A stretch of DNA of 64,000 nt from Sipunculus nudus. Its lineage: Eukaryota > Annelida > Sipuncula > Golfingiida > Sipunculidae. Shown here piece after piece: positions 1-64,000 of this stretch. Below the pieces are notes generated by a model. The model did no database searches. It had not been told where the DNA came from and saw nothing but the letters and a program-made list of their open reading frames with translations. Positions within the stretch are counted from its first letter, which is position 1. Each line of letters opens with the position of its first letter. A program made the translations under genes and the position numbers. The stretch covers positions 1,449,318-1,513,317 of the forward strand of contig CM049314.1 of NCBI GenBank assembly GCA_026874595.1, read 5' to 3'.

Positions 1-1652
1 TTACTGGATACTAGTATATCGCTCTCCGCTTCAGCGAGCTACAGCGGACCGCGGAAGAAACATCTAGCAGACTCGCTTTATCAAAGGCCGTTCCGCCGCT
101 GCGTCTGACACCGCGGCACAATAGACGCACAATAGATTTAATGGGCTTTTCAGTTCTTAAATTAGCGCACGACTGACATTCGGGGCCTGGCGGGGCTTCT
201 GACAGTTTATACCCCAGCCCTGTAAACTCCTTGGTTGACCAAACTGAAAAGCCCTCGCACTGAAAGCGGAGTCATGTGGTCTTTGGATAAAAAAAAACTG
301 TACTTCCTATACCTTTAGAGGCGTTACAATGTATATGGGTATCAATGGGGATTATAGTGGACCCGCGTGACCGCGCATTGCATGGAAATGCCTTTTGGGC
401 AGGACATACGCTCTGTCTTAACAGGCCAGTGAAAATCCTCGAGGCGCCCCCTGAAAAAGAGTCACAGGCGTGGAGGACCTTGCAGCACAAAAGAAATAGA
501 GGCACCTAATGGGGAAATATTAAAATTAATAATTATTCAGCTTAGTAGGGCATAATCCCATAAAATAAAACAAACTTGTCCTAGAAGAGCATTCCACCGT
601 TACGTCTGCCGAATTCGGAGAGTCAAATCAGAACGGAAACAGGTAAACCGTGGTCTAGGAAAATCCTAAATCCGTATTTATTATAAAGATTATATAGCAC
701 AACGAGTGACATTAGTTTTGAGATCAATATTTACTGATTGGTCTTGGTCTCCAAGCAAAATAGTTTCGGGTCTGCTATTCTAGAAACTCAACTTCGAGAT
801 CGGCAAAAAATAAGATTTAAATAGAAATAAAATGCATACTTGTGCGATTTATTTTCAGTTTAATTGATTCTTTTCGCCAAAAGAGCTTATATATTCAAAC
901 TGCTTGCAGCTGATCGATGATATATGTTTGTCACTTTTGACACATGGATAAGTTGTAGGGTAAAAAATTGGTCGCTTGGTTTCGTTCTCGGCCGGGTCTC
1001 TTGATTCAGAGTGTCTGGGATAGCACCACCAACAGAGCTGTATAGAGTATTAATGACATGCGTATAAAAAAATATAGCTTAAAATGAATCTGGGTGGTAT
1101 GAAGGACTGTTGAAAGAATAAATGATGCTCCATTTGATAAGTTTACTGATGTATACGAAATATTTGTTGTGTTAACATGTCTCAAGGTCTCGGTCTGGGA
1201 TCCCTCGGTCTCGGTTTCTGTCCCAGATATCTCGGTATGGGTCTTGGTCTCGGATATCATTCTATCGGTTTGACTGGTTTGGTCCAAAACATTGTGTATG
1301 CCCATATTTCCTTATGATGGAATATTTTTCATCACGCACAATTCATTATATAATGGACTTTAATCCACTTGTTGTAGCGTTCTCAGCTGAATGAATAGCA
1401 TGCAAAACAAAAGTCGTCAAGGTAAACCGTTCTGCATATTGCGACATGAATACTTGTGTATGTACAGGGAATCATGATACATGTAATGTAGTTTCCATAG
1501 TTCTCAAAGTTAAAAATATAATTATTTTCAAGGGGAACTCAGATCAAGTACTTTACTTTTGAAATATGACTCTAAGTTAATTTAATGATGAACATATGGT
1601 ATTAATTTCAGTTAGTTTTGTATATATGTAGATGTGGGCTTAATTTTAACAG
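1..1652. other. Unassigned sequence upstream of the fusion gene
   Basis: No coding region or RNA gene is recognised. From about 1170 to 1280 the sequence is rich in degenerate GGTCTCGGTCT-like words, which produce a low-complexity Thr/Glu-rich reading on the other strand. The promoter and any noncoding first exon of the fusion gene should lie here, but no convincing core promoter was found. Confidence 0.4.
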
Positions 1653-4600
1653 ATGACGAACGGAGACCTTAAGTGGTCCGTGTCTTCCTTCAATCTGCCG
1701 AGTCACGTGATCAGGATGACGTCATCGGATGATAAAGAATTTACCTGGACCAATCACGGGCTTGAGTGTTTTAAACAACACAAGCCAAACGTGGACATAG
1801 AAGCCGTTGTGAAGAACCAGTACGAGGTATAGTCGAAGTTAAAACAATTAACTGGGCATTCATTATTAATCATGCCAAATTTACTATCAGCAAAAAAAAA
1901 AAAAAAACCTCAATACACAAAACCTCGAATTTGAAATGAATTTGTAAACGTTCTGCGTCGTACAAAATACACTTTTATATACTATGCCCCTTGGCTTTGC
2001 TCTGGAAACACCAGAAATACAAACAGTAAAACAAAAGTTTCTTAAATCATGGGGATCGGTTACAACGGGCATTTTATTGTGGCCACGTTGTATTAACTAT
2101 GCAACTAAATCTCTTAACATATTATGATGCCAACAATTTAACCTGCATTGACACGGTCAATTTACAATAGCCCCATACATTCAATATAATAATGAGTCAT
2201 TAAAATAGGCGCATCAGTTTATCACATTCCTGTTATATTACTGGCTAAAGAGATACAACACAAAAACATTGTATGCAAATTGTTTATTGTCTGGGTTCTG
2301 TGGCTCACGGGAAGAGCGCAGGACTCAAAGCCGGGAGATCGTTGGTTCGAATCTCAGCCGAGGCGGTGAGGTTTTTTCACGGTCGGCCCCGCCCAGGGTG
2401 AGCGCTCTGCAGGCTTAATGGGAAGGCTGTTCCCAACAGCCGTATATCACCCCCATACGAGTGCGTCTTTTGGGGGTTCCTCAGTGTAATGACCAAGCAA
2501 TGGGGATGCTCTAGTAAATTGTTAGGTGCTATACTTTATGAAGCACCTTGTAAGTTGTAGTTCTAGTATAGTTTGAGGTGCTATACTTTATGAAGCACCT
2601 TCTAAGTTGTAGCTCTAGTATATTGTGAGGTGCTTAAATTTACGAAGCACATTGTAAATTGTGGCTCAAGTATATTGTGAGGTGCTATACTTTATGAAGC
2701 ACCTTGTAAGTTGTAGCTCTAGTATATTGTGAGGTGCTTAAATTTACGAAGCACATTGTAAATTGTGGCTCGAGTATATTGTGAGGTGCTATACTTTATG
2801 AAGCACCTTCTAAGTTGTAGCTCTAGTATATTGTGAGGTGCTATACTTTATGAAGCACCTTGTAAGTTGTAGCTCTAGTATATTGTGAGGTGCTTAAATT
2901 TACGAAGCACATTGTAAATTGTGGCTCGAGTATATTGTGACGTGCTATACTTTATGAAGCACCTTGTAAGTTGTAGCTCTAGTATATTGTGAGGTGCTTA
3001 AATTTACGAAGCACATTGTAAATTGTGGCTCGAGTATATTGTGAGGTGCTATACTTTATGAAGCACCTTCTAAGTTGTAGCTCTAGTATATTGTGAGGTG
3101 CTTAAATTTACGAAGCACATTGTAAATTGTGGCTCGAGTATATTGTGACGTGCTATACTTTATGAAGCACCTTGTAAGTTGTAGCTCTAGTATATTGTGA
3201 GGTGCTTAAATTTACGAAGCACATTGTAAATTGTGGCTCGAGTATATTGTGAGGTGCTATACTTTATGAAGCACCTTCTAAGTTGTAGCTCTAGTATATT
3301 GTGAGGTGCTTAAATTTACGAAGCACATTGTAAATTGTGGCTCGAGTATATTGTGACGTGCTATACTTTATGAAGCACCTTGTAAGTTGTAGCTCTAGTA
3401 TATTGTGAGGTGCTTAAATTTACGAAGCACATTGTAAATTGTGGCTCGAGTATATTGTGAGGTGCTATACTTTATGAAGCACCTTCTAAGTTGTAGCTCT
3501 AGTATATTGTGAGATGCTTAAATTTACGAAGCACATTGTAAATTGTGGCTCGAGTATATTGTGACGTGCTATACTTTATGAAGCACCTTGTAATTTGTAG
3601 CTCTAGTATATTGTGAGGTGCTTAAATTTACGAAGCACATTGTAAATTGTGGCTCAAGTATATTGTGAGGTGCTATACTTTATGAAGCACCTTCTAAGTT
3701 GTAGCTCTAGTATATTGTGAGGTGCTTAAATTTACGAAGCACATTGTAAATTGTGGCTCGAGTATATTGTGAGGTGCTATACTTTATGAAGCACCTTCTA
3801 AGTTGTAGCTCTAGTATATTGTGAGGTGCTTAAATTTACGAAGCACATTGTAAATTGTGGCTCGAGTATATTGTGAGGTGCTATACTTTATGAAGCACCT
3901 TCTAAGTTGTAGCTCTAGTATATTGTGAGGTGCTTAAATTTACGAAGCACATTGTAAATTGTGGCTCGAGTATATTGTGAGGTGCTATACTTTATGAAGC
4001 ACCTTGTAAGTTGTAGCTCTAGTATATTGTGAGGTGCTTAAATTTACGAAGCACATTGTAAATTGTGGCTCAAGTATATTGTGAGGTGCTATACTTTATG
4101 AAGCACCTTCTAAGTTGTAGCTCTAGTATATTGTGAGATGCTTAAATTTACGAAGCACATTGTAAATTGTGGCTCGAGTATATTGTGACGTGCTATACTT
4201 TATGAAGCACCTTGTAAGTTGTAGCTCTAGTATATTGTGAGGTGCTTAAATTTACGAAGCACATTGTAAATTGTGGCTCGAGTATATTGTGAGGTGCTAT
4301 ACTTTATGAAGCACCTTCTAAGTTGTAGCTCTAGTATATTGTGAGGTGCTTAAATTTACGAAGCACATTGTAAATTGTGGCTCGAGTATATTGTGACGTG
4401 CTATACTTTATGAAGCACCTTGTAATTTGTAGCTCTAGTATATTGTGAGGTGCTTAAATTTACGAAGCACATTGTAAATTGTGGCTCGAGTATATTGTGA
4501 GGTGCTATACTTTATGAAGCACCTTCTAAGTTGTAGCTCTAGTATATTGTGAGGTGCTTAAATTTACGAAGCACATTGTAAATTGTGGCTCGAGTATATT

Positions 4601-7600
4601 GTGAGGTGCTATACTTTATGAAGCACCTTCTAAGTTGTAGCTCTAGTATATTGTGAGGTGCTTAAATTTACGAAGCACATTGTAAATTGTGGCTCGAGTA
4701 TATTGTGACGTGCTATACTTTATGAAGCACCTTGTAAGTTGTAGCTCTAGTATATTGTGAGATGCTTAAATTTACGAAGCACATTGTAAATTGTGGCTCG
4801 AGTATATTGTGAGGTGCTATACTTTATGAAGCACCTTCTAAGTTGTAGCTCTAGTATATTGTGAGGTGCTTAAATTTACGAAGCACATTGTAAATTGTGG
4901 CTCGAGTATATTGTGAGGTGCTATACTTTATGAAGCACCTTCTAAGTTGTAGCTCTAGTATATTGTGAGGTGCTTAAATTTACGAAGCACATTGTAAATT
5001 GTGGCTCGAGTATATTGTGAGGTGCTATACTTTATGAAGCACCTTCTAAGTTGTAGCTCTAGTATATTGTGAGATGCTTAAATTTACGAAGCACATTGTA
5101 AATTGTGGCTCGAGTATATTGTGACGTGCTATACTTTATGAAGCACCTTGTAAGTTGTAGCTCTAGTATATTGTGAGGTGCTTAAATTTACGAAGCACCT
5201 TCTAAGTTGTAGCTCTAGTATATTGTGAGGTGCTTAAATTTACGAAGCACATTGTAAATTGTGGCTCAAGTATATTGTGAGGTGCTATACTTTATGAAGC
5301 ACCTTGTAAGTTGTAGTTCTAGTATAGTTTGAGGTGCTATACTTTATGAAGCACCTTCTAAGTTGTAGCTCTAGTATATTGTGAGGTGCTTAAATTTACG
5401 AAGCACATTGTAAATTGTGGCTCGAGTATATTGTGAGGTGCTATACTTTATGAAGCACCTTGTAAGTTGTAGCTCTAGTATATGGTTAGTTTGAATACTT
5501 TATGAAGCACCTTTTAAGTTGTAGCTCATTATATTTTGAGGTGCTATACTAAATGTCGCACCTCGTAGGTGGTAGCTCTAGTAGGTTTTTAGGTGCTGCT
5601 GAACCTATCTGTTCAGCTGAATTCTGGATGTGTATTAGTTCAAAAATTTAAAATCTGTTACGGTGAATACTGAAAATCCACTTATATGCCATTGAGTGAA
5701 TAACTGAATTTACAGATATGTAAAGTCCATACATGATGTAGATTGCTTTGGTATTAGCATTCAAAATTACTACTATACTTCTATAAAAAAATTCATTCCT
5801 ACTTCATTGATGATATTTATGTTATATAAATATTATCATTGCAAATAAGATAGGGCTTCCTTTAAGGTTAGAATGTTTTATTGTACAGAAAGACTGTACG
5901 CTTAGAAGACTCTGTCTCTGATCATCCAGGTTCTGGGGCCTATAGGCCGCAATTTACGCCAACCTGGCAACGCTGGATTTCAAGTTTGTGCAGTTTATAA
6001 ATTTTCCGATATTATAATTTTACTTTAAAAGGATGCCAAGCGGAAAGAGAACGTCCTTGTCCGAGCTGGTTTCAGGATGAAGAAAGGTAAACTCCGCCTT
6101 CTGTACAGTGGCGACGCCATACCACAGAAAGGGAAACCATGTCATCCGAGAGGGGTCGGAGGATCTGGGTATGCCGTGGTTGTTGACAACCCAAAGTTTC
6201 CTGAACACGAGTTCTTCCGCCCTGGGAGAATCTTCCCCGTGCGCATGCGCCACAGTAATGCTTCATTTGAAGATGACGCCATGGTCGACGGCCGTGTAGC
6301 CTGCATAAAGGTTGGTAAATAGTTCTCACTTATACATATTTCTTATCCATAAACTAGCAGATATATTACATGTATATATATTCATATATGATATGGTAAT
6401 GTTTGGGAGAACAAGTATACATCCCTAAGAATTCAGATACTGAGGTTTACTTCCGTCTTTATTTTCCACACGACAGGAAGTAACATATCTCTAAGAGACA
6501 CCTTTTTTCTTATGAGATCATGTATTAATATTATTTTAATTATTGTTATGAACGAAGAATTACGTTTCACAGAATAGTTATGGAATTGTGTTTTACATGA
6601 ATACTACTCCGGGCATCTGATAAAATGATTAGTAGACATTTTATTAAGAAACTAAAATGTAATGGAAGGTCTTTTTGTAACCTTATATTCAATGCCCCTA
6701 TTTCCATATACTTTACTTTTTCAGTTTGGGGACACGGATCAGGGCTCTCCCCTGGACTTGATTCTGCGTACTGGTCGGGTCGGTCTGTACCACAATGCTG
6801 AGGCCTTTGAGGGATACAGGGACGCTTTCCTTAAGGGAGGGATCCACACCAAGGCCTGGTGCCTGCAACAACCCACCAAGTAGGTCACGTGGAACGCCCT
6901 TATTAGCATATGAATATACTAGACGCAGGCCGTATACAGTCAATAACGGCGCATTTTATATATGACAAGAACAGGAACATTGACCTTTTATTAACTAGAT
7001 GGCGCTCTCATGTTGTCAGTGGTAGAGATACATATTTTTTATATACAGCGCTTGGGTTTCTGAAACGCAGAATTCAATTATGTGGTATTTACAAGCAGAT
7101 ATTTCACGCTTCCTTCAAGATAGCGCAGTTTGGAGCACTTGGTACGCTATTACACGCTGTTTCGGCTGGTTAAATGGATGTATCTTTTAAACAAAGACTT
7201 TCAGCAGTGTATGGACAGCATATGTCAGGCTGCCGCTTCATGTTTTAGGTGGATAATCGGGGCCTCGGCTACTTAATTTGACTGTTGCCCTCAACGTTAA
7301 AATAACAAAGTATGTTGGTATCTTTGATTTTGCAAGCTGCGGCCAAAACGGGTTCAGTGATACGTGGGTTACCTAAAGGGGTGTGGTTGAACCAATCACT
7401 GTTGACAGAGTCAGTGGTGAGCTAGGGTGATTAAACAATACTTGCATGGGTGACTAAGAGTACCGCTAAATACATGTAAACTTAAACAAAGTGAATAATA
7501 CGTTTATAGTGGAATGTAAGAATATGTTAACTTAAACGTTAATACATATACGCTGCCTTGCACAAGGGTGTTAGTACAAGATACAAGCACATCAGCCGAC

Positions 7601-10600
7601 AGAAGCGGATCCCGGGGGGGGGGGGGAGGGGTCAAGGGGTCCCCCCCCTGTTTTCCTCCTGGAACCCCCCCCCCCATTCCGGACCCGGGGACCTTTTTTT
7701 TAGGTTGTTTTTCGTTAGTCCTCCTGGCTTGCACCCTCCCTTTTTTCCTAAATACTGGATTCCCCTGGACGATATATTGTGGTCAGACTGATAGGTTGAT
7801 CGTGAAAGTTTCATTTGAAAATGATGGGTTGCCCCCCCCCCCCCCCCCAACAAACAATCCCCCCACACCCTTCGCAGCCTTGAAAACTGTTTCTTGCTAA
7901 ATTTGGGAAGGCGATTCTGAAGCAACTCAATGCATTAAATGCAAATGTTTCAGATAAATCAAATACAATTGCAAATGTAATGAACTTTGTCAGCTTACAA
8001 ATGCCATAATAAAGGTTGTCAAATACTGATGCACTTGTAAATGCATTCTAACTTGAACTATATTTTGCCACATGATATCAAGATAGGTGTGTATGCCCAT
8101 ATATCATAATGTCCTCACTATGCAGAGTACTCTTAATAACATAGAGATATAAACTCACTCTACCTTGGGATATATTCCTTGGACTCTTTTCACATTTATG
8201 TGTCAAGTACAATCATTACATTATTAACACTTTCTGTAGAAGCATGGTGTATTTCCCCAGTACTTTCGATACAGTGCTGATATGTTATGTACAATCATTA
8301 CATTATTAACACTTTCTGTAGAAGCATGGTGTATTTCCACAGTACTTTCGATACAGTGCTGATATGTTAAGTACAATCATTACATTATTAACACTTTCTG
8401 TAGAAGCATGGTGTATTTCCCCAGTACTTTCGATACAGTGCTGATATGTTATGTACAATCATTACATTATTAACACTTTCTGTAGAAGCATGGTGTATTT
8501 CCCCAGTACTTTCGATACAGTGCTGATATGTAAAGTACAATCATTACATTATTAACACTTTCTGTAGAAATATGGTGTATTTCCCCAGTACTTTCGATAC
8601 AGTGCTGATATGTTAAGTACAATCATTACATTATTAACACTTTCTGTAGTAGCATGGTGTATTTTCCCAAGTACTTTCGATTACAGTGCTGATATTAGAG
8701 GTACAATCATTACATTATTAACACTTTCTGTAGAAGCATGGTGTATTTCCCCAGTACTTTCGATACAGTGCTGATATGTTAAGTACAATCATAACATTAT
8801 TAACACTTTCTGTAGAAGCATGGTGTATTTCCCCAGTACTTTCGATACAGTGCTGATATGTTAAGTACAATCATTACATTATTAACACTTTCTGTAGAAG
8901 CATGGTGTATTTCCTCAGTACTTTCGATACAGTGCTGATATGTTAAGTACAATCATTACATTATTAACACTTTCTGTAGAAGCATGGGGTATTACCCCAG
9001 TACTTTCGATACAGTGCTGATATGTTAAGTACAATCATTACATTATTAACATTTTCTGTAGAAGCATGGTGTATTTCCCCAGTACTTTCGATACAGTGCT
9101 GATATTTTAAGTACAATCATTACATTATTTACACTTTCTGTAGAAGCATGGTGTATTTCCCCAGTTCTTTCGATACAGTGCGGAAAGCTATCAGGCCGGA
9201 CATACCATTGTTGCATTTTGGTATGTTTGTAATTTGTTTTATAGTTATGTTTGGTGTTTGTACAGCTTTGGCATTAGATGGATTGCTATTAGCTGGCCAT
9301 AGTCCAACTATCGGTAAAATAAGATGAAATATTACAATACAAGTTTTTATGAGCTAGCTTAAGCTAATAAAAAATGTATTGTCTCGTGACCCATCTGCCT
9401 TGAAATTACCATATTATTTCTCCACCAGTGAATTATTTTAAGTCATAATACGGGTTCATGTAATTTGATTCAAATAATGATAACTCTTTTATTTGCATTT
9501 CTCTTGAATCCTCTATCAACCTCAGTCAATAAAGTACGAATGTTAATAGATAGCTAAAAGGATACAAAATATGCTGTCCTTTTAGTTTAATCAGCGGCGT
9601 CAACTAGTCCAGACTAGATTATCGCTGTGACAGATCTAGGGTGAACCCTTCATGAAAACAGCTCGGAATTCCCTTCTACCCGTCCTCACACCAAGCAATA
9701 GTTAGCGATGACATTTATAGTTTGTATAAATCTTTGTTTTGTTTTAGTTACTTTGCTCGTGTTGATCACATGCGTCGTGAGCCCACGTCTTACCATGATC
9801 AGATCTATCACAGTCACGTGGTGTACACGTTCGTCTCCAAGCAGAATCAGACTTTACTGGCACGGTTGCGCCTCCTGGCGGACGATCTGAAACAAGAGAC
9901 CGGACTGCTCTCGCAGGAAGACCAGGAGAATGTATGGTATGTCTGATATTATAAAGAACTCTTTGCCTTGTGTCAATATATAGCATATATTTCTCTTCAT
10001 ATATAAATCGTCTTTTAATTGTGTATTCACTTTGTAACACCTGATTCTTTAACATTGTTTTTGTTATTGGTCATTCAGTATTTAACATAAAGCTTCACCG
10101 GATTACACATTTTTTTTTACATAAATGGGTTTCATTAACAACCAGCTGGTACAATTCCTGACAGGGTGAACTTTATTGTTTTTACAACTGTTTACATCCG
10201 TTAAGCTCCTGTTTGACAAAAAGATAAGTTTATTCAGCAAAAATAAAACTTGTCAAACCGTTTGAGAGGGGACTTTTGCTCTCGTTGTCAACTTAGTTAA
10301 CAATTCTATTTTAAACGTTTTTATGAACATTCTAGCTGAAAAAATCATGAAAATAAAACTGGATGAAAACGTATTAAAATAAATTTACTGAAATGTCATT
10401 GGTTAGATAGTTATTTCAAAACATGTGCATATAGTAGACCTTGCTTCTTGACTTGGTGCTAGCTGCAGGAATAAATAAAAAAAAGACTTGTCTAAATATC
10501 AGGTAGAGATATCCACTTTGATCAAATACACCATTTGTGTTAAAACAAGATGGCTGAATATGTCCTCATGAAGTCTTGTGACAACTTATTTGGGAAATAT

Positions 10601-13600
10601 TCATGATATATTAAATTCTCATTTAGGGAATGTGATCGTCGGGGGGACACGGGACTGCCATCAAACTACCTGAGGAAGGAATATACAGAGAGGATCAACA
10701 CAGGTCCAGTCAAATACAAGATACAAATACAGCTGTGTAATCCTAAGGAGAGCCAAGACGACCTTGACATTTATAACCCTTGCTTAGAATGGCAGGACCC
10801 TACCCCAGAATGGCTTGACCTGGCCACCATCACTTTGTTCTTTCACCTTCCCGAAGATTTGATTTTGAAGACAAAGTTTAGCTTGACACACTACCCGCCA
10901 TCATTTTATATACCAGAAGCAACGTCAACGAGGGACTTCCGATCAGTAGCCACGGCAACGGCAGACCTTCATGGTTCAATTGCAGAAAATGGAGATCTGG
11001 ATGACGGTGTAAAAGAGAATAAAGAAGAAACAAATAACGTCACATATTCAGTAACCATAGAGACAGGGAATGAAAAGAATGCTGGGAATGACTCAACTGT
11101 ATACATTACAATTACAGGTAAAACAAATCTTGTCTGAGTCAGAATGGCGATATTTTTCACGAACATTTTACTGGATTGATGCAAAGTTGAATGCTTGTGA
11201 CATTTACTTTATAGTATGAGAACATGTACATCAAACCTATTGTTTACGCATAGCCAGAACTCTGAAAGCTTAACCACCGTACAACGGAAAGTGGTCGGAA
11301 AGAAGAGTCGAAATCAACACTGATGTATACTGGTTGTATGAAACATGATTTGTTTGAATATTAGAACCAAAATCAGATAAGAAAACTGTGGTACTAATAC
11401 TTCCGGAAAAAAAAATCTTATTTTTACTTTGTAAATTATATCTCAATATTTAAGGCACGGAGGGAAGAACCGGTCCAATTTGCCTAGAAAACGTGCTCCA
11501 TCACTTCCAACAGGTCCCTGATCATGCCATGGAGGTAACAGCGCCACCTGTGGGGGATATGATCACAGTGCAGGTAAACATGACCGATCACCATATACCA
11601 GACATGATCAGAGTGCTGTGAGCGTGACCGATCACCATATATCAGACATGATCAGAGTGCTGTGAGCGTGACCGATCATTATGTCTCAGACATGATCAGA
11701 GTGATGTGAGCGTGACCGATCACCATATATCAGACATGATCAGAGTGCTGTGAGCGTGACCGATCATTATGTCTCAGACATGATCAGAGTGCTGTGAGCG
11801 TGACCGATCACCATATACCAGACATGATCAGAGTGCTGTGAGCGTGACCGATCATTATGTCTCAGACATGATCAGAGTGCTGTGAGCGTGACCGATCACC
11901 ATATATCAGACATGATCAGAGTGCTGTGAGCGTGACCGATCATTATGTCTCAGACATGATCAGAGTGCTGTAAGCGTGACCGATCACCATATACCAGACA
12001 TGATCAGAGTGCTGTGAGCGTGACCGATCATTATGTCGCAGACATGATCAGAGTGCTGTGAGCGTGACCGATCACCATATATCAGACATGATCAGAGTGC
12101 TGTGAGCGTGACCGATCATTATGTCTCAGACATGATCAGAGTGCTGTGAGCGTGACCGATCATTATGTCTCAGACATGATCAGAGTGCTGTGAGCGTGAC
12201 CGATCACCATATACCAGACATGATCAGAGTGCTGTGAGCGTGACCGATCATTATGTCTCAGACATGATGAAAATGTAAAGAAAGTAATTACTGTAATAAT
12301 TGTTTTGTGGTTTGACGGTCCATGTCAAACATGAACCTTCTGACAGTTTTAGTTGAAAAAAATTACCGTGATATCTGAAATAAAAGCACAAAGCTGCTGG
12401 TAGTGCTAATGACAACATTAATTAAAGCATTCGCACATTTCATTCATGATTTTACGACGACACTAATTTTCTTAGCTGGACCTCCAGTCTGCATCTACGT
12501 ACAGTGAATGGCTCATTGAATATGTCACCATAACGGAAAAGAACTCTAAAAAGGACGTGCGTTTCCATGGTTATGGCTGGTTGACAACACATGAACCTAC
12601 ATTCATTTTGAGGCGAGCGGAAGGTATCCGATAATTTAATTTTTTTTTTTGCTAATGGTAGTAATAACTTTTTTAATATTGTTATCATTATTATATACAC
12701 GAGTTATTTTAATTTTAATAGTAGACCCTATTTAAAGCTATGTTACATGGATCAATTTATTCAGGTTTTTTTTAATTCATTCATCTGAATTTTAAGTACT
12801 AGTATGTGATTATTTGGTGGCCAAAGAATCTGAAACCAACCACAGAGTGTAGACATTTGCATCTCCTGAATCGGTAAAACTAGGGCTCAACCCTTATTCC
12901 AGTAAGCTGTGTGTTCACGAACTGACACAGACTGAATACAATACATTGGTCCTCGTTCACAGCAATCCTGCCACAAAGAGAACAGTCAGATTTCAGTTAC
13001 CTGCAGCGAAAATATGAAGTGGAGGCACGTCGGGAGAAATACCATTGGGAAAAGGTTGAGGGGTTACCTGGACGGATACGCGCAGCCGCCCCCAATGACC
13101 TGCCACGTGACGCAAGGTTCAAGGACGAAAAGCAGTCTGACCTGAGTGCGAAATATTGGAGGACTCTTGCGAAAACCGGAGTTGGAAATGGTAAGGCTGC
13201 CTTTAACGCGTTTAATCCCCTGACAGACTACGTGTCGCTGATCAGTGGTCTGATGAAGAAGAAAGATTGTGTAGAGAGGATAGCCGCCTACTGGCAGGAG
13301 GATGCAGAGTTTGGGAGACAGTTCCTCAATGGTGTCCATCCACTTCGGCTCACCCGGGTGACATCATTTGATGAAAAATCAAGCATAACCGAAGAGGTTC
13401 TCTCCCGATACCTGGATAGAGGATTGACCTTGCACGAGGAAATAGACGTATGTATAATTCAAAATTATAATATAAATGATAATTCAAATATTGATATAAA
13501 CAGAGACCTTAAGAGAGCGAAGGTATCTTTCCAAAGGCCAAATGATTTGTTATATTCACCTGGTGCTTAAACACAGCTTTATACATACACCCTTTTCACA

Positions 13601-16302
13601 TGCAAAGTGCTAGTTGCATTTAAGAGTTTGAACACTTTTTTAGCATTTAAAACCCCATTGTAGAAGTTTTCAAAAGCGATTGCGGTTTGCTTGTGTTCCC
13701 ATTTATGCACATTACTCTAGAAATGGGGTATTTTAATTTACCGTTAACCAAATATCTTTTTTTTCAGATTAATCATAAAATGTTTTGCTAAACGCCATCC
13801 AAATCGGCAAGAGTAGGAATAAATAATTAAGTAATAAGTATTATGGTTAATTAATTGACAAGCTCAATAGTGCCGCCTTTGAGTAGTATATGACTTGTAA
13901 CGGGTAGATTAGAATATATTTAGCAAATTTTAAGAATAAAAGTTTAAAAACAAAAACAACGCTAAGCATGTAGGCAATCGAAAAGCCATATCCTCACACA
14001 CAAACGACGTAATGCATTTTATATGAAAATATTCAAATGTAAACAAAGGTTGATTTCATATTCTAGCATATTTAGACTACGATGGCCAATTTTGGACTTC
14101 GAAAAGCTAGTCATCTTACTTTAAAATGTTAAAGCATGATTATTGTTCTTTTTCATAGTCTTCTTTTTGACATGAAACTATCTTGTATCGTCACTTTCTT
14201 GCATTTTCTTCATAAATTGCAAGAACCAAATAGAGTGGAAAACATTTAAAACTCGCAGTTTGACTCGTATTTTTGTTTTGCAAATAAATTGCAACAGCAT
14301 AAACGAATGGTGTTAATATTTATGGGATTTCTTATAAATTGCAATGACATATTTGAATAAAAAGAACTGCTCATGTATCGTGTGATTTGTTTTTAAATTA
14401 AGTACGATTACATAAGTACCATTTAAAATACTCATACTGCAAATTTGGTAATTTTATTTCTTTATTTTTTTCCTCGGTAGGCTGGACATGTTTACATTTT
14501 GAATTACCCCGAGTTCGTTGGAAACGAGGTTCTCCCTGACAGTTCTGGCCAAGGCAAGTGTCACATCCCTTCGCCCATCTGTCTATTTTACGTGAAACCA
14601 TCAGGTGACCTTGTCCCTATAGCAATACAGTTGTACACCACGGCCGAAAAAGACGCTCCAGTGTGGACTCCAGCAGACGACACGTTGGACTGGACGCTCG
14701 CTAAAATGTGGGTCAAGCTAGCAGACGCGCATACGCACCAGTTGTTTTCGAGGCAACTTAGGTGTCACATGATTATGGAAGCTGTTGCCATTGCAACGAT
14801 GAGAAACCTGCCTTCCATGCACCCTATTTTCAAACTGCTTATTCCTCACCTGGGCGATGTCGTTGCTGTCAATGCGAACACACGCATGTCACTATACAAG
14901 GCCACGGATTTGGAGAAATTTCTCGCAGCGGGTTCACATTCTGAAAAATTCCTACGCATAGCCTACCAACGGTTCCGGTTGTCAGATTTACACGTGCCGA
15001 ATGAGTTACGTAGACGCGGGGTAGCGGAGAAGGAAAAATTACCGAACTACCATTTCAGGGACGATGCGTCTGAGCTATGGCGCATCCTGCAAAAATTTGT
15101 GCGCATCGTGGTGATGTTGCAGTACTCGGACGACAAGCATGTTAAAAATGATGAGGAGCTCCAGTCATGGATCCGAGATCTACATGACAACGGGCTTCCT
15201 CAGTGGGAGGGGGATATGGACCACGAGGTACCGAGTTCGATCCCCTCCATTGACAGACTGATTGATTTTTTGACCATCATCATTTTTACCACATCTTGCC
15301 TGCACTCCGCCCTGACAGCGGGAATGATGCATCATTACGGATTCTGTCCAAATTATCCTCCCCTGCTAAGGACAGCGCCACCTATTGTCAAAAGAAAAAT
15401 TGAAGAAAAGGATATCCACGCCGCCTTGCCAAACCGGAAGCAGACGGCCCAGATCGTTGCTGCGTGTTATACACTGGCTAAAGCTAACAGGGATGAAGTA
15501 TGTGTTTTTTTTCTTAATTTTGATAAACAGCTAAATAGGACAAAAGTTAAAAGAAATAATCGCAAATATATCATAACAACTAAATAGGACACAATGTAAA
15601 AAATTAAACACAAAGATATCATAACAGATAAATAGGACAAAATGTAAAAGATATAATCACAACTATATATTAACAGCTAAATAAGACAAAATGTAAAGGA
15701 AATAATCACAAATATACCATAACTGTTAAATAGGACAAAATGTTTAAGAAACAATCACAAATATATCATAACAGATAAATAGGACCTCATGTAGAAGAAA
15801 TAATCACAAATATATCATAACTGTCAAATAGGACAAAATGTAAAAGAAATAATCACAATTATATATTAACAGCTAAATAAGACAAAATGTAAAGGAAATA
15901 ATCACAAATATACCATAACTGTTAAATGGGACAAAATGTAAAAGAAATAATCACAATTATATATTAACAGCTTAATAAGACAAAATGTAAAGGAAATAAT
16001 CACAAATATACCATAACTGTTAAATAGGACAAAATATAAAAGAAATAATCACAAATATACCATAACTGTTAAATAGGACAAAATATAAAAGAAATAATCA
16101 CAAATATATCATAACAGATAAATAGGACCTAATGTAGAAGAAATAATTTCAAATATATCATAACTGTAAAACAGGACAAAATGTAAAAGAAATAATCACA
16201 AATATATCATAACTGTCAAATAGGACAAAATGTAAAAAAAATCACAAATATATCATAACTGTTAAATAGGACAAAATGTAAAAGAAATATTCACAATTAT
16301 AT

Positions 16303-16370
<68 letters not shown>

Positions 16371-17173
16371 CAACATGTACAAAAAATAAATCACAAATAT
16401 ATCTTAACAGCTAAATGAGACAAAATGTAAAGAAATAAACACAAATTTACCAAAACACCTAAATAGGACAAAATGTAAAGAAATATTCACAAATACAGTG
16501 AAACCTCGTTGTGTCGAAGTCGAAGGGACCCTCAGAAAACTTCGACACATCCGAGGTTCGACATAAGCGGGTTTAATTGGTTATAATTTAACTAGAGTTG
16601 TCCGGAATATCGAGCCTGTAACTTCGACATAAGCAGGGTATTCGACTTAAGCGAGTTCGACACAACGAGGTTTCACTGTATATCATAACAGCTAAATGAG
16701 ACAAAATGTAAAAGAAATAAACACAAATATACCAAAACAGCTAAATAGGACAAAATGTAAAGAAATATTCACAAATATATCATAACAGCTGAATTGGACA
16801 AAATGTAAAAGAAATAATCAGAAATATATCATAACAGTTCAATAGTAAAAAAATATAACAAATAATATTAACAAATAAGTTGATATTATTTTAATTCCGA
16901 TATTTTACCAGCTGTTTGATTGATTGAGAAAATTTTACGTTTTAAGTCGTATATCTCTGTATCTAACTAATAAAGTTTATTGTTTACCAGCTATTTCTCG
17001 GGCAGTACCCTGAAAATCACTTCTGCAGTGAGACAATCAGCGCGGCAGTGGAGGTCCTGCAGTGTGAGCTGGAGGGGCTTGGTAAAGCCATCGGGGAGAG
17101 AAACAGGGACCTGGGTGACAGTGCTTACACCTATCTGCGCCCAGAGAAAATACCCAACAGTGTCGCCATCTAG
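1653..17173 (+). CDS. Catalase-like/lipoxygenase fusion protein (allene oxide synthase-lipoxygenase-like), 10 exons, 1079 aa
   Basis: Exons read by eye: 1653-1826, 6032-6310, 6725-6879, 9748-9936, 10627-11117, 11455-11573, 12476-12623, 12963-13447, 14481-15497, 16991-17173. All introns are GT-AG and phases join without a stop (3240 nt). The order matches the coral fusion (about 1066 aa): catalase-like heme domain at residues ~30-392, PLAT at ~402-515, lipoxygenase at ~519-1079, ending in the IPNSVAI-type lipoxygenase C-terminus. In corals the lipoxygenase makes a fatty-acid 8R-hydroperoxide that the heme domain converts to an allene oxide, or to aldehydes in lyase variants. The ATG at 1653 is the first Met after an in-frame TAA at 1647-1649. 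It directly follows an AG, so an upstream noncoding exon is possible. Odd: residues aligned to metal ligands are replaced in both domains (R166, H381, R771, T959), so activity is doubtful. Fold and frame are well preserved. Family assignment is strong; the function is inference. Confidence 0.9.
2290..2522 (+). mobile_element. tRNA-derived SINE in intron 1
   Basis: The head contains an A-box-like TGGCTCACGGG and a B box GGTTCGAATC, but the ends do not pair as a tRNA acceptor stem, so it is not a tRNA gene. The body (about 2373-2495) includes CGGTCGGCCCCGCCCAGGG, GCAGGCTTAATGGG and TTTTGGGGGTTCCTC. The same blocks recur in reverse orientation at 25250-25440, which supports a SINE family with a conserved core. 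Its 3' tail runs directly into the 52-bp tandem array. Confidence 0.7.
2523..5590 (+). repeat. 52-bp minisatellite, about 59 copies, two alternating monomers (104-bp dimer)
   Basis: Monomer A starts GGTGCTATACTTTATGAAGC and monomer B starts GGTGCTTAAATTTACGAAGC. Both end AGTATATTGTGA and they mostly alternate, giving a higher-order 104-bp dimer. Each monomer A carries an inverted repeat GGTGCT...AGCACC around an 11-nt loop; B has a weakened version. The array fills about 73% of intron 1. Copies at both edges (to about 2600, and after 5470) are the most diverged. Confidence 0.95.
7612..7860. repeat. G/C homopolymer-rich tract in intron 3
   Basis: Runs of 8-14 G or C (7614-7626, 7643-7650, 7668-7675, 7833-7848) lie close together, with G runs followed by C runs that could pair or form quadruplexes. 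Several reading frames here give only Pro/Gly-rich low complexity. Run lengths are the kind most often mis-sequenced. Confidence 0.7.
8205..9182 (+). repeat. 82-bp minisatellite, about 12 copies, intron 3
   Basis: The unit begins GTACAATCATTACATTATTA and ends GATACAGTGCTGATATGTTA. Copies start near 8207, 8289, 8371, 8453 and so on, with few substitutions. The last copy ends abruptly at about 9180 after GATACAGTGC. No coding potential. Confidence 0.95.
11036..12623 (+). other. PLAT/LH2 domain segment of the fusion gene (exons 5-7)
   Basis: Residues ~402-515 begin with a beta-strand block reading YSVTIETGNEKNAGNDS and continue to a W-containing strand in exon 7, the typical pattern of the PLAT (LH2) beta-sandwich in lipoxygenases. 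In the coral fusion this domain helps calcium-dependent membrane targeting. The segment spans exon 5 (from about 11036), 11455-11573 and 12476-12623. It sits between the heme-like and lipoxygenase domains, as in the coral protein. Confidence 0.8.
11556..12270 (+). repeat. 44-bp minisatellite, about 16 copies, overlapping the exon 6 donor
   Basis: The unit TGACCGATCACCATATACCA + GACATGATCAGAGTGCTGTG + AGCG repeats through most of intron 6, with two variants (CACCATATA and CATTATGTC) roughly alternating. The exon 6/intron 6 junction (11556-11600) reads as a diverged first copy: GATATGATCACAGTG then GCAG|GTAAAC then ATGACCGATCACC. In the repeat the donor GTAAAC corresponds to GTGAGC. Confidence 0.9.
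16308..16368. repeat. (AT)n microsatellite
   Basis: About 30 uninterrupted AT dinucleotides inside the 49-bp array of intron 9, likely grown from the ATATAT words of that repeat. Confidence 0.95.
16496..16678. mobile_element. 183-bp MITE, pogo/Tigger-like, TA target duplication
   Basis: Terminal inverted repeats: the left end starts CAGTGAAACCTCGTTGTGTC and the right end is its reverse complement, ending GACACAACGAGGTTTCACTG. It is flanked by TA on both sides (16494-16495 and 16679-16680). Internal words TTCGACATAAGC also recur in both orientations. Removing the element and one TA restores the local 49-bp repeat (CACAAATATATCATAACAG), proving insertion into a pre-existing array. No transposase. 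The CAGTG ends and TA duplication fit pogo/Tigger-type elements. Confidence 0.93.
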
Positions 17174-18540
17174 CAGACGAAAATAAATTTGTTGGTGCGC
17201 CTGTTCAAAATGATATAATGAAAGTGATCAAACATCGTGGCTTCTCATTTATCTCTACAGGGCTCCTTTTCCGTTTTGAAGTTTTGAATTTTGTTTACTA
17301 GGATATATTATTAACTGCATTATGTGCGGGTATCTCATTTGTTTATGTAAAGTATAAATTAAAGAGAAATGTTGATATATGACATCAACATAATAATAAC
17401 TAAAATATGTATATATGTATTTACTTATGTATTTAATTTACTTTCTATATATATTAGGTTTGTAGGATAATTTTTTATGCTTCTTTTGTTGGTACTCTAT
17501 CAGGTGATGCTAAAGGCAAGATCGTAATGTAAAAACAAAACTGAGGTATGGGGCATATTTAACCACTGACAAAATGTAGAAAATTGCATGTTACAAATCC
17601 CAGATAATGTTTTTAACGCATTTATCTTCCAAGAATCCGAACTATTTGAAAGACGTATCAGAGCAGGCTGGTTGTTAGTAATTATGTTAGCCACAAACAT
17701 ATGTAAAATAAAACGTAATTCCACGCCTGAGTCTTTGTTAGTGCCGAACCTTTGTACTGGCTTATATTCCGTACTAGATGAACATGACAATCGGAGAACC
17801 ATAAGTTAGTTATATAATTTGAACCGATGCAGATTATAGCAAGTGATCTTTAAAGAATATAAATTTCCCAAACGGTACTAAAATTACACTGAGCAATTTA
17901 CCAACTACAATATTTAGCATTGTTTGAAGGCAACATTGGATAGAGTAAAATTGTGAATTACACACACTGTTCAATTTTTATCAATCCATAGTTACGACCT
18001 ATGTTTAATCACATCACAATGAATAATCAAATTAAAATATATCTATATGAAATGTGTCATATTTTGTGTATTTTAATACATTATAATCAAAAACATACTA
18101 GCAATATAACATAATAATCTGGTAGTTTGGCACAAGGAATATGGGATCTAAATTTCAGTAAGGAGCTGACAGCACGTATGTTGACCTGATCTGACAACAA
18201 AGAGACAGTTGTACTAATGCTGTTCGCAAACTAATATGTATGTGTATGACTTTGTTTTCAACTTCTGTTGGTTGAATTTCAAAACAATGCAGGAAATCTT
18301 GGATTTTAAAATTTCTTCATTTCTTCAAAGCTTGATTTCAACATATGCCATGGAAACTTTTTCAGAGATATACGTGTTTCCAACACTATACGAGTGGGAG
18401 AGCACGTTTTGACCGGCGAGCGAGCCAGCGGATGAATATGTGTGCAATGTATTAGCAACGGTAACATGAAGCACGGTAAATGAAGCGTGGGAATGAATCA
18501 TTGCATCTGTCATATCCGAATGCACGATACAAGTGGGGGC
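17174..18540. other. 3' flank of the fusion gene, nothing recognised
   Basis: An AATAAA at 17182-17187 lies only 8 nt after the stop codon and may be too close to act alone. Beyond it the DNA is AT-rich, without recognisable coding, RNA or repeat structure. Confidence 0.4.
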
Positions 18541-18705
18541 CTGGATAAGAGTCGATGGGTAAAACGCTCGGCGCTCTCCACTCTCGACCCGGGTTCGAAC
18601 CCCATCGTGGCTATGAGAGTTTGCTATAGTTTGCAAAACACCACTTGCAAAGCCCTGGCTTATCTGACTTGCTGTCAGATGCCCTTCTTGAATTTGTTTT
18701 GATTA
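18535..18705 (+). mobile_element. tRNA-derived SINE
   Basis: The head GTCGATGGGTAAAACGCTCG is followed by a B box GGGTTCGAACCCC and then GTGGCTATGAGAGTTT. The same layout appears at 49640-49865 (GTCGAGTGGTGAAACGCACG, B box GTTCGATCCCC, GTGGCTTTGAGAG), so the two are members of one family. There is no acceptor-stem pairing, so it is not a tRNA gene. Confidence 0.6.
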
Positions 18706-19985
18706 TTTTGGCGGGTCCCCACATATTATAAACACGTTGATATAAACAAAATAAGCCACCTGTGTGCGGTGATATCCATGTTTTCTGGTCTTTATTTATA
18801 AAAGCTCCAAGGGATTACCTTTAGTTTACCTTTAGCACCTTAATATCATTCAAAAGTAGCGCCACCGAGTGTAAAAAATGAAAACGACTATTGTCAGACA
18901 ACTCTACATCGAGCTGCATAACGCCACCTAGTAATGCAAGTACAAGCTTATCTGTAGATGAAACCATGTGAGCTTCAATTTGAACAGGCGAATTGTCAAA
19001 AATATAATTCAATGTTTTCCTTCTGTAAAAAATCCGTAGCCACACACAATTCTAGTAAATGCTTTTCAGCATTGAAATAAAAATCTCCACAATCGTGACA
19101 CAGTACTTTTTCTGAAGAGTCAATATTATTGAAATTGATGAGTATATTAGCCATATATCTAAACGCTGGTGACGATAAAAGAAACCGTTCAACCGGAACT
19201 GCATAGAAGTCACTTAGACTGATATCATCACGACATCTAACCTCAGCTGCTACGTTTTCATGACGTTCCTCAATTTACTATCTCCATAGCAATTTGTATG
19301 GAAATACGTGCATGACATACTCCAGTAAGGTATATTTGCTCAGAATACGCACGATATCTGATATAAACCTCAATTTTATATTAGTGTTTTGAAGGATATA
19401 ATACATAAATCTGTACACTATAAGTTTTATGCACGAATTTGAACCATCTAGACGTAATAAATTGCCCATGAAAAGAAGCGTTGCCTTGTCAATAAATGAC
19501 TCCAAGCCAGGCATACCAACCATTGCGAGAGCCATATCGGACTCTCGGACCAAAACCTTCCGCTGTCGTTATACAGTATCTGTGAAATCTTTCTAGTTTT
19601 ATTGAATCTGTTCGTTTCAAGTTGCTCCAAAGTTTACAACCGAATAGTGCACCTGGAACAACTACTTGTTATAATGTACCATACTGGTTTTTGGATTTAA
19701 ACCTCGTGGTCTAACGCCTGAGCCGGTTAGAGGGAGAACAAACCTTTTCCTCGCCTACAAGCCCTCGTTGCGGCATATGTACACATCAAACCCGCCTGTA
19801 GCGACACGCCTAAATGAATATGGTTTATATCCTGTTTGATGGTGTCTCTCCCCAGATACCAGTTTCTCTGAGTGCATAAATGTTGAAATCTACCTTTGAT
19901 TCTCCAAAAACCATCACCACGGACTTTTTAGTCTTAAACACAGTGCGCCAATCACGGTTGTAATCGTATAGACATTTATCATTTG

Positions 19986-20312
19986 TTATGGTGATCCAAA
20001 ATTGTTTTGCAACTCTATCAACAAAACGTCTATGTATTTAAGAAACAACCATGGAGAAAGTACACCCCATTGGCGCACGGCCCGTTTGATGTTAAACCAT
20101 CTGCTTGTACAACCATCGACCATCACGGAGCTAGTCATAACACCCTGTCTAGCAATTTTGTATAATAGACCCTCATGCCATACGGTGTCGAAAGCCTTTT
20201 GAGTGTAACATAAATATACATTCGACCGTTTTAACTTGCAATGCAAAACAACTTCCTGAATAACAAAGGACGCATGAAGGGAGCTCATTTGTTTTTGATA
20301 AGCAAATTGCAA
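19986..20312 (-). pseudogene. Reverse transcriptase fragment of the minus-strand LINE
   Basis: Carries palm motif A (KAFDTVWHEGLL) and a decayed motif B (AVRQWGVLSPWLF, where active elements have a QGG or QG pair). The 108-residue frame ends before the catalytic YxDD box. Non-functional relic. Confidence 0.75.
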
Positions 20313-21150
20313 GTTATCCGGAAATTCCAGCTGAGCTTACCTAATAAATTTCATTAATCTATTTAGAATCAGTTTTCGAAAACCTTTTAATGACAGGTAA
20401 TAATGTGATTCCTCTGTACATGCCAAGGCTAGTAGCACTCAAATTGACCTTAAGGATGGTAACGATAAGCCCTCATTTTAAGTTGATAGGTATTTCCTCT
20501 TTTTCCAACATAAATAAAATAGGTGGCACAAGTGCACGTTCAAAGCCAACCTCCATATTTTAGATGCTCACTGGACAATTTGTCCCAACCGCCAACTTAA
20601 CCAGCCTTTAGTGAATTAATTGCTACAAAAATTTCCCTTAATGTGAACTTCGTATCCAAAAATGGATTCAGATGAAGGAATGATTCTCTATATATGCTAC
20701 CACATTCCTCTCTGATCTTATCACCGAAAATTTATCTCGCCTAAATTTGATGACACTTTTCAATTAGCTTTGCCCTTGCGTTTTCGTTTAACGACTGCCA
20801 AAAAATCGTTAACGTCTACTTCAGAATTTCTCCCCAAATCTTCAAAAAGCTCATGTTCAAGACTTGTGTGGACATATCCCATCGCACATCTGAATTTGCG
20901 TTTGGCTTTCTTATATTCAGTATAAACCACACAATAATAACACCTGGGCCTGCCAACCATTAACCATTACTTCATTTTTTCTCTCATTATATCATGTAAT
21001 GGTTTTGCTATTTCTTTCCACTTTGGCTTTAGACATTTTCTAAATTTTCTGGCTGAAACTGTACACTACCCCACCCTTTGCAATACCTCAATAATTGTAT
21101 TACAGTATAAATTTATATACCACAAGTATGATTATTCTTAGTCGCTTTTG

Positions 21151-21954
21151 TTAACCTATCCAGTTCCTCTGCAAATACATTGGTACAACCTTCACGTATT
21201 TCTTCATTCTCGAGTCAGGAGTAGGCTGAGAAATAGTGACATTCTTTGTGTGAAATTTCACTGGTAATTTTGATAACACTGCTATAAGTAAGTGATCAGA
21301 GGTGTTCAATTCGTGCTCTTCATAAACACATGATGCTGAAATAAAAGATTCCAAAGTAGATCTACTGTAGTAAGATGTCGTTATATAGGTGTATTTTGGA
21401 CCAAAGCATGATTTACTACATGTAGTTGATATCATACTTACCTCATTTATAAAATCTTGTATCACACGTTCTCTGCCAGGGCAACTGGCACCCTGAGACA
21501 AACTACAGTTTAAGCCACCCATAATGATTACATGTAAGATTTCTACTTTTTCTGTTTACTCTCTCATACTATTATTATGCGCTCGGCAAGTAAACCTAAA
21601 ATATTCATAGTGAGAGATTATTTGCTTTTGTCACCTGAATACGATAACAAAATCCAAAGTATCATTTTTACGATAACTAATTGTTCATACAGTGCCTGTA
21701 ATAGATTCCCTCCACATTAGACAAACTCCCCCCTTCCCCCGTCGGTAAGGATCCAGTGGATTTAAAGTAATATCCGCTACCCCCACCGCGTCAAAGTCAA
21801 GGTGAATGGTTTTAATAACCCAGTTGAAATAACCATTTCTCTGACAAACCTCCATTGAAAACATCTGAATCATCAAGGACATTAGATAAGAATAAAACAT
21901 TTGCCGTTGTACCTCTACAATAGTAAGATACCAACTGCAAGCCATCCAGGTCAT
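21151..21954 (-). pseudogene. Endonuclease (EEP family) fragments of the minus-strand LINE
   Basis: Two frames, 21685-21954 and 21151-21522, hold AP-endonuclease-like blocks: DFDAVGVADITL..., GKGGVCLMWRES, and ELNTSDHLLIAVLS, which corresponds to the C-terminal SDH motif. They are separated by stops, so no intact enzyme. Confidence 0.65.
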
Positions 21955-22181
21955 CCATAGAATATAGATTCATTTTATTTTAATATTTAAGTCTATAGAG
22001 TAATAATTTTTTACCGTTTTCTACTTATCTTCAGTACTCAGATGACCTTTTCCAGACGCCATCGCCTTAGGTAAACGCCTATAGGCCAAAATCTCTCTCG
22101 CTCTCCTGTCGAGCAATTTGAAAGGTACACCCGTAATTTAGCACATTCGACGCTGATATCTTTCCATTGAACATCTTAACA

Positions 22182-23657
22182 TCAACTGCTTCCACCCCTA
22201 ACATGCAAGTATTTAACTATAACTTCATTAGTAACAGAGTCCTCTATTTTGCCAACATTAAAGTCCATCAAATTTTTCCCGGATTGTCCATATTCTCTGT
22301 GCACGGTGTAGCGTCGACGGTGGTCGTATCCACGATTCTCCCTGTCAGCGTTTGATGCCCCTGATCCACCGGAAACTGCAGGCATAGAACCTTCACTATC
22401 ATGTGAATATTTAGGTCTCTTAGATGCTACAGTACCTGACGTTCCAGTGCTACCTCGAGACTCGGTGGAACCGCGTATATTAGAAGCGTGATACTCTTCG
22501 TTTTCAATCACAATCGCCTGTTCAAAGGCATCAACTTTATCATATTCCTTCGCTGGAACTACCAGACGCATTCTACACATTTGTCCGGCCACCCATCACC
22601 GCTTTTGCGAATCGTTTATTCGACCATGCCCAAAAATCACTTTCGATGTTACTCATTCTACCCCTGGGAAATTTTACAGAAGATATTGTGAACCCTGTTT
22701 TATTGACAAATTCTTTTGAATCTGTTTCCAATTATCTTAACCTCTAAAGAATTTGTTTTACATCATTTGTGATACGCAGACCATCTTTGTTATTCTCTTT
22801 TCTCTGCTCTTCACACTTTCGCACAGACTCATTTAACACCCGACCCTGTGTTGCTGTTTCGTCGTTTAAACTGATAATAGAGCTATTCATAGTATTCTAA
22901 GTCTGATTCATATTCTCAACAGTTTCATACAACTGAACAATGGCCTTGTCTTTATTGTTAATTACTTGTCTCTGTTCAGTCTCAGTTTCATTGAAAATTT
23001 CTTTTAGTTTTACATTCTCTAAACGCATATCATCAAATATTACAGCGTGGCGGGCTAGAATATCAGCAATGGAAATGTCAGTTAGCACTTCTCCGTTTGA
23101 ATTATTATCAGGATATGACACCGATTGCTTAGGCTGATGCTTTTGGGGGCATTTATACGAACTTAATGCTGAGGAAAGTTCATCTTGGCGCGTCTGACAG
23201 GAACAAACACAAATTTATTTATTAGAGATCCACCTGGAAAATTTGGTTTATCTTTGGCCAGCGCAAATATTTTATTCCTCAATTCCTGTAATTTATCAGC
23301 ATCATTTCGGACAATGTTCACTGATCTATGAATCACGTCCTCTCTTGGATTAATACTCACATCAATCAATAAATCATCCAATATGTTTAAAGCGCTAGGG
23401 TGTTCTTTTATTTCTGGCTGAAGTTCTGGTGGTTTGAGTGAGGGGGTGAAGCAGGAAAATCTTCAAACAATAGTCTATTGGACTCTGAAATAAGCTGAAC
23501 AATATTGTAGTCCGTCATTCAGTCGATGGCCCACACAGACCTGCACGTAAGGATCAACGCTACCCAAGACCGCAAAGTTGAAATAATTGAAAGTGTTCAA
23601 GCGGTTCGCCGAGCTTAGCAACAAAGCTGTTTTGTTTTTGTTGCACCTCGGGGGCAA
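22182..23657 (-). pseudogene. Putative ORF1 remnants of the minus-strand LINE
   Basis: Successive open pieces at 23475-23657, 23163-23381, 22897-23121 and 22182-22592 precede the endonuclease on the minus strand. The 22897-23121 piece is rich in Glu, Lys and Asn with a heptad-like pattern suggesting a coiled coil. The 22182-22592 piece is Ser/Gly-rich with basic clusters. Position and composition suggest an RNA-binding ORF1; no named domain is recognised. Confidence 0.45.
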
Positions 23658-23718
23658 GAGTCCAACATTCTAAACGTCAATGGAGTTATTCCAATTTGAC
23701 CGAGTGCAGGTTTCACAT

Positions 23719-24516
23719 TGTTACATGTATATGTTTATTATGCGCAGGAATTTGCATGGCTTGACATGTGCCTAGCGTTCTGATTCGTGTTAGGCGCAAG
23801 CACTATGCGTTGCTATGGCAACCGCACTTGTTTAATTATGGCTTACCCGCAGAGTGTTAAGATACCGTGTTCTTTGTAGTCTAAAAGGTTCGAGTTTGTT
23901 CTTTGATATGTTCCGGACTATGCGCTTCTGGACTTTGGTGGGGAAAAGCTATAAATAGGGGCTGTGTTTGGAGCCGGCAAAAAGGAAAATACCAGCGGGC
24001 ACTAAAGGGTGCGACTTTCTTGTCAGTCTTAGGACCTACTCTGATAATTGCATAGTTACAGATATTCTATGGACTTTATACAGACTTTTTACAGATTTTA
24101 TACAGATTGTCTTCAGTGTGCCTTTGGAATTTTACCTGAACTTCACTTTTGAATTACAACAGATTGTCTTCGAGATTTAATTGGACAATACACCGGGAAG
24201 ATTTACTTGAATTGTTCACGTGGATTGTTTGTGCTAAAAGGTTCTTGTTGGACTGTGACAGTTGTAGTATCCTGGAATCAAAGCCTAGGATCCAGACTCT
24301 GGTGATGTACATTTTCATTACTGTTATTTCTTAAATACTGTGTAATTGTATTGATTTAGTGTATTGTAATTTTTGGATTGTTCTAAGAAAAAATTATAAT
24401 CATTTCTTATCAAAAACCACTAACTTCTTTAATTGCCTAGTGTTGCGGAATCTAATTTTTTTGTCTCCGTAACAAGGGTTTGTGAATTATTTGTGTTATT
24501 ATTATGTTCCGTAACA
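23719..24516 (+). mobile_element. Solo LTR, target duplication ACAT
   Basis: Begins TGTTACATG and ends TTCCGTAACA (798 bp). It is flanked by ACAT at 23715-23718 and 24517-24520. A TATA box TATAAATAG at 23950-23958 is followed by GGGCTGTGTTTGG, matching the same block in the copy at 52272-53094. The 3' portion (AACCACTAACTTCTTTAATT... to GTTCCGTAACA) is also shared. No internal retroelement genes adjoin it, so it is a solo LTR left by recombination, of Ty3/Gypsy-like type judging from the TG...CA ends and 4-bp duplication. Confidence 0.88.
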
Positions 24517-24598
24517 ACATATTCAAAAAAACTTTAAAATGGTAAAAATTTTATACAATGTGCGCATAATTTTACAGCTACGATCTGCAACAGGGTAC

Positions 24599-25019
24599 TG
24601 TTATGGGGTGACATAAAAGCGGACCGAACTGTCTCGCTAGTGAAGCTTGCTTTGCTAGCGAAGCGGTTGGTACGCCGGACTTGTGCGCCACCAACACGGG
24701 TTCGAAACCGGGAATTTTTCCCTCAACAATTTGCCATCATAACAAAATGGTGGCTCGTCTAACTTTACAGTTAACTTTGTGGCCCAGGGAATAAGCTCAC
24801 CAAAGTGTGACTCCTGGGATAATTGGTCTTGTTCTGATAGCAGAACGCTCTTAAGAGGGGGTGTGTTACGGGGTGACATAAAAGCGGACCGAACTGTCTC
24901 CCTAGTGAAGCTTGCTTTACTTGCGAAGCGCTTGGTACGCCGGACTTGTACGCCACCGACCTGGGTTCGAATCCCGGATAGGCCCAGAATTTTCCCCTCA
25001 TTTATTTGTCTTCGTAACA
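24599..25019 (+). mobile_element. TRIM: 421-bp miniature LTR retrotransposon with tRNA-like LTRs, target duplication GTAC
   Basis: LTR1 24599-24744 (starts TGTTATGGGGTGACATAAAA, ends CATCATAACA). LTR2 24864-25019 (starts TGTTACGGGGTGACATAAAA, ends TTCGTAACA). Direct GTAC flanks lie at 24595-24598 and 25020-25023. Three bases after LTR1 is a primer-binding-site-like TGGTGGCTCGTC (24748-24759), one mismatch from the first 12 bases of the well-known tRNA-Pro type PBS. A polypurine tract AAGAGGGGG ends just before LTR2. The 119-bp interior has no coding capacity. Each LTR contains a tRNA-like stretch. In LTR1 the A box TAGCGAAGCGG (24656-24666) and B box GGTTCGAAACC (24699-24709) match consensus. 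LTR2 has B box GGTTCGAATCC (24964-24974) and a weaker A box. The two LTRs differ at several sites, so the insertion is not recent. Confidence 0.88.
24656..24709 (+). promoter_or_regulatory. Internal Pol III-type promoter (A box + B box) inside TRIM LTR1
   Basis: A box TAGCGAAGCGG at 24656-24666 fits TRGCNNAGYGG exactly, and B box GGTTCGAAACC at 24699-24709 fits GGTTCGANNCC exactly. The 32-bp gap between them is normal for tRNA genes. A T-run (AATTTTTC) follows at about 24713. LTR2 repeats the arrangement at 24921-24974 with a perfect B box. Transcription from it is inferred, not shown. Confidence 0.65.
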
Positions 25020-25244
25020 GTACATACCAATTATTGTCCTGTTAGAGAAGGTGTAACTGGCTATTTTTCCACAAAATATATCCAAATTGAGCAGAGCCTC
25101 AGAAAAAGTCCATCTAGCCTCACACATGCGCAGTACATTCATGTTCATCTGCACAAATCTATTCTGCTTTCGGAATACAACACAGGGAATTAAACGCGAT
25201 AGTCCTGGCGTTAACACAGCTCAGTGTATCCTCTCCTGCGGCTC

Positions 25245-25445
25245 CTGGGTGTGTGTCATCCGAACTGCTGGATCATAATACCGAGGAACCCCCAAAAAGC
25301 GCACTCGTTTGTGGGTGACCACGGCTGTTGGGCAAAGTCCCCCATTAAGCCTGCAGAGCACTCACCCTGGGTTGGGGCCGACGGTGAAAATCATACCGTC
25401 TCGGTTGAGATTCTATCTAACGGTCCAATATCTAAGGATTTCTAT
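25245..25445 (-). mobile_element. 5'-truncated SINE, same core as the intron 1 SINE
   Basis: Read on the minus strand, it starts within the B box (GAATCTCAACCGAGACGGT) and continues CACCGTCGGCCCCAACCCAG, GCAGGCTTAATGGG, CAACAGCCGT and TTTTTGGGGGTTCCTCGG. These match blocks at 2340-2490. The A-box half is absent, typical of 5' truncation during retroposition. Confidence 0.7.
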
Positions 25446-25705
25446 TAGCTAATTTAAAGTGTAAATTTTAACTAAAGATATGTTCTCCATTCTATACATA
25501 GGAGACCATTTATCTATACGGTCATACATATTCATTTGCTTATGGATAAGAAAAACAAAGGACAAGTGGGTCACGGGGCTCAGCGGAGATTGAGTATGAT
25601 TTTTTTGTTATAAAAATCGAACATATTGCAATTCGGCAAAAACAAATTGTTTTGTATATCATTATTATATACAAAATAAACCCCTCTGAAGTTGTCTGTG
25701 TACTT

Positions 25706-26506
25706 TGTTACGAAACATAATATAAACAGATCACGTATGCGTGATGAACACAAATTTTGTAATGGAGATTCTGTAACACTAGGCAGCTTGAAAGGTCTAG
25801 GGGAATTAATAAAGGCGTCAGTGGTTTTTTGGTTAACAAATAACCATAATTTATTCTTAAAACAACACAAACATTACAATACACTAAATCAATACATTAT
25901 ACAGTAAAACAGCGGTATAACAACAAATCAGTACAATCACACAGTAAAATATACAAAGTGCACATTACCTGGATACCACCACCGTCACAACGATAAGTTC
26001 TTTAAATGTATACTCTCGGAGAATGACAGTCCATTGTAAAGCTATTGTAACAATCCACAAAGTAAACTGAAGTCCAAATGCACAAAATCCAGGAGAAAGT
26101 CTGACGAAAATCTATACTTGCCGCACTCGTCGGATAAGGTCCCAGAAACTGACACACGCTTCTGCGTCTGCTGGAAATCTTCTCTGCTGCTCTCCCGGCT
26201 CTAAAACACAGCCCCTTTATATACTCTTCACCCCAAGCCGAAAATTTTCCACTTCTCGAACAGTGTAAAAGATCTTACACAACACAGTAAACACGCGTTA
26301 CAGGACTCATCTAGAAGAACATCGCGGTGTGTCTCTACATACCAGGGTCCACACGTGACTCACGACCAGGCGAGAAAGCCCAAGGCTAGCATGACAACGA
26401 GAGTTCAACCAGTACGGATTAAACTGCGAATGTAACAAACGGCCCGGCGAGGGTGTCACATAACGAGTTACGCCCGTGTCACACAATAAAAAGAGCACCT
26501 GTAACA
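25706..26506 (-). mobile_element. Solo LTR, minus strand
   Basis: On the minus strand it runs from TGTTACAGGTGCTCTTTTTA (26506 side) to TTTCGTAACA (25706 side), 801 bp. It matches the LTR at 52272-53094 over both ends and the middle (GAACTCTCGTTGTCATGCTA; GGCTTTCTCGCCTGGTCG). A TATATAAAGGGG lies near 26214-26225. Flanks ACTT and AATT differ by one base, so the target duplication is uncertain. Confidence 0.85.
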
Positions 26507-27205
26507 AATTTTATGGGCTACATGAAAGCTGAAGGAGCCTCTCATGGTTACGTATTTGTATGTAAGGATCAGTATCTCAATTCATTGACTGTAATATGCA
26601 TGCAAATAATAATTATTTAATTAATTTACTTGAAATAAGAGGGTGTGAAAAAAATCAAGTTTTCCTTTCTCAAATTAGAATACTTCAAAATTGATAAGCA
26701 TGTTAAAACAAGCCAATTTTGTGAACATCGCTCTGTGCAACAAATAAAAAATGATACATGAATCCATTTTATTATCCAATTAGGAAAAAAATTGGAAATG
26801 AGTCTAAGAATTTATTGTTAATACATAATTATGCCTTTAAAAAATTCAAAACTGTTTTCATGGGTTTACCAATAATTATTATGTGCAACGGCGATTGTAA
26901 TTACGCATTACAGGTTTGTACTGTATTTGTGGGTTATTCCATTATCAACCCTTATATACCTAGCAAAAATAACAAAGAAATCATTCTTGACTGAAAATGA
27001 AAAGTAAAATATTTTGATTTAAAACTAATTTGCTGAGAGGGTATCTCTGATACATGTGAGTGTCGCATCATGGAATGTATTTTTTTATTATATATAGACA
27101 AAATGAAAATATACATACATTGGGAACAAACAAATACACAGAACAAATAACAAACATTACATAAATACCCAGGTACAAATATGAGCATACTTCGTATAAA
27201 TTTCA
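26507..27205. other. Unassigned AT-rich sequence
   Basis: No gene, RNA or clear repeat seen between the minus-strand solo LTR and the following LINE fragment. Confidence 0.4.
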
Positions 27206-28770
27206 TTGAAGCTGATATTTATTTATCAAAAGAAATTGCAATGTTTCCAGGTTTCTTTGACATCTTTTAAGCTGCTATTTCTGCAATATTTCTCTCAATA
27301 TGATCATCGGGCAGTGAAGCAGTGTAAACGAAATGAGGATATTTTACGAAAACAAAGGATGGCAAAAATGCTTTATAACAGTTGTGATCGAGACCTGTGG
27401 GCGGAGATTAGGAAAATTAGATCAGGTGGTGCTGTGCAGACTAAGGTTGTTGACAATAAATGTTCATGTACTGAGATTGCCAATAATTTTGGGAAAAATA
27501 CGAGGATTTGTATAATAGTCTCCATGACAATGCAGATGATCTTAATGCATTAGAAGATGTGACAATGCGAAGGATACATGTGAATGATAAATTTTGTGTA
27601 GATGTTTCAGACGGAAAAGGGCGGTTAAGCATTTAAAGAGGGGAAAAATCTGATGGCAGAAATATTTTACAGTCTGACCATATAATTCAGGGCCCTCATC
27701 GTCGGTATATATATCTGTCAATTCCGTTTCAATTTATGATCTCCCATGGACATGTTCCCAAAGATATAAATACAAATATAATTGTACCCATACCTAAAAA
27801 TCGTCAGAGTGATCCCACGTGTAGTGACAATTATAGGGGTATTTCTTCCCCTAGTTGTTTGAGTAAGTTGCTCGATATTATAATCATCAATAGGACTGAA
27901 AATAAACTCAGTACCTCCTCATTACAGTTTGCATTTAAAAAGGACCACTCAACTAACATAAGGTATGCTTAAATGGTGTTCCGATAGAATGAGATGAATC
28001 TGTGCAGTACCTATGAAATATGGTAAGCTCAGACTTATCAGATCATCATGATATAATGAATATAGGGGGCAAATTTATCTCTAGCTTTAATGTTCGAATG
28101 TCTTACTTTGGATGTCTGTCGACGAGGGTTGTAAATAAGTTATTTCATTCCTTTTGTTGTTCATTCAATGGCTGTCAGTCCTGGATATTACGGCATTAAT
28201 CAATAGAAAAATTATGTAAATCATATAAAAAGGCTTTGCGTCATATTTGGCATTAGCCATATAACTCACACAGGAGTATTGTTCATGGTCTTGCAGGGTT
28301 TTCTTCCCTCATAAATATATTGATTGCACGCTTTATCACATTTTTATGCACTATGTATACTGTTGAAAATAATATTGTACGGTTCTTAGCTAAAAGAGCT
28401 AAGTATACATCTGTCGGTGTACTTGGAAACAATCTACGATATCTTGAAAGTGATATGGATAAATATGGAATGTGGGGTGACGCTGGTAATCTTAATACCC
28501 TAAAGAGTCACTATCAAAAGATACCGAGGTCTGTTAACATAGAATTAATATCGGAATTAACTGAGTATAAAGACGGATTAAGTACGTCACACTTGCCAAA
28601 TGAGGAAGTGAACGTGCTGATTAATGTGTTGTCTACTGTTGAGATCATGGCTTTGGACTGATTGGTCCTATATCTGTATTTTGATTTGCCCTTTGTTGTT
28701 TGTTTGTTTGTTTTTCATTGCATACAATCAATATACTCTTTTGTGGTACAAATAAAGATATATAATAAAT
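27206..28770 (+). mobile_element. LINE fragment with internal deletion of the reverse transcriptase core
   Basis: Pieces lie in LINE order. The linker between endonuclease and RT is at 27206-27553 (DLWAEIRKIRSGG, CTEIANNFGK). The RT N-terminus is at 27736-27972 (PKDINTNIIVPIPKN, NYRGISSPSCLSKLLD, LQFAFKKDHST). A C-terminal domain follows from about 28080 to 28661 (FNVRMSYFGCLSTRVVNKLF, then a long tail). The palm motifs between about 27972 and 28030 are missing, and there are several stops. The 3' end has an AATAAA-like signal near 28752. The linker and tail style resemble the minus-strand LINE at 18.7-23.7 kb. Confidence 0.7.
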
Positions 28771-31700
28771 AATAGTATTTCTTTAGTGTATGAATAAAGC
28801 TGTGAATACTTGGATTAACATGATTAAATCTTCAGTCATACAGGTATTTTTTTCAATCAATAATACAATATTTTCTATTTTTCTTATTTTCTTCAGTAAT
28901 TCCCAAAATGATTTTATCAATGCATTCCACCACCTTGTATTTAAGATATAAACCTTAGCAATAAGAATATTGAAGATATTCATTGTACTGAGTGTATGTG
29001 TGCAGGGGGAAGGGGGCAGCTCAGAAAGTCATAAACCTGTACTCTCTCCTTCAGCAGTGGACCAAGCCCATCAGTCAATTAATAAGCCCCGTGTACTTAA
29101 CAGCGTTAGAAAAGATTTGAACCCTTGATAGCAAAAACTAATACATAAGCTTCATAAGCATGAGAGAATTAAAAATTATATCATCTCATATGTGATTGTG
29201 ACGGAAATAGGAAACAAGCTCCATCCTACTTACACACATTTTGTCAGGATTCATTCCCTGAGTTAGTTTCACTAAAGTGTCCATCCCACCGACCTATGAA
29301 ACAACTTACCAACGCTGGGTCCAGAGTATGTGGCTCAGAACACACCATAACTAATCGGTGAGACTGCAGGCCAGCACCGGAGGGGGGGGCAGGTAATAGA
29401 AGAGCCAACACTTTGCTTGCTGGCATCATGTAAACAATACTTGATATGGTGGTTGAAAACCTTTAAATTTTTTTTTACAAGTTGCTTTCAAATTACAGAT
29501 TATAAAACATTTTATCCTCGTGTGCCAACTACGAAAATTAACAGTGCTCACAGGAACAATTGTGCCATGGTTGGGAAAAAAGTAATGATTGTACATTCAT
29601 GCTAATAACTTTAAATAAATACAAAATTTGACCTAATTCTTGTACACAATCAAATCTTAATTAATACAGTCACATGTTGAAGAAAAGGCTATCTAGCTTC
29701 AACAGTTACCAAATAATGTGGGTTAATATCTTTCTTGATATAATTCCTTAAATTTCGCAAAATTGACCTAATATATGGCAAGTCCATAGCAAAACTATAG
29801 TGGTTTTGATATTATGCAGTCATGCCGTGTAACAAAAGGTTTAAATGGAATATGGAGGTTTTCCTTAATACCTCAAAGCAAATAAGCCATATTGACCTTA
29901 TTTTGGGTTTGGTAGGAGCATTTGGGAACATCTAACAGTATACCGAAATCCAGATCCCTCGGTCCAAAGGTGTCAACACATGGCAGTCTAACAGACAGAC
30001 AGACGGACGGACTTTAGTTTACTTACAGTGTTTACTAAAACGGTGTTTACTAGACAATAAACTGATGCACATTTGTAAAGTTTGATTTTTTTCTAAATAA
30101 AAATTAATCCTCTCTCTCTCAAACACACATACATACACTACGCGTTCTGAAGAAATGTTGCCAAGGATACATTGCCATGGTAGTTTTGGACACTCAACAG
30201 ACAGCAAACGAAAACGCAGCTGCCAAATCAATTATTTAGCTTTTAACAAGTAATTGCAAAATTTATCTGTTACCGACACAGTGGTATTGTATACTATTCA
30301 ATGCCGCAGACACAGATCGCAGCTGCAATACTCACTGTGTTGAAATAGAATGTAAACTGCGTTCTAGTTATGAGAATGAACCAGCCCAGAAATGAGAGTA
30401 ACCTGCGATATTTGTGAATATAATATGGTGATGTACTTATATTAAGCTTTGGAGAGTAGTTGTGAAAACGATGAAATGACTCGTGTAAGAATGCCACGCC
30501 TCGTTCTACGTATTTCCGCTACACTGTGTGTTGTTGTTAAATGTGATGAAACAATCGAGCAGATCAGGTCTACGTCCTAGAAAAGGTACGATTGAATTAT
30601 ATCACTCAAGATATATTAATGATTGTGTATGCGTCAATTTTGCTAAAGCTATGCTTTATACCAAAAAAAATCGTTCCGGTGGTCGGCCAAAAAATTAATG
30701 CTCTTAAAACAGATCGTATTTAACTTTCATACTTTTTACATAAACCTCATATAAACTCACATTTCTCTATTGAATTAACTTTGACTCTCTTCCTTGTCGG
30801 TCAGTTATTAAAAGGATAACAACAGATAATCTCAGAAAATGAGTAAATTTCTATGTAATTACAAGTAAACGCTCCGAGGGGTCAGCAATGATTGGATCAA
30901 AGCAAAGTCAGCTCTAGAACAAAGTGGCCCTAAAAGTGAATGAACCCCGCTTTCGTCTAGCACAAAGCAACTGCTTTATCTGGCAATGTAAAAATGTAAA
31001 ATTATATTAGAATTAAAAACATATTATTGTGAGTCAGATTACTCCAACATTGAATGAATCATTCCTTGGGTGGTACCATAACATGTTTGCCTTAAATTAG
31101 TTGTTAACAGAAAAAAAAACAATACCTATCCACCTTGTGATGGTATAATAAGGGTTCATGGACCCGACTCTTCAGTTATCACAAAGTACGCCCTTTCAAT
31201 GCGCAGACTAGCAGCATTTTGCTCCTCCGTAATGTGAACGGGGATGATTTTAAAATCTTCTTTGTTAAATTGTAACTTACTGTCTGCTTTATCTATGTTT
31301 GTATTATGTATACAAATATTTTTTTTAATAGTCGGAATATTTTCTTGACTTAATTTTAACGTTTTATCTATGTGTGTAGTCAGGTATGAGACTGGTTATA
31401 CCAGTATATACTTTCTTTATTTTAGATGAACAGAAGACTTGTGAAGATGTTTTCAAATTTTGTTAATGAAAAATATTTCATAAACACAAATACATTTCAT
31501 AAAGTGGGCATGCTATTGAAAACTGTTTGATTGTATTCGCTTATGTTTCTTTATTTCTGTATTTGAACAATAAAAAAGAGTTGGCATCCATATATATAAT
31601 CTCATAAATATATACCGTTAACAGCTCATAAACCTGTTAACGCATGAAAAAAATGTCCATCTGTTTGATTTGTTTTTCTTTTGTGTTTCATTTTTTATTG

Positions 31701-31940
31701 AACTTCATAAACAATTATTATTCAGATGTTATTCACATAAACATATATTAATATGCATATATACAGTTTAAAATATTGGTATGCAAATAAACTAAAAAAA
31801 AATCCATTAGATTATTTTAAGTTGTGTTTCTTAATTCTTCATTTGAACCACAATACCATTCAAACTTTATACCAATAAATAAATCCATGAAACATGCATA
31901 TTTATATGTTTCATGGGACACACCATGCCACGGAGGGGAA
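28771..31940. other. Unassigned AT-rich sequence
   Basis: About 3.2 kb without a recognised gene, RNA or element. Small features only: a CAGACAGACAGACGGACGGA word near 29992-30011 and a CT-rich stretch near 30110-30120. Confidence 0.4.
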
Positions 31941-31949
31941 GACAGACAT

Positions 31950-34695
31950 TTAGATTGTATCCTTGTCGCTGGTTTCTCAAGAAGATCCGTCAACGATGAG
32001 GTGTTTTTTGGTTGCCATCTTCTCATGCAGTTCGGTCAGCCACTTAGGGTATAGTGCTCATGCACTTCGGTCAGCCACATTGCGTGTAGTGCCATCTCCT
32101 CATGCAATTCGGTCAGCCACTTAGCGTGTAGTGCCATCTCCTCATGCACTTCGGTCAGCCACATTGCGTGTAGTGCCATCTCCTCATGCAATTCGGTCAG
32201 CCACTTAGCGTGTAGTGCCATCTCCTCATGCACTTCGGTCAGCCACATTGCGTGTAGTGCCATCTCCTCACGCACTTCGGTCAGCCTCTTTGCGTGTAGT
32301 GCCATCTCCTAACGCACTTCAGTCAGCCACTTAGCGTTTAGTGTCATCTCATCATGCACTTCGGTCAGCCACATTGCGTGTAGTGCCATCTCCTCATGCA
32401 CTTCGGTCAGCCACTTAGCGTATAGTGCTCATGCACTTTGGTCAGCCACATTGCGTGTAGTGCCATCTCCTCATGCAATTCGGTCAGCCACTTAGCGTGT
32501 AGTGCCATCTCCTCACGCACTTCGGTCAGCCTCTTTGCGTGTAGTGCCATCTCCTAACGCACTTCGGTCAGCCACTTAGCGTGTAGTGTCATCTCATCAT
32601 GCACTTCGGTCAGCCACACTGCGTGTAGTGCTATCTCATCATGCACTTCGGTCAGCCACTTAGCGTGTAGTGCCATCTCATCATGCACTTCGGTCAGCCA
32701 CATTGCGTGTAGTGCCATCTCATCATGCACTTCGGTCAGCCACACTGCGTGTAGTGCCATCTCCTCACGCACTTCGGTCAGCCACTTAGCGTGTAGATCC
32801 ATCTCCTCACGCACTTCGGTCAGCCTCTTTGCGTGTAGTGCCATCTCCTAACGCACTTCAGTCAGCCACTTAGCGTTTAGTGCCATCTCCTCATGCACTT
32901 CGGTCAGCCACTTAGCGTATAGTGCTCATGCACTTTGGTCAGCCACATTGCGTGTAGTGCCATCCCCTCATGCAATTCGGTCAGCCACTTAGCGTGTAGT
33001 GCCATCTTCTCATGCACTTCGGACAGCCACTTAACGTGTAGTGCCATTTTTTCATGCACATCGGTCAGCCGCATTGCATGTAGTGCCATCTCCTCACGCA
33101 CTTCGGTCAGCCTCTTTGCGTGTAGTGCCATCTCCTAACGCACTTCGGTCAGCCACTTAGCGTGTAGTGTCATCTCATCATGCACTTCGGTCAGCCGCAT
33201 TGCATGTAGTGCCATCTCCTCACGCACTTCGGTCAGCCTCTTTGCGTGTAGTGCCATCTCCTAACGCACTTCGGTCAGCCACTTAGCGTGTAGTGTCATC
33301 TCATCATGCACTTCGGTCAGCCACACTGCGTGTAGTGCTATCTCATCATGCACTTCGGTCAGCCACTAAGCGTGTAGTGCCATCTCATCATGCACTTCGG
33401 TCAGCCACATTGCGTGTAGTGCCATCTCCTCATGCACTTCGGTCAGCCACACTGCGTGTAGTGCCATCTCCTCACGCACTTCGGTCAGCCACTTAGCGTG
33501 TAGATCCATCTCCTCCCGCACTTCGGTAAGGCTCCTTGCGTGTAGTACCATCTCATGATGCACTTCGGTCAGCCACTTTGCGTGTAGTGCCATCTCCTCA
33601 GGCACTTCGATCAGCCACTTAGCGCGTAGTGCCATCTCTTCATGCACTTCGGTCAGCTACTTTGCGTGTAGTGCCATCTCCTAACGCACTTCGGTCAGCC
33701 ACTTAGCGTGTAGTGCCATCTCCTCATGCACTTCGGTCAGCCACATTGCGTGTAGTGCCATCTCCTCATGCACTTCGGTCAGCCACATTGCGTGTAGTGC
33801 CATCTCCTCAGACACTTCGGTCAGCCACTTAGCGTGTAGGGCCATCTTCTCATGCACTTCGGTTAGCCTCTATGCGTGTAGTGCCATCTCCTCAAGCACA
33901 TCGGTCAGCCACACTGCGTGTAGTGTCATCTCCTCATGCACTTCGGTTAGCCACATTGTGTGTAGTGCCATCTCATCATGCACTTCGGTCAGCCACACTG
34001 CGTGTAGTGCCATCTCCTCACGCACTTCGGTCAGCCACTTAGCGTGTAGTGCCATCTCATCATGCACTTTGGTCAGCCACACTGCATGTAGTTCCATCTC
34101 CTCACGCACTTCGGTCAGCCTCTTAGCGTGTAGTGCCTTCTCATCATGCACTTCAGTCAGCCACTTTGCGTGTATTGGCTTGATTGTTGACATCTTGCTA
34201 TCAACTTTCACGGCTTGTATGTCATCTGCGTCTTCTGTGTCGTTCATTTGGCCGACAACCATATCAGTATACCATTGGTTGTATTGTTGTTTTAGTGATG
34301 TCTTATATTCTTTATTGAACGATAGATCCAAAGGCTGCAGAAGGTTCGTGCATGCATCTGGCATCATGCAATTGCGAATATTATTTTCACAACCTTTAGT
34401 ATACCAGTGTCTGTGCGTACACGATGTTCACGAGGAGGGCTGTCTGGCGTTGATTTTCCATTTTTGTCCTCTGCTTGTGAACGTAAGGCAGGATGATGTT
34501 GTCGGAAAAGCGAAGCATCGTGTTTTTCATTGCTCAAGTGATTATATTGCGGCGTGGTAAACTTCCCAATCCCTAGGAAACTCTTTTTACGGCAGCCACT
34601 TTTCTGTCTTACCTGCGTAGAGGAGTTAAGGCGAAAGTGGTGAACCGCTCATCGCAACACCGAGGAGGATGGTGTTATTGCCCATTCCATGGATA
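31950..34695 (-). pseudogene. Decayed pogo/Tigger-like DDE transposase interrupted by a minisatellite
   Basis: On the minus strand from about 34690 the reading gives typical DDE_1 transposase blocks with stops and frameshifts. These are NNTILLGVAMSGSPL and LLYAGKTEKWLP (about 34690-34590), FPRDWEVYHA (about 34575-34545) and MLRFSDNIILPYVHKQR (about 34530-34470). An open piece then runs from 34367 (CTNLLQPLDLSFNKEYK, then MSTIKPIHAKWLTEVHD). The LQPLD..FNK..K and HAKWL pattern is characteristic of the transposase C-terminal half. After HAKWLTEVHD the sequence becomes about 50 tandem 14-residue repeats, then ends with LHEKMATKKHLIVDG near 32010-31970. Clearly inactive. Confidence 0.8.
32040..34165 (-). 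repeat. 42-bp minisatellite, about 50 copies, encoding 14-residue repeats of transposase origin
   Basis: The + strand unit is TGCACTTCGGTCAGCCACAT + TGCGTGTAGTGCCATCTCCT + CA. On the minus strand it reads MALHAKWLTEVHEE and variants (AMW, AVW, AKR; DE/EE). The unit is an exact multiple of three, so frames stay open for several hundred bases and produce spurious open frames on both strands. The ancestral segment is visible at the 34165 side, joined to transposase sequence. A few units are broken by a stop (CCTAACGC variants) or by a short deletion (TAGTGCTCATGCAC). Confidence 0.93.
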
Positions 34696-34699
34696 GGGC

Positions 34700-36040
34700 C
34701 CTGAAAAACAATTACAAGTATTTTACATGTTTAATGAATAATTGCAAAAACGGCCTACATTTTTAAATCTTACTAAAATCTTGTTTCTTTAAAAATTATT
34801 TATTCTAAATTATACAATTTATTATGATTTTCATTATCTTATTACAAGTACACATTTTCTAACTTTGAATCGTCATTATTGTCTTCTTTTTGTCCTGGCG
34901 GGGAAAAAAAACCTGTACCCGATATTATAAACGTTGCCATAACTTTTACATGCAGTTACTTCTATATGCGACTATATATTTCGTGTCAGTTTCATAATCA
35001 AATAATAAGTAGTTGAATTAGGGGAGAGAGGGAGAGAGAGGGAGAGAGACAGACGAAAATCGCTAACCTGTGTTGCACCCTTTGCGCCATAGTCCAGTTG
35101 CCTCCTTGTACAATGTTGCAGCAAGTCTGATTCCAGTTTTCACCAGATTGTTCGGGATGTTTTCTTCAGTTCCTTTCCTTATGTTTCGGTCTTTTCCATC
35201 CACTTTGCCTTGATTGGTGCGAAGTCCTATGGCCCTTAACCCCCTTTGTACTTTTGTTTTAATTGTAGCCCATCCTTCCCAGCAACGACCTACCCCAAGT
35301 CTTTGTTATCTCTATGCTGCCTTCATTCGAGACCAGCCGGTGCCGCGCGAATTATCCAACAAGGTAATAATGACAAGGTAAAAAGGTGGGGTTTTATAGT
35401 CTGATATCACCGACGATGTCAGTCTCATCCGACTGTACACTTTGACTTCTTGGTCTTTTCGGCTTGTTCATTCTAGTAGCCTTTCTCAACTCCCTGGGGA
35501 TTTTTTTTTATTGTTGCGCATGCGCTACTGTGATGGCTGCTTTTTATATCTGCTCTGCATTTTGCCGAAGTTTTAGTTGATAAAACCTTATACAGCCCAG
35601 GTTTTACTCCATACAAGGACTTTACAATATCGGGACAATATACACTCTTTACCGGGTGAGTTTTATTTGATGATTTAAACAAAAATCACAGAGATATTGT
35701 TCAAGTCAGATCGCACCCAAAACAAAGTAAACCAAGATGGCTTCCATTTAAACAAACTGGTCTGTTTATTCTGATATCAAGATATTTATTATTTAGACTT
35801 ATGATATCTGATACATCAGTTAAAACATCAACCAAATGTTATCCATGAGGGTATAACCCGTGTATTTTAGACTTCAATCAGATATAAGGACATTTGTGGT
35901 GTTATACACATCACAAAAGAATTATTGCGTCGTCGATTCCAGCCTGTTGACAACACCTAATCCCGCATATTTACCTCCACGACGTCATTCACGGCGTCAA
36001 TCACAATACGTGTTGGCTCGTCAGGGCCTGAACGGGGGAT
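34700..36040. other. Unassigned sequence between transposase relic and CR1-like LINE
   Basis: A purine-rich GGGAGAGAGGGAGAGAGAGG microsatellite lies at about 35021-35055. The rest may include the 5' part of the transposon and the 5' UTR of the LINE, but nothing can be named. Confidence 0.4.
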
Positions 36041-36041
36041 C

Positions 36042-36824
36042 ATGAACGACTCGCTCATTCGCGCTGCAAGACTCAAAAGGGACTCCGTTGAGCCCTCACT
36101 ATTAAAAGCCCATGGTGATCTTTGTGAGAAAATCAAAGCTGAGTGGATGGCAAAAGTAAATAAAATGACTTTACATGAAACCAACATATTTACCAAAAAC
36201 AAATGTCTACGAGATATCCGTAGTAAACTTTCAAAATTAAATAATGTTCCAGATGAGGTAAGAAATTGTGATAGTTGGTTCATGGCAAACGGAATTGCCA
36301 ACACCGTGAGTGAACGGAAGCAGGCATTAGCAAAGCAGTCCGTGTGCCCTAGAACAGATGATAATTCTTCTGCAGCCAGTCAACGAAAGTCAAAGAATAC
36401 TCGCAGCTCGATAAAACGAAAATCCTTAACTAGTGTCCCGTCGACAGCTGGTCAAGTATTAATCTCCGCTGACCAGACATCATCATCTCCTGTGTTATCT
36501 ACATCGGCGGGATCGAACCAAAATACTGCCAGTGCTGCTCTGAATACTCAGAGTAAATCTAATGACAATACTTCGATTCCAGAGCAAAGAAATGTTTATT
36601 GTTCTTATAAGTGTATCTACAGCAAAAAACATAGTGACCAATCTATGGTGCAATGTACTTTATGTGTTAAGTGGTTCCACTGGAACTGCACTGGCGACCT
36701 AGAAAGTGAATACCCTACCGTTTGGACTTGCCCCACTTGTCGTGTTCTTCCAGAAACGGTAAACGCAATAAACATCAAACTTGAAAAGCTCCTGGTATTA
36801 CATTCAGATCTACATAAGGTATGA
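36042..36824 (+). pseudogene. LINE ORF1 piece with PHD zinc finger
   Basis: 260 residues. The C-terminal part has eight zinc ligands in PHD (C4HC3) order: C187, C191, C205, C208, H213, C216, C230, C233, with the usual Trp (W228) two residues before C230. The N-terminal half is basic and Ser-rich. In CR1-type LINEs this domain is part of the nucleic-acid-binding ORF1 protein. The frame ends at a TGA before the esterase domain, which in relatives is part of the same ORF. Confidence 0.8.
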
Positions 36825-37159
36825 TCGCATAAAACTCATGAATGTGACAGACTTAGAGAGGAAAACTCCTAGCTTAAACAACAACTGGTGAATGGAACCC
36901 ATCACCACGAATCATCGAACTCCTGTCAATCATATATCACCATTGATCGCACTTCGGACGCATCAAACATCATACCCTCCGACGACGATGGGCCTGGTGA
37001 TATGTCTTGATGACACAACGTGTTCTACATCAGAATCGTCTTTATCTGATTATGAAGGTGATGTCTCTTTCCAGGAATGTGAGCTAGCCAGTGCTCCTTA
37101 GCCAGTGAATACATCCCACCATTCTACACCAATTATCGCCCAGCGTGGAAACCCGACGA

Positions 37160-37710
37160 CTATAGAACATCTTCGTTCCAAATCGTCCTTGGGTCTCACT
37201 ATTCTTGGTGATTCCATGACGAAAAGACTTGACATCAATGCAATACAAAAGACCACACATGTTTCTATTCGTAAAAACTCCAAATGTTACACAATCGATC
37301 AGTCTAACGTCAGCTAACGTCTCTGATGATGCGGTGCTAGTACATGTTGGCACAAATCACATAGAACATGAATCTGCTCATGACATCATTAAGACTCTCA
37401 GAGAACTAGAAGAAATCTTGAAAAATAACGCAAATGTTAAATATATCATATTCAGTTCCGTTGTAGCTAGGAAGTGTGCATCATATGAAGCCAGGAAAAT
37501 AAGATTAGTTAACGCTGCCATAGAGGTTATGTGAGGTTATGTGGAAATAACAAATGGTCATATCTTGACAATATCAATATTGATTGTTCACACATTAGTC
37601 GGGATGGGGTACACTTGAACAAACGGGGATGTAGAGTTCTACACAGCAATTTTGCACATCTCATAGACTTGCTTGTCATATTCATAATGGTACAGAATCA
37701 ATTGAGTTAG
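37160..37710 (+). pseudogene. LINE ORF1 piece with SGNH-type esterase blocks
   Basis: Across two frames the GDS block (LTILGDSMTKRLD, about 37193-37232), the HVGTNHIEHES block (about 37342-37375) and the RDGVHLNKRG block (about 37596-37626) appear in order, as in the SGNH-hydrolase domain of CR1 ORF1. A frameshift near 37310 and a stop near 37532 break it. The canonical Asp of the GTND block is His here. Confidence 0.75.
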
Positions 37711-37788
37711 TTTAGCGATGAAAACTCCACGTCATTCAACCTACCTACCGTACTCAATAACGACCCAAAGCTTCCGATAATAAATAAC

Positions 37789-38796
37789 GTGTACTCATTA
37801 GCTGATGAGTTGCCCAGCTTATTAGAAGCTAAGGGTACAATTTTGGCGCATCTTAATGTACGCAGTTTAATACCGAAAGTTGATGAGATTCGCCAAATGT
37901 GCTTTCGTTTCAGGCCACATGTTTTAGCTTTAACCGAGTCTTGGCTTGACAAACATGTACTTGATTCTGAGGTGTCCATCGAACTTTATGTGCATTTTAG
38001 ACACGACAGACACCGACATGGCGGAGGTGTAATTATGTATATTTTAACATCCCTAAAACCGCAAGTATTTCAGCCAGTGTTTGGAAGCATTAAAAGTGTA
38101 TGGGTGAAAATTTCTCTCGGGATGAAAACTATTTTAATAGGATCCGTTTACAGGCCTCCGATTGCATCAAGTGAATATATTGATGATTTGCTAGATGTTA
38201 TTGGTCAAGCTTTTAAGATCTCTAAGTATGTCATTTTGTTAGGAGATTTTAATATTGATTACTTGCAGCCTAACAGGTTAAAATCAAGTAAACTTGATTT
38301 AGCAGAACGGTTATTTGGGATGAAACAACTAATTACTACACCTACTCGTGTTACCAAACATTCAAAAACATTGATAGACCTTATTTATACATCCAATCCT
38401 GAAATGCATTACAGTTCTAAAGTTTACCAGTTGACCCTGAGTGATCACTTTTTAACGGCAACAATTTTAAAGAAACAAAATGATGAAAAGAAGAATCCAA
38501 AATATGTACACTGTCGTAACTTAAGACTTTTTAACAAGGATAAATTCATTCAAGAAATATGTTCATCTTTTTTCATGTCATCTTTAATTCCTAACATGAC
38601 TGATCTTAATTTGGCATGGAAGATTTGGCAATCTGAATTTGAAAAAAACTGCAATAATAATGCTCCGTTCTACAAACGACGAGTAAAATCTACCCCCAAT
38701 AGATGGGTGACTGATAAAATACTAAATTTAATATATGCACGCGAATTTGCGAATAAAAAAGCAAGACGGACAAACAGTGCTTCTGACTGGAATTAA
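37789..38796 (+). pseudogene. LINE ORF2 endonuclease (EEP family) portion
   Basis: 335 open residues with AP-endonuclease-like active-site blocks: N23 in AHLNVRSL, E50 in ALTESWLD, YRPP at 121-124, GDFN at 152-155 and SDH at 218-220. The catalytic residues look intact. The in-frame TAA at 38794 cuts it from the linker (YRRLRNTVTREIRKNRSRYY) that continues in the same frame to about 39150. Confidence 0.85.
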
Positions 38797-40864
38797 TATA
38801 GACGTCTTCGTAATACCGTTACTCGTGAAATTCGCAAAAATCGCTCTCGATACTATTCTGACCTAATTCGTTCAAACGTCTCTAAACCTAGTACAATTTG
38901 GAAGGCGCTAAAGCACGTAATCCCTTCAAATAAGAACACGCAAAAAACAAATACTGATATCGACTGTGATAAATTCAACGATTTCTTTAGTTCTGTGGGA
39001 AAACTTATAAATGAAGATTTCCAAGGGAAATTTGAAACAAATTCGTTTATTATCAATTCTTCTGCAAAAACGTTCTATTTTCCTCGTGTTTCTATGCGTT
39101 TTGTCCATTCTGGTTTAATGGAATTAGATGCAACATTAAAGGATGATGTGTAAGGGATGTCTGGAATCTTTTTTATTAAAATAGCTTCATCTGTAATTTC
39201 TCCATGCTTGGCTCATCTGTTTCATCTTTCTCTTTCAACTGGCATTGTTCCTCAGGACTGGAAAACTGCGCGTATCACTCCAATTTTCAAGGGTTCTAGT
39301 ACCAAGTGTGACCCTACCAATTATCGTCCTATTTCCGTCACTGGACATGTCCCAAAAAATTTTAGAACATTTTGTAAAATGCCATGTTGTCGCATACCTT
39401 AATAAAAATCAAATGCTTACTGATAAACAGTTCGCATACCTACCAAATCGATCAACTCATTTAGACTTACATACGCTAGTCGATGAATGTCTTACTAACC
39501 TTGATAATAATAACATTACAGCTGCGTGCTTTATGGACATAAGGAAGGGTTTTGACAGCCTCGATCATTCTATACTGTTCGAAAAACTCCAGAAGTATGG
39601 AATAGAAAATGTAGAGCTCGCGTGGTTCAATTCTTATTTATCCGACAGGCGCCAGTTCGTTTCCTCCTGTGGTTCAATTTAGAAAACTTCTACCGTAAAC
39701 ATCGGTACTCCCCAAGGCACAGTACTAGGGCCTATACTATTTCTTTTTTATATGAATGATTTCCCGAGCTATATGAATAATAAGTGTATACTTTATGCTG
39801 ACGATATCACACTGCTTACCTGTGCTGATTCCGCCGATAATGCAATCAGCCATTCATAAAGCAAGATTAACATGGCCCTAAAATGGTTCAGAGTAAATCA
39901 TTTATGTATCAACCCTGTTAAATCGAGTATTGTGATATTTAGCCATAATTCTCATTTTCCAAAAACATTAACATTAATAATGTTACGTTAATTCCCGAAA
40001 ATAACACGAAACTTTTGGGTTTAATCGTCGACTCCCGCTTAAAATAGAAGGATCATGTAGATTATATTTACGATAAACTTATCACAAAATTACATGTCCT
40101 TTACTGACTTAGCAAGTTTCTTCAAACACCAACTCTAAAACTTATATAACATTCTCTTATTCAAAGCCATGTTGATTACTGTATTTCTGTTTGGGGTGGA
40201 TGCTCGAAAACGTACAAGTCAAAAATCCAGAGACTCCAAAACAAAGCTGCCCGTATTGTTATAAAAAACTTCGATATAAATACTTCTCCAGCATCATTAA
40301 TAATTCAGTTAGGTTGGATGACCGTGGAACAGAGATATCGCTTTTTTGTAAATCTTTTAGTTTTCAAATGTTTATTTGGTGATGCACCTCCTACTTTTAG
40401 ACATGGTCTCAAATATGCACGTAACCCACACAATACACGACACACGACCAGTGGCAATCTTGCCATCATAAAACCGAGAACTGATAGATTTAAATCAAGC
40501 TTTCTTTACTCAGACCCGCATTACTGGAATCAACTTCCCAATAATTTAAGACACGTAACTGATGTTAAGCGTTTTAAACAACTATATAAATCCTTTTTAT
40601 GACGATTTCCATGTTTCAAAATCAGAATTTTAGTTACTCGACCTTTATAATTGTATATGATTACATTTGTATCATATGTAGCAATCTATATGTTTTAAAT
40701 ATGTGTATGTTTAGATCGTTGTTTAAAACATTTTATTTTATTTTCAATGACTATTTTAATATGAGTATGTAATGTATATATCTTTGTCAATGTATATTTC
40801 TCTATGATATTTCCTGGACCCCATCGAAAAACAGCTGAACATGCTGAATGGGCCATCCTGGTAA

Positions 40865-41065
40865 AATATATGTATAAATAAATACAACCCAAGCAGCCAT
40901 ATCAGGCGCTAGAAGGTTATACGTTCTAGATTTTCCTTCCTCCAATGACCAGTACCCATTCACTCCTGGGTCGAGAGAGCGCACCCTTGTGGTTAAGACT
41001 CTGCCTAGCGGTCACAAATCCAGCGCCCTTAACAATTACGCCACCACGCCCCACAACAATGTCCT
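40865..41065 (-). mobile_element. SINE-like element with tRNA-like head, minus strand
   Basis: On the minus strand the head GGCGTGGTGGCGTAATTGTT + AAGGGCGCTGGATTTGTGACC resembles a tRNA 5' half with an A box TGGCGTAATTG. The body CTCGACCCAGGAGTGAATGG + GTACTGG resembles a SINE body commonly seen in marine invertebrates. The B box is decayed. Boundaries are approximate. Confidence 0.45.
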
Positions 41066-41243
41066 CGGCAGCTGCCATCACTACCCAAGTGTTGAATATG
41101 GCACAATTTTCTTTTACAGCTTTTATGTAGAGCTCGACCTATAGCATACATAAAAAGAACTGTTCGGTACACAATTTGTATGAAATCGTATGTATGAGTG
41201 TAAAATAACACTAAAATTACACTAGCATTTTACTAGCAAATAC

Positions 41244-41246
<3 letters not shown>

Positions 41247-41284
<38 letters not shown>
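41247..41284. repeat. (AT)n microsatellite
   Basis: About 18 TA/AT dinucleotides upstream of the first fucosyltransferase gene. Confidence 0.9.
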
Positions 41285-41286
<2 letters not shown>

Positions 41287-41364
41287 ATCTCCGACATTAT
41301 GGGGATTAATTTACTTTGTAAGGTACTCATCGAATCACTCATCGAATTCACCATGTGTGTTTGA

Positions 41365-41530
41365 TCATTTTGGCGGGCCCCATAAATGATATAAACACGT
41401 AAGCACTAATAAAACGAACAAACTGTGTGTGATGGGAGCGGCGTTTTCTGGTCTATATTTATAAAAGTGTCAAGGGGTTATCTTTAGAAAAAGTTGCCAG
41501 ATATCGGGATTAGCACCTTTAACCTTAATA
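41365..41530 (-). mobile_element. 5'-truncated LINE 3'-end fragment next to the first fucosyltransferase gene
   Basis: Shares with 18708-18845 the blocks ATTTTGGCGGG(T/C)CCC, ATATAAACACGT, GTTTTCTGGTCT, ATTTATAAAAG and TTAGCACCTT. Since 18708-18845 is the 3' end of the minus-strand LINE, this is probably a truncated copy of the same family, inserted about 80 bp upstream of the presumed coding exon of the fucosyltransferase. Its TATTTATAAAAG is TATA-like on the + strand. Confidence 0.6.
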
Positions 41531-41701
41531 TTGCCCTTATGAATGTCAGTTTATATGTCTGCTTATCTGTTTTACATATTGTCGATACTCGTACGTTATC
41601 ATTTGCTTTCAGAACTTCAAACCCTGAAGAATAATTACCATTCAAAAAAAGACCCAGCTTTGGTAGTATTTTTTAATCATACTCCTGAGGACACAAGCGC
41701 C

Positions 41702-42682
41702 ATGGAGCGGATATTTTGGAAATTACGACGAGGGCGCCTGATTATGATGTTGACTGTTTCAGTGCTGGCCGGGCAGCTGTTCCTATGGCATCATAAAAGT
41801 GAAATGATAAACGTTTATGACAGGTTTATGTCATCCAGTCGCCCGGTGTTTATCGATCCAAAGAACATACCAAGAACGTTGTATATAACATCAGATATTC
41901 GAGACGGGAGGCGCCTTGGGAACCAAATGTTTAACTATGCAGCATTGATTGGTATAGCTAAAAGAAATAACATGGTGCCAGTTTTCCAGGAAAACGCCAA
42001 AATAAATGAAATTTTTAAAATTAATATAAGAGGTACAGGGAATTTTTCAGAGTTTGGTCCCTATTTGCAGTATTATGAACAACCGAGATGTTACGATTCT
42101 CACACGGAACACTTGCCAAAGATAAATATAATGCTTCAGGGTTATTATCAGTCATATCGATACTTCGAGGATGTGACCAATGCTGTAAAAGAACAGTTAA
42201 GTTTCCACGACGAGATCGCGAGCCAAGCCAAGAAATATATGCTGACCATAATACCAGAAAACATGCGCGATCAGTCGATTGTCAAAGTAGGGGTTCACGT
42301 TCGTCGAGGTGACATGGCCGAGTCGGAGAAATTTAAATCAGGAATTCCTGGCCCAGAATATTTTCACAGAGCCATGAATTACTTTCGTGGGAGGTACAAG
42401 AAAGTCCTGTTTATAGTGTGTAGTACGGATATAAACTGGTGTCAGCATTATCTCAAAGGTCCCGACGTTGTTTTCTCACAGAGTGGATCTGCAGGAACAG
42501 ATCTAGCAATTTTGGCGAAGTGTCAGAACACATTAATGTCAGTTGGGACATTCGGATGGTGGGCAGCTTGGTTCGCTAATGGAACTACAATTTACTACAA
42601 CTTCATGGGGTCAGCCAGACAGTTACAGTATGCGACGCGGCGGAGACCATACTTCATTAAGCAATGGATCCCAATGATGTAA
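41702..42682 (+). CDS. Galactoside alpha-1,2-fucosyltransferase-like protein 1 (GT11), 326 aa
   Basis: Type II Golgi glycosyltransferase expected to move fucose from GDP-fucose to the 2-position of a terminal galactose. A short cytoplasmic tail precedes a membrane anchor at residues 12-29. Conserved GT11 blocks are DGRRLGNQMFNYAAL (68-82), GVHVRRGDM (197-205, GDP-fucose site), VVFSQSGSAGTDLAIL (256-271) and VGTFGWWAAWF (281-291). Sequons lie at N114 (NFS) and N293 (NGT). Start choice: an ATG at 41543 is also in frame and gives 379 residues. However, a polypyrimidine-AG (ATTTGCTTTCAG, ending 41612) suggests the exon starts at 41613. The ATG at 41702 then gives a signal-anchor protein matching the paralogue at 51168 in length and layout, as in vertebrate FUT1/FUT2, which have a single coding exon. 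The acceptor substrate cannot be predicted. Confidence 0.92.
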   Translation: MERIFWKLRRGRLIMMLTVSVLAGQLFLWHHKSEMINVYDRFMSSSRPVFIDPKNIPRTLYITSDIRDGRRLGNQMFNYAALIGIAKRNNMVPVFQENAKINEIFKINIRGTGNFSEFGPYLQYYEQPRCYDSHTEHLPKINIMLQGYYQSYRYFEDVTNAVKEQLSFHDEIASQAKKYMLTIIPENMRDQSIVKVGVHVRRGDMAESEKFKSGIPGPEYFHRAMNYFRGRYKKVLFIVCSTDINWCQHYLKGPDVVFSQSGSAGTDLAILAKCQNTLMSVGTFGWWAAWFANGTTIYYNFMGSARQLQYATRRRPYFIKQWIPMM

Positions 42683-44222
42683 AAACAGTTCTTTTCGAGC
42701 GGAGTTAGTTTTTCTGTTAAGCGGACTTCACTATGAGATTTCCACAGATTTTTTGGGTGAAAATGTCGAAAAAAGTACGAAGGCTTTCACAAAAAAAATG
42801 TCTGTCATGACAATTCGTAACTTAGGAATAGAAGGAAATCATAGCGTCCAAAATTTAAAATGTGCGTTTAAAAGAAAATTGCCATGTATCAAATCACAGC
42901 CAGTGTGGATTGACAAAGATTTGCACCTTTTGTGGACAAGTAAACAGGTTACTCGCTTGTGTGTGAGTGTTGTCCTTTCCTGCTATTCGAGAAGATTGTG
43001 GCTGCAAATCGTTGGAAATCATGCCATATTGTAGCTTAGTTAGTCTGAACAAAGCCGTATGCATTATATTACAATTTCTCAGCCAAAGATATAGCTACAG
43101 AATTTGCCTCACGATTGAAATGTTATTATTATTACCCACGTTATACCGAACACTGCAGCGGCTAGTAAAGTAACAACTTGGCGGGAGTTAGCGCCCCCTG
43201 TCACCGTCTAGCCGAATTGGGGCTGTTTTCTTTAGAAGTCATCAATATTGGGTTAATTAATGCAAAACTTAGTATAGCATGAATGTATAGTATTTAATGC
43301 ACAGATGTGCTTAAATGATGCTGAATTCTCTAAAATGTACACGATGTGAAACACATGATCTGTTTCATCATCATTCAATATATTCCGATCGGGGTCTTCT
43401 GAGCAGTGCTTCCCTTGGGAGGCCTCTTATGATACTACACACATTGTTACAACGGATGACTTCAGTATACATATCCTATGGACGTCGAACTATTCAACTG
43501 GTTGAGAATAAAAACGTACGTGATAAAGAGGGTGTCACAATAATATATGTTAAACCCTTATGTCTTCAGTGCTAGATAAAAGTTTCATGCTTCAATGTAT
43601 CTAAAAAATAACAACAGCTGTCTCTTTATTTTTTCGGTATATCTACTGTTGTCCTGTATAGCATCTAGACAGATATTTAAGTGTTCTAGTAAGCAAAGAA
43701 TCTCTATGATATATGTGGCGGTGTAGTACTCCATTGTGTATCGCATGCTTATCAGTTTGTAATATACCAAGGGAACCTATAAAGCTCCTGTATATAATTT
43801 AAACATACTATTTCTTTATTATATAACCATTTACAAAAGTTATTTTGCAAGTCATAAACATCGATGCACATTTTCACCATTGACATCAACATATGTTACA
43901 AGTATATGGCTGAATGTTTGAAATTTAGTATATCCTTAGTTTAAAGAAGAAATATTAAAGCCAGCCACATGATAACCCCAACCCTCTAAGGTATGATAAC
44001 ATTATGTAAAGACATTTAAGAGAATATTTGCTGAGGAACAAAATTTCCTCAGAGTTGCCTCAAAATGTCCTCTTTACATCGCACATTTAAACTTTCCCCA
44101 ACATGGGCCATACCCTCCCCCATGCATCTGTAATTAATTCTTATAAAAACATGGCTCTAGATTTTATTCATAGGTGAAAAAAATAGATTTTTATAGGCTG
44201 TGATTAATTAGTAATTTATATA
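42683..44222. other. 3' flank of the first fucosyltransferase gene
   Basis: No second gene recognised; open frames here are short and have no family resemblance. A minus-strand CTCF-like core lies at 43188-43203 (TTAGCGCCCCCTGTCA). Confidence 0.4.
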
Positions 44223-44516
44223 TGTTACGGAACCTAATAACAACAGATCATGTAGTCATGACGAGCACATATTTTGTTACGGAGATAAATAAAAATCAGA
44301 TTCTATAACACTAGGCAGCGTGAAATGTCTAGGGGAATGAGTAAAGAAGTCCGTGGTTTTTTGTTAACAAATAAGTATAATTTATTAGCACGAGCGCTGT
44401 GTCGCTACACGCCATAGAAACGCCCAGGGCTTGAGCCTGACAATAATCAGAATGTCAACAGACACATGTAACACTCCTGTGTACAATAAAACAGATACCT
44501 GTAACACATGATATAC
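44223..44516 (-). mobile_element. Internally deleted solo LTR, minus strand
   Basis: The left end TGTTACGGAACCTAATAACA and right end ACCTGTAACA match the termini of the LTRs at 25706-26506 and 52272-53094. The segment AACACTAGGCAGCGTGAAAT + GTCTAGGGGAATGAGTAAAG is shared, but about 500 bp of the middle is missing (294 bp total). No clear target duplication. Confidence 0.75.
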
Positions 44517-46794
44517 ATAATTTTACATTACAACAATATAAAAAAAAAATATATATAAATGCACAATTTTTCAAATACCTTTTAACCGCCAACCCAGTAT
44601 TAGCCCCCCCCCCCCCCCCCCCCCCTTGTTTTCTGGATCCCCAACTGAAGTCTGGGGCAACGGGATTTAACCGGAAAAGAGATTATCATGTATGTAAGAG
44701 CTCAGATGGCTAGGAACACAGAATGTTACTAAGCAAACACCTTCACTACAACCTAAGTCATCATTAGCATTTATCACATTTATATATCATAGCAAAATAG
44801 ATAGGTTAGACATATCCTGAAAGATCATTTTCGTATAATCTGTTAAAATATGGTTATATCATTATATTAAAAAATATTCCACTTCATCAGTGTCTTAAAT
44901 GATCGCCACCGAGGGGTGATCGTGAATGACAAGAATGACAGGTCGAAATGTATACATATACTCATGCCAATATGTATAATGTAGATGTAAATAAAAGGTA
45001 AATGAGTGACATAATGAACATTCTTGTCCAAAGTGCATTCCTGTGAGTAACGCATGATCGATACCAGTGTTTTCGAAAGTGGAGACATCTAGTGGCTGCT
45101 CCTAGAAAAAAAATATATCACACCAAGCCAGGCTCTTTATCCAGTATGGCCGAGTTCAAGAATTACATAGAAACTATTTTTTTAATAAACCTTCAGTTAC
45201 AATGCATTTAATGCCGCTTTAAATGTGAACGCAAATAGTCTAGCAGGTTTCTTAATTTAGCTTCATGTAGGTAAGGAATAATTCGCATATTGCATTTTCT
45301 TTTCTGTAATTATATAGCTCTCTAACTCATTGTGACCAGTTAAAAATATATTTCAATAACTTAATTGTTGGGCAAATCCACAACACTCAGTGTTAGATAT
45401 TTTTTGAGCGAGTTGATCATGAACACGGGTTCATAAGACAGACCGGTAACAGTATTGCCTGCAGAAGTATAACATACCAGTATATACCTCTGTTATCAAT
45501 TACCTGCTGTATACCAACTGCCCGCCCATACTCTTATTAAAACCACGGAAGAAGCAGGAACGGCCTGTGTCCATAAAACACATGTTCACAAGCCGAACAT
45601 AACGATCAGATATATCATAGACAGCTCCATTGTCGACTAGGTGTAATATGATCGTTGGACAAAGCAGTATGGATGTATTCCTCGAAAGCAGAATCGATCT
45701 CGTTCAGTTTCTCTCGGACTATATAACTATTCATCGAGTGAAAGTTATTTGATGATATTTTCCTCCCACATTTGATATACATATTTCGGGTTACAGTATA
45801 TAGTGGTTACTACGGGGATATACAAGGGAACCTAATTTTATAGGGTTCCAGTTCCGCGTAAGGTGAGTACCATAAATTGTATACCCTCGTATATTCAACA
45901 ATGAAGTATTCAATGGCGACATCAAGGTGGTTTTTGGCTGAAGGTGCCTGTGACCCAAGTCATATGGCTATTTATATCCACTTTACATAAAAGATAAAAT
46001 GTAATACAATGGGGGGGGGGGGGCATGGCCGCCTCACATTTTAAAGAGAGGTAGTAGGCCACCTTTTGTGCCCTATTTCGGGGAATAAAACCTTTTTACG
46101 AGAAAATTGCTCAATTTCCCCCTCAGATGTTACCACAATAATATATATATTAATAATTTCAGTTTAATTCATACAACAAAAAATTTTGCGTACAAGAACA
46201 CAAAATGCGTGAACGATTTTAGTTGTTACCATTTCATCGCGCCAGGCCTTAATCCATCGTCACAGGCAATTCAAACTCTATATTTCCCCGTATACAGATA
46301 ATATTATTTAATATTTACACATGTCTTAATGGTTAACTCAAGTGCCCGCGTTAATGGGCGTTTTCCTCGGGGGGGGGGGTATGTTTTGCTAAAGTTAATA
46401 CTGTAAATGTAAGATCTTACCAAAGCAACCCCGATCGTTGAAGAACACACCGGCGGTTATTTCGCTTTATGTACCCGTAAGTTTTATTTTGTTGCTTGCC
46501 GGAAATCTCCGATTTCGACAAGCTGGTTGGTCAGTCGCGGATGTCTGTTTGTTTGTCTTTTCCCTCTCTACAGTTCGCAATTTTGCAGCAATCGCTTTCA
46601 AACTAACACAGTTAATGGAAAATGACAGGAGCCTATTGTTTTTTATCAATATAAGTCAAAGGTCAAGGTCATTAAAAGTATATAAAACTGTTTTTTCTTC
46701 ATATCTGTGTTACCATTAGTCGTATCTACTTGAACACTAGCTCATTTTAATCGTCATTCCAAGAATTCTGGTGTGTAGCTGACTCAATTTGCGG
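44517..46794. other. Unassigned sequence with C- and G-runs
   Basis: A poly-C run at about 44606-44626 and poly-G runs near 46012-46023 and 46368-46378. Otherwise AT-rich, with no recognised gene or element. Confidence 0.4.
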
Positions 46795-49200
46795 TAACCA
46801 TGGTAACGCATTTTCGTGCTGTTATTTGAAATAAGTGGTCTTATTTTTCTAACTTTGTCAGTTTTAAAGCTATAGAGGTCTAGTGTTTTTTTTTTTTGCA
46901 TTAGGTAGCATTCAATTAGTACTAAAAGGTTGCATTACAAGTGTCGCAATATCTCGTATAATATCTCGTCAAACGAGATATTTCGAGATTTCATTCATCT
47001 TGCCCTGGAGGCCACAGTGCAGTGTTGCAGAAAGCTTTTTGAAACTGACACATCTTAAGTCCTACAAATGTATCTCGAAATTGTTTTTTTATATTTTTTA
47101 ATACGGCCGCTAGGGGCGCTGGATGCACACATCCTCAACATATGATGTTTTGGCCATATCTCCACAATAATAAGCCTCAATTACATAAACTATATTTTAT
47201 TTTCTTCCTCTGAGTCTTCTCCATAATATGGTTTAGTCATCTTGTTACAATGTTGTGTCATTTTGTCAGTGTGTCTGTCTGTTAGTCACTTGTCCTCACA
47301 TTCGCCTGCTTGCTCTTGCGTCTCACATATAGAATTCTACATTCCACGGTTTTGAAAGAATCCTTTTGAAACTATTACATCTTATGCCTTACACTAATAT
47401 CTCGAAACGAATTTTTCATTTTCAAGATATGGCCACTAAGAGGCGCTGCACACGAACCTCCCCAACATGTCATTCTTTGGCCATATCTCCATAACTATAA
47501 AACTCAATTACACAAACTATGGCATATTTTCTTCCTATTGGTCTCTTCCATAACCTGAGTAAGCCATCTGGTCTGATTCATGTGTCACCTTGTCAGTATG
47601 TCTGTCTGTTTGTCAGTTGTCCTCAAATTCGCCTGCTTGATGATTCTTGCGTCTCACATATAGCATTCTACAGGCCACCGATTTGAAAGAATCCTTTTGG
47701 AACTAGTACATATTATGTTTTACACTAATATCTCGAAACGTATTTTTCATTTTTTTCGGATATGGCCGCTAGGAGGCGCTGCGCTCGACACATTTTTTAG
47801 CGACATCTCCATAACTATAAACCTCAATTATAGAAACTATGGCTTATTTTCTTACTCTTGTTCTTCTGAATAACCTGAGTAAGTCAACTGATCTCATTCT
47901 TGTGTCACTTTGTCAGTATGTCTGTGTGTTTGTCAGTTTTCCTCAAATTCACCTGCTTGCTGGGTCTTGCATCTCTCGTTAGCCATTCAATAGGCCAGAG
48001 ATTTGGAGGAATCCTTTTAAAACTTGGACATCTTATGTGATAAACGATTATCACGAAACGCATTTGTCGGCTTCAGGATTTGTCCGCTAGAGGGCGCTGC
48101 AGTCGAACATCCCCAATAAAATGTTATTTTGCCATATCTCCAAAACTACAAACTTATTTTCTTTCTCTGATCCTTCTCCATAACCAGGTAAAGTCATCTG
48201 GTGTCAATCTTGTCTCACATTGTCAGTATGTCTGTCTGTTCGTTATTTGTTGTCAGCTCTTCCTGCTTGTTCTTTTGTCTGATATGTCATTGTACCGGGC
48301 ACAACTTCTCAGCAATGGCCCTGAGAATCATTCCACTGATAGAAAACCGACAGTATCTTCTATCTGTCAGTCTGTCTATCTATTCAATTTCCGGCAAGCG
48401 TTTGACCTATGGTCGTCTAGTTTTACGTTTTTTGCTAGGCAAGATTTATATCATTAGAAACATTTTGTAACTAGAAATTTGCACTCAGAGAGCGTAGACC
48501 TCCGCCAAGGCAGCTTATTACTAACATATGGCATAATCATTTTTTGAGTAACGTTGCTAGCAGGCAAACAGAAAGACACATTCCGTGGCCTTTTTTCTGA
48601 CGTGTAACTGTCTCAAATCTGTTGCAACCATGGATATGCATTTTGGAGAAAAAAAATCACGATATTTGAAAATAATAGGTCCAATATTTCTAACTTTGTC
48701 AGTTTTATAGCTAGAGAGGTCTAGTTTCATGCATTAGGTAGCATTCAAATAGTATAACAGGATTTTATTAAAAGTCTGGCAATATCTTGCACAATATCTC
48801 GTCAAATGAGATTTTGCGAGGTTTCACTTAAGGATACCTTAGGGGGCACAAGTTTTCAGGAATTATTTTCAAACAGGTATATCTTATGTCTAATATCTCG
48901 AAATGGTTTTTTTTCGGAAAATGGCCGCAAGGGGGCGCTGCACTCGACACACTAAAATATATAAGTTTTGGTCATATCTCCATAACAATAAACCTTAGCT
49001 ACATAAACTATAGCTCCTTTTGTTCGTCTATACCTTCTCTATAAGTTGATCTAGTCATCTGTTATCTCAAATGTGTCAGTGTGTCAGTATATCTGTCTGT
49101 TCGTCCGTTGTCGTCAAATTCGTCTTAATGCTTGATCTTTTGTCTGATATATGGGATTCTAGAGGCAAGAATTTTTAACAATCACTCCGAATGTTATCTA
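46795..49200 (+). repeat. Composite tandem repeat: ~325-bp units plus a leader block, between the fucosyltransferase genes
   Basis: A leader block (CTAACTTTGTCAGTTTTA, GAGGTCTAGT, GCATTAGGTAGCATTCAA, AATATCTCGTCAAA) occurs near 46850-46980 and again near 48700-48820. Each is followed by units carrying ATCTCGAAACG, GGCCGCTAGGGGGCGCTG-like, GCCATATCTCCATAAC, ACATAAACTAT and CAGTATGTCTGTCTGTT. Units lie near 47010-47330, 47330-47660, 47660-47980, 47980-48280 and 48840-49140. They are strongly diverged, so the array is old. Open frames inside it are by-products. Confidence 0.8.
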
Positions 49201-49639
49201 GTTAATATAACACCTAGAGCTCTAAAACCTAAAGTCTTTCAGTATAAACAGGTCAAAGTTTAAGGTCAAGGTAATTTAAATACCATAAAATGGCTATGAT
49301 GATTTTTTTTATTCCAGCAAGCAATAAACATACAGACAAACATTGCGTGTATGTGTGTATGTTATCCCGTCTTCCGTATATTTTTTAAATAAGAAAGTAT
49401 CAGTAACAGTCTGATGCTATGAAGCCCTGAACTCGATTATTTTATACACAAACACAGACTTCCATTTACTTTTCTAAAGCTCTGCAAACTGTACTGAACA
49501 GACCTAACACATTATCTCACAACGGGATGTGAAGTAATAAATAGAACATTTTCCTCCTGTACAGTCCCCTGTGACGAGCTGTCCCAGTGCGTTTCGCTGT
49601 TCACATCTCTCTGTCAGCGAAACAATCGACCATTATATG

Positions 49640-49865
49640 AGACAGGAGGCCTCTACAGTCGAGTGGTGAAACGCACGGCGATCTCTCCCGTGTTCGATCC
49701 CCAGCGTGGCTTTGAGAGTAAGTTGTAGTTTCCAAGGGATGTGGTTTTCTCCGGGTCTTCCTGATTCCTCCATCCCCTCAGACTACCAAGCAATGGAGCG
49801 TGCCTTGTTTATCACAATTGGTTATCACAACTAAATACAACCCATGTAAAATTAAATAAATACAT
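49640..49865 (+). mobile_element. tRNA-derived SINE with TAAA-type tail
   Basis: The head GTCGAGTGGTGAAACGCACG with B box GTGTTCGATCCCC is followed by GTGGCTTTGAGAGTAAGTTG. The body contains GGATGTGGTTTTCTCCGGGT and ACTACCAAGCAATGGAG, and the 3' tail is AAATTAAATAAATA. It is related to the element at 18535-18705. No tRNA folding. Confidence 0.7.
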
Positions 49866-49869
49866 TTTA

Positions 49870-51072
49870 AAATATTCAAAATTCTACTGTCAGAATATCT
49901 TTTACACCTCAGCCAGATTTTTATTTTATTATAACTTAGAAAATCAACGCAATATGGTATAAACGGATTTTCATGAAATTTTGTGGAGCGTTAGCTTTAT
50001 ATCCATGGAACAATCCAATAAATATTGCATCTTATATGAATCAAACATATCACATTTTATGGTTAGAATATTATGTACCATTGTGTAGTTTTTTCCCCGC
50101 AAGAGGCCGGGGTCATTCATAGGTATGAAGGGCCGCATTTTTTTTTCCAGAGTTCATCTTTGATTCGTATTAGTGAATCGTGAAACAGTGTAAAACATAG
50201 TGTGATTATAATCCTGGAGCAGGTATTCTTGCAGGCTCTGACTACACGTATATCTACTTTTGCTCCAATTTACCTGCCGCTCGAGGTTTACTCAGGTTGT
50301 TTTGGCTGCACTGAGAGGGAACATCAAACGTTGTTAAATAAACAAACATGAAATATTGAAAACAGTATTTATCCCTCGTTCTGCTTTAATTATGATGAAA
50401 GCTAAATGTGACAGACTCGTTTTATAAATAATATCGTCCAAAATAAAAGAGTTATGGACAAAGCCCAATGAAGCCGGTGTAGAGGGGACAGTTTTTTTTT
50501 ATTTCTTTACGCTTGTCTTGATATGGTATCTTCAGTATACTCCGCAGACGTCGCTTCTATTTCTCCGTACAATAATATGGAAGCAAAATTACTGGAAACG
50601 AACACATTTCTCCTCTTTTGCCGTGGGTGAGGCAGCCGGTGAGAGTCCTTATGGTACTATACGTGACTGGCTCGAGCCCCGACTTTTCCTGCCTGCTTCC
50701 CTGGTTCCGTAGAATTTAAATGAAAAAAATATAATATATAAAATGCTTGTTAAACTTTAGAAAATTCGCGTTATATACTTGTTTATGAAATTTAATATAA
50801 AAGTTAAGATTTTGGATACAGGGAATATTTTTATAGGTCTGTGATGAATGAATTCAGAATATTTGATATATATTGCCGTTGCATTGAATGCATAATTTTT
50901 TCAATAAAAAGAAATTAGCGCAACATTATCTCTCTTCCAGAGTATCTTTCACAGAGCAAACTTCAGCTAATGCTAATTACACGTCCGTATTTGTAGGTAA
51001 AACATGAGAACTTTGTAATATCGTAAAATAGTTGGCATGGATATTTCATAAATGTCTTTTATTTCTTTTCAG
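49870..51072. other. 5' flank of the second fucosyltransferase gene
   Basis: No gene recognised. The 3' end is a pyrimidine-rich stretch ending TTTCTTTTCAG at 51072, a likely splice acceptor for the coding exon; an upstream noncoding exon probably lies in or beyond this region. Confidence 0.45.
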
Positions 51073-51167
51073 AGTCACGACATATATGTATTTAGGACCA
51101 GTTTACTTACCAGAGCGGCAGTAACCAGTACTTATTAATAAAGAAAAATCCTGAAGATCACAGCATC

Positions 51168-52154
51168 ATGCAGAAATTCTTACTGAAATTATTGCGGCTG
51201 CAAGTATTTCTACTTTTTTCTTTCCTAACAGTGAAGATTTTGCTGTCACAACCCGTAAATGACATGATCGATGCATATTCTAACTATTACCTGTCATCTG
51301 ATTCTGCGGTAATAGGACCAGTATATCAAAAACACACAGTAAGGGGCCCTATCTACATCACAGCGGATATACCAGCGGGGAGGAAGCTGGGAAACCAAAT
51401 GTTTAACTATGCTGCGTTACTTGGATTAGCGAAAAGGAACAAAATGGTGCCGGTTTTTCAAGAGAACACCAAGTTATACAAAGTTTTCAAAACGACTATG
51501 TCAACCACGGGGAATTTTTCAGAGTTTGGTCCGTACCTGCAGTATTACGAACAATCTAGGTGTTACGACTCCCACACAGAACATTTACCAAAAATTAACA
51601 TCAAACTCCAAGGGTATTTCCAGTCTTGGCGATATTTTGAAACAGTAGTCGATGACGTCAAACGACATTTAAGTTTCCATGACGACATTGTGAAGCAAGT
51701 CGATGAATATTTACCGTCGATAATACCAGAAAATATGCGAGACGATTCATATGTAAAAGTAGGAGTCCATGTACGCCGCGGAGATATGGTGGAAATCGAA
51801 AAATTTAGAAAAGGACTTCCGGGATCGGACTATTTCCACCGGGCTATGGAATATTTCAGAAAGAAGTTTGAGAAAGTTCTATTTATAGTTTGTAGTAACG
51901 GTATACAGTGGTGTATGGAGAATCTCAAAGGGTCAGACGTCGTCTTCTCGCAGAGCGGATCTGCCGAAATGGACCTGCTAATATTGTCAAGATGTCAGCA
52001 CACAGTGATGTCTGTTGGCACGTTCAGTTGGTGGGCAGCCTGGTTCGCAAACGGAACTACCATTTACTATAATTTCTTTAAATCTGATAGAGAACTTAAA
52101 TCCATGATTAAGCGGAGGCCGTATTTTAAGGAAGATTGGATTTCAATGATATGA
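51168..52154 (+). CDS. Galactoside alpha-1,2-fucosyltransferase-like protein 2 (GT11), 328 aa
   Basis: Paralogue of the gene at 41702, roughly two-thirds identical by eye, same strand, about 8.5 kb downstream. Membrane anchor at residues 9-26 (VFLLFSFLTVKILL). GT11 blocks: GRKLGNQMFNYAALLGL (71-87), GVHVRRGDM (199-207), VVFSQSGSAEMDLLIL (258-273), VGTFSWWAAWF (283-293). Sequons at NFS (116) and NGT (295). The presumed acceptor at 51072 is 95 bp before the ATG, against 89 bp in the paralogue, so the exon layout was duplicated too. The two proteins differ most in the stem (residues ~30-60). An AATAAA at 52246-52251 follows a short poly-C run at about 52160. Expected role: Golgi fucosylation of glycans; the acceptor is unknown. 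Confidence 0.94.
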   Translation: MQKFLLKLLRLQVFLLFSFLTVKILLSQPVNDMIDAYSNYYLSSDSAVIGPVYQKHTVRGPIYITADIPAGRKLGNQMFNYAALLGLAKRNKMVPVFQENTKLYKVFKTTMSTTGNFSEFGPYLQYYEQSRCYDSHTEHLPKINIKLQGYFQSWRYFETVVDDVKRHLSFHDDIVKQVDEYLPSIIPENMRDDSYVKVGVHVRRGDMVEIEKFRKGLPGSDYFHRAMEYFRKKFEKVLFIVCSNGIQWCMENLKGSDVVFSQSGSAEMDLLILSRCQHTVMSVGTFSWWAAWFANGTTIYYNFFKSDRELKSMIKRRPYFKEDWISMI

Positions 52155-52245
52155 TGTGCACCCCCCCCCCCCAACGAACATTAACATGAAAATTAAATTA
52201 ATCACTTTGCTGTTTACAAGAGCATCTGGAACATGAACTCAGAAT

Positions 52246-52251
52246 AATAAA
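52246..52251 (+). terminator. Likely polyadenylation signal of the second fucosyltransferase gene
   Basis: AATAAA 92 bp after the stop codon and just before the solo LTR; position inferred from sequence only. Confidence 0.45.
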
Positions 52252-52271
52252 ATATCACTGTATCCCTACGT

Positions 52272-53094
52272 TGTTATAGGTGCTCTTTCTATTGTGTGAC
52301 ACGGGCGTAGCTCGTGTTGTGGCCCCCTCGCCGGGCCGCTTGTTACATTTTCAGTTTAATCCGTACTGGTTGAACTCTCGTTGTCATGCTAGCTTGGGGC
52401 TTTCTCGCCTGGTCGAGGTCACGTGTGGACCCTGGTCTGCAGAGACACAGCGATGTTCTTCTAGATGATTCCTGTAACGCGTGTTTACTGTGTATTATGT
52501 TAGATCCTTAGACTGTTCGAGAAGTGGAAAATTCTCGGCTTGGGGCATTAGTTATAAATAGGGGGCTGTGTTTAAAGCAGAGAGAGGGTAAAGAAGATTC
52601 CAGCAGACACAGACGTGTTTATGTCAGTTTGTGGGACCTGTCCGATTATCCGGTAATTTCAGGGATTCTAATATTACTAACTCTATACAATTTAATGCTG
52701 GCTGCCTCAAGTTTACTTTCTGGATTGTCACAAGAGCTTTACATTTGACTGTTATTCTCCGAGAGAATTGGTGTGAACTTTTCATCTGGCATAGACATTT
52801 TAGAGAACTTAATGTTATGATGGTGGTGGTATCCAAGTACTGTGCACATTTTTTTTTTTTTTTTGTGATTGTATTTATTTGTTGCTATACCGCTGTTTTA
52901 CTGTATAATTGTATGTTAGGGTTGTTTTAAGAATAAATTATAGTTATTTGTTAACACAAAACCACTGACTTCTTTATCCATTCCCCTAGACATTTCACGC
53001 TGCCCAGTGTTACAGAATCTGAATTTTTTTATCTCCATTACAAAATTTGTGTTCATCACGCATATGTGATCTGTTTATATTAGGTTCCGTAACA
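52272..53094 (+). mobile_element. Solo LTR with target duplication ACGT, just downstream of the second fucosyltransferase
   Basis: Starts TGTTATAGGTGCTCTTTCTA and ends GGTTCCGTAACA (823 bp). It is flanked by ACGT at 52268-52271 and 53095-53098. It has a TATA box TATAAATA (52553-52560) followed by GGGGGCTGTGTTT, and AATAAA at 52932-52937. This is the most complete of four family members in the window. Being sense-oriented 118 bp after the gene's stop, its promoter reads away from the gene. Confidence 0.92.
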
Positions 53095-53098
53095 ACGT

Positions 53099-54270
53099 CT
53101 ACTTCCAAATAATTATTTAAATCCAACCCAGAGGACCTTTTTTTACCTGATCACTTTCTGACTATGAAACCTACCAATAACACCTTTCACACTTTCATCA
53201 TTTCCTTCGTAGCTTTAATTACAAATTATATAAATGCGCTTAAGTGTGGCATAACTCTGTCTGTTACGTTTAAATACACAAGACCATTGACAGAAACACG
53301 AAAGATAATTAAATAGTTGGAACATGGTTATTTCTGCATTTGATGAGGAAATCCCAATTATCCAGGGCACACACACACAATGTCTTGATCTTGTCGTGAT
53401 GCTACACGGATCATCCTGGAAAGGGCCAACTAAGAGTATCGCTACAACAGTCCTCTGTAGCATGTAGTACTCAGTGACGTCATCTACCAGTCCAGAATTA
53501 CGTATAACTTCCCTGTTGCTGAATTTTAATACATGTATATTGAAAGTATATAAGACTCTTAACATTTCAAAAGTAAAATATTAGAAAGCTTACTCGACAG
53601 GTACAAAAAATATCATAATTAATACTTGTATCGAGCTGGCAACTATCCCTGACGAAAACACAGTAGTTTTTTCGTGATATATGGTGTAACAAGTTTGTCT
53701 CTTGTCAATTCAAGTATCTGCCATCTGCTTCGATAGTTCCCATAGAGTCACATACTCACTGCCTGGAATACACAGCTGAATATGAGAGATAAATAAACAT
53801 CCAGTGTTGCGATCGATCGTTTTCTGCAGTGAGTCTATTGCGTGTACTGTGCCATGAATGCCTTGTATGTATAGGTGAGAAGTAATGTTTAGTTTGCTTT
53901 ATTTATCAAAGATGTTTCTGGAAGATCTATTCGTTAAATGTAGAACAGACTTCCTTATGGTATAAACGAGGGATATATTTTCTAATATAGTATATTTTTT
54001 TCATAACAATTATTCCTAATCTATTATCATAAAAGTGCTTCAACTTGTTTGATTTTATGCTATTTTTTTGCATTTCTATGCAGTTAGAGAGGAACGCCCC
54101 TCCTGGACCTTCTAAACTTGGGTTGGGCACAATTTTATACCAACCATCGGCAATTATTCATTGTACATTAAATCTTAATATTAAATAATAGTTCCTAAAG
54201 TTAGACCCAAGACCCACATTCAAAACCTGTTAAGCTTCTGTACAAGCAACATGTACACTATCATAGAATA
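53099..54270. other. Unassigned sequence
   Basis: No gene, RNA or element recognised between the solo LTR and the 31-bp array. Confidence 0.4.
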
Positions 54271-55975
54271 AAGGAGTGTTCGTCATGCCTGAAAATATAT
54301 ATAGGAGTGTTCATCATGCCTGAAAATATATATAGGAGTGTTCATCATGCCTGAAAATATATATAGGAGTGTTCATCATGCCTGAAAATATATATAGGAG
54401 TGTTCATCATGCCTGAAAATATATATAGGAGTGTTCATCATGCCTGAAAATATATATAGGAGTGTTCATCATGCCTGAAAATATATATAGGAGTGTTCAT
54501 CATGCCTGAAAATATATATAGGAGTGTTCATCATGCCTGAAAATACATATAGGAGTGTTCATCATGCCTGAAAATACATATAGGAGTGTTCATCATGCCT
54601 GAAAATACATATAGGAGTGTTCATCATGCCTGAAAATACATATAGGAGTGTTCATCATGCCTGAAAATACATATAGGAGTGTTCATCATGCCTGAAAATA
54701 CATATAGGAGTGTTCATCATGCCTGAAAATACATATAGGAGTGTTCATCATGCCTGAAAATACATATAGGAGTGTTCATCATGCCTGAAAATACGTATAG
54801 GAGTGTTCATCATGCCTGAAAATACGTATAGGAGTGTTCATCATGCCTGAAAATACGTATAGGAGTGTTCATCATGCCTGAAAATACGTATAGGAGTGTT
54901 CATCATGCCTGAAAATACGTATAGGAGTGTTCATCATGCCTGAAAATACGTATAGGAGTGTTCGTCATGCCTGAAAATACGTATAGGAGTGTTCGTCATG
55001 CCTGAAAATACGTATAGGAGTGTTCGTCATGCCTGAAAATATGTATAGGAGTGTTCGTCATGCCTGAAAATACGTATAGGAGTGTTCGTCATGCCTGAAA
55101 ATACGTATAGGAGTGTTCGTCATGCCTGAAAATACGTATAGGAGTGTTCGTCATGCCTGAAAATACGTATAGGAGTGTTCGTCATGCCTGAAAATACGTA
55201 TAGGAGTGTTCGTCATGCCTGAAAATACGTATAGGAGTGTTCGTCATGCCTGAAAATACGTATAGGAGTGTTCGTCATGCCTGAAAATACGTATAGGAGT
55301 GTTCGTCATGCCTGAAAATACGTATAGGAGTGTTCGTCATGCCTGAAAATACGTATAGGAGTGTTCGTCATGCCTGAAAATACGTATAGGAGTGTTCGTC
55401 ATGCCTGAAAATACGTATAGGAGTGTTCGTCATGCCTGAAAATACGTATAGGAGTGTTCGTCATGCCTGAAAATACGTATAGGAGTGTTCGTCATGCCTG
55501 AAAATACATATAGGAGTGTTCGTCATGCCTGAAACTATATAGGAGTGTTCGTCATGCCTGAAAATACATATAGGAGTGTTCGTCATGCCTGAAAATACAT
55601 ATAGGAGTGTTCGTCATGCCTGAAAATACATATAGGAGTGTTCGTCATGCCTGAAAATACATATAGGAGTGTTCGTCATGCCTGAAAATACATATAGGAG
55701 TGTTCGTCATGCCTGAAAATACATATAGGAGTGTTCCTCATGTCTGAAAATATATATAGGAGTGTTCCTCATGCCTGAAAATATATATAGGAGTGTTCCT
55801 CATGCCTGAAAATATATATAGGAGTGTTCATCATGCCTGAAAATATATATAGGAGTGTTCATCATGCCTGAAAATATATATAGGAGTGTTCATCATGCCT
55901 GAAAATATATATAGGAGTGTTCATCATGCCTGAAAATATATATAGGAGTGTTCATCATGCCTGAAAATATATACG
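54271..55975 (+). repeat. 31-bp minisatellite, about 55 copies, with symmetrical variant blocks
   Basis: The unit is AGGAGTGTTC(A/G/C)TCATGCC + TGAAAATA(TA/CA/CG)TAT, strictly 31 bp apart from one shortened copy near 55512-55540. Variant order along the array: about 8 TATATA, 8 TACATA, 23 TACGTA, 8 TACATA, 8 TATATA. The TTCGTCATG form covers roughly 54955-55700 (plus the first copy), with TTCATCATG outside and three TTCCTCATG copies at about 55730-55800. No long open frame. Confidence 0.96.
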
Positions 55976-56107
55976 TGATCAGTCAGTCCTTCTTCTTCTT
56001 CGACACTGTCACGGGCATCTTTCATCGCAACCCGCAAGACAAGCAGGTCTAATTAAAAAAAATCAATTTGTCTGACAGGACCTGCTTCAGTCATACGACA
56101 GAAATAT

Positions 56108-56715
56108 ACCGCAATGTACTATACCCGAATCAATAAAAAACGTACCGCAATGTTCTGCACCCGAATCAATCGATATGTCTGGTAACACCCGGTAATCTTA
56201 ACAATCGGCTATGTACCGCAATGTACTGTATCCGAATCAATCGATATCGCTGGTAACACCCGGTAATCTTAAGAGTCGGCTATGTACCGCAATTTACTTT
56301 ATCCGAATCAATCGATATCCCTGTTAACACCCGGTAATCTGAATAGTCAGCTCTGTACCGCAACGATCCGCACCCGAATCAATCGATATCGCTTGTAACA
56401 CCCGATAATATTAACAGTCGGCTATGTACCGCAATGTTATGTACCCGAATAAATCGATATCGCTGTTAACACTCGGTAATCTTAACAGTCGGCTATGTAC
56501 CGCGATGTAATGTACTCGAACCAATCGATATCGCTGTTAACACTCGGTAATCTTAACAGTCGGCGATATACCGCAATGTTATGTACCCGAATAAATCGAT
56601 ATCGCTGTTAACATCCGGTAATCTTAACAGTCGGCTATATACCACAATGTTCTTTACCCAAATCAATCGATATCGTTGTTATCACCCAGTAATCTTAACA
56701 TTCGGCTATGAATGA
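56108..56715 (+). repeat. 71-bp tandem repeat, about 8.5 copies
   Basis: The unit begins TACCGCAATGTACTGTACCC, continues GAATCAATCGATATCGCTG, then TTAACACCCGGTAATCTTAA and CAGTCGGCTATG. Copies start near 56143, 56214, 56285, 56356, 56427, 56498, 56569 and 56638. The first copy is incomplete. Each unit holds ATCGATATCG and an inverted TTAACA/TTAAC pairing. Confidence 0.9.
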
Positions 56716-57184
56716 GGAATTAACACAAAAGCACATGTGAATGTAAAAAAGTGCTAATCCCATTTATATGGTAACCGCTTTTAATTCCTGTGCCTTGCAC
56801 GACTTGCCTATAAACCGTTGGACACATACTTGCATTTATAAATATGCCGAGTTATAAAGAATCTTGGTGTTGTTAGAATGTATGCTAAATGGATGATCTG
56901 GTATATAATGTTGAGTAACAGCGTACTTGCAGGCGTTCTGCATAACATTTGTGCCTTCCTCGTGATTTACAGTGCGGTGCCCAACATTAGATTGCTCCCC
57001 AAGGGAAGGGGGGGGGGGGGGGGGGCAAATGCCGTTATGCAGAACATCACAGCCTATACGTACTTTGCATATGAATTGTGCATATGGTGCACTGATAAAC
57101 TAGAATACGGGTAATCGACAAGCGACAACGTGTATCCGCCAAAATCAGAGTAGGTTAGATGTTAGAGTTAGATGTGTTACATAT

Positions 57185-58262
57185 TAGCATGGATGTCTGC
57201 CACGTTAACATGATTGTAGGTGACGCCACCTGTTATTTGAACGAGAAACTATCCAAGAGGTATACACATGCAAAATTTCAGGTGGAAAAGTCAAACCACT
57301 GCGAGATATGAGTGATTTTTTCCCCACAGCAGACAAACAGATGGACGCTGTGCAAAAATGGTTGCAGGTGCGCCACCAATTATGTGTATGAAAAAGAGCA
57401 ATGAGAAATCCAAACACATGCAAAGCTTCTGGTAGAAGCGTCAAACCTGTCCGGAGATATTAGCATGGATATCTGCAGTATGAATGTGAATGTAGGTGAC
57501 GCCACCTGTCATAAAATAAAAAAAGCTACCAGGGATATATACGCATGCCAAATTTCAGGTGAATAAGTCAAACCACTGCCGAGATATGAGTGAAATTAAC
57601 CCAAATCAAACAAACAGATGGACACTGTACAAAAGTGGTTGCAGGTGGCGCCACTAGTTTCTTGTATGATAAGAGATCTAAACACATGCAAATTCAAGGA
57701 AGATACGTCAAACCAGTCCGGAGATATAAGCATGGATGTCTGCAGCGTGCAAGTGAATGTAGGTGGCGCCACCTGTCATAAAATCAAGAAAGCTTTCCAA
57801 GATGTATACGCATGCCGAATTTCAGGTGAACTAGTCAAACCACTGCAGAGATATGAGTGACTTTAACCCAAGTAAAAAAAAAAAACAGATGGACGCTGTG
57901 CAAAAATGGTTGCAGATGGCGCCACTAGTTTCTTGTATGATAAAGAGCTAGGTGAGATCTAAACTCATGCAAATTTTCAGGAAAATACCTCATACCAGTC
58001 CGGAGTTATAAGCATGGATGTTTGCAGCGTGAACGTGAATGTAGGTGCGCCACCTGTCACAAAATCAAGAAAGCTAACGAGGATGTATACGCCTGCCGAA
58101 TTTCAGAAGAATTAGTCAAAGCACTGCAGAGATATGAGTGATTTTAACCCAAGGCAGACAAACAGATTAAGGCTGTATAAAATGGTTGCAGGTGGCGCCA
58201 CCATTTTTGTGTATGTTATAAAGCTATCCAAGGGCTACATTTGTGCAAAAAAAATCAAACGG
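57185..58262 (+). repeat. ~275-bp tandem repeat, about 3.7 copies, with GGTGGCGCCACC palindromes
   Basis: Each unit contains ATGTAGGTG(G/A)CGCCACCTGT near its start and GTTGCAGGTGGCGCCACTAG near its middle, plus AGATATGAGTGA, CAAACAGATGGACGCTGT and CAAACCAGTCCGGAGATAT. Units start near 57190, 57465, 57735 and 58010. Several copies have lost one base of the palindrome (GGTGCGCCACC). Open frames through it are incidental. Confidence 0.88.
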
Positions 58263-59900
58263 TTCCCGATATATGTGGTTTTATGTGTTGAAACTGACGC
58301 ACAAATGGACGCTGGGGAGAGAGGAAAGGTCAGAGGTCAACCAAAAATGAGGGCGCAGCAGTTCACATATGACCCGATCATAATTCCGAATTTTAAAATT
58401 CTGCCCAGTGGTTACGGAGGAGCTCTCCGGAAACCTATGCGGCGGCGTGCAACTGAAAACATAATATCCACGAAACTCTGTTTTGGCGGATACAATAATG
58501 CCCATCCACTGATCGCGTCCATGAAGGGTTTATATCAATTATCGATAATGATATCGATGGTTATCGTCAATAAATAGCGATACATTTTAGAATGGGAAAA
58601 CATTTCATTATAACTTGATATATCTAAACATTTCACTTGAACCATCGATTCAGAACTAGATATTTGCTGAGCGATCACTGGAAGCTACCGTTGAACTTTT
58701 GGGACTTCAGTTAAGTATTTATTTAGTTGCAGCCGTTTAAAGAGACTTTGTTTGATATTAGTTATGTATTAATTCTTTGATTATTTGTCACTGTAAATAT
58801 TGTATATATATATTAATACAGCACCATTTTTGCACTTAAACTCTAGTTGTGTTAATCTGAGAATATGTGTCTGAGGTTTTGTGTTATGGTTCGGCCTGTC
58901 AGATTTGCCATGTGAAAGAGAACCGTAACAATATCCATATTTCACACCAACTTCACTAATACATAACGTCTAATGTATGGATACACTCGTACACGCTCAG
59001 CAGGGGCTGATTTAGGGAAGGGGACAGGGGGCGCCTCTTTTTTCGATCAAAAATATATGATGAAATGGAACATTACACGCTTAATAACGAAAATAAAAAA
59101 AAAACAGTCCCCAGGCTTTTTAAACTACCCCAGAATGCATCGCTACAACCTGGTAGTTAAAACTCTTAATATACCAATCCCTCGTCATCTATTTAAGCTT
59201 CCACATAATAATATTGAGGAACATTTTTATTTAAATACAGATATTACATTTTATTATTTTTTTCATTGGCAGCGTTAATCAAGAATATTCCCTGTTAACT
59301 ATGTCGGTTACGTCCATGTAAAAGCGTAACTTATTTCAGCGCACGCGAGATTGCCAGTGAGCATATTGTTGATTTATATATGACAAATAAATAAGAGCAG
59401 ACATCAAGGGGAACGCAGTATCTGGGGCGTCCCTGACGTCGTATATCTTGCACCTTGTAGTGCTCTTAATCACTCAGACGCAAGATTATTTATATTCACA
59501 AGGCCGGGACAGTACACCATGATGAGAATCGTAATCCCTTATTGAATTTTTTGTCCCATAAAAGTTCTCACGTGTCTACCACAAGTAAACAAATGGCAAT
59601 GTTCATTTTATATTTAAGAAAGAAGCTCTGACACTTTGTATTTCTCTACTTCATAGTAAAGTAATACCATGTTATCACTCGAAAAATCTAAGGAATGCAA
59701 GCCTCCGCCATGTGATCCCCAATCCGTATTAACATTCACTTATTCGGCCCATATGCCCTGGTCCATTCGTGCATAAGTGTCTGTACATTTGTGAATATTC
59801 TTTGATGACGTTTCTGTCACTGGATCATGTGCAGGATTCACACCAAATTCTAATAGATTCTTTTTTAACCTATTCCCGAGGATTTCATGAGATTCTGTTC
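58263..59900. other. Unassigned sequence
   Basis: No gene recognised. A CAGGGGGCGCCTC word lies at about 59024-59036. The rest is AT-rich without recognisable family content. Confidence 0.35.
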
Positions 59901-59944
59901 ATGATTGCATGAGTTATGTTTTGAACAAACACCCCATTCACATT

Positions 59945-59998
59945 CAAAAAGGCACACACATAAACACACGCAGACACACATGCACGCACACACACAAG
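59945..59998. repeat. Imperfect (CA)n microsatellite
   Basis: CACACACATAAACACACGCA-type stretch. On the other strand it gives a Cys/Val-rich reading that should not be taken as protein. Confidence 0.8.
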
Positions 59999-59999
59999 C

Positions 60000-60215
60000 A
60001 GAACACGGCTGCTGTGCGGGCGGGCCGTTCTGGCTTGTGTTTTTGTTCCCTCGGGCGGCGGTGCGTTTTTCCCCCTTTTGCAGGTGCTGACAAGTAGTCG
60101 GACTTGTGTACAGGTCCTGGAAGCGCGCGCTGTTGAGTTTCCAGGCCGGGCGGAAGCCGAAGCCCCCTCCGGTTTAGGAGAGTGGCGGGAGTTCCGTTGA
60201 CTGGCAGCTGGTGAA
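60000..60215. other. GC- and CpG-rich patch
   Basis: Locally much richer in GC and CpG than its surroundings (GCGGGCGGGCCGTTCTGGC, GGGCGGCGGTGCG, GAAGCGCGCGCTG). It could be a CpG-island promoter or a first exon of a gene leaving the window, but no splice or coding signal was convincing. Confidence 0.35.
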
Positions 60216-61540
60216 TTCTGCTAAACGACATTTGCGGAAGGACAATTAAATGTGACATGACATGAAACGAGTTGTATTTGAGAGATTTGCGTGGCAATGA
60301 GACGAATGAAGGAGGGAGGAAGGCAATCCAGAAGGAAGAGGGAATTTTTGACACAGAAATAAATATATTAATTTTCCCTAAAAAATTGTGTGTTGTTTTG
60401 AATTTTAAAAATGCTGGCGTGAGGACAGGTGTGCGCGAGCGTGAAAATGATTGGTGGATTTTTGCGGCCATTATATATTTATGGGTATTAAAATAATTAA
60501 AATATAAAATTAATATTTCTGTGTTTTCTTAAGCGGCGGTCGGGAAAATTTGTTTTTTAGGGGGGGGGGGGGGCTGATAAATTAGAGGTGATAAAAAATT
60601 GACATGTCAAAAAGCGCGTCATTTTCAGATATTTTATAAAAAAAATAGAGCGACATTTTTATTCACTTCCGCCCTGAAAAAGGATGATTGAAATTATGTC
60701 TGGTGTCCGTTGTACCACCCTCGGGAGCTGGGTTGCCTGTATACAAAGCGTATTTTCGGCGGGATGAATTTAATGATATTATATAGTCTATATGTCATGC
60801 CGGCAAATTGCCGCACCTATGTGAATAATGTCGGCGTGTTTGACTTGCCCGAGATATAATTGCGAGATATGCTAAACCTCGGCGTGGTTTATTTATTTGG
60901 CCTCAAAAGAAACCAATCCTGGCCGGTATCGTCGGAGGACGCGCTCTTTCGATTTCCTGGGAAGGATGACCTCGTTTGACTCCAGTAGTGAACCGGGACA
61001 TATTTTGGGCTCGACTGAAATTTGACAATTTCCTAAAAAAAAAATTGACACGGACGATCACAACTTAAAATATTTTTATTTTACAAAAGTCTGGCGTCCA
61101 TTGTACCCTGCCCGGAAGCCGGGATACCGATGGAAGCCTGAAAGTTAGGGCAAGTTAGGGCAAACGACAACCCCCCCCCCCCACACCCTTTCTTTAAAAT
61201 ATATTCTTAGTTGCCATACTGACACATCTGGATACTGCATAGGTATAATGGTACGATTTATCAACCGAAAACACACAAAAAAATAACAAACAATTCATTG
61301 AAAATAAATATTTTATTCAATAAACGGATTCGTGTCTTTATTATTATATACTCAAATAATATTCAGAATTTTGCTTTTCATGATAATTGATACAAATATC
61401 AACCCACCGGCTGGGATTACCCGCCATATTATTACAATCACAGGCAACATGAACCGACACCGGCCTTGTCACCCTGCTCCGACCCGCATAGATGCAAAGA
61501 TTTGGGACCTCAAAGGAGTTTTGTCGAAGAGCGGCTTATT
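60216..61540. other. Unassigned sequence with G- and C-runs
   Basis: Poly-G near 60561-60572 and poly-C near 61171-61182. Two weakly similar blocks, CTGGTGTCCGTTGTACCACC (60699) and CTGGCGTCCATTGTACCCTG (61090), suggest an old dispersed repeat. No gene recognised. Confidence 0.35.
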
Positions 61541-61544
61541 TAAC

Positions 61545-62300
61545 GCATGGCAAATCGGCTTTTCTGGGCAGAACATTTCCACAATTTTCACCCGGGGTTT
61601 GTACTACAGCTACCCTCTGGCACCCACCAGCTCGCATTGCTAAGCACAGGGCCCAACTCCTTCAGCAAAAAGTCTCACACCACTTTGAAATTTAAAAAAA
61701 AAGTGCTCAGACTGGATCTGGTGATTTTCAGCCATCTGCTTTTCCAATAATGCCCACACACTAATGGTTCTGTTGTCGTTCGGTCAGGATTTACACCAAT
61801 ATTCAGGAAAAACAAGCTATTTTACACTGCTCCAACAAATACAGGATTTCAACCACCCACAACCTGCTCAACACGTCAACTATCTATTGTATACCTGCTA
61901 ATTGGCCTTTCTTGGCCCAACATTTCCACACTTTTCAACCCATACGCCAGGTGTTTGTACCACAGCAACCCTCTGACTCCCATCAACTCTCATTGCAAAG
62001 CACAGGGCCCAAGTGCTTCAGCAAAATGTCTCACACCATTTTGAAATTTAAAGAAAGTGCTCAGACTGGAAATTGGTGATTTCAGCCATCTGCTTTTCCA
62101 CCTGCAATTGTTCTGCTGTCATTCAGTCAGGTTTACACCAATATTCAGGAAAAACAAGCTATTTTACACTGCTCCAACAAATACCGGATTTCAACCACCA
62201 ACAACATGATATAAAGGGCCATTATCTAAGGTACACATCAAAATGGCCTTCCTGGACACAACTTTTCCACACTATTCAACACACACATCTGATTTTTCAT
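61545..62300 (+). repeat. ~345-bp tandem duplication, 2.2 copies
   Basis: Copy 1 from about 61561 and copy 2 from about 61908 share CACAGGGCCCAA, AAGTGCTCAGACTGG, CAGCCATCTGCTTTTCCA, CACCAATATTCAGGAAAAAC and AAGCTATTTTACACTGCTCC. A third partial copy starts at about 62244 (CCTGGACACAACTTTTCCAC). No coding content. Confidence 0.85.
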
Positions 62301-62384
62301 CCATAGCACTTTGCTCCGAACCACTTGTAACATATGCTCTGTTACAGAGCCTCTGAAACTCTTGTTTCGGGCAGGTGGCCTATT

Positions 62385-62790
62385 TAACTAAGTGCACATA
62401 GACAAGTGCTCTTTGACAACTTGTGCACATACACAATTTCTCGTAAACCACAATTACACATAGATAACTTTCATTGGACAGCAAATTGCACATAGACAAT
62501 TGCCATAAGACAACACTTGCTCAAAAACAACTGCTCGTAGACAACTTGTGCGCATAGACAACTGTTCTTAGACAAAAACTATACATAGACAACTGCTCTT
62601 AGACAATTTGTGCACGTAGACAACTTACATTGGACAACAATTGCACATAGACAACTGCTCATACACATCAACTGCACATAGACAACTTCCATCGACAACA
62701 AGTGCACAAGTTGTGGACATAGACACCTTCCATTAGATAATAAGTTCACATAGACAACTGTTCTAAGACAACTTGCGCACATAGACAACT
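62385..62790. repeat. Irregular array of ACATAGACAACT words
   Basis: CACATAGACAACTG/TTCC/TTGT words recur about every 20-45 bp with variable spacers (CTCTTAGACAACTTGTG, CCATTGGACAACA). Degenerate minisatellite; open frames on the minus strand are by-products. Confidence 0.8.
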
Positions 62791-62829
62791 GCAAGTATAT
62801 GCAAAATCCATGCATGTATATCAAATTTA

Positions 62830-64000
62830 CAGGTTCTTAATGAAATATATAATGTAATAAATAAATTGAACTTTTGTTTACATTTGATGATAAAAAAAAA
62901 GAACTATCACCATCTGCTAACCAATATACTCTTACAATCCCAGCGGTAACAGTTGCATGATATTTTAACTCTCCGCAAATTGTCCATGAATTCTACGCGA
63001 ATTCTCCAGCTCTCCGCGTTTTAGACAGACCCATATAGACATTTGTTTTAAATAATGACATACAAACTGGCATAACATTTTATGGATACCAGTATAATTG
63101 TGGGTTACTGGACCATCCAAGCCCACTGGTAGGATAACATGGATTCCCAATAATATTTGAATGACCGTTTCCTAAGCTGGAACGGGTTCATAAGGTCTCT
63201 GTGATTTTTTTATTGCAATTTCCCAGGTATTCGGACTGAAAATGGCCCAATCCTTCATTCATTCTCCAGCCTCTTCCAGCGTTCCGGGTATAAAAAATAG
63301 CCCCCCTCATGCCTATTCCAGCTAGGATTTCTTTCTTTGGGGTCAAAACAATTCAACTACAGCTTGGGATTACCTGTTCCTCTTAAATATCCATCGCGCC
63401 CATGTCAAAATGCACCGTCACATTCACAAACGTGTGGCAGGCGGGACAAAAATTGACAGCTCTCCTCCCTAACATCAGAAAAATAAATATAATAAGTTTG
63501 CCAAAAGTTTATTGACCAAAATATACAGAAAACCTTAATATAGTGAAGACAAACGCAGTATGACGTCAGAGCTTCCCGCATTATGAAGCCCTTTTTTAGT
63601 TTATATCGTCTCCAATACATCTTATTGGCTTTCACTCAGGCCACATGGCAAGTTACGCCTATATTAAAAAGAAGACACATTAACCTGTAAACTTAATTTT
63701 TTAAACTTCCTATTATTATAATGCCATAGCGGTGACGTGACGCTATGACGTGATTACATGATTGTGACATCCTCGTTTTCTCACGAGCGATAAACCGAAA
63801 AGTTGAATTACCCTGCTTATCAACAAGGAATATCTTAGTTAATGTTGTGGTAGTGTGGGCCACAGGCCAAAGAAAACGTGATTAACTGAACAGGAAACAC
63901 TCCTCAACCCAGCTGTAAACAGACCAATAATATACACCGGCAGTTTATCATGTCAAAATATTCAATGCCAGGTGCCGAAAATAAAGAACGAACCTGACCA
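62830..64000. other. Unassigned sequence at the right end
   Basis: No coding region, RNA gene or repeat family recognised. Confidence 0.35.

Follow-up and report, generated by a model that had tools for sequence, protein, structure and literature searches.

Genomic context and structure of the element

The 64,000-nucleotide stretch of DNA analysed here (the window) contains protein-coding frames, LINE-like pieces, tandem and dispersed repeats and, at positions 24599-25019, a short element bounded by two LTRs. Two open frames (41543-42682 and 51096-52154) encode glycosyltransferase family 11 proteins of the alpha-1,2-fucosyltransferase type, which are 64% identical over 313 aligned columns and apparently represent a local duplication. 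Lipoxygenase exons occupy 12926-15587, the best match of the second exon being 56% identical. LINE-like pieces with endonuclease and reverse transcriptase frames lie at 35961-40602, a region that also yields a weak PHD-finger-like match below the Pfam cut-off. Tandem repeats account for 28 rows in all, including three long satellite arrays whose repeat units measure 104 bp (2508-5597, about 30 copies), 42 bp (32057-34174, about 51 copies) and 31 bp (54268-55973, about 55 copies). Two pairs of dispersed repeats in inverted orientation, 25705-26507 with 52271-53095 (79% identical) and 24336-24431 with 25810-25906 (83% identical), each have one arm near the element. Just upstream of it, the 23 bases at 24452-24474 match the last 23 bases of LTR2 at 87%; with LTR2 as query this match has an E value of 0.07, which is chance level, though nearby.

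The features of the element and its flanks are as follows.

24595-24598, no strand: left copy of the target-site duplication, GTAC; read directly, identical to 25020-25023
24599-25019, plus strand: whole element, 421 bp; LTR pair with GTAC on both sides
24599-24744, plus strand: LTR1, 146 bp, TGTTA...TAACA; from a MAFFT alignment with LTR2, ends read
24656-24666, plus strand: A-box-like sequence of LTR1, TAGCGAAGCGG; pattern search and reading
24699-24709, plus strand: B-box-like sequence of LTR1, GGTTCGAAACC; pattern search and reading
24715-24719, plus strand: run of five T just 3' of the LTR1 tRNA-like unit; putative Pol III terminator
24745-24863, plus strand: internal part, 119 bp; not long enough to encode LTR-retrotransposon proteins
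24748-24759, plus strand: primer-binding site (PBS) of tRNA-Pro type; 11/12 positions, 12/18 over the full site
24853-24861, plus strand: polypurine tract (PPT), AAGAGGGGG; read directly
24864-25019, plus strand: LTR2, 156 bp, TGTTA...TAACA; from the alignment with LTR1, ends read
24921-24931, plus strand: A-box-like sequence of LTR2, TTGCGAAGCGC, with 2/11 mismatches; found with the loosest pattern only
24964-24974, plus strand: B box of LTR2, GGTTCGAATCC; pattern search and reading
24990-24993, plus strand: run of four T 3' of the LTR2 tRNA-like unit; putative terminator of the full-length RNA
25020-25023, no strand: right copy of the target-site duplication, GTAC; read directly

A complete element of this length, with two LTRs and a GTAC duplication, had been proposed in an original prediction made from the sequence, and its coordinates proved right. 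In a MAFFT alignment, the two LTRs are identical at 127 of 146 gap-free columns. The 19 differences, of which 11 are transitions, give a K2P distance of 0.144. LTR1 also lacks 10 bp relative to LTR2, a gap that cannot be placed exactly; an ungapped match covers 115 bp at 90% identity. Because the LTRs differ by this K2P distance, the insertion of the element is probably not recent, and the element is, judging by their divergence, an old and decayed copy. Of the stop-to-stop frames with 110 aa or more, one overlaps it, an antisense frame of 128 aa at 24655-25041 that has no Pfam family match up to E 0.1. Within the 64-kb window, no second copy of the element was found, chance-level matches aside. 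Exact element patterns were likewise absent from viral contigs (two patterns) and from prokaryote genome contigs (one pattern). Neither collection is a likely source of animal DNA, which leaves these zeros with little weight.

The original prediction placed a PBS-like site and a polypurine tract at the inner edges of the LTRs, and both could be located. Three nucleotides, AAA (24745-24747), separate LTR1 from the PBS. Of the 12 bases that open a tRNA-Pro-type site, the PBS matches 11, and no other site in the window, whichever the strand, is this good; over the full 18-base site, the match falls to 12/18. No second copy of the PBS of the element occurs elsewhere in the window on either strand. 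PMC1769482 gives the reference site as a complement of tRNA-Pro. Because the PBS was scored against this single reference, another tRNA whose 3' end is similar could be the primer instead. At the other edge, the PPT stops two bases, TG, short of LTR2.

tRNA-like units in the LTRs

Each LTR contains a tRNA-like unit defined by A-box and B-box sequences, as had been predicted for a TRIM in an animal genome. Box pairs were searched with 25-50 nt between the boxes, and 200 simulated windows with the dinucleotide content of the window served as the control. With patterns that were chosen after the sequence had been seen, the pair TRGYNNARYGG and GGTTCGANNCC occurs once in the window (A box at 24656, B box at 24699) and in none of the simulated windows, while TRGYNNANNNG with GGTTCRANNCC occurs once in the window and once in the 200 simulations. 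The loosest pair, TNGYNNANNNN with GGTTCGANNCC, is found four times in the window, always inside the element, and three times in the 200 simulations. The boxes of LTR1 had been called perfect and normally spaced. Their spacing stands, at 43 nt from the start of the A box to the start of the B box; perfection does not. The strict B-box consensus is GGTTCGANTCC, from which GGTTCGAAACC of LTR1 departs at one position and GGTTCGAATCC of LTR2 at none.

Between LTR1 and LTR2, 3 of 22 box positions differ, as do 16 of 124 positions outside the boxes, counts that shift with the placement of the 10-bp gap; the comparison reveals no extra conservation of the boxes. Since the two LTRs derive from one insertion, selection on the boxes is not demonstrable by comparing them.

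A real tRNA gene in the LTR was considered and ruled out: ARAGORN in its default mode calls no tRNA in the element, and the region 24500-25120 matches no Rfam family at E values up to 1. Two further ARAGORN modes returned no tRNAs in a 622-nt region. Lowered score thresholds gave four and five low-score tRNAs in the same region, and these were disregarded as untrustworthy. Given no tRNA match in Rfam or in default ARAGORN, the tRNA origin of the unit rests on the boxes and their spacing. RNA folding of the tRNA-like unit is not better than that of shuffled sequence (z 0.51 and 1.56). The unit is taken to be promoter-like rather than a working tRNA.

The two T runs in the feature list are the only runs of at least four T in the element, and each directly follows a tRNA-like unit. 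Both are plausible candidates for Pol III terminators.

Relationship to Helenus and other elements

The combination of LTRs with tRNA-type boxes corresponds to Helenus, a group of TRIMs with tRNA-derived sequence in their LTRs that is placed together with Ajax and Cassandra in TRIMp3 (Kojima, 2024; PMC10886601). Helenus has been reported from fungi, a plant and six animal phyla, at lengths of 311-1263 bp. Animal families have 4-bp target-site duplications and PBS regions that resemble those of Gypsy elements, and they are probably mobilised by Gypsy machinery. In bivalve Helenus, several primers occur, tRNA-Pro among them (Kojima, 2024; PMC10886601).

Judged by its anatomy against this published description, the element shares the Helenus features that were compared. 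It has an LTR pair with TG...CA ends and a 4-bp duplication at the outer ends, and the duplication, GTAC, is of the length found in animal families. A- and B-box sequences of the tRNA-derived type are present in both LTRs, together with a PBS and a PPT; LTR1 has the strict A and B pair, and LTR2 combines an A box of the loosest pattern with an intact B box. The tRNA-Pro-type primer site is as in some bivalve families. Finally, the 421 bp of the element fall inside the reported range and hold no mobilisation proteins. One difference lies in the A box. Of the five positions in the core given by Kojima, TRGCY, LTR1 retains four and LTR2 three, so that the A box of LTR1 is one position off the core. 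Based on these features, we consider the sequence at 24599-25019 to be a Helenus-type (TRIMp3), protein-less miniature LTR retroelement, transcribed and mobilised as proposed below, with a probability of about 0.88.

The same source changes two parts of the original prediction. Because Helenus was published in 2024, the suggestion of an undescribed class has been dropped, and Helenus, with tRNA-derived sequence in its LTRs, takes the place of Cassandra as the closest analogue. Cassandra shares a Pol III-type promoter within TRIM LTRs; in contrast, it is a plant TRIM of 565-860 bp (Kojima, 2024; PMC10886601) whose LTRs carry 5S rRNA instead of tRNA sequence. No 5S rRNA was matched in the LTRs of the element by Rfam at E values up to 1 across 24500-25120. 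The idea of a hybrid between SINEs and LTR elements was sound, and the existence of such hybrids in animals has been in print since Kojima (2024; PMC10886601). By title and abstract, that paper is the only one among the papers listed by literature searches to report tRNA sequence inside LTRs. The element described here contributes one clean, independently spotted copy of a group that would join SINE-type promoters to LTR-type mobilisation.

Proposed life cycle and alternative readings

From the observed anatomy of the sequence, we infer how transcription, termination, mobilisation by a helper and priming may proceed. Directed by the tRNA-derived A and B boxes of LTR1, RNA polymerase III would initiate transcription 5' of the A box, continue past the first T run and through the internal part, and end at the T run behind the tRNA-like unit of LTR2. 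The resulting RNA would bear a tRNA-like unit at each end, which would constitute the R repeat. An autonomous LTR retrotransposon, most likely a Gypsy element, would supply the proteins that package this RNA. First-strand DNA synthesis would be primed by tRNA-Pro at the PBS and second-strand synthesis at the purine tract, and integration of the DNA by the Gypsy-type helper would create the 4-bp duplication. In a variant with a leaky terminator, the R repeat would be defined by read-through at the first T run and a stop at the second, yielding a short tRNA-like RNA as well as the full genomic RNA. Against this mechanism, many Pol III transcripts should stop early, at the T5 run in LTR1. Other observations that count against the overall reading are the single copy seen, boxes that are conserved no better than the remainder of the LTRs, the lack of a tRNA model match and of better-than-shuffled folding, the departure of both A boxes from the TRGCY core, the drop of the PBS match to 12/18, the 2 nt between PPT and LTR2, and the absence from the window of a further copy of this PBS.

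The position of the T5 run within the 5' LTR also suits a different reading, in which the element is an ordinary TRIM transcribed by Pol II, its LTR holds a captured, now inactive piece of a SINE, and the boxes survive as a relic that has no promoter function. The lack of extra conservation of the boxes between LTR1 and LTR2 points the same way. In addition, Helenus is proposed to have arisen when a SINE inserted into the LTR of a TRIM, and experiments are stated to be necessary before a functional Pol III promoter can be concluded for it (Kojima, 2024; PMC10886601). LTR1, however, retains both the box sequences and the A-to-B spacing, and conservation around the A and B boxes is seen across Helenus families (Kojima, 2024; PMC10886601). 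We regard a relic without promoter function as improbable.

The repeated unit has a tRNA-type promoter as in SINE heads, and the window contains another tRNA-type B box. A lone tRNA-type unit at 18543-18620, with a B box, GGTTCGAACCCC, at 18592, is probably the head of an unrelated SINE. Both observations would fit two tRNA-derived SINEs that lie side by side by chance and mimic LTRs. SINEs of this kind (SINE2) resemble the element in their tRNA-derived A and B boxes; they are non-LTR elements mobilised by non-LTR retrotransposons (PMC10886601). In contrast to SINEs, which have no LTR pair, PBS or PPT, the element has all three in addition to its 4-bp duplication. A single GTAC duplication encloses both repeats, and the PBS and purine tract sit at their inner edges. 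Moreover, each repeat has 57 bp ahead of its A box and terminates in TAACA, and neither has an A-rich tail by eye. On this anatomy, a chance pair of SINEs is very improbable.

Membership in biv-TRIM, an earlier TRIM family of bivalves that is likewise a lophotrochozoan TRIM of similar size without coding capacity and would suit a probably lophotrochozoan host, is barely credible, since its repeats measure 202-218 bp and its internal part 77-80 bp, as against 146/156 and 119 bp here, its PPT is mostly GGGGAGA rather than AAGAGGGGG, it has no unambiguous PBS whereas that of the element is clear, the accessible text of its description mentions no tRNA-like unit in its repeats, and the conserved 14-base segment present in nearly all species is matched at 8/14 positions at best on the plus strand and 9/14 on the minus strand (PMC6934838).

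Host affiliation

The Helenus-type reading of the element also bears on host range. Annelida does not appear in the table of Helenus hosts, and the word 'annelid' does not occur in the main text of the same paper (Kojima, 2024; PMC10886601). Among the matches listed in a literature search, no annelid element of the Helenus kind was found. Tentatively, the element may be a Helenus in a phylum outside that table, most likely Annelida, whose T runs act as a leaky Pol III terminator that sets R, a joint proposal that we hold to be doubtful. If true, an annelid Helenus would be a modest widening of the known host range.

Protein searches with genes of the window bear on the same question. Lipoxygenase and LINE queries found matches in corals, fishes, a scallop, beetles, cyanobacteria and others, and gave no clear pointer to the host. 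The fucosyltransferase search gave 26 species-named rows among the best 120 of 569 matches, all of which we take to be molluscs, annelids, nemerteans or a brachiopod, which makes a lophotrochozoan host likely; within those best 120, the best species-named match is the annelid Paralvinella. A tree of 59 rows was built from the two window proteins and 57 of the 569 matches (the best 40 and 17 named ones), and it took in 19 of the 26 species-named rows. It places both window proteins within a 33-row group with support of 82/86, in which Paralvinella is the only named member, a placement that is suggestive only of an annelid affinity for these proteins.
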